Below, piece by piece: positions 1 to 64,000 of a stretch of 64,000 nucleotides of DNA (position 1 is its first letter; every line of letters begins with the position of its first letter). The stretch is taken from positions 58,909,195 to 58,973,194 of the forward strand of contig OY997639.1 of the NCBI GenBank assembly GCA_963921795.1, in the 5' to 3' direction. The translations under genes and the position numbers were made by a program. Below the pieces are notes generated by a model. That model was not told the origin of the DNA. It was given only the letters and a program-made list of their open reading frames with translations, and did not search any database. The stretch comes from Nannobrachium achirus (taxonomy: Eukaryota; Chordata; Actinopteri; Myctophiformes; Myctophidae).

Positions 1-50
1 AAAATTTTAGTTACACACGTTCAAATATTTGCACATATTTTCACGACTTC

Positions 51-107
51 AAAAAAATAGCAGATATACTCGGTGCCACGCTGTGAGCTTGTAGATCTGC
101 TATTTTT
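51..107. repeat. AGCAGATC short palindrome, copy
   Basis: An inverted repeat of the form AAAATAGCAGAT...ATCTGCTATTTT with a GC-rich centre. It is a member of the dispersed hairpin family best seen at 29383-29454. Confidence 0.7.
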
Positions 108-206
108 CAATAGCTAAAGTATAAAGGCCCCTCCACCTTGGACCCTAGTAACTGAGTCCCACTCCCCCCCCCCCCCCCCTTGTTGACGCCCCTGCTTTCA
201 CCCAAA

Positions 207-218
207 GTGTGTGTGTGT

Positions 219-282
<64 letters not shown>
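207..282. repeat. GT microsatellite
   Basis: A near-perfect (GT)n run with one A interruption. The open frames read through it (poly Cys-Val or Thr-His) are artefacts. Confidence 0.95.
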
Positions 283-288
<6 letters not shown>

Positions 289-312
289 AGAAAAAAAAAA
301 ATATATATGTTA

Positions 313-1350
313 CAGTATGTTTGGGTAACTCAGGACGTTCATTGTAAGAGCGCTTGTTTTGTCGTTCACCACACACTAATCACCACCAGATGGCGACGAC
401 AGCCACTGCTCTGCCATTCACTAGTGAAGGCGCTGACGTCACTCGTTTGCGACTCTCTTTCTTTATTTACTAGCCTAGCCTAGCCTAGCCTAGCCTAGCC
501 TAGCCTAGCTTAGCCATTAGCTCCATTGTAGTCACTTGGACAGGGCGTTTATCGTGGGCTTGCCCAGGCCTTACGGCCTGGGCATAAATATAACGATTGC
601 ATTCACCACGGCTTCGTAACTCGCGCGGCGCTCCGCCGGCCGCGCGGACCTGGCCCGCTCTTCGCGGCCACTCGCGCCTGCGGCGCTCGGGGGCGAAGAG
701 CAGGACCAAGGTCCGCTGGCCTTCGCGCCGCTTGCAATGTCGTGGACAATCGAGCGGCTCCGCCTGGAGGACGTTGTTGTGGCGACCGCTTGTTCCGCCC
801 CGTGCAGCACCACGAGTGCTCCGTTTCTCGACCGTACTGTTTCTCTAACAAACCGTGACATATATATATGTCACGGTTTGATAGAGAAACGGAGCACTCG
901 TCGTGCGGCACGGGGCGGAACAAGCGGTCGCCACAACAACGTCCTCCAGGCGGAGCCGCTCGATTTTCCACGACATTGCAAGCGGCGCGAAGGCCAGCGG
1001 ACCTTGGTCCTGCTCTTCGCCCCCGAGCGCCGCAGGCGCGAGTGGCCGCGAAGTTACGAAGCCGTGGTGAATGCAATCGTTATATTTATGCCCAGGCCGT
1101 AAGGCCTGGGCAAGCCCACGATAAACGCCCTGTCCAAGTGACTACAATGGAGCGCTCCCTAGCTCATAGTAAGCTAATGGCTAAACACTGCCGAGCTAGG
1201 CTAGTAAATAAAGAAAGAGAGTCGCAAACGAGTGACGTCAGCGCCTTCACTAGTGAATGGCTGTCGTCGCCATCTGGTGGTGATTGGTGTGTGGTGAACG
1301 ACAAAACAAGCGCTCTTACAATGAACGTACTGAGTTGCCCAAACGTACTG
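313..1350. mobile_element. Palindromic foldback element with Tc1/mariner-like ends
   Basis: The two halves are near-complete reverse complements around a centre at about 865 (CGTGACATATATATATGTCACG). Arms are about 553 and 485 bp and differ by indels, including a GC-rich insertion at 625-665 and a TAGCC tandem repeat at 471-509 in the left arm. The outer ends read CAGTATGTTTGGG on the left and CCCAAACGTACTG on the right, directly flanked by TA on both sides. CAGT ends with a TA target duplication are the Tc1/mariner hallmark. No transposase frame is present, so this is non-autonomous. The class call rests on the ends only. Confidence 0.75.
471..514. repeat. TAGCC pentanucleotide tandem repeat
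   Basis: About eight TAGCC units in the left arm of the palindromic element. The right arm has only a trace of them, so the array grew after the arms formed. Confidence 0.85.
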
Positions 1351-1351
1351 T

Positions 1352-1352
<1 letters not shown>

Positions 1353-1396
<44 letters not shown>
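1353..1396. repeat. TA microsatellite
   Basis: A (TA)n run directly outside the right TA flank of the palindromic element. Confidence 0.95.
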
Positions 1397-1399
<3 letters not shown>

Positions 1400-1724
1400 A
1401 AAAAACATAGAGAACATGCAAAACTAACCTGAGGATATGGTGGGTTCTACTGCACTGCACTTCCCAAACACTGGGTCGGGACCCATTTGTGGGTCGCGGA
1501 CACGTTTTTATGGGTCCCTTAATTTTAGATTTTAAAAAATGTATATTACTAGAGGTTCGCGGCCCTTCGGGCCGCTCACATCTAGAGTCCACGCCCGCTT
1601 TTTTTTTTTTTTTTTAATTTAAAAAAAAAGTTTAAAAAAAAATTTGGCCTAATTGTGTTATTATTGTTACTGTAATAGGCCTGCCAATGTTTTATTTTCA
1701 TTATTTCAATGTTTTCATTTTAGC

Positions 1725-1808
<84 letters not shown>

Positions 1809-1832
1809 GACAGACAGACAGACAGATAGACA
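1725..1832. repeat. CA and GACA compound microsatellite
   Basis: (CA)n of about 80 bp passing into (GACA)n. Part of the interspersed repeat. Confidence 0.95.
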
Positions 1833-1914
1833 GTATCTTGCTGTGAACTCTAGAGGTGAGTGGCCCGAAGGGCCGCGAACTTCTTGTAAGATACAGGCTC
1901 TCGGCTAGCGATTG

Positions 1915-1916
<2 letters not shown>

Positions 1917-1970
<54 letters not shown>

Positions 1971-2034
1971 CCTGTGCAGCGCCCCCCCCCCCCTTCCCTC
2001 TTGTAACCTGAGACTCTCTCTCTCTCTCTCTCTC
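1917..2034. repeat. Two TC microsatellites with a C-run between
   Basis: (TC)n at 1917-1968 and 2014-2034 separated by a C-rich spacer. Part of the interspersed repeat. Confidence 0.9.
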
Positions 2035-2301
2035 TTGCTCTCTAGCGAATGACATAGGGCATAGGGTTAGGGGCGGTATTCCTTACGCCCTAGACGACTA
2101 CCTATGAGTTGAAGTGGATGTAAAGGGGGCGTGGAAGTGGGATGCGGCAATAAGCCCATTGTAAATATAAGATTTCAAAGCATTTTCCTAAAAAGCTAAG
2201 ATTTTCATGAATAAAAGAAAAAAATGCAAAGATTTTCCTTAGTAATTTCATTAAAAATAAAAGAAAAATCTAAGAAATTAGAAAACAAATATTTAAGAAG
2301 T

Positions 2302-2369
2302 AGTGAAAATAGCCGATGTACAAACTCACAACGCGACACGCTGTGAGTTTGTAGATCTGCTGTTTTCAC
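2302..2369. repeat. AGCAGATC short palindrome, copy
   Basis: GTGAAAATAGCCGATGTACA pairs with a downstream TGTAGATCTGCTGTTTTCAC. Same family as 51-107, next to a GTTTGGGAACCACTG element end. Confidence 0.7.
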
Positions 2370-2457
2370 TAGTTTGGGTCTCGACTTGAAAAGTTTGGGA
2401 ACCACTGTTCTATAGCCTTAAAATGACTCATTATATCTGTACACCTGTGTGTTCCAG

Positions 2458-2620
2458 GGTTCGATTGCTGCTGTTGAACACATTTGACCTGGCAGAGGAC
2501 AGCATCACTATTGACAATGTGACTGACTGGATCGTGAAGCTAAACCAAACGCATCCAGTGCAGTTTGGCGAAATAGCTGGAATAATGGAAACCTGTGATC
2601 TGACAGCTGAACTGTCAACT
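2458..2620 (+). CDS. slc6a20: slc6a20 coding exon (fifth from last)
   Basis: Acceptor GTTCCAG before 2458 and donor GTACGT after 2620. The first base completes a codon split with the upstream exon. It encodes RLLLLNTFDLAED onward, aligned to the loop and helix start preceding TM8 in SLC6A20. Confidence 0.9.
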
Positions 2621-5600
2621 GTACGTTCTTACACACACGTCCCAAAATAACATTACACACATACACATCACTGTAAAAGTTCTAAATAACATTACACACA
2701 TCACTTGTAAAAGTTCTAAACAACGTTACACACATCAACTGTGTTATTGAGAACCAGTCTGTTACGCAATATTAAGAGTAGCTCCATTGTTCGGGAGCTA
2801 CAGTAATAACCCTGAGTCTTATTAACCAATTACCAGTTTGAGTTAATTTGAGGATAAGCTACAGTTTATGTAATGTAAGTGTGGGGCCCCATGTCTGAAA
2901 TATGCAAAACAGTATATTTCGCCACCGTTAAAGTACATTGGCATCAGGCCACTTGATAGATAGTTAAAAAGTACAATTTCAGAGTAAACTACTAAATCAA
3001 GGCACTGTTATATGTGAGATAATGTACGCTGCCTTACAAAGCCAGAGTGCAGTAACTTACGTTTTTGGACACACTGACTTATTTGTGTATTCCCAAAGTA
3101 CCAATTAGCCTTCGTGATTTGGGAAGATAAACAATTACTTGAAGAACAGATACAATTAGTGTAATATCATTTCTGCCAATAGCCCATTTGGCTGACCAAT
3201 TGAAACACCTTTTAAGACTTTTATCCGTCTAATTATTTGCATAGTTACTGTACTTCAAGGTATGATCAAGGCACTGTTATACCTGATGAGCCGTAAATTT
3301 TGTTTTGTTGATCTACAAAAAGTCAAAGGAATATTTTTAAAAAACGCACTAGAATAATCCATATGGAAATAATCGATAGTTGCAGCCTTAATGTTCTTAT
3401 ATCAGAGCTTATGTAAGCACTAGCTTTTCCTTACACCCTTTCTCAAAATCCAAACTAGTAAACAATGACAGTGCTGGATCACAAGCAGACATACAGGCAG
3501 ATAAGGTTATGCTGTGATAACCCCTTAATTTACTGGCCGTGATGGACTCTCTGTTATCGGCGCAAACAATTTAAAGAACAGTATGATAAAACTGCAATAA
3601 AAACAATGCCATTTACAACATCATTACATAAATGTTAATGGTGATAGTCATAGGGATCAAAGTCTACCGATTCAACTCGATTTGAGTCACTGCAAGAGAT
3701 GATTCATTTCTAACTGCCACCGTGACTGCGAATGTTAATTTTTAATTGCAAGTGTTTACTCAGATATACCGCTTTGTGTCATTATCTTTCTAATTCACGT
3801 TTAGCCCTAGCCCCACATAGAACCTCACCCTCCGCTGTAGAACTGTTGTTAGCTCGGAGATGAGATCCTACAGTCCTCTATGCCGGTTGCGGTAGAATTC
3901 GTCCACAGCGTGGTGTAAGTCACCCTTTACGCCACATCGTATCCAAAAAGAAAAGGTAGTTCCACACTCCTAGAGTATGATTTTCCGAACACCGGCACAA
4001 AGAAAAATAACGTCTCTCTGTCTCTCCCTGTCTCTCTCGCTCTAGGCTGTGGAAGGTGCGGGCCTTGCGTTCATTGTGTACAGCGAGGCCATTAAGAACA
4101 TGCCGCTGTCCCAGCTGTGGTCGGTGCTGTACTTCTTCATGCTGCTGCTGCTGGGAATGGGCAGCATGCTGGGCAACGTCACCGCCATCATCACGCCGCT
4201 GTGCGACTTCAAGCTGCTGTCTCGAAACATGAGCATCGAAACACTGAACGGTGAGAGTCAGTGGGGATGGACTGAGGTGGAGGTGATGGAGTGGTGGTGG
4301 TGTGGGTGTTGTAGTTGATGGTTGTAGTAGTACTGAGGGTGGGACGGGGGTGGAAGATGGATGGGAATTGTTGTTTTGTTTCCATGTCGTGTGATTTAAC
4401 CTAACTCAATTTTTGGCATTCTGTTATACTTTGCCAAAAACATTTTCCAGTCAAAAAAAAGTAGAATGTACTTTATAAATCCAATCTAAGGCACGCCGTA
4501 TTTGATAAAGAAATATAAAGATTTATTTTGAGCAAGGCGTATCGAACTAAAAGGTCTTCATCAGGGTCTTGCAGGGTTTTTAAGGTATGTAACTTTACCC
4601 CTGAGTTTACATTACATTACAAAACAATATAGGCCTACATCTTTTTTTTTACCAGTCATTTCCTGTCTATACCAGCATGCAGTTATCAGCCACTGGAGTA
4701 GTGTGGTGGTGTTTACCTGCACATTGCCCTCTCACAGTTTTTTGGGTGTTTTCACTGTTGTTTTGGTAGATGGAGTCATTTTTGGCCTAGCAAAACAAAC
4801 AGGTTAACACGTTGCAGTGGCTGATGACTGCTGGTATAGTTAAAGATGCAGAGCCATGATTTGTATCTCCTCTAAAACATGATGTTCAGGTATTATGATT
4901 ATACTAGGAGGAAGATTAACTCTTTTACTGCTACGGACGTTCCCGTTCGCCCCATTTTTGACGGCGGCGCGTTGCCAATACGGCTCGTTCTTTTTACCTC
5001 GTCTGATGACTGTAAGCTGATGGGGGGTCGCGCCGCCGTGTGCAGTACATCTCCCGTAACGCTGCTCTCAAAAATCCACCGCCTGTTAGCAATAATGGAG
5101 TCCCAAATCACTTCCTGGCTGTTCTCTGTCGATCTGTTGCTCTGATGTGATTCTGTGCTCTGAATGGATGGCAGCCGGAGCAGCCCAATTCACATTAATT
5201 CTTGCATAAGAATGCCCTCTGCTGCCAGTATGGCCAAAGTACACATTATAAAACCCATTATAAAATGAATTAGTTAAGAAAGAACCAATAGATAATTTTC
5301 TATAACATCGCAAAAACTTTTGCTGGCGCCAGACCCAATAAATAAATAATAACATCTGGCAGTAAAACTGTTAAAAAGAAAGAAAGAAAAAAAAAACTGT
5401 ACAGAAAGAGTTAAATTATGTTTTTATGTCGCCACACCCACCAGTTCATTAGGTATGCCTGGTTGTACTTGCCTGACTGCGAGCGCCAGACATCTCACAC
5501 TACGTTTCACTTCGGAAGAGAGTCTGAAATTACGGACGGAGATTCTACTTCGGCGTGGGCGGGCTAAAGCCTATTGACGTCACACACACACACACACATA

Positions 5601-8600
5601 CACACACACACACACACGCGACGGCGACGTGGCGTGACATTGCAAAAATACGTTATTTCTCATAACATATTATATGTCTGCATGTTTACGTTAGTGCAAA
5701 ATGGTATTAAAACGTGATGAAACGGCACTATTGCATCGTTTATTAAAATAATACGAGTCGAGTCTGATTCCGCCATGTTTTCACGGACCAATCAGAGTCC
5801 ACTAGACTCTCACGTGGGCAGAGGACACCAATCAGAGTCCACAAGCGAGTCTCACGTGAGCTCAAGAGCTCTGTTTGGAGGGGGCTGGGACCGGAGCAGC
5901 CAAACCACGTGCCCCAAGCATACAACCCTGATTGGCCCATTCAATGCGCCCGCTCTTCAGGCGGCTCGAAATAAAATAAAATATGTGCATTTTCAGTCCA
6001 CACTACAAACCACCCACCAGCAGGGGGTGGTGATGTGCGGACTGAAGTATCAGGCTATGGTTGTACAGGTGGGTGGTGACCCAGCTGAAGTTAGCCACAC
6101 CCACAGTGTTGGGTGTATGGTAAAAGGGGAGGGGATGATTATATGATGTCATTTAATCTGTGTTTTTCGAGTGGGCCTTTTGAGGCCCAGTCTTTCAGCT
6201 TTCAGGAAGTAAACACAACTACACAGGGAAGACAAATCTGCACATTATAACACCACCAGGTGGCCTATTAGAATAATGTTAACTTCATAGACACATACAA
6301 AACAGAAAAAGTACAAAACTATGGCACCACCTCTTTAAGCAATGTTGTAATATTGCGATTATGCAACAGTTACCCTTAAAAAATCTATTTCAACCAATCA
6401 GATTGCTTCGTGGGAACTACCTGTTGTATAATGAGAAAGCCTAGTAAATGACATAGCCTAGTAAACTGACTCCTCCTGCCTTCTAAAAGTGACATACTAT
6501 GCCTTTAAAGAGATGTGTTCTGACAGTTGACTGTCTTTGAGTACTGTGATACAACGCCTGTGCTCCTGCAGGTATTGTGTGTGTGGTATGCATGCTGCTG
6601 GGCCTGGGCTTCACCACCCGCTCCGGCAACTACTGGTTCACCATGTTCAACGACTACGGTGCCACCTTCTCCCTGCTCTTCATCGTCCTCCTGGAGGTTA
6701 TCACCGTCAGCTATATCTACGGCATAAAGAGGTGTGTTTGTTTTATATTTGAAATGGTCCATGAAGCCTGGACTTCATGGAATCTTTGTTTTGTTTTTGT
6801 GACATGAATTCCATGCTTCATGGGATGTGTAAGGGATATTTTTTATCGTGATAATCTGTTCTTTAGTTCGAAAAAAGTCAGTAGAAAAAAAGCTTGTTTT
6901 GACCAAAAAACACAACCTGAGAAAAGAATCAGAGATAATTGAATTTTTCTAAAACTGCGCAACACAACAAGTGGGACTCTCCTCTTTATAGCTCCCAAGA
7001 ACCACCAGCAACAAGGTTTTTTATGTGTTTTATTCAAAAGCGATTGACTTCAGGGTGGGTGTTTTAAAATGTAAATTTTTAAAACAATAACCAAAATAAA
7101 CGTACATAAAAACCTGAAGAACCTAAGAACCTGGACTGAACATAAGAATCTAAGAAGCTGAACTTACCTATCAAATCAAAAGAAGCTGTCCACTGGTGGA
7201 CCAATGGAAACAAAACAGGCTTCTGGTCTTTGGACAATTTGTACCGTAACTGTACTGTTTTCAGGATATCTTACTGTCAAATCAGACTAATGGTGTGGAA
7301 CATAATCCTTATGGAACACCATAACTATCACAACAGAAATAAAATGTTCAAGCAAAGAAATCTTGCACATGCGAGGAACAAAATAGCTGGATATAGCAGG
7401 TAATTAAATGAAAGTATAAAATAAATCATACCTTCAAACATTTAGCAAAGTCGGCAGATCTCAGAACAAAATGTGTACTGTACAAAGAAAACAGATATAA
7501 ACAGTGTTAAAACTTTTTTGAATCTCCAACTGACAGGCCCTTGGAACACTTCTGTAAAATCAGCAGACATTTTTAAGTTAAACTTTGATTTGTTGAAATC
7601 CTTCAATGTAAAATGAATTTCACTTGTACCCTCTGTGAATTCAATTAACACAGGATTTTATTGTGTGAGAAACGGCCATTTACAGCTCCATCAGGGCTCT
7701 GATGTCATCAATGCGTGACGTCTTCCTCTCTGCATTCTTCTTGCCGAAGGCCTTCTCCACCAGGTCCTGCTTCTGCCTCTGGATCTGGACCATCTTCTCC
7801 TCTACCGAGTCCTTCACAATGAACTTGGTGACCACCACCTTCCTCTTCTGCCCCAGGCGGTGGCAGCGGTCAATACACTGTTCCTCAGCTGCCGGATTCC
7901 ATGCCGGATCCATGAGAAAGACGTGAGATGCGGCAGTTAAGTTAAGCCCCACCCCTCCGGCTTTGAGAGACAGGAGCATGATGACGGGGCTGTCGGGAGC
8001 GAGGTTCTGGAAATCCTGGATGACCTGGGTGCGTTTCTTCTGGCTCATGCTGCCATCCAGACGAACAAAGCTGAAGCCTTGCTCCCTGAGTGGGATCTCC
8101 AGTATATTGAGGAAGCGTGTGAACTGAGAGACAACCAGACATTTGATGGTGCCGTCCTTATTCCGCAGACGGAGTAGATTAGCCATCAGAGCGTCCACCT
8201 TTGAACTGGTCCTCCACTTCTCAGATTGCATCTCGTCTTTCTCCTCCAACTCCTCTGGTGGAACCTCCACCAGTTGGCTGGTCTTAATGTCACTTCGACA
8301 GAGAGGACAACGTGCCCTGTCCTGTTCGGTGCTGATGACCCGGGCGATGCAGGTGCGGCAGTAGACGTGGGCGCAGTGTGTGATGACGGGCAGATGCAAC
8401 GACTCCAGACACACGGCACACTCCTCGTCACAGCCGCTGGCCAGCACCAACCTCAGCTTCTGTATCAGACGCTCTTGTAGCTCAGACGGCGTGTTAGGCG
8501 AACCCAGGTCTTTAAGTATTTTGGCCACCAGAGCAGGGTGGCAGCAGTGCTGTCGAAGCCTCATCAGGATGGCCAGCACATCAGCATAGTTCCTCATCAC

Positions 8601-11600
8601 GGTACCCTCAGCCACGTATCTGTTTAGGGTGGTCCTTCCCTCATTTCGTGCCAGCTCGTACTCGCTTCTCTCCTGAGGGGTCATTTCAACCTGCTCCACA
8701 CACACCATCTTCTCTGGCAGAGACACCAGGGGATGCCCATTCACCATGCTGGACTTGGTTCTCCTCAGGGTGATGCTCTTCACCAGAGTCTGGAGGTTCC
8801 TGAGGCCATCCCTGTTTCCCTGTGCGACAGGTCTCTGGATGACCCTCTCCCACCACTGCTTCACATCAAAGGGCTTCAGACATAGGAAGGCCATCAGCAT
8901 CCACAGGTCTTTCACACTGTTCTGGATGGGCGTTCCGGAGAGTATCCAGCGGCGATATGCTTTCAGCGCCAGCACAGCCTTGCTCATCTGTGCATTGGGG
9001 TTCCTTATCACATGTCCCTCGTCTAACACCACCCTCAGCCAATTGACCTCATGGAGGGGACTGTTATTCCCGAAGTCAGCAGAGAGGACGTTGTAGGTGG
9101 TCAGCACGATGTCCTGAGAGGACAGAAATGTTTTGTTTCTGTTGCGGTCCGAGCCGTAATACACATACACATTGAGCTTCACATCAGGAGCAACATGCTG
9201 CTCAAATTGGTTCAGCCAGTTACTAAGCACAGACAGCGGGCAGATGATAAGAGTGGCTCGGGCTGACAGGTCCTCTTCAGTGTCAGTGATTGAAGATTCC
9301 ATGCCAGAATTTGGAGTGGACCTCTTGGTCTTTGAGCATCCATCTGATGTTGATCCACTCAGCACTTGCACAAATTCTACATCCTCGTTTAATGTAGGGG
9401 CCTCTTTACTGGCCTTTGACTTGGCGGCTTTACGCTTGTTATTTCTTTTCTGTGGCTTGCCGGATTCTTCAACTACCTCTGATGAATCGACGAACACCAC
9501 ATCATCCTGGGAACTGGCATGGTCTAAACAGCCTGATGCTGCATTTATCACGTCAGTGTTATCCGGTTGATCACTGCCTCCATCTGTTTTTTGCGCCTTC
9601 CTTGGGCTGGCAGATTGTGCCTCACACTTCTCTAGAGGCATGGGCTTTCCCTTGTGGAAGTTAGTGAGGATTAGAGCAATGGTTGTCAGCGTTTTACCCA
9701 GTCCCATGTCATCAGCCAGTATACCCCCATGGACCCTCTGGGGCCTTTCTCTGGTATTGAAGCATGTGATGCTGTGGTAGTAGAACTCTCCTGTCATGGA
9801 CCAGAAGGGTGGCAGACCAGTGTTGTTCTCACATGCACACATCCAGGACAAGGCCTGCTTCTGGTGGGTCAACAAAGGAGTGCACACAGACTCTGCAGCT
9901 TCTTTCTCTCCGTCTTTACTCTCCATCAGACCTTCAAATAGATTGTCAAAGGCATTCTTCAACTCCTCTGCAGACAGTGGGATGGTTAAACCCATTGGTT
10001 TAGTTCCAGTTAGGTTTAGTCCTCCAGGTGGGTTTAGTCTGAATCCATGCCCTGTCATTTGTTCAATCACAGCATGTTTGTGCTCTTCTTTCCCCCAGAA
10101 AGTCAACATCACTGGCATATTGAAAGCGTTGTTTTTTCCCTTGTGCACCAACCCCTCTATTTTTGCCAAGTTGTTGTCCATGACATATGCCATGGCTGCT
10201 GCCAACTCTCGTTTGATATGTCCCACCTGTCTGCCGTACGTGTTAGCCACCATCACAGCATTACGGTCATATGGATTCCGGGGTTCCCGCACAAGAGCGA
10301 CCATTTCCCCTGGGTTCACCACTCCAGTATAATATCTGAGGCCAACCACAGTGCCCTGCATCTGACCAAAATGCACAATGCCATCTGCACCTGGTTCCTC
10401 CTCAGACAATGCAGCAGCTATAGCCTGGGAGAGCGTCTCTGTAACCGCATGTGGGTCATTGTAGATGTCCACACAACTGTCCCTGTCAAATTGCCATCTG
10501 CGAGAAGTCATTGTGTGGTCTTGGTAGCAAGTTATGATTGATTTGACTCAGCTCAGTCAGTTACTCTACTCTACTCACCTGAGTTAGCTTTGTTTTGCTG
10601 AAATTTGGGATGACATCATTTCCGGTTTATCCGTCTCCTATAGCAACCTAGCACCGTTCGTACATTGGTGAAGAGTGCCCTCTAGCGTAATCACTGAAAA
10701 TCCTGAAATGACAGGGCGGTGAACCTTGGATTTTAAATGATGTCTCAAGACGTCAATGACGGTAAATGTGTATTAAATAGGTGACTGAAATCATCAGTTA
10801 CAGATTGTCTGTCATCATCACATGACCAATCAAAAGAGGTAAAAAAATCTTACCTGTGCGAAGTGAGTTGTGCTCCCTTCACATGGTATCAGACATGACA
10901 CACGTGCATACAGTATCTCCTTGTATAGGCCGTTCTGTCCATGACATCAGCTTTCTATGACGTTAGTCTCGTATGACATTAGTCTCGTGCTCATACGGAC
11001 ATAGGGACATAGGGACCTAAACACAAAGCCAGAAGTAGGAGCGGTTAGCACCACTCAAAAATGTAATTGATGAAGCGATTGACAATATACAAGGAAATTA
11101 GGAACAGTTGATCAGTATAAAAGGCAGATAATAAGTTAAATGAGATCAAAATTAAACAGTAAAGAGAATACAAAAATTCAAGAAGATATGTGTCCGAACA
11201 CAGCTGAGGGCTAGTCATTGAATTTTTTTTTTTTTTTCATTTTCATTTTTTTTTTTTTTGTAGATATGGCTTATAGAGTTATGCCATGCAGAAATACTAG
11301 ATCTGAGAAATGCAGCCTTTTAGATGAAATGTAACCTGCAAAATGTGAGGTTTCTCTTCACATTAATTAAGTCTTATTTACATGCAGAGTTATTAAGCTC
11401 TGGCGTTTAAGTGAAATGTAGCCTGATATTTATGAAATGCTTTTGTGGCTTTATCACATTTTAGAAAAATAAATAAATAAATAAATAATTTCAGGGCTGG
11501 TCTAAAGCTGTGCTTTCCGAAATGACTGCCCCTCTGCTATGCTGGGTCACATATTATTGGCCTAAATAGTCAAAGCCATAAATAATGGCACCACACAATG

Positions 11601-14600
11601 GGGAGCATAGATTCAATATGTTACATCTGCTGCTGTGCAGAATAAAAAGTGTCAGTCACACGGTATCTTAATTATACTTTTTGGTCAAAATTGATCCCAT
11701 CCCAAAGCGCCAGCGCTCGCCCAGCGAGCATGGTGGCAGACTGCCATCACTGCAGGCAGATGTGTGCATGCGCCCATGTGCACACGCCCTTAGGCGTCTT
11801 ACTAGTAGTTATTATTATTACTAATATTCTAATGTTCTGTTTGCCCAGGTTCGAAAAAGACATCGAAGACATGCTGGGCCACCGGCCCAACTGGTACTGG
11901 AAGATCATGTGGGCGGTGGTCAGTCCTCTGCTCCTCATCGCGCTCTTCCTCTTCTACATCGTCAACTACATCCGAGGAGGGACGCCCACCTACCCAGCCT
12001 GGGACAAAGACACGGTGAGACCACCCACCCACCCACCCACCCAGCTCTGTCTGATCTGTGGCTCTGCCTACTGTTCAGTTCAATTCAGTTCAGTTTAGTT
12101 TATTTTCAGCTCTTTTGGACAACAAAATACATACAGTACATACCTGTACAATGTGCATTATTGCAATTTGAGCAAGGCACAAGTTGTCCATTTGTTGTCC
12201 AATACTGCAGTGTTAATCAAATAAAACTGTGACTAAATGTAATTTTGTTGACAATAAGAAACTAGACTAAAATGCTAGCCCCCGCTACTAATGGAGACAT
12301 TTTATGCTTGGCGTCGTACTCCAAAAATAGCAGATCTGCAAGCTCTAGAATCTTAATTATATTTATTCAACTAAAACTAGATTCAAAGTAAAACATTTCA
12401 GATTACTAAAATATGAACTAAATGGAATTTTATTCAAAAGATTATGACTAAAAGCTAAAACTAAATAAGAAATGGAGTTGGAACAACTTAAGTTCGGGAG
12501 GAGATGTAGCCAAGCAGAGGACAATCAACCACCTCAAACCAGCCACTGGTAACTCCACCCATGCCACCCTGTGCCAACCACTCACCCGTCTCCTATCAAG
12601 CCGACAACTCCTCCTCTACCAATCACGGTGGTATATAAACCCAACTTGAAAAAATTGTGGTGTGCATAGTTTCCAGTAAACGCAGCAAGCTTACAGCCAA
12701 ACGTTGAACGCTCCTTTCCTAAACAACATTATACAGGGGCGGCATAGCTCATAGCTCATAGCTCAGGGGTAGAGAAACTGGTATTAGAGCACGAAGGGTA
12801 TAAATCCCGAAGGGTTCCCAGTTCGAATCCGGGCTCCCCCTGAGTTAATGTCGAAGGGTCCTTGGGCAAGACTCTGAACCCCTAATTGCCTCCGGTGAGT
12901 AGGTTGGTGCCTTGCATGGCTTCCTCCGCCACCGGTGTATGAATGTGTGTGTGAATGGGTGAATGTAATGCACAATCTATGTAAAGCGCTTTGGATTAAA
13001 AGCGCTATATAAATGCACCATTTACCATTTACCATTTATACACCTTCTATCAATAACCTCCAGAATAGCAAACCTACAAATCTACGCTTCCGACAACGAG
13101 GATATTTACAACCCCCGTCTTCAACAAACTTCTACTCACCATCCTGCAGCCACCGTCCCAGACACTCCACCACGACAGGTTAAATCCACCGTTTCCATTC
13201 TTTCTTCTCTCCTCCGTACTCCACGCGAACTCCGAAAGCTGTACCTTACTCCTCACCAACGGCGCCAGCCACCATCAGCTCAGCAAACCCACCGCTCTTC
13301 TCCCCGCAACCCAACTCACCGCTCCCCCCGCCAACACATCGCCCCATCACCAACTATCATGTCCGACTGCGACCTCTCATCATGCAAAATGCTCCACATG
13401 TGCACCTTCTGTGCCGGCGCCCACTCCCGCATCATCTGTCCTCAGAAACAAAACAATTCACCAGAATATCAACCATTCCTGTTGGCATCAAGTTCACAAA
13501 ACCATTAACTGCCCCTCCTCATCCTCATCTCCTCATGCCCTCATCTTCTCAGGCCCCCCAGAAACAAACAAAACATCTAACATCAACCATCCCTGTCTAC
13601 CTGTGAGGCATCAACGTCACAAAACCAGCAATCTGGCTAGCCATCGTCAAGAAAAGGGACTGCCCACTTGTCCCTACTCTGTCTCGAGAGAATGCAAAAC
13701 CAGTAACAGCCTCTCCTCATCAAACATCCTCAAGCCACCATACTACTCAACTGCCTCCAAAGGAACAAAATAAGACTTCCCCCATAACGCCCGCCCCTCA
13801 CCATCCAAATTCTAGCTAGGCGTGTCCACGTCCTACGCAGCGGCTACACAGATGCCCACACAGACACAACGCTCTAAGCAATATCCCCACTGGTTTCTTT
13901 TGGGGTCTTCTAAGATGCTCAGAGATTCACCTGGCTGACGTAATTCCTTCTCTCACTTTCATCATCTAACAACACCACTCCCATCTTCATCTTCTAACTC
14001 GACTCCTCAGCCCCTACGAACCCCTCCTTAATTACATATACTCCCGACGTGCACAGCAAACTTCTCCTTCAGGCCCACATTCCATCACCAACCACGGTTC
14101 TGTTGTCACCCGCATATGGTTCCATTCTCACCTCCGACTGGTTCCCCCCAACCGATACTCTCCAGAACCTTCTCCAGTCACTCTTTTAGAATCGGAGCCG
14201 CATCCACAGCATCAAGCAAGGGAGTTCCCGACCACTTCATACAAATCCTCGGCCGCTGGTCTTCCCAAGCCACAGCTACATCCACAGCTACATCCGTTCC
14301 AACTCCCCAGACCTCCATAACGCCCAACTCTCCATGATCTCGTAATCCCACAATCCGATTCTTTTGGGGTCTCTCTACATACTACATTAGCACTCTGCAT
14401 TCTTGGCCGTTTGCGCATGCGATGCGTCCATAAACGACCATACACCAAAACCTAAATGTTGTTCGTGCCCTTGACCATCTAAGCTGCACACTGCACGCTT
14501 GTGTGTAGTGCTGACCTTAGATGACCATTAGCACTCTGCATTCTTGGCCGTTCATGCCGCAGATCTCATGCCACGCATGCAATGCGGCGCGCCCATAAAT

Positions 14601-16496
14601 GACCAGGCTCTCGGTCTTATAATAAACAACCTTAAACCTATATTTTGTCTGATGCTTGGTCTCTCCTAGTGAAATGGAGTTGGAACAACTTATGTTCGGG
14701 TGGAGATGTGGCCAAGCAGAGGACAATCAACCACCTCTAACCAGCCACTGGTAACTCCACCCATATGCCACCCTGTGCCAACCACTCACCCGTCTCCTAT
14801 CAAGCCGACAACTCCTCCTCTACCAATCACCGTGGTATATAAACCCAACTTGAAAAAATTGCGGCGTGCATAGTTTTCAGTAACCCACCCTCCCTCCCTC
14901 TTCTTTTCATTCTACCTCTATCCTCTCTACAGGTTCCAGGTGGGGTCTCTCTACATACTTCAGCACGGACGCGTGCTCTTGGCCCCTAAGCCAAAGTACC
15001 TGGGTCTGCGACCCCCCGGAACCTCCCCCTCATGCCTGCCACCCTCCGTCCGTGCTCCTGACCATCTAAGCTGCACTCTACACGCTTGCGTGTGGTGATG
15101 ACCTTCGATGATCATGCCAGCACCCCAAATGCCATTCTCGTGCCCATGGCCATCTAAGCTGCATACTACACGATTGCGTGTGGTGCTGACCTTAGATGAC
15201 CACGCACTCAGAGTGTCATTTCACGCCCTTGGCCATCCAAGCTGCACACACCATGCTTGCATGGTGCGTGACCTTAGATGACCATGCTGGCACCCCCATG
15301 TCATCCATGCCCCGATGACCAAACCGGCGTAGGTTGGCGTAGGTTCATTGTGGTAGGTTCATCAAATGACGTAGGTTCATTCATGCCCTGATGACTGTGC
15401 CGTCTTCCCCCATGCTGATCGGGCGTCATAGCCATCTAAGCCGCACACAGCACGCTTGCGTGTTGTGATGTCCTTAGATGACTATTTCGCACTCAGCATC
15501 TTGGCCGTTATGCTGCATTTCCCATGCCACGCATGCGATGCGCCCATAAACGACCATACACCAAAAACTAAATGTTGTTCATGCCCTTGACCATCTAAGC
15601 TGCACACTGCACGCTTGCGTGTAGTGCTGACCTTAGATGACCATTAGCACTCTGCATTCTTGGCCGTTCATGCCGCACATCTTATGCCACGCATGCGATG
15701 CGCCAATAAACGACCAGGCTCTCGGTCTTATAATAAACAACCTTAAACCTATATTTTGTCTGATGCTTGGTGAAATTGCTGTCAAAATGAACACTGGCCT
15801 ACTGCTTGTACATCGTCATTATGATGCTCATTTACAGAACTAGGCTGGTTGCCCAAGTGGGACGGGATCACGCAAGTCAGCAACGATGCAAGTTAGAAAT
15901 TCATGCCCCAGCCGGTTATGCAATACCATATTGTACCTGTTGACCCAGGCGGTACCCCATTACCAGAGCACATCGTTGCTCTCATCTCCATATTTTAACT
16001 TCTTGTGTTTTACTGTAAATTAACGCCCTACTTGATCACACTACAGTGTCACACAAAAGTATAAAAAATAGCAGCTCAAAACACGTTGCTTCGTGCTGCG
16101 TTTAATGTATGCTCCACCCGTTTATGCAATATGCAAATCCTGTTGTTCTTGTTGTGCTTATTGTCATAGTACCCGACTACCCGCTGTACCCATTGTCAGA
16201 GTAACGATTGCAGCAAAGCATCTGACAAAATGGTCAGATTTGGCTTCCCAACTTGTCACCTGTTCGATGCAATGGTTATGCGAGAATACGTTGGCCTAAA
16301 AAACACCATTGTTCTTCCCTCTCAGGGCAAATCGGATGTGAAGGAGTATCCAGTTTTTGGCCAGATCTTCATCGGCCTCCTGCTGGTGTCGTCTGTCAGC
16401 TGTGTCCCAATAGCTGCGCTCTACGCGTACTGCAAGAAGAGGGAGCGGGCCAATCGGAAGACAGAACGACAGTCAATCAGCACAATATCTTCATAG
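2458..16496 (+). CDS. slc6a20: Sodium- and chloride-dependent imino-acid (proline) transporter SIT1, 3' half of gene
   Basis: An SLC6-family plasma-membrane symporter that takes up proline, betaine and other N-methyl or imino acids with Na+ and Cl-. Five spliced exons are visible: 2458-2620, 4046-4250, 6572-6731, 11849-12014 and 16326-16496. All have AG/GT borders and the phases agree, giving the last 287 residues plus a shared codon. The order matches human SLC6A20: an extracellular segment with LLLLNTFDL, then EGAGLAFIVYSEAIKNM, LWSVLYFFMLLLLGMGSMLG, GNYWFTMFNDYGATFSLL, WYWKIMWAVVSPLLL, and a last membrane segment before a basic tail ending ISTISS. The earlier exons, including the first membrane helices, lie left of the window. 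The gene is tail-to-tail with sacm1l, as in human, which supports orthology. A single-exon hltf lies antisense in one intron. Confidence 0.93.
2621..4045 (+). other. slc6a20 intron
   Basis: I see no RNA gene, coding exon or clear element here. It is AT-rich single-copy-looking sequence ending in a TCTC pyrimidine tract that serves as the acceptor of the 4046 exon. Confidence 0.6.
4046..4250 (+). CDS. slc6a20: slc6a20 coding exon (fourth from last)
   Basis: Begins AVEGAGLAFIVYSEAI and contains the highly conserved LWSVLYFFMLLLLGMGSMLG helix. Acceptor CTCTAG, donor GTGAGA. Confidence 0.95.
4251..4915 (+). other. slc6a20 intron, left part
   Basis: GGT-rich start, then AT-rich sequence with no recognised feature until the TTAA-flanked element at 4916. 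Confidence 0.5.
4916..5374. mobile_element. TTAA-flanked piggyBac-like MITE, copy 1
   Basis: Begins TTAACTCTTTTACTGC and ends GCAGTAAAACTGTTAA, so it has short inverted ends and TTAA on both sides, the piggyBac target. The inside (GGACGTTCCCGTTCG, TGGCGCCAGACCCAATAAAT) matches 48938-49409. No transposase. Class inferred from the TTAA flanks only. Confidence 0.65.
5375..6571 (+). other. slc6a20 intron, right part
   Basis: Holds a short CA repeat (5581-5617). It also holds a twice-repeated block, ACCAATCAGAGTCCAC followed by CTCACGTG (about 5787 and 5827). No coding exon seen before the 6572 acceptor. Confidence 0.5.
6572..6731 (+). CDS. slc6a20: slc6a20 coding exon (third from last)
   Basis: Encodes IVCVVCMLLGLGFTTRSGNY followed by WFTMFNDYGATFSLL and a helix ending YIYGIKR. 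Acceptor CTGCAG, donor GTGTGT. Confidence 0.94.
6732..7656 (+). other. slc6a20 intron, left of nested hltf
   Basis: AT-rich with no recognised element. The right part is probably the 3' end of the nested minus-strand hltf transcript. Confidence 0.5.
7657..7662 (-). terminator. Poly(A) signal of nested hltf
   Basis: AATAAA on the minus strand, 18 nt past the hltf stop codon. This gives a very short 3' UTR if used. Found by motif only. Confidence 0.5.
7680..10511 (-). CDS. hltf: Helicase-like transcription factor, intact single-exon copy
   Basis: A SWI2/SNF2 translocase and RING E3 ligase of the Rad5 branch. In the nucleus the family polyubiquitinates PCNA and reverses stalled forks. The 943 codons run unbroken. 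HIRAN domain about residues 50-140 (GLRYYTGVV, NPYDRNAV), helicase motif I DDMGLGKT at 267-274, an acidic/basic linker about 290-415, motif II DEGH at 497-500, motif III SGTPIQN about 525-531. A C3HC4 RING is inserted between the helicase lobes (CAVCLESL...CPLCRSD, 698-741), and the C-terminal helicase lobe holds motif VI RCHRLGQ at 882-888. Human HLTF has 1009 aa and about 25 exons. The lack of introns and the position antisense inside an slc6a20 intron indicate a retrogene, with all catalytic residues kept. It could be the only hltf of this species or an extra copy. Confidence 0.95.
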   Translation of the reverse strand: MTSRRWQFDRDSCVDIYNDPHAVTETLSQAIAAALSEEEPGADGIVHFGQMQGTVVGLRYYTGVVNPGEMVALVREPRNPYDRNAVMVANTYGRQVGHIKRELAAAMAYVMDNNLAKIEGLVHKGKNNAFNMPVMLTFWGKEEHKHAVIEQMTGHGFRLNPPGGLNLTGTKPMGLTIPLSAEELKNAFDNLFEGLMESKDGEKEAAESVCTPLLTHQKQALSWMCACENNTGLPPFWSMTGEFYYHSITCFNTRERPQRVHGGILADDMGLGKTLTTIALILTNFHKGKPMPLEKCEAQSASPRKAQKTDGGSDQPDNTDVINAASGCLDHASSQDDVVFVDSSEVVEESGKPQKRNNKRKAAKSKASKEAPTLNEDVEFVQVLSGSTSDGCSKTKRSTPNSGMESSITDTEEDLSARATLIICPLSVLSNWLNQFEQHVAPDVKLNVYVYYGSDRNRNKTFLSSQDIVLTTYNVLSADFGNNSPLHEVNWLRVVLDEGHVIRNPNAQMSKAVLALKAYRRWILSGTPIQNSVKDLWMLMAFLCLKPFDVKQWWERVIQRPVAQGNRDGLRNLQTLVKSITLRRTKSSMVNGHPLVSLPEKMVCVEQVEMTPQERSEYELARNEGRTTLNRYVAEGTVMRNYADVLAILMRLRQHCCHPALVAKILKDLGSPNTPSELQERLIQKLRLVLASGCDEECAVCLESLHLPVITHCAHVYCRTCIARVISTEQDRARCPLCRSDIKTSQLVEVPPEELEEKDEMQSEKWRTSSKVDALMANLLRLRNKDGTIKCLVVSQFTRFLNILEIPLREQGFSFVRLDGSMSQKKRTQVIQDFQNLAPDSPVIMLLSLKAGGVGLNLTAASHVFLMDPAWNPAAEEQCIDRCHRLGQKRKVVVTKFIVKDSVEEKMVQIQRQKQDLVEKAFGKKNAERKTSRIDDIRALMEL
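10579..10660 (-). promoter_or_regulatory. Candidate hltf promoter with ETS/CRE-like composite
   Basis: On the minus strand about 100 nt before the ATG lies ACCGGAAATGATGTCATC (+ strand 10611-10628), an ETS core joined to an ATF/CREB-like site. A TTGCTATAGG and an ATTGG/CCAAT lie further out. Closer to the ATG, CTCAG|GTGAGT (donor at 10578) looks like a 5' splice site and may mark a very short 5' UTR intron. Motif-based only. Confidence 0.4.
10661..11848 (+). other. slc6a20 intron, right of nested hltf
   Basis: Contains T-runs (11225-11260), an AAAT tandem run (about 11467-11488), and GTAGGAGCGGTTAGCACCACTCAAAAAT (about 11035-11062), similar in layout to the repeat end at 21830-21860. No coding exon before the 11849 acceptor. 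Confidence 0.45.
11849..12014 (+). CDS. slc6a20: slc6a20 coding exon (second from last)
   Basis: Encodes FEKDIEDMLGHRPNWYWKIM and a hydrophobic helix (VVSPLLLIALFLFYIV), then the extracellular RGGTPTYPAWDKDT. Acceptor TTGCCCAG, donor GTGAGA. Confidence 0.94.
12470..12679 (+). repeat. Ngaro-like split repeat A1
   Basis: Begins AAATGGAGTTGGAACAACTT and is almost identical to 14672-14883. Includes TATATAAA near its right end. Confidence 0.85.
12736..13040 (+). mobile_element. tRNA-derived SINE (V-SINE-like)
   Basis: The tRNA-like head has an A-box-like TAGCTCAGGGGTAGAG and a perfect B box GTTCGAATCC. A core follows (TTGGGCAAGACTCTGAACCC, CTAATTGCCTCC) that resembles the conserved central domain of fish V-SINEs. 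The tail has AAGCGCTTTGGATTAAAAGC and a short ATTTACC tandem repeat. Complete in length and on the + strand. Confidence 0.85.
13060..13780 (+). pseudogene. Ngaro-like ORF1 (gag-like) remnant
   Basis: A proline/serine-rich, interrupted reading frame. At about 13361-13440 it encodes SDCDLSSCKMLHMCTFC followed by AGAHSRIIC, a CX2CX3HX4C knuckle typical in position of DIRS-order ORF1 proteins. Stops and frame changes break the rest. Assignment is by motif and context. Confidence 0.5.
14116..14340 (+). pseudogene. Tyrosine recombinase C-terminus, frameshifted
   Basis: The open frame reads SSHSFRIGAAS and then VPDHFIQILGRWSS. This is the HxxR box and LGRW segment of retrotransposon tyrosine recombinases. 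After GRWSS the frame departs from the family pattern. A neighbouring frame carries the Tyr-containing SYIHSYIRSNSPDL segment, so the catalytic tyrosine region is out of frame. Dead copy. Confidence 0.8.
14389..14660 (+). repeat. Ngaro-like split repeat B1
   Basis: Matches 15485-15771, including GCGTCCATAAACGACCATAC, a hairpin unit, and the end ATATTTTGTCTGATGCTTGG. Confidence 0.8.
14672..14883 (+). repeat. Ngaro-like split repeat A2
   Basis: Near-identical partner of 12470-12679, directly following B1. Confidence 0.85.
14937..15484 (+). repeat. Hairpin-unit tandem array inside Ngaro-like element
   Basis: About 55-bp units begin GACCATCTAAGCTGCAC and end GACCTTAGATGAC, so each folds on itself. 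Copies start at about 15059, 15151, 15231 and 15433; others are in B1 (14471) and B2 (15588). Function unknown. Confidence 0.7.
15485..15771 (+). repeat. Ngaro-like split repeat B2
   Basis: Second B copy. It closes the element with the same TGATGCTTGGT end as B1. Confidence 0.8.
15772..16325 (+). other. slc6a20 intron, right end
   Basis: Contains a half copy of the AGCAGATC repeat family (about 16065-16085) with the TTAACGCCCTACTTGATCA flank that recurs at 17393. No exon before 16326. Confidence 0.5.
16326..16496 (+). CDS. slc6a20: slc6a20 last coding exon
   Basis: Encodes SDVKEYPVFGQIFIGLLLVS, the end of TM12, and a basic tail KKRERANRKTERQS before ISTISS and the stop TAG. Acceptor CCTCTCAG. 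Confidence 0.94.
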   Translation, partial: GKSDVKEYPVFGQIFIGLLLVSSVSCVPIAALYAYCKKRERANRKTERQSISTISS

Positions 16497-17100
16497 AGAG
16501 ACGGGACAACTTATGTTGGTTCTGAAACCAAACTCTGACTGGACCCACGTTCACTAAATTTCAACTTGACCCCCACATCTTATGGATGTAAACTGGCAAA
16601 AAAAAAAAAAACATACAAACTGGCAGACACTCACCAGTGTTGCCTGTTGTGGCCAAACTGTATATATAGCACTAGTGGTGCCTTGGGATCCCCCCCGAGT
16701 AGCCATGATATTAGTTCTGTTGTATTGTGATTGTGTGTTGTGTTTGCATCAGTATTAACGTCTGAGGTCTGATCCAGACTAACCCTTTAAAGGAGGAGTT
16801 CATCCATGAAGTTTTTTTGTTTTTGTCACATTCCTGTACCAATAATTGGGTGACCGGGTGGCTGGTCAGTAGGAGACTCCAACGGTCATCAAATTATTGT
16901 CTCAGGAATGTGAATAAAAGAAAGTAATCTCCATGGGGTGTGTAATTGATAGAAAATGTGTAATTTATTGGTTGAACTACTCCTTTAAACCCTCTATAAG
17001 TAAACTGGACTTGATAGTTGTCTCTGTACTCAGCCCACTCTTTTTCCACAAATTCCAATCCGCAAAAGAAAACCTCAGTCGGCGACAGAAATAGCAGATC
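16497..17100 (+). other. slc6a20 3' UTR and downstream
   Basis: Non-coding. The first AATAAA after the stop is at 16913-16918, a plausible cleavage signal giving a ~0.4 kb UTR. Another AATAAA at about 19102 could be an alternative. Confidence 0.5.
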
Positions 17101-17152
17101 TACAAGCTCCTAACATGTTGCAATGTTGTGAGCTTGTAGATTGGCTATTTTG
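17088..17152. repeat. AGCAGATC short palindrome, copy
   Basis: AAATAGCAGATCTACAAGCT pairs with AGCTTGTAGATTGGCTATTT across a 25-nt centre. Confidence 0.75.
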
Positions 17153-20110
17153 TGTTTAGGGAAATATGTGCATAGCTAGAATAAAGCCCAGGCGGCACCC
17201 CGGTCAACTAAGTAAATATGGTTTAAGGGTGAAAAGAGCACTTTCATTCAGACGTGAGCAATAATACATCTCCCTCATTATCAGCACTATCAAGTTTCTT
17301 CATTTGTTTTGCTTATGGTTGCTGTCGGGCAGAAACCTCATCTCCATATTTTAACTTTTTGTGTGTTTTTTTTTTTTTTTTTTAATTTTCATTAACGCCC
17401 TACTTGATCATACTATATTGTCACATAGGTGCGTTTTGAACCTGAAGGGCTGCTTCTTTTGATGCTTTTGAATTAGAATCATGACAAGTAACAGTTTTGG
17501 ACATAATATGAGGTTTCCAACCGACAAGAGAAAAATATTCAACAGTAAATGTGTTTGGACGTTTTGGGGGGTTGGTTCACCACAAGATGTTTACTTTAAC
17601 AATGTTAGTGTTATTCGAGATTTCATGTAATGACACTCTACAAAGTGAATATATTATAATATAATGAGAAATGTAGATATGTAGTTTACTCATTGAGTAG
17701 TGGCATACTGTATGTATTGTGTGCACAGTGCCTGAGTATTACAGGCTGGTTTCTGTATAGTTGTATTGTTCTAGTCAGTGGTGGAAGATAACTAAGTTAC
17801 TCAAGTACTGTATTAAAGGTAGGGAAAGTCATTTTCATTGGTTAAAATAAGAGTTAAATAGCTCTGATAGTGCTCATTACTATAGAGTGTTTGTTCAGAA
17901 ACAGGAGTCTCCATGTCTCTCCAGCTCTTTATTAAACAGAAAATGCATTTTCAGGTCAGGATGCCAATATTATCCAATCAGGAGGATAGAGACTTTGAAA
18001 GTGATGACACAAAGACAAAAACATTATAAATGGGTACTCGCTCCTGATTGGCTGAAATGTTGTCTTTTCTGTTTATCAAAGCGTTGAAGAGATGGGGAGA
18101 CTCCTGATACTGAACAAACACTATTGCAATGATTACTATCAGAATATAGAGCTTTAACCTCTTGTTGTAATATCCTCCATTTCTGGTTGTTCATTTTTAT
18201 GGCCGGTGGGGACATGTTTTATCCCTGCTTCTGATCAGACCTGAATTTAATACATGCATTTCCTTTTGGTAAATGTAGATTGTAGATTGGCTATTTTCAT
18301 CTATTTGGCTATTTGTCATACAAAAAAGGTATATAGGGCTAAAGTGGTTAAGACATTATCAACACATCTGTGTTCACTTCGTTTTTTTTACCAATCAACT
18401 CAGAACATAGTCATTGAAGGGCTGTTATCTTTTCTACCAAGTATGTGATCAAAACTCATTGCCAAATATAAGAGTTGTACTGAACACCAGAAAGCACTTA
18501 AAGGCGGAAACCACCAGCACTTCAACTGCCAAACGTGTTTGGATACTGTGAGACCTGGTAATACTGCATGTATTTTTTTTTACAGTAATGTCAAAACAAT
18601 TTACTGTCTTTTACATTTTGTATTTACCTTAGGTATTACAAATATGCTAACAATGATGATAGTGTGATACAGTATTTACTGAATTCAAGACAATTTGTCA
18701 AGCCAAAATGAAAATGACATCATGATCTCATTTTCATGTGCGACCATGAAACTTGTATTTAGTCTGTGAATAGGTGTTTGTAAAATACAATGTTGCCAAA
18801 TCCAAGTTCTTTATTAACCTCTCTTATTTTACCAAGGTGTTTTTATATATTGTCTTTTTTTACTCTGTAATGAATTATTTAGTTTTAATAATTGATGGAT
18901 AAATGATTTCCAAGAGCGAACGACGACGAAAGAACAAACACTACTGTTTTTGTTATTTTCAAAGATACATAGGAGTTATATCGACGACCACAGATTGAAA
19001 AAAAAAAGAAAGAAATGTGAATGTGTAGATAGAAAATCAGGACAAATATAGGGATTATCAGTAAATTCCAATTACCCATGTACAGTTTTACCCTTGTAAG
19101 TAAATAAAAACTGTTTAATACTACAGTATCTTGTGTGAACTTTATGAAACATTCATTACTTCCCTTGGGGCAGGGGTGTCAGATTTAATCCTGGGCCATG
19201 TCAGACTCATTATTATGGTTGTCCTCAAAGGCCCAGTTGTAAATGTGACACTATAAACTAGATCAGTGCTCACAGGTCTCTGCCTCCGAGAGGTTTCTGC
19301 CCGACAGTGATTATTTGGTACCTGACTATAAATCATTTAGCTGCAGGACCCCCTGGAACCCTCTCAAGAACCCTTGAGGGGTCCCCAGACCCCATTTTGA
19401 GAAGCACTAGCTTGTACATCACATAATGGTGTCTGAATGCACATGCTACAGGTACCAGTGAGGTGCCTCCTCCTAATAAAATGTCAAGTATTGGTTCTTC
19501 ACACTTTGGCAAACTGAAGCTGGAAATTCCACACATTTCAGACGAAGTTTCACAAATGTGTCACATCGCACAGAACAACCAAAATGTCCACTTCAGTCGA
19601 GAACGATACAAGGATGCATAGGCTACAAAACATAATTATTGAAGACTGACCACTATGATTGATATCTGCATAGTGCATACTTATTCCCTCCATTATATTG
19701 AAATGCCCGGTGGACTTCTGGTCATCAAGTCATGACAACAGAACACAACCACAAACTGGTTGGACTTGTCACACTCCATTGAGCACTCTTTTGATTGATT
19801 GATTATTTTATTAGACAAAAATGTTGAACAGTACAAGTATAGTCAATACAATAGAAATGTAGTACAGTACAGTACAAGTACAGTTAAACACCCTGCCTAA
19901 AAGGAACATCCCAAATAAGACCTTTTACGGTCTTAGTCAGACTAAGACTCCCTGGACCCCACGTTGAGAAGAAGTGAGAGCCATTCTGGGGAGCAGCCAC
20001 GGTCAGTGTCTTCGACGGTATTTTCCAGCAGGCCAACGCCAGATGTGACAATGTTCTCCTGACATTGCCACAGATCTTTTCAATCTTATTCCGCTTGGAC
20101 ATAACCCCCT
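17153..20110. other. Intergenic spacer between slc6a20 and sacm1l, left part
   Basis: No supported gene. It holds an AGTGGTGGAAGATAACTAAG fragment (about 17777) of a common teleost repeat and a half copy of the short palindrome (about 18278). There is a CCCCTGGAACCC...TTGAGAAGCACTAG element end (about 19345-19410) and a CCCTGGACCCCACGTTGAGA end (about 19950). Confidence 0.5.
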
Positions 20111-20309
20111 TCTTTTTTTTAACACACCTAGCTTATCCCAAGGGGGAACTTCAGTTTTCAGCTAGCTTAAGTGCCTCCCACAGAAGAGCGAGGAGCAATT
20201 AGGGTTAGATGCCTTGCTCAGGGACACTTCGACACATTGCTGGCCTGGAATCGTACCAGGGCCTCTGGTTCCCCAGGCCGGCTCACTAACCACTACACGG
20301 CTGTCCCCA
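20111..20309 (-). mobile_element. tRNA-derived SINE, minus strand
   Basis: Read on the minus strand, a tRNA-like head (CGTGTAGTGGTTAGTGAGCC, B-box-like GGTACGATTCC) leads to a V-SINE-like core (CCCTGAGCAAGGCATCTAAC, CTAATTGCTCC). It ends in an A-run. Diverged, single copy. Confidence 0.75.
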
Positions 20310-21180
20310 AACTGACATCAAAGCAAAACATTACTGGTAGGTTTCTGATTAGAAGAAGAAGTTGATCACCTTTCTTTAGGAACTATTTTATTCACAAATG
20401 ATGTCCAGAAGAGCACCTCACTCCTGACTTGTGTTTCTCCCTATCATCGGTAAAAAAAACACCCATCAAATAAATGATAACACAAATGTTCACAAAAATG
20501 TTACGCTGTATTTAGTTCATTCAGGTCAGGTGCGGGAACAAAGCAAGTTACAAGATCAAAAAGAAAGAAAGTTTGATGGCCATGATTCATCCTGGATGGC
20601 TTGATACTAGGCTTAAAATAATTTATATAAATATTTTTGTGGCACCAGTAAACCACACCCACTGCTATGCCCTATAAAATGAAAACCAAAATGCACCCTT
20701 GAGGCATGCTGGTAAGTCCTCCTCTTCTTGATATTGTACAAAAGCAATGTCACGACAGGGTTTCGTTTCTTCAAATTCTTTTAGAAAGAACATTTATCCA
20801 TTCATTTATTATACAGGGGACCATCAAGACCTTCAGTCCAACACAAAATGAGTCTTAATTGGTCAACCCCCAGCTGCTCAGCACAGCCAGCATGTCCCTC
20901 TGGTTATGTTTGTCTGATTGCTAATGCTAATCTGGAATGGCATGTTAAGCTGTTTTCCCCCTTTTCTTATCCCCCAAGCGAGCAAACAAGCTAACAAACC
21001 ATTATGGAATTATGTCAGGATTAACTAAGAAAAGGTTAACAATGTGGAGGTAATGACACGTTTCACATAATTTACTAGATGTGAAGGCTTATTAGGGGGC
21101 TTGAATAATATAATATAAATTATAATAAGAGGGAATATAGCCACCATTATTTAATATAAATCAATATAAAGTGGCTTTCA
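20310..21180. other. Intergenic spacer
   Basis: AT-rich and non-coding; I recognise nothing in it. Confidence 0.4.
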
Positions 21181-21183
21181 GGT

Positions 21184-21870
21184 ATGTGGAAGGTAAAAAA
21201 TCACACCCGTGTGAACTGAGCGGTGGTTTACCCACCTCATAGATCATGTGTACCGATTTTTGTGACATTTGAAGAAAATATGTAGGAAAAGGAGCAAAAA
21301 GTGTGTTTTGGAGAAAATTCAAGATGGCGGAAAATCTATCCTGGCGCAAATGGGCGTGGCCTATATGGGGAGATGCGTCTTGACCCAAGGAATCCAGGGA
21401 AAAAAGAATTTTAATTTTCCGATCTACGGTTCAAGAGTTACGGGGCAAAACGCAAAGTGGGCCGTTATAGCGCCACCATGAGGCCGAGTGATGTAATTAT
21501 TTTTGGATTCATTCTTAAAATCATTATGAATCTCCTCTCCGAGGTTTGAAACTGTAGCTCCTATGCTTTGCGAGAGAAAAATACTTGAATGTGATGTCTT
21601 GCATTGTCCCATTATAAGTCAATGGGGACAATTCAGCGTCGTTTTTTGCCGATTATGTCGCCATTGTAAGGCGGATCGGAAAGAAAGTTACTAGCACACC
21701 ATTCCCGGCCGAGCCGCACGTTTTGATGTATATATTGCGGGGGTGGCGTAAATGGTGCGGGACTAGTAGCGTGCCGAAGTTTAGGCTACATACAGACACG
21801 GACGGACGGAGACCCACACACACGGCCACGTATAGGAGCGTTGTGACCACCGCTCAAAAATACCTCTGTA
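21184..21870. repeat. Unclassified interspersed repeat (CGCCACCATGAGGC family)
   Basis: Carries TTATAGCGCCACCATGAGGC, TTTGTGACATTTGAAG-type blocks and an end with GACGGACGGAG followed by TAGGAGCGTTGTGACCACCG. Blocks of this type recur at 47235-48640 and 52580-53330. No coding capacity. Class unknown. Confidence 0.55.
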
Positions 21871-22017
21871 AAAAGGTCAGTCATGCCAACCACCGGTGCC
21901 GTTGTTCCAATGTTCAAAAATGATAACAAATCAACTAATTATTAACCATAATCAAATGAAATCACCAATACAAATTCTTCATACAAAATTAAAACTGATC
22001 TGAGTCTCACTCACACA

Positions 22018-22021
<4 letters not shown>

Positions 22022-22055
<34 letters not shown>
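22022..22055. repeat. CA microsatellite
   Basis: Perfect (CA)n run. Confidence 0.9.
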
Positions 22056-22057
<2 letters not shown>

Positions 22058-22266
22058 TAATAACTACCACATTACAGTAAGTAATCATCTGCCTTATTTA
22101 TTACTGGACCACTACATTTGAAGTGAAATGTCATCGTTACAGGCCGGAAATGTCCTCGATTATATTCAGCAATACATTTGAGTCCTCATTCTCACGTTCT
22201 GCTGCCTCTCTGACATCAGAGGAGCGGTGTGAGGAAGGAGGGAGCTCCTGTTTATGATCATGGACG

Positions 22267-22849
22267 GTAGGGCTGGGCAATTAACTGAAAATGTATCCAA
22301 ACCCAATTTAGAACCAATAACTGACTTAATCGTGTAGTTTAATTTTGATTAAATTATCAAGCCGGTTTTAGTTGGTGATATATATTTTGTTATTTCTTAT
22401 TAGGCTATATCTCAACAAATCTAAATGACAAATTCGAATAGGTTTTTTGTAATCTTCAAAATTGACTAATCTGATGAACCGCAAACAGTATAACCCTGTA
22501 TTATATTATACTGTGGTACAATGGTGGCGTACAACAACTGCATTAAAATAGTCACATATTGTGAGCATATAGATCTGCTATTTTCACTTAACCCATTACA
22601 ACCGGGAAAGCATCAATCATGTCATTTTAGATTTCTGCGTTGGCTATTAAAAATAGCAGATATATAAGCTCACAGCGCAGGACAAGCTTGTACATCTGCT
22701 ATTTTTGAAAAAGGTTGAATAATCTTGAAAGTCTGATTTATAAAGCATTTGTAGAATCGGTTTCAACTTTTAATAGGTAAAAAAAAGAAGTCTTAATCAA
22801 GACAAACTTTTTAAATAATGGTGCTATTGATATCTCCCAGCCCAGCCCT
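22267..22849. mobile_element. TAGGGCTGGG-ended MITE (hAT-like)
   Basis: Left end TAGGGCTGGGCAATTAACTG, right end CCCAGCCCAGCCCTA. It contains one half (22556-22585) and one full (22647-22707) AGCAGATC palindrome. No clear 8-bp target duplication. TIRs resemble those of 37059-38034 and 43773-44070. Confidence 0.6.
22647..22707. repeat. AGCAGATC short palindrome, copy
   Basis: AAAAATAGCAGATATATAAG pairs with CTTGTACATCTGCTATTTTT. Confidence 0.75.
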
Positions 22850-25260
22850 AACAGACAGGCTCTCCCTCATAAACTAGCTTCATGGCAGTAGTAGCACCAA
22901 CCCGATGAATGCTGGACACAGGTAAATAGTTGAAAGGAACCAGGAAAATGGCAGAGAGAGAGAGACTGACTCAAATCACTCACTGCCAGAAATGACAGAG
23001 AAAAAGTGAAGAAAATGGAGTCACTTATTACCGAAAATAGCACCGGAAGTAACAAAAACAGCAGTCACTCGTCGCCGAAAATGACAGGGACAAAAGTGAC
23101 GGAAATAGACATCAATTGTCGTTGTCGCCGAAAATGGCCTCAAGCTACAAGAGATATTTCCAGCACGCAACACCATTCTTCACTTTCTCCATTGTATAAG
23201 ATTGCCTATTTTTTGCGCACGTTGACGTATGACGGAACATAAATTAGGCATGAGGGTGGGGGCCAGTCAAGTCGGAAAATGAGAGAGAGGCACAAAGAGC
23301 TTTGAGAGGCAGACAGACAGAGAGACATAAGAGAATAGAGAGGATACAGTAGACAGACATGCCACCATTGGGTCCGTTTCTCCGCACCCTGCAGCAATGA
23401 CACCATGAGGTTCTACCTCAAAGGAACCACATTTCCTCAGCGGCATCTCTAAAGTCCTCAACTTGAACTATGGACATTGAGACATTGGTCCTGTTCCAAG
23501 AAGACACAAGTCAGTGTCATGGCCGACTTTTATAGCCTTCTGCAGTGGTTCTCCACTGCGGTTCCCAAGGCCCCTTCCCCCATAGATTTAGACCAGTAAT
23601 TCCCTTTTTTTATTTTATTTTTACACAATAAGACATACCCAAAATAGATTCCAATTTGAACGTGGATGAAAGCAGCAAGTTATTGGACAACCTCCTTGCA
23701 GACACCCACCCATGCGGGGCCCAGACCCCAGGTTGGGAAAACACTGATCTAGATCACGGACGTCATGTGAATTATAATTATAATAGTATACAGTAAGGGA
23801 AAACGTGCAGTAATCTGGGTCCATCAGAACCGGGAGTAGAGAACCACTGGTTGTACTGGTCAAAGTGTTGCTCCATTCATGAGACTGGAGTGCTGATGAA
23901 ATGGGTTAGACCGATTTGTGTTCTGATCTTCCAGACAGCGTGCAAAGCTGTTCTACCCAATGAAGTACCTTTTCTATTTTCCTTCATTAGGTTCTCCCTT
24001 GCAGGGTGGAAGGTTAGACCACAAAAATACATTCATCTAGGTAGTGTGAAGTCCAAGTTCGTATTTTTTTCACAGAAGCATAAATGTAGGCTTAAGGAGA
24101 AAATCCTGTACCAAAAATCAACTGTAATTGTTTAAATTCACCCCAGAGGAGAGCAACCTTGGTATCTCATGCTCATTTGTAAATTGTCATCTATGCACTT
24201 GAAATAAGCCATGGACAAAATGACACTTGTGGTGGCGTTAGTACACCACCTAAAAAACTGTCAAAAACTATTCATATAATTTCACCCTAACCCCTGGTAC
24301 AGCTAACCTTCAACGGAACGGGGCAGATTATCAATAATCATCATGTCCCATGGAACAGCTGCCCTTCTAAGACACAGCAGATTGGTTTGACATCAGCCAC
24401 TAAGGGCACAATACATAACTCTATATATATTTATATATTTATGCATATTGGCAACAAGCAAGGATATGGCATAACATTGGCAACAGTAAATGAAAATTAA
24501 AGAGACAAGAAAAATAACAATACATAGTTCCCTTACAAATACATTTTCTTTTTTTTTTTTGCATGGGAGTCCTTGTGAGTTTGGATGAGTTCCATTGAAA
24601 TGTGACAGTAAAGATATTACAACAATAACCCAATAAGGTTCAGCCTATACAGTAAAACCTATATGGACAGGGGGGGTGTCAGCCCCCCATCCAGAGTATT
24701 TCATGTGAATGGTGTGTGGACAGCAGCAGGCCAATGCGTAATCAGTCTGCTCAGCAATGTCTTACACATGGCCTTCTTCTCGCCCCGCATGCGACACGCT
24801 CCTCTCCAAAAATATTCTCACTCTCAAGTATAGTGCTATGGTGACGGCTAGGGACAAACATCTGACCATACGGCATAGAGACTTGAGCCACAAAGGAGCA
24901 CACCCCCGGGGCATGGCCGCGCCGAGTGTCGCGTAGTCCGTTTCAGCCAACTCGGTAACCGCTTAGTATCCGCCGTCATCATCATGCGGCGGTGCCGGTC
25001 GTCCCCTCGTGTGAAAGGTTGCCGTATGGTCAAATCCGTCCCAAACTCGATGGCACCGGTTGTTAGAGTGCGTTGCGTTGTCCGCTCCTTTCCTCGTCTC
25101 CTCTTTCTTCCTCCAAAAGCCTCCTCATCTCATCTTGGTCGAGTCAGTACAGGCTCCAGGCCCGCTGATGCTGGGGGTAAAGCGATGACAAAGAAGCGGA
25201 GGAGGATGAAGAGGAGAAGGAGAGGTCGGCGGGGCCCAGCTGCTTTCCACACGCACACAT
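22850..25260. other. Intergenic spacer, including probable sacm1l 3' UTR
   Basis: No gene supported. The part next to 25261 should be the sacm1l 3' UTR, but I could not fix its end. Remnants of a GTGGTTCTC...GAGAACCACTGG element occur at about 23547-23850. Confidence 0.45.
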
Positions 25261-52441
<27,181 letters not shown>

Positions 52442-52545
52442 CTTTTCCTCCCCCGGTCAGTGACGTGTCAGTGAGTGTCGCTCCTGCACAGTGCACAAGC
52501 GCGAGGGCGGCGTCACGTCAATTGTGTTTTTATATATATTTATAT
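52442..52545 (-). promoter_or_regulatory. sacm1l promoter region
   Basis: CpG-rich and TATA-less on the minus strand, with ATTGACGTGACGCCG and ACACGTCACTGAC (CRE-like half sites). Position and composition only. Confidence 0.5.
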
Positions 52546-52551
52546 ACCAGT

Positions 52552-53331
52552 AACAGTAAGACTCCCTAATAGGGCAAAAAATTGTTTTTCCAAAATCTTC
52601 CTGATCCACGTTGATGACATGAGTGTAGACATGCTGTGTAGTGATTTTCGTGATTTTAGGGCAAAATCTGTAGGAGTCCAAAAATGTGTTTTTAAAAATC
52701 GGCCTGAAGGTGGCGCTATATGGGGCAGATTCATGTTGATGGGATGAGTGTAGACATACTGTGTAGCGATTTGCGTGATTTTAGGGCAAAAACTGTAGGA
52801 GCAGTGTCCAAAAATGTGTTTTAAAAATCGGCCTGAAGGTGGCGCTAGAAGAGGGCCATGTGAGAAATGAGGGGTGGGGTCTCCGCGTTGCCTTGGCGGA
52901 CGAATAGGTACAGGCCCCGGCTCTCCCGGACGCTCCTAGCCCGAGTTACGGCATTTTATGTGAGCTGCAGTGGAGGGGGTCCTCCACTGGGGGCGCCACC
53001 ACTTTTGCATCCGTTCTGGAGCACCAGGAGTGGGTGGTCCCCAGGAATTCCCCGTGAGCAGCCCCGTTGGGGTGGTCATTTGGTCATTTTTGCACATTTG
53101 GTCATTTTTTACACCTGGGGGTCCCCCAGGGACCTGGGGGTCCCTGAAGCTCCGGGGGTCCTTGGAGGTTGTAGTTTGGCAGGTAAGGAGTGTGTGTGCA
53201 AAATTTGGCATGGATGGGGGCAACGGTTGTGGAGATATGAGCAGGGCAAAAGTGTGACGTGTGACGGACGGAGAGACAGACAGACAGCCGGTGGAGGTTT
53301 TGGTAGTAAATGCGACCTACGGTCGCAATAA
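52552..53331 (+). repeat. CCAGTAAGACTCCC-family element, first type
   Basis: Starts AGTAAGACTCCCTAATAGGG and ends with the hairpin TGCGACCTACGGTCGCAATA. The interior is the TGGCGCTATA-type sequence with TTGGTCATTTT tandem pieces and GGGGGTCC blocks, then GTGTGACGTGTGACGGACGG and GGCCGGTGGAGGTTTT-like tail. Non-coding. Confidence 0.65.
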
Positions 53332-53350
53332 ATATTGATATGGTTATGAA

Positions 53351-54143
53351 CCAGTAAGACTCCCTAATCGGGAGATAAGCGACCGTTGGTCGCTTATCTC
53401 CACAAATAGGCCAAAAGTTTGTTTTACCAATTATTACACTCTATGTGAACATTTACATCAACAAATCCCAAGTACTATGCAGAACGACCCATTTCAAGTT
53501 TTTAATGTACAACAATATTTAGAAAATAGGTCTACAAGCTGACAGTCCTCGTCCCTTATATTCCCATAGGTTATATGGAGATCTCAGTGTTTGTCAGTCC
53601 TTGTTCATTTATGCCCATATATGGACATCTCTATATCTACTGTAACAGTCCTTGTCCCTTTATGCCCATATATGGAGATCTCTTAACTGTAAGTCCTTGT
53701 CCCTTTTATGCCCATATATGGATATTCCTGATGTCATCAGTATATGAACATATATGGGCTTTCTGATATGCCCATATATGGAGATCTCTTAACTGTAAGC
53801 CCTTGTCCCTTTTATGCCCATATATGGATATCCCTGATGTCATCCGTATATGCCCATATATGGGCTTTCTAATATGCCCATATATGGAGATCTCTGTATC
53901 TCCATATATGGGTATAAAAGGATACTTCAGGTCTGACATCAGGTTTGTTTATATTGGGTTGCTAGGTTTGACATCACAAACTCTATGGGCCATCTGACCT
54001 AGAAATCTATATTTGGGCATAGATGACTCATCGTGACCTCATCACACGTCGACCGCACGTGTGACGTGCGGTCGACCGCACGTGTGACCGACGGACGGCC
54101 GGTGGAGGTTTTCATACTAAACTGCGACCTTACGGTCGCAATA
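53351..54143 (+). repeat. CCAGTAAGACTCCC-family element with CArG boxes
   Basis: Starts CCAGTAAGACTCCCTAATCG, then the hairpin GGAGATAAGCGACC-GTT-GGTCGCTTATCTCC. About eight CCATATATGG boxes lie at 53603-53915. Ends GGAGGTTTTCATACTAAACT then GCGACCTTACGGTCGCAAT. A head-to-tail neighbour of the previous element. Confidence 0.8.
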
Positions 54144-54215
54144 AGCAGATTTAGCAGCAGTACAGTGATTTCCCTACAGAGGGCGGTGTAGAGCAGCAGT
54201 ACTTGTTTGTAGAAC

Positions 54216-54461
54216 ACTAGAGGTTCGCGGCCCTTCGGGCCGCTCACATCTAGAGTCCACGCCCGCCTTTTTTTTTTTTTTTTAATTAAAAAAAAAAAGT
54301 AAAAAAAAAAATTTTTTTTTTTGAAAAAAAAATAAAAAAAAATTTGAATACAATTTTTTTTTTTTTAATAAAAAAAAGTTTTGGCCTAATTGTGTTATTA
54401 TTGTTACTGTAATAGGCCTGCCAATGTTTTATTTTCATTATTTCAATGTTTTCATTTTAGC

Positions 54462-54547
<86 letters not shown>

Positions 54548-54625
54548 GTATCTTGCTGTGAACTCTAGAGGTGGCCCGAAGGGCCGCGAACTTCTTGTAA
54601 GATACAGGCTCTCGGCTAGCGATTG

Positions 54626-54695
<70 letters not shown>

Positions 54696-54902
54696 CCTGT
54701 GCAGCGCCCCCCCCCTTCCCTCTTGTAACCTGAGACTCTCTCTCTCTCTCTCTCTCTCTCTCTTGCTCTCTAGCGAATGAGCGGACGGCATAGGGTTAGG
54801 GGCGGTATTCCTTACGCCCTAGACGACTACCTATGAATTGAAGTGGATGTAAAGGGGGCGTGGAAGTGGGATGCGGCAATAAGCCCATTGTAAATATAAG
54901 AT
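54216..54902 (+). repeat. Compound-microsatellite interspersed repeat, copy 2
   Basis: Closely matches 1548-2172, with expanded A/T and TC tracts. (CA)n 54462-54520, (CAGA)n to 54548, (TC)n 54627-54693 and 54735-54762. Confidence 0.85.
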
Positions 54903-55045
54903 AGGAGTAGCCTAGTAGCCTACAGTGACTGTGGCGGTGTGTAGAATATAAAAAAAAATTACAATTCAGCTCAAATCCAGCACTAAAGAATGACAGCATT
55001 TTTATTCATGTTTTCAGCAGGGGTGCCAATTTCACAGAGGTCTAA

Positions 55046-55125
55046 AACCGCAGCTACAAGCTATCAGCGCATAAGCTAACAGCGCATATAGATCTGCGAC
55101 GTTAGCTTGTAGATCTATTATTTTT
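55046..55125. repeat. AGCAGATC short palindrome, diverged copy
   Basis: AAAACCGCAGCTACAAGCTA pairs weakly with TAGCTTGTAGATCTATTATT, with internal duplication of the arm. Confidence 0.5.
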
Positions 55126-55136
55126 AATAATAATAA

Positions 55137-55250
55137 CCAGTAAGACTCCCTAATCGGGAGATAAGCGACCATTGGTCGCTTATCTCCTGTCACACTGCTG
55201 ACATCAGTATGACATCACACCGTACACAAATGACCCTTATATAAGACCGG
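55137..55250 (+). repeat. CCAGTAAGACTCCC module with TATA-type promoter motif
   Basis: Module start at 55137 with hairpin, then TGACATCAGTATGACATCAC and CCCTTATATAAGACCGG. This is an inverted copy of the 35.8/58.5-kb sequence. Confidence 0.6.
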
Positions 55251-55296
55251 AATTATCTACCGACAGATTAGTAACAAGATGTCAAAATCATTGAAG

Positions 55297-55526
55297 GTTT
55301 ACCCTACTAACCAACTGTTTACCATAGCAACCATGTTTTTTACCTTAGCAACCAACTGTTTACCCTAGCAACCAACTGTTTACCACAGCAACCATGTTTT
55401 TTTTACCCTAGCAACCAACTGTTTACCCTAGCAACCAATTGTTTACCATAGCAACCATTTTTTCTTACCCTAGCAACCAACTGTTTACCCTAGCAACCAA
55501 CTGTTTACCATAGCAACCATGTTTTT
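55297..55526. repeat. 20-bp tandem array ACCCTAGCAACCAACTGTTT
   Basis: About ten units of ACCCTAGCAACCAACTGTTT with ACCATAGCAACCATGTTTTT variants. TAGCAACC resembles an RFX half-site and CAACTG a MYB/E-box core. The reverse complement occurs at 56638-56770 and another + copy at 61660-61782. Confidence 0.85.
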
Positions 55527-55552
55527 TTACAGGGCCTGGGATTGATGACATC

Positions 55553-56320
55553 AGAAATCTCCATATATGGGCATGAAAGGGATTTTGTTTCTGGAAATAT
55601 GTCTGTGGGGTGCCACATTTGGAATAAAACACTTACATCACACATCTGGATATCCATACAGCCCCTTCTAGTTTGCCTGTGTCCATTTATGCCCATATAT
55701 CTGATGACATTGGGACAATGATCTCCATATATGGGCATAAAACTTATGTTAATAAGTAAAGCCTGGGGATCTCCATATATGGGCATGAGGGGTACCCTAA
55801 AAGGGCATCATCTGGGAATAGCAAATATAGTTATCCTAGAAAGTGAAAATCTTACATCAAAGGCCATAACTACCTACCTACCACCGTACTGCATTCCTCA
55901 TTAAACTACCTACCAGTAAGATGCCTAAGGGAGAAAAGCAAAGGGCGAGGTTGCACCATTTCTTGGTCTTCTGGCCAGTGATGTATATCGGACCATTTAA
56001 CCATATATGGAGACATCTGGTACCCATAGATATTCACAGATATGGGCTTAATATTGATGACATAAGGGATCTCCATATATGGGCGTAAAAGGGATTTGGT
56101 TCCCCTGGCATCACAGGGATCTCCATATATGGGCATAAAATGGATTTGGTTACCCTGGCAACACAGGGATCTCCATATCTCCATATATGGGCATAAAAGG
56201 GATTTGGTTCCCCTGGCATCACAGGGATCTCCATATATGGGCATAAAAGGGATTTGGTTCCCCTGACATTACAGTGATGTCAGTGGCTGTTTCTACAGAG
56301 GGGATCTCCATTTATGGGCA
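55553..56320 (-). repeat. CArG-box array (ATCTCCATATATGGGCATAAA)
   Basis: Eight or more CCATATATGG boxes in the orientation CTCCATATATGGGCATAA. At 56073-56240 they are spaced by GGGATTTGGTTCCCCTGGCA units. CCATTTATGG at 56310 also fits CC(A/T)6GG. Confidence 0.85.
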
Positions 56321-56637
56321 TAAAAGGGAATGTATGTATGATGATGTCAGATATCATAGACGTCATAGGACTTTCACATAACGAATAACTGAGTAAGCAT
56401 GTAAACCCGTAAAATCTATATTTGGGCATGGCTGATTTATGACCTCATCATGATGACACGAGCAAACACAGCTGAATTGTATAAATGATCAGTGCAGAAA
56501 CCAACAGAAGTATTTGACCAAGACTCTTGATCTTCAAGAACCCTGAGAACCTGTATTGTTTGGTATTTTACCATTTTTGGTGTTTGAAATGTTGAACTGG
56601 ACTTTACATCGTGAAAGTGGATTCAATATATTGAGAC

Positions 56638-56770
56638 TAGGGTAAACAAATGGTTGCTATGGTAAACAGTTGGTTGCTAGGGTAAAAAAACATGGTTGCT
56701 ATGGTAAACAGTTGGTTGCTAGGGTAAACAGTTGGTTGCTAGGGTAAAACCATGGTTGCTAAGGTGGTTG
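56638..56770. repeat. 20-bp tandem array, inverted copy
   Basis: GGTTGCTAGGGTAAACAGTT units, reverse complement of 55297-55526. The two arrays bound the CArG block between them as a long inverted repeat. Confidence 0.85.
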
Positions 56771-56904
56771 CTAACGTACACTAACAGACCAGCAACAACA
56801 GACTGTTGCCACAGCAACGTACACAAAGGTTTGTGTACACATGTGGTGTGATGTCATACTGATGCGGAGATATGAGCAGGGCAAAGGTGTGACGTGTGAC
56901 GTGT

Positions 56905-57600
56905 GACCGACCGACCGACCGACCGACCAACCGACCGACCGACCGACCGACGGACCATAATATAACCAGTAAGACTCCCTAATCGGGAGATAAGCGACCG
57001 TTGGTCGCTTGAGCAGGGCAAAGGTGTGACGTGTGACGTGTGACCGACCGACCGACCGACCGACCGACCGACCGACCGACGGACGGCCGGTGGAGGTTTT
57101 GATACCAGTAAGACTCCCTAATCGGGAGATAAGCGACCGTTGGTCGCTTATCTCCACAAATATCACAACCTCCACCTCTCACGTCATACGGGTAGCCATA
57201 GTTACACCTGGAATGTTGAATCTCCATATATGGAGATAACCTACGCATCACACAAAGTCTGACCTCACCAGCCCATACTTGGGCATGGACGACTTATATC
57301 TCCATATACGGAGATGGCCATATATGGAGATACGATGACATCACAGAGTCCACAGCTGATGATGTGGCGTGATGTCATACAATAAACAAACAAGCCCTAT
57401 ATACTGATGCGATACGATGACATCACAGAGTCCACAGCTGATGATGTGGCGTGATGTCATACAATAAACAAACAAGCCCTATATACTGATGCGGAGATAT
57501 GAGCAGGGCAAAGGTGTGACGTGTGACGTGTGACTGAACCGACCGACGGACGGCCGGTGGAGGTTTTCATAGTAAACTGCTCCCTGACGGTCGCAATAAC
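56905..57600 (+). repeat. CCAGTAAGACTCCC-family units with GACC microsatellites
   Basis: Module starts at 56966 and 57105. (GACC)n runs at 56906-56952 and 57043-57080. CCATATATGG in CTCCATATATGGAGATAACC at 57223. TGACATCA/TGATGTCA motifs at 57327-57460. Ends with CTGCTCCCTGACGGTCGCAA. Confidence 0.75.
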
Positions 57601-58312
57601 CAGTAAGACTCCCTAATCGGGAGATAAGCGACCGTTGGTCGCTTATCTCCACAAATAGGCCAAAAGTTTGTTTTACCAATTATTACACTCTATGTGTACA
57701 TTTACATCAACAAATCCCAAGTACTATGCAGAACGACCCATTTCAAGTTTTTAATGTACAACAATATTTAGAAAATAGGTCTACAAGCTCACAATGCTAC
57801 GCATTGTCCTCGTCCCTTATATTCCCATAGGTTATATGGAGATCTCAGTGTTTGTCAGTCCTTGTTCATTTATGCCCATATATGGACATCTCTATATCTA
57901 CTGTAACAGTCCTTGTCCCTTTATGCCCGGAGATCTCTTAACTGTAAGTCCTTGTCCCTTTTATGCCCATATATGGATATTCCTGATGTCATCAGTATAT
58001 GAACATATATGGGCTTTCTGATATGCCCATATATGGAGATCTCTTAACTGTAAGCCCTTGTCCCTTTTATGCCCATATATGGATATCCCTGATGTCATCC
58101 GTATATGCCCATATATGGGCTTTCTAATATGCCCATATATGGAGATCTCTGTATCTCCATACATGGGTATAAAAGGATACTTCAGGTCTGACATCAGGTT
58201 TGTTTATATTGGGTTGCTAGGTTTGACATCACAAACTCCATGGGCCATCTGACCTAGAAATCTATATTTGGGCATAGATGACTCATCGTGACCTCATCAT
58301 GATTTCAATCGC

Positions 58313-58321
58313 TATAAAAGG
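58313..58321 (+). promoter_or_regulatory. TATA box of repeat-borne promoter, copy A
   Basis: TATAAAAGG about 105 nt before the ATG at 58419, preceded by GATGACTCATCGTGACCTCA (AP-1/CRE-like) and upstream CArG boxes. Transcription is inferred. Confidence 0.55.
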
Positions 58322-58418
58322 ACTCTCAGTGACATACACTCTCCACAGATAAAGCAGTCAACCAGCCTACCAGTCAACCCATTCTTTGATTACTTTGTAC
58401 AACTAGATTAACTTTTCA

Positions 58419-58544
58419 ATGGCATCCCCACTGGAATTGACCGAAATGTACGACAGACAATGCCGGTCTTATACCAGGAAAGAAGCATTTCTTCGACTCA
58501 GACCTTATCGCCAGGGTTGGCTTATAGCAGCTGTCGGTAGATAA
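58419..58544 (+). CDS. Repeat-borne 41-codon ORF of unknown function, copy A
   Basis: ATG to TAA, starting MASPLELTEMYDRQCRSYTR and continuing KEAFLRLRPYRQGWLIAAVG. It lies downstream of a TATA box and is identical in both 2-kb tandem copies; a third copy (35774) shares the first 18 codons and then diverges. I recognise no family. It may be only the start of a longer lost gene, or chance coding in a repeated transcript. Confidence 0.35.
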   Translation: MASPLELTEMYDRQCRSYTRKEAFLRLRPYRQGWLIAAVGR

Positions 58545-60326
58545 TGCCGGTCTTATATAAGGGTCATTTGTGTACGGTGTGATTTGCCATGGTTACTCAT
58601 TGAAGTTGAATCTCCATATATGGAGATAACCTACGCATCACACTAAGTCTGACCTCACCAGCCCATATTTGGGCATGAGCAACTTATGTCTCCATATATG
58701 GAGATATGATGACATCACACAGTCCTCAGCCGATGATGTGGCGTGATGTCATACAATACACAAACGAGCCCAGATATGAGCAGGGCAAAGGTGTGACGTG
58801 TGACGTGTGACCGACCGACCGACCGACCGACCGACCGACGGACGGCCGGTGGAGGTTTTGATACCAGTAAGACTCCCTAATCGGGAGATAAGCGACCGTT
58901 GGTCGCTTATCTCCACAAATATCACAACCTCCACCTCTCACGTCATACGGGTAGCCATAGTTACACCTGGAATGTTGAATCTCCATATATGGAGATAACC
59001 TACGCATCACACAAAGTCTGACCTCACCAGCCCATACTTGGGCATGGACGACTTATATCTCCATATACGGAGATGGCCATATATGGAGATACGATGACAT
59101 CACAGAGTCCACAGCTGATGATGTGGCGTGATGTCATACAATACACAAACAAGCCCTATATAAAGGGGCAATTCTCACCAGGGAAGAGAGCATTGCCTGG
59201 AATGTTGAATCTCCATATATGGAGATAACCTACGCATCACACAAAGTCTGACCTCACCAGCCCATACTTGGGCATGGACGACTTATATCTCCATATACGG
59301 AGATGGCCATATATGGAGATACGATGACATCACAGAGTCCACAGCTGATGATGTGGCGTGATGTCATACAATAAACAAACAAGCCCTATATACTGATGCG
59401 ATACGATGACATCACAGAGTCCACAGCTGATGATGTGGCGTGATGTCATACAATAAACAAACAAGCCCTATATACTGATGCGGAGATATGAGCAGGGCAA
59501 AGGTGTGACGTGTGACGTGTGACCGACCGACCGACCGACCGACCGACCGACCGACCGACCGACGGACGGCCGGTGGAGGTTTTCATAGTAAACTGCTCCC
59601 TGACGGTCGCAATAACCAGTAAGACTCCCTAATCGGGAGATAAGCGACCGTTGGTCGCTTATCTCCACAAATAGGCCAAAAGTTTGTTTTACCAATTATT
59701 ACACTCTATGTGAACATTTACATCAACAAATCCCAAGTACTATGCAGAACGACCCATTTCAAGTTTTTAATGTACAACAATATTTAGAAAATAGGTCTAC
59801 AAGCTCACAATGCTACGCATTGTCCTCGTCCCTTATATTCCCATAGGTTATATGGAGATCTCAGTGTTTGTCAGTCCTTGTTCATTTATGCCCATATATG
59901 GACATCTCTATATCTACTGTAACAGTCCTTGTCCCTTTATGCCCGGAGATCTCTTAACTGTAAGTCCTTGTCCCTTTTATGCCCATATATGGATATTCCT
60001 GATGTCATCAGTATATGAACATATGGGCTTTCTGATATGCCCATATATGGAGATCTCTTAACTGTAAGCCCTTGTCCCTTTTATGCCCATATATGGATAA
60101 CCCTGATGTCATCCGTATATGCCCATATATGGGCTTTCTAATATGCCCATATATGGAGATCTCTGTATCTCCATATATGGGTATAAAAGGATACTTCAGG
60201 TCTGACATCAGGTTTGTTTATATTGGGTTGCTAGGTTTGACATCACAAACTCCATGGGCCATCTGACCTAGAAATCTATATTTGGGCATAGATGACTCAT
60301 CGTGACCTCATCATGATTTCAATCGC

Positions 60327-60335
60327 TATAAAAGG
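60327..60335 (+). promoter_or_regulatory. TATA box of repeat-borne promoter, copy B
   Basis: TATAAAAGG in the same position as 58313, with the AP-1-like TGACTCA at about 60293. Confidence 0.55.
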
Positions 60336-60432
60336 ACTCTCAGTGACATACACTCTCCACAGATAAAGCAGTCAACCAGCCTACCAGTCAACCCATTCTT
60401 TGATTACTTTGTACAACTAGATTAACTTTTCA

Positions 60433-60558
60433 ATGGCATCCCCACTGGAATTGACCGAAATGTACGACAGACAATGCCGGTCTTATACCAGGAAAGAAGC
60501 ATTTCTTCGACTCAGACCTTATCGCCAGGGTTGGCTTATAGCAGCTGTCGGTAGATAA
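60433..60558 (+). CDS. Repeat-borne 41-codon ORF of unknown function, copy B
   Basis: Same 41 codons and stop as 58419-58544. No recognised domain; basic (several Arg) and lacks a signal peptide. Coding status unproven. Confidence 0.35.
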   Translation: MASPLELTEMYDRQCRSYTRKEAFLRLRPYRQGWLIAAVGR

Positions 60559-61458
60559 TGCCGGTCTTATATAAGGGTCATTTGTGTACGGTGTGATTTG
60601 CCATGGTTACTCATTGAAGTTGAATCTCCATATATGGAGATAACCTACGCATCACACTAAGTCTGACCTCACCAGCCCATATTTGGGCATGAGCAACTTA
60701 TGTCTCCATATATGGAGATATGATGACATCACACAGTCCTCAGCCGATGATGTGGCGTGATGTCATACAATACACAAACGAGCCCAGATATGAGCAGGGC
60801 AAAGGTGTGACGTGTGACGTGTGACCGACCGACCGACCGACCGACCGACGGACGGCCGGTGGAGGTTTTGATACCAGTAAGACTCCCTAATCGGGAGATA
60901 AGCGACCGTTGGTCGCTTATCTCCACAAATATCACAACCTCCACCTCTCACGTCATACGGGTAGCCATAGTTACACCTGGAATGTTGAATCTCCATATAT
61001 GGAGATAATAACCTACGCATCACACAAAGTCTGACCTCACCAGCCCATACTTGGGCATGGACGACTTATATCTCCATATACGGAGATGGCCATATATGGA
61101 GATACGATGACATCACAGAGTCCACAGCTGATGATGTGGCGTGATGTCATACAATACACAAACAAGCCCTATATAAAGGGGCAATTCTCACCAGGGAAGA
61201 GAGCATTGCCTGGAATGTTGAATCTCCATATATGGAGATAACCTACGCATCACACAAAGTCTGACCTCACCAGCCCATACTTGGGCATGGACGACTTATA
61301 TCTCCATATACGGAGATGGCCATATATGGAGATACGATGACATCACAGAGTCCACAGCTGATGATGTGGCGTGATGTCATACAATAAACAAACAAGCCCT
61401 ATATACTGATGCGATACGATGACATCACAGAGTCCACAGCTGATGATGTGGTGTGATT

Positions 61459-62760
61459 GCGACCGTCAGGGAGCAGTTTACTATGAAAACCTCCACCGGC
61501 CGTCCGTCCGTCGGTCGGTCACACGTCACACGTCACACGTCACACCTTTGCCCTGCTCATATCTCCGCATCAGTATGACATCACACCACATGTGTACACA
61601 AACCTTTGTGTACGTTGCTGTGGCAACAGTCTGTTGTTGCTGGTTTGTTAGTGTACGTTAGCAACCACCTTAGCAACCATGGTTTTACCCTAGCAACCAA
61701 TGTTTACCCTAGCAACCAACTGTTTACCATAGCAACCATGTTTTTTTACCCTAGCAACCAACTGTTTACCATAGCAACCAGATACGCAGAGCAGGGATCT
61801 CCATATATGGGCATAAACAGGTGACATCACGCTGATGTCAGACACTCAGAGCAGGGATTTCTCCATAATATATGGGCATAAAAGGGATTCTGTTAGGGAT
61901 CTCCATATATGGGCATAAAAGTGATTCTGTTAGGGATCTCCATATATGGGCATACAAGGGATTCTGTTAGGGATCTCCATATATGGGCATAAAAGGGATT
62001 CTGTTAGGGATCTCCATATATGGGCATAAAAGGGATTCTGTTAGGGATCTCCATATATGGGCATAAAAGGGATTCTGTTAGGGATCTCCATATATGGGCA
62101 TAAAAGGGATTCTGTTAGGGATCTCCATATATGGGCATGAAAGGGATTCTGTTAGGGATCTCCATATATGGGCATAAAAGGGATTGTATCCCAGATGATG
62201 CCCTGTTAGGAGATCCACACTAACAGAATCCATAGATGGTCCTACCGACAGCTGCTATAAGCCAACCCTGGCGATAAGGTCTGAGTCGAAGAAATTCTTC
62301 TTTCCTGGCAAGAATTGCCCCTTTATACTGTAGGGCTCGTTTGTGTATTGTATGACATCACGCCACATCATCGGCTGAGGACTGTGTGATGTCATCATAT
62401 CTCCATATATGGAGACATAAGTTGCTCATGCCCAAATATGGGCTGGTGAGGTCAGACTTAGTGTGATGCGTAGGTTATCTCCATATATGGAGATTCAACT
62501 TCAATGAGTAACCATGGCAAACTGTCAACTGCCCGTATGTCTTGATAATTGGTAAAACAATTTTTTTGGCCTATTTGTGGAGATAAGCGACCAACGGTCG
62601 CTTATCTCCCGATTAGGGAGTCTTACTGGTGTCATTGCGACCGTCAGGGAGCAGTTTACTATGAAAACCTCCACCGGCCGTCCGTCCGTCGGTCGGTCAC
62701 ACGTCACACGTCACACCTTTGCCCTGCTCATATCTCCGCATCAGTATACCAGTAAGACTC
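61459..62760 (-). repeat. Inverted segment of the CArG-repeat family
   Basis: Reverse complement of family pieces: right end (61459-61570), 20-bp arrays (61660-61782), a 37-bp CArG array (61863-62171), the 41-codon ORF/TATA region (62235-62335) and the CCAGTAAG start module (62577-62629). Confidence 0.8.
61863..62171. repeat. 37-bp CArG minisatellite
   Basis: CCATATATGG starts at 61903, 61940, 61977, 62014, 62051, 62088, 62125 and 62162, an exact 37-bp period. A ninth box at 61863 is broken by a 3-base insertion. Unit GGGATTCTGTTAGGGATCTC then CATATATGGGCATAAAA. Confidence 0.95.
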
Positions 62761-63335
62761 CCTAATCCACAAATAGGCCAAAAGTTTGTTTTACCAATTA
62801 TTACACTCTATGTGAACATTTACATCAACAAATCCCAAGTACTATGCAGAACGACCCATTTCAAGTTTTTAATGTACAACAATATTTAGAAAATAGGTCT
62901 ACAAGCTGACAGTCCTCGTCCCTTATATTCCCATAGGTTATATGGAGATCTCAGTGTTTGTCAGTCCTTGTTCATTTATGCCCATATATGGACATCTCTA
63001 TATCTACTGTAACAGTCCTTGTCCCTTTATGCCCATATATGGAGATCTCTTAACTGTAAGTCCTTGTCCCTTTTATGCCCATATATGGATATTCCTGATG
63101 TCATCAGTATATGAACATATATGGGCTTTCTGATATGCCCATATATGGAGATCTCTTAACTGTAAGCCCTTGTCCCTTTTATGCCCATATATGGATATCC
63201 CTGATGTCATCCGTATATGCCCATATATGGGCTTTCTAATATGCCCATATATGGAGATCTCTGTATCTCCATATATGGGTATAAAAGGATACTTCAGGTC
63301 TGACATCAGGTTTGTTTATATTGGGTTGCTAGGTT
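62751..63335 (+). repeat. CArG-repeat element, copy nearest the ACSBG gene
   Basis: Starts CCAGTAAGACTCCCTAATCC without the hairpin. It carries the 62975-63285 CArG array (eight perfect boxes) and stops at TTGGGTTGCTAGGTT. Unique sequence follows. Confidence 0.8.
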
Positions 63336-63512
63336 AGACGGAATGTGATGTCACAATGTGATGTCATAGGTCAGCTATAGACAATTTGAGGCTATACGTA
63401 TACATTGAGAGGTTGAGGCGTTAACCTTTGTATTTAATTGTGTAAATATCAAATCTGCTTGCATAAATCAGGAGAGAAAAGGTGATTACTTTGTATGATG
63501 ACAGAATAATGC

Positions 63513-63521
63513 TATAAAAGG
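63513..63521 (+). promoter_or_regulatory. TATA box of ACSBG-family gene
   Basis: TATAAAAGG about 200 nt before the start codon in unique sequence; TGATGTCA sites lie at about 63346-63368. Motif and position only. Confidence 0.6.
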
Positions 63522-63719
63522 CTTGACCTATTTAAACATTGTTGTTCAAAGGACGTTGGAGTAGTGAAACTTTGCAGAAATATACCAAACAAAACCAGCA
63601 GACGAGACAAAAGAAGAGAACAGAGGGAACCTAACTACCTAATGAAAGTAGTGAGCTCTTGATCTTCAAATCCAGGAGCTCTCCTTTGAACGTGCCTGTT
63701 GAGAGAGCTCAGTAGTGCC

Positions 63720-64000
63720 ATGTGGAGCTCAGCCTCCCAGCCTGTTTCATCAACAGTAGATGCGTCTCGTCTGTGGACATCCAAAAGCAATGAGGAAGTG
63801 ACACTAAGAATAGAGTCTGGTGTGAACGATGAGCCCCCAATAATGGTCCACCAGATGTTCACCACATCTGTGGAGCGCTTCGGCAACTTCACTGCTCTTA
63901 GCTGGAAGGACGGGCAGCAGCAGAAGGTTCTTAGCTACAAAGATTACTACCTGACCTGTCGTACGGCAGCCAAGAGCTTCCTTAAGCTCGGTCTTGAATG
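63720..64000 (+). CDS. acsbg2: Bubblegum-family long-chain acyl-CoA synthetase, 5' part, cut by window end
   Basis: ACSBG enzymes activate long and very long fatty acids to acyl-CoA with ATP. The first 93 codons are seen: MWSSASQPVSSTVD, then SRLWTSKSNEEVTLRIESG, PPIMVHQMFTTSVERFGNF, DYYLTCRTAAKSFLKLGLE. The LWT start, HQMF..SVERFG and AAKSFLKLGL are typical of the ACSBG N-terminus; the AMP-binding motifs lie beyond the window. ATG 63720 is chosen because an in-frame stop lies at 63687. A TATA box lies about 200 nt upstream. The gene is divergent from sacm1l across 11 kb of repeats. The paralogue (acsbg1 or acsbg2) cannot be settled; acsbg2 is the common teleost annotation. Confidence 0.82.
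   Translation, partial: MWSSASQPVSSTVDASRLWTSKSNEEVTLRIESGVNDEPPIMVHQMFTTSVERFGNFTALSWKDGQQQKVLSYKDYYLTCRTAAKSFLKLGLE

Follow-up and report, generated by a model that had tools for sequence, protein, structure and literature searches.

The window, by which we mean the whole 64-kb stretch of DNA analysed, contains 80 exact copies of the palindrome CCATATATGG, hereafter called the core. A total of 62 were counted in the block at 52550-63330, within which the first and last copies start at 53615 and 63269, and the window scan placed nine more at 25895-26351 and nine at 34855-35521. As claimed in the initial annotation, the block thus holds dozens of exact copies, compared to a mean of 0.07 and a maximum of 1 in 200 dinucleotide-preserving shuffles of the block. 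For the general pattern CC(A/T)6GG, 67 matches were observed in the block versus 1.4 expected. The two phrasings in which the core had been described are also real and represent one unit read in opposite orientations. Among the 80 window cores, 36 have a TATGC-type left and an AGAT-type right flank and 20 the reverse, whereas nine are flanked by the AGAT-type and five by the TATGC-type on both sides; ten are ambiguous.

The arrays of cores are carried by two families of elements, X (about 25740-26761) and Y (34.6-36 and 53.3-62.6 kb). The Helitron-like family X element lies on the minus strand at 25740-26761 (start alternatively at 26768). It begins with TCTATCTATAAATGCGA, preceded by A, and ends in TTCTAG, followed by T. 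Nine exact cores were counted over 25748-26769, and one hairpin arm is absent in this copy. For family Y, both ends were read in five elements with cores. Four of these are on the minus strand, at 35020-35991 (seven exact cores) and 53351-54141 (eight), both with the promoter-like segment A, at 57105-57596 (two, with a B2-type segment) and at 58864-59612 (four, with B2-type segments). The fifth lies in the opposite orientation, on the plus strand, at 61457-62629 (11 exact cores). Outside these six elements there are 39 of the 80 window cores, in nested or cut copies. The minus strand also harbours another Y 3′ end, accompanied by a B1-type segment and two exact cores (34638-35019), and a Y-like element whose 3′ end is the variant CTTACTGT and which lacks CCATATATGG (52553-53328).

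Several tandem repeats are found in the same region. A duplication of about 2 kb spans 57207-61457 on the plus strand (57207-59444 versus 59196-61457, 98.2% identity). The core unit itself forms a 50-bp tandem array at 56065-56278 (segment C, unstranded) and a 37-bp minisatellite at 61868-62185 (plus strand, 8.6 copies, 97% matches). An unstranded array of the 20-bp, X-box-like repeat GTTTACCCTAGCAACCAACT, which we take to resemble RFX sites, is located at 55297-55530, with similar arrays at 56637-56765 and 61684-61780. When the 80 window cores were clustered by their flanks, 15 clusters (60 bp, 80%), five (50 bp, 75%) or three (40 bp, 75%) were obtained. The cores are redundant because the block is built of near-identical duplicated segments. 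The block cores do not represent 62 independent sites, and we read the block as duplicated rolling-circle elements nested within one another.

Segment A has TATAAAAG at 58313 and the start codon of a 41-codon frame at 58419 (58313-58421, plus strand); it is also present at 60433 and, shortened, at 35774. Searches of Pfam, PDB and NCBIfam gave no match for the 41-residue peptide. In the last copy of segment A (62832-63339, plus strand) lies the last core, 63269-63278, which is 235 bp upstream of the TATAAAAG of a flanking gene. The start of this gene (63513-64000, plus strand) shows TATAAAAG at 63513 and a first coding exon from the ATG at 63720, and we presume that it resembles ACSBG. AMP-binding scored below the Pfam cut-off (E 0.11) and the PDB search gave no match. 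We also considered whether segment C descends from the flanking gene's promoter, via the common 14-mer CTCTTGATCTTCAA; this is unsupported (E 0.06 in a tiny search).

Element ends and genome-wide copies

Family X has a Helitron-like layout, in which TC follows A at the 5′ end, and a hairpin precedes CTAG and then T at the 3′ end. A was found before the 5′ TC in 27 of 28 distinct flanks and T after the 3′ CTAG in 14 of 14, with search patterns that themselves began with TC and ended in CTAG. The hairpin is 27 nt long and lies 6 nt from the 3′ end, compared to a canonical palindrome of 16-20 nt at about 11 bp from the end. Family Y ends in hairpins and in CTTACTGG followed by T. Its 3′ CTGG is of the CTRR type, and T was the next base in 30,293 of 30,518 exact Y ends genome-wide and in all 12 within the window. 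At the 5′ end family Y starts with TTGCGACC, without the canonical Helitron TC; the preceding base was A in 11 and G in six of 17 sampled loci, and A in six of seven cases in the window. The 3′ hairpins reached z values of -6.5 for family X and -7.0 for family Y; for the X end in the window, the stretch that was folded finishes 8 bases before the element end.

The unit GCCCATATATGGAGATCTC occurs 15,574 times genome-wide. Among 50 sampled loci seeded with the 19-mer of the unit, 42 had X or Y marks, counted when the mark lay within the same 3-10 kb and the core not necessarily inside the element, and eight had neither. Segment A was 100% identical over 580 bp in the loci L013 and L050 (another contig) and 99.8% identical in L036. 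In addition, the Helitron Rep domain gave 150 scored matches in the genome and none in 14 control genomes, and the Rep genes have long open frames. No X ends were found at ten sampled Rep loci. The arrays occur together with two families that have Helitron-type ends, and the unit is indeed multiplied by mobile repeats, as proposed in the initial annotation.

Promoter-like cargo and SRF-type motifs

The cargo shows a promoter layout with cores, TGATGTCA, a TATA box and a start codon. One piece, segment B, has a collinear counterpart at two other loci, L010 and L009 (61-71% match), both of them without Y marks, in the form of a promoter-like stretch and leader that precede an open frame. Core positions were identical at 20 of 20 sites versus 104 of 201 other positions (p 5e-6), in an alignment that was possibly anchored by the cores. 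At the TGATGTCA positions, conservation did not exceed that of the remainder (29 of 48, p 0.18). The L010 open frame had no match in Pfam and one meaningless hit in PDB (E 0.82). We regard the stretch before the L010 frame as a candidate source-type promoter.

The initial annotation had assigned the core to SRF-type factors, and by sequence the unit is indeed an SRF-type site. The 18-mer ATGCCCATATATGGAGAT matches the SRF consensus ATGCCCATATATGGWNNT, as given in part of PMC2553773, along its whole length, and 45 of the 80 window cores match this consensus in full. Moreover, GCCCATATATGG is named as an SRF site in a section of a review on the cytomegalovirus major immediate-early promoter (PMC13322095). 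From the shape of the motifs, our guess would be that SRF, CREM and RFX are the actual binders. The likeness of the neighbouring words to CRE and X-box motifs is presumed here. The same Helitron cargo could also be read at its cores by a factor other than SRF, such as another MADS protein, YY1 or a germ-cell factor. The TTTTATGC side belongs to the conserved unit, and the cores are adjoined by TGATGTCA and X-box-like words, which would suggest germ-cell promoters. However, the match of the entire 18-mer and of 45 window cores to the listed SRF consensus makes a different reader rather unlikely.

Conservation of the core

It had been suggested that the core is better kept than its flanks. We found this to be true between diverged units, whereas between copies of the same unit the difference is slight or absent. 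Among diverged units found without using the core, the core was intact in 42 of 46 and the left flank of equal length in 18 of 76. The refuting outcome named in the initial annotation, equal decay of core and flanks among genome-wide copies, was nearly reached: across 121 copies of a single X unit the identity was 0.910 for the core, 0.84 for the left 7 bp and 0.89 for the right 13 bp. The core was intact in 73 of these 121 copies versus about 0.64 for the right-adjoining 10-mers. The identity of the core was slightly higher than that of its neighbours and far exceeded the 0.707 averaged over all other columns, and its mean was above that of 109 of 122 other 10-bp stretches. A weak protection of the core within copies is possible. 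In five recent copies of segment A, four of 12 changes fell in cores, which make up 90 of 766 columns (p 0.043, toward more change). Between B1 and B2, one of 30 core positions and 15 of 156 other positions were changed (p 0.48).

The copies themselves might be domesticated: selection on SRF-bound enhancers or promoters that serve neighbouring genes would then keep the core. This would fit the persistence of cores between diverged units, the high rank of the core among the 10-bp stretches of the X unit, and an array that stops 235 bp upstream of a gene's TATA box. The changes in segment A, the comparison of B1 with B2 and the core of the X unit, barely above its neighbours, argue against domestication, and we consider it improbable. 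The Y copies are so young that selection could not yet show in them. Still less probable is a plain minisatellite, in which slippage multiplied a unit that holds CCATATATGG by chance. Clear tandem arrays do exist, their periods being 37, 50 and about 106 bp, but the cores in segments A and B are irregularly spaced and lie next to a TATA box and a start codon, the likeness between diverged units centres on the core, and segment B matches a promoter-like stretch elsewhere. That the palindromes, multiple and present in both families, are recognition sites of the elements' own transposase, as the initial annotation also suggested, or of a helper, and are kept for mobility, is disfavoured and very unlikely, since the arrays are a minority cargo in family Y (in a contig 1 stretch for which both listings were complete, the exact 19-mer, the one unit variant counted, lay near four of 100 exact Y ends within 1.5 kb and near seven within 2.5 kb), CCATATATGG is absent from ten transposase loci that were sampled (3.5 kb around the Rep domain in eight, 4 kb upstream of it in two), and cores are lost in some copies.

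We think it likely that the block consists of nested, young rolling-circle elements of Helitron type, non-autonomous and with promoter DNA as cargo, on which SRF-type motifs were multiplied as passengers. The elements would have captured promoter fragments of host genes, probably through read-through beyond the 3′ hairpin, and would subsequently have amplified them. We propose that the cores stand out between diverged units because they were constrained while in the source promoters. On the elements they would drift nearly like neighbouring bases, as passengers outside the transposition machinery. Promoter-derived cargo of this kind would make the copies potential SRF/CRE-like/TATA promoter modules strewn through the genome, and they may, as the initial annotation suggested, act as enhancers or as a sink for SRF. 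The cargo, repeated many thousands of times, could alter the switching-on of neighbouring genes, and a few copies, such as the one upstream of the ACSBG-like gene, may affect the expression of their neighbour. A more tentative and less probable extension is an ongoing rewiring, in which Helitrons would capture promoters with an SRF, CRE-like, X-box-like and TATA grammar, perhaps open in germ cells, and sow them before genes such as the ACSBG-like one, placing these under one signal- or germ-line-driven control.

A single species here offers many thousands of copies of an SRF-type unit, with some cargo copies 100% identical across contigs, as well as Rep genes that have long open frames and a promoter that is a candidate for the source type. 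The capture of promoters, their amplification and their regulatory effect could all be measured within this species, and the insertions are so recent that they may still segregate. The case also separates the conservation of a motif in source promoters from its conservation in copies.

Comparison with known systems

The cytomegalovirus major immediate-early promoter, as described in a section of PMC13322095, resembles the unit in having GCCCATATATGG as an SRF site with adjoining CREB sites. The motif alone is in common, and we do not propose shared ancestry. No viral genes were noticed among the scanned frames, and the 19-mer was not found in viral_contigs.

Family Y is similar to Helentrons and HINEs, in the features outlined in part of PMC4067079, in that it has a 3′ stem loop and, close to each end, short inverted motifs (GCGACC/GGTCGC), and a Rep partner for family Y may exist. 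In contrast to the TT target of Helentrons and HINEs, Y elements end in CTGG followed by T, with A or G before the 5′ end. Helitron capture in a fish is known from a platyfish testis gene (excerpts of PMC4021074), where a gene was captured, whereas here it would be an array-bearing promoter. CArG-type sites of a MADS factor were spread by Helitrons in Arabidopsis, where the CArG boxes of PHERES1 are distributed by RC/Helitrons (PMC6914339, in the passages concerned). That system involves a MADS factor of plants, for which ChIP and expression data are available, and one motif in the element, while the present sites form dense arrays in animal promoter-like cargo. Among the literature matches listed, in which subscription journals are sparsely covered, we recognised no report of Helitron-spread SRF-type arrays in an animal.

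Captured promoters have been described for bat Helitrons (HelibatN3/NUBPL), together with the Helraiser read-through model (relevant parts of PMC4778049). Like the elements described here, these are rolling-circle transposons with a 3′ hairpin that were amplified to thousands of copies; they took up a promoter and 5′ coding bases, as our elements may have done. The elements described here differ in that several promoter-like pieces with common SRF-type arrays are present on two families.

Core arrays of the window

The exact palindromic 10-mer CCATATATGG, a CArG box of the type CC(A/T)6GG and here called the core, is present in 80 exact copies across the window, 62 of them in the block at 52550-63330. 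In 200 dinucleotide-preserving shuffles of the block, the mean count of CCATATATGG was 0.07 and the maximum 1, which confirms the dozens of exact palindromes described there in the initial annotation. Two smaller clusters at 25895-26351 and 34855-35521 harbour nine cores each, and all one-mismatch relatives of the core in the window (17/17) are confined to the same three clusters. Within the block, TGATGTCA/TGACATCA (45 versus 0.8 expected) and the X-box-like words GTTGCTA/TAGCAAC (28 versus 0.8 expected) are abundant as well; TGACGTCA is not enriched there (0 occurrences).

The 80 cores are not independent, because the block is made up of duplicated segments and a minisatellite. A tandem duplication (57207-59444 and 59196-61457) shows 98.2% identity, the core-bearing segment A (reference copy at 53465) recurs at 35065, 57714, 59730 and 62832 with 96.1-99.8% identity, and a 37-bp minisatellite occupies 61868-62185. 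Clustering by their flanks placed the 80 cores in 15, 5 or 3 clusters, from the strictest to the loosest rule. A second repeat of ~700 bp with AC and TC microsatellites is present at 54208-54902 and 1540-2173 (82% similarity). Elsewhere (42691-43329), 21-bp minisatellites built on CGACCGGGACGCTAAAACCAC run in both orientations and could form a large hairpin. An uninterrupted frame of 955 codons at 7683-10547 (-) with SNF2, HIRAN, RING and Helicase_C domains, which we take to be HLTF-like, is possibly a retrocopy since it lacks introns, and an exon-like frame at 11646-12095 (+) matches the sodium:neurotransmitter symporter family (E 2.4e-11).

Helitron-type carriers and their spread

The arrays are carried by two repeat families, X and Y. 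The 3′ end of Y, GGGAGTCTTACTGG, was found in twelve copies at 34.6-36 kb and 53.3-62.7 kb, every one followed by T and all but one with a long hairpin. The opposite end, TTGCGACCG, is present in seven copies, with A in front of six and G in front of one. In our reading these ends pair into five core-bearing elements with 7, 8, 2, 4 and 11 cores; a Y-like element with a variant end at 52553-53328 has none. The array at 25.8 kb lies inside an X element, which has TCTATC preceded by A on one side and, on the other, a hairpin and TTCTAG followed by T. The X element and the five core-bearing Y elements together enclose 41 of the 80 cores, and the remaining cores lie in nested or cut copies. X agrees with the Helitron features as quoted in PMC4067079, but its hairpin is longer and closer to the end. 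Y lacks the 5′ TC of a canonical Helitron and the TT target of a Helentron and is hence assigned to neither, although the T rule and the hairpins indicate that it moves in the manner of one of them.

The window corresponds to G000:C2:58909195-58973194 in a 1.66-Gb genome whose genes and repeats resemble those of a vertebrate, probably a fish. Both the core-containing 19-mer GCCCATATATGGAGATCTC (15,574 occurrences; reversed control 0) and the exact Y end AGGGAGTCTTACTGG (30,518; reversed control 1) are widespread in this genome. T directly follows AGGGAGTCTTACTGG in 30,293 cases (99.3%), which is the 3′ rule of Helitron insertion. We also inspected 50 loci derived from the first 100 occurrences of the 19-mer, which all fall on contig 1; L004-L006 and L008 were removed as overlaps, L009-L011 are mutual near-copies, and the set leaves out seven places from tandem series at 2.337-2.369 and 2.519-2.524 Mb. 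X marks were found in 29 loci, Y marks in 8, both in 5 and neither in 8; among the last, L028 and L041 resemble decayed X and the other six are unassigned. For X, A precedes TC in 27/28 ends and T follows CTAG in 14/14; for Y, T follows in 13/13 and the base before the 5′ end is A in 11/17 and G in 6/17. Beside the core-bearing X element of L007, ~400 bp past its 5′ end, lies a KLHDC2-like kelch frame (2605-3018 (+); Pfam E 3.8e-24).

Segment A of the window is identical to L013 and L050 over 580 bp and to L025 over 307 bp, and 99.8% identical to L036. Such identity between contigs indicates that Y moved very recently or is still mobile. Eight consecutive exact Y 3′ ends, mostly 57 bp apart, form a satellite of Helitron ends at G000:C1:1850166-1850586, and a tandem element series with five Y ends on one strand, spaced 2.2-2.3 kb, lies at G000:C1:3130853-3139633. 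The Helitron Rep domain PF14214 gave 150 scored matches among 245 candidates in the genome. Many of these matches sit in open frames longer than 2,000 codons and belong to near-identical groups; the control genomes lack the domain (0/14). Four Rep domains in long open frames, ~27 kb apart on one strand (G000:C9:8184767-8266861 (-)), would represent either tandem autonomous-looking Helitrons or a duplicated segment.

Core conservation and role in transposition

It had been proposed that the core could serve as a recognition site of the elements' own mobility protein, but this was not supported. The 19-mer lies within 1.5 kb of 4/100 Y ends and within 2.5 kb of 7/100, and in the opposite direction 5/35 19-mers lie no more than 1.5 kb from a Y end; these counts, from contig 1 up to about 4.08 Mb, are lower bounds, as they cover the 19-mer and no other unit variants. 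Moreover, the core is absent from eight 3.5-kb loci around Rep and from two upstream stretches of 4 kb. In L064, one of these upstream stretches, a Y-like 3′ end (CTTACTAG followed by T) lies 317 bp ahead of the Rep frame's first ATG, a hint that this Rep may be the partner of Y. The cores thus appear to be cargo rather than machinery.

The expectation that the core is kept better than its flanks held between diverged units. In units located without use of the tested block, the core was intact in 42/46 (20/23 distinct) and an equal-length left flank in 18/76 (6/34 distinct), with flank divergence arising partly from the mixing of two flank types; at a looser threshold the values were 56/77 and 18/158. 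When a stretch of L010 was compared with the core-bearing segment B, 20/20 core positions were identical versus 104/201 elsewhere (p 5e-6), with 19/20 for L034 and 20/20 for B1, although the aligner was possibly anchored by the cores. The TGATGTCA positions in the L010 comparison (29/48 identical) were not significantly above the rest (p 0.18).

Among copies of one unit there was little or no sign of it. Between B1 and B2, the two forms of segment B, 1/30 core positions differed, against 15/156 elsewhere (p 0.48). In five recent segment A copies, counted by hand with shared changes taken once, the cores (90 of 766 columns) took 4/12 changes (p 0.043, in the direction of more change). For one X unit (121 distinct copies from 41 sources; anchor motif starting 14 columns right of the core), core identity was 0.910, compared with 0.84 for the left flank (7 columns) and 0.89 for the right flank (13 columns); intact cores (73/121, 0.60) were no more frequent than intact adjoining right-hand 10-mers (about 0.64). 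All other columns averaged 0.707, a shortfall located mostly where different array neighbours mix, and 13/122 other 10-bp stretches reached the core mean. Constraint on the core before capture is likely; after capture little or none is visible, and weak protection may exist.

Promoter-like cargo and candidate factor

Segment A contains, in order, cores, TGATGTCA, TATAAAAG (58313) and a start codon (58419), and segment B contains cores, TGATGTCA, CCCTATATAAAGG and a leader. The same order was found in L010, with two cores, several TGATGTCA/TGACATCA, TATAAATA, a leader with CTCGACTCAGACCTTATCGCCAG and a 225-codon open frame to which no family was assigned; L009 is nearly identical. Local matches between L010 and the Y-borne copies reach 61-71% over 176-301 bp, and part of its leader is found again in L034, in segment A of the window and at 62241-62309. 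We regard this stretch as the strongest candidate for the type of promoter captured from the host, and its frame as a putative gene and candidate donor.

In the window, 235 bp separate the last core, which ends at 63278, from TATAAAAG (63513) of the flanking gene. The first coding exon of this gene begins at 63720, and the gene's own upstream stretch carries TGATGTCA at 63346 and 63359. The protein start, which presumably resembles ACSBG, gave a Pfam AMP-binding match below the cut-off (E 0.11) and no PDB match. The array may influence this gene.

The conserved part of the unit is ATGCCCATATATGGAGAT. ATGCCCATATATGGWNNT is given as SRF in PMC2553773, and for the cytomegalovirus promoter PMC13322095 identifies GCCCATATATGG as the SRF site. 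Of the window cores, 45/80 fit the full 18-mer, which occurs 254 times in the 50 loci, where 388 cores are present. From these motifs, SRF would be predicted to bind the window cores. Read-through capture is described as an experimentally demonstrated Helitron behaviour in PMC4778049, which also reports that bat Helitrons likewise spread promoters, and according to PMC6914339 Arabidopsis Helitrons likewise spread CArG boxes.
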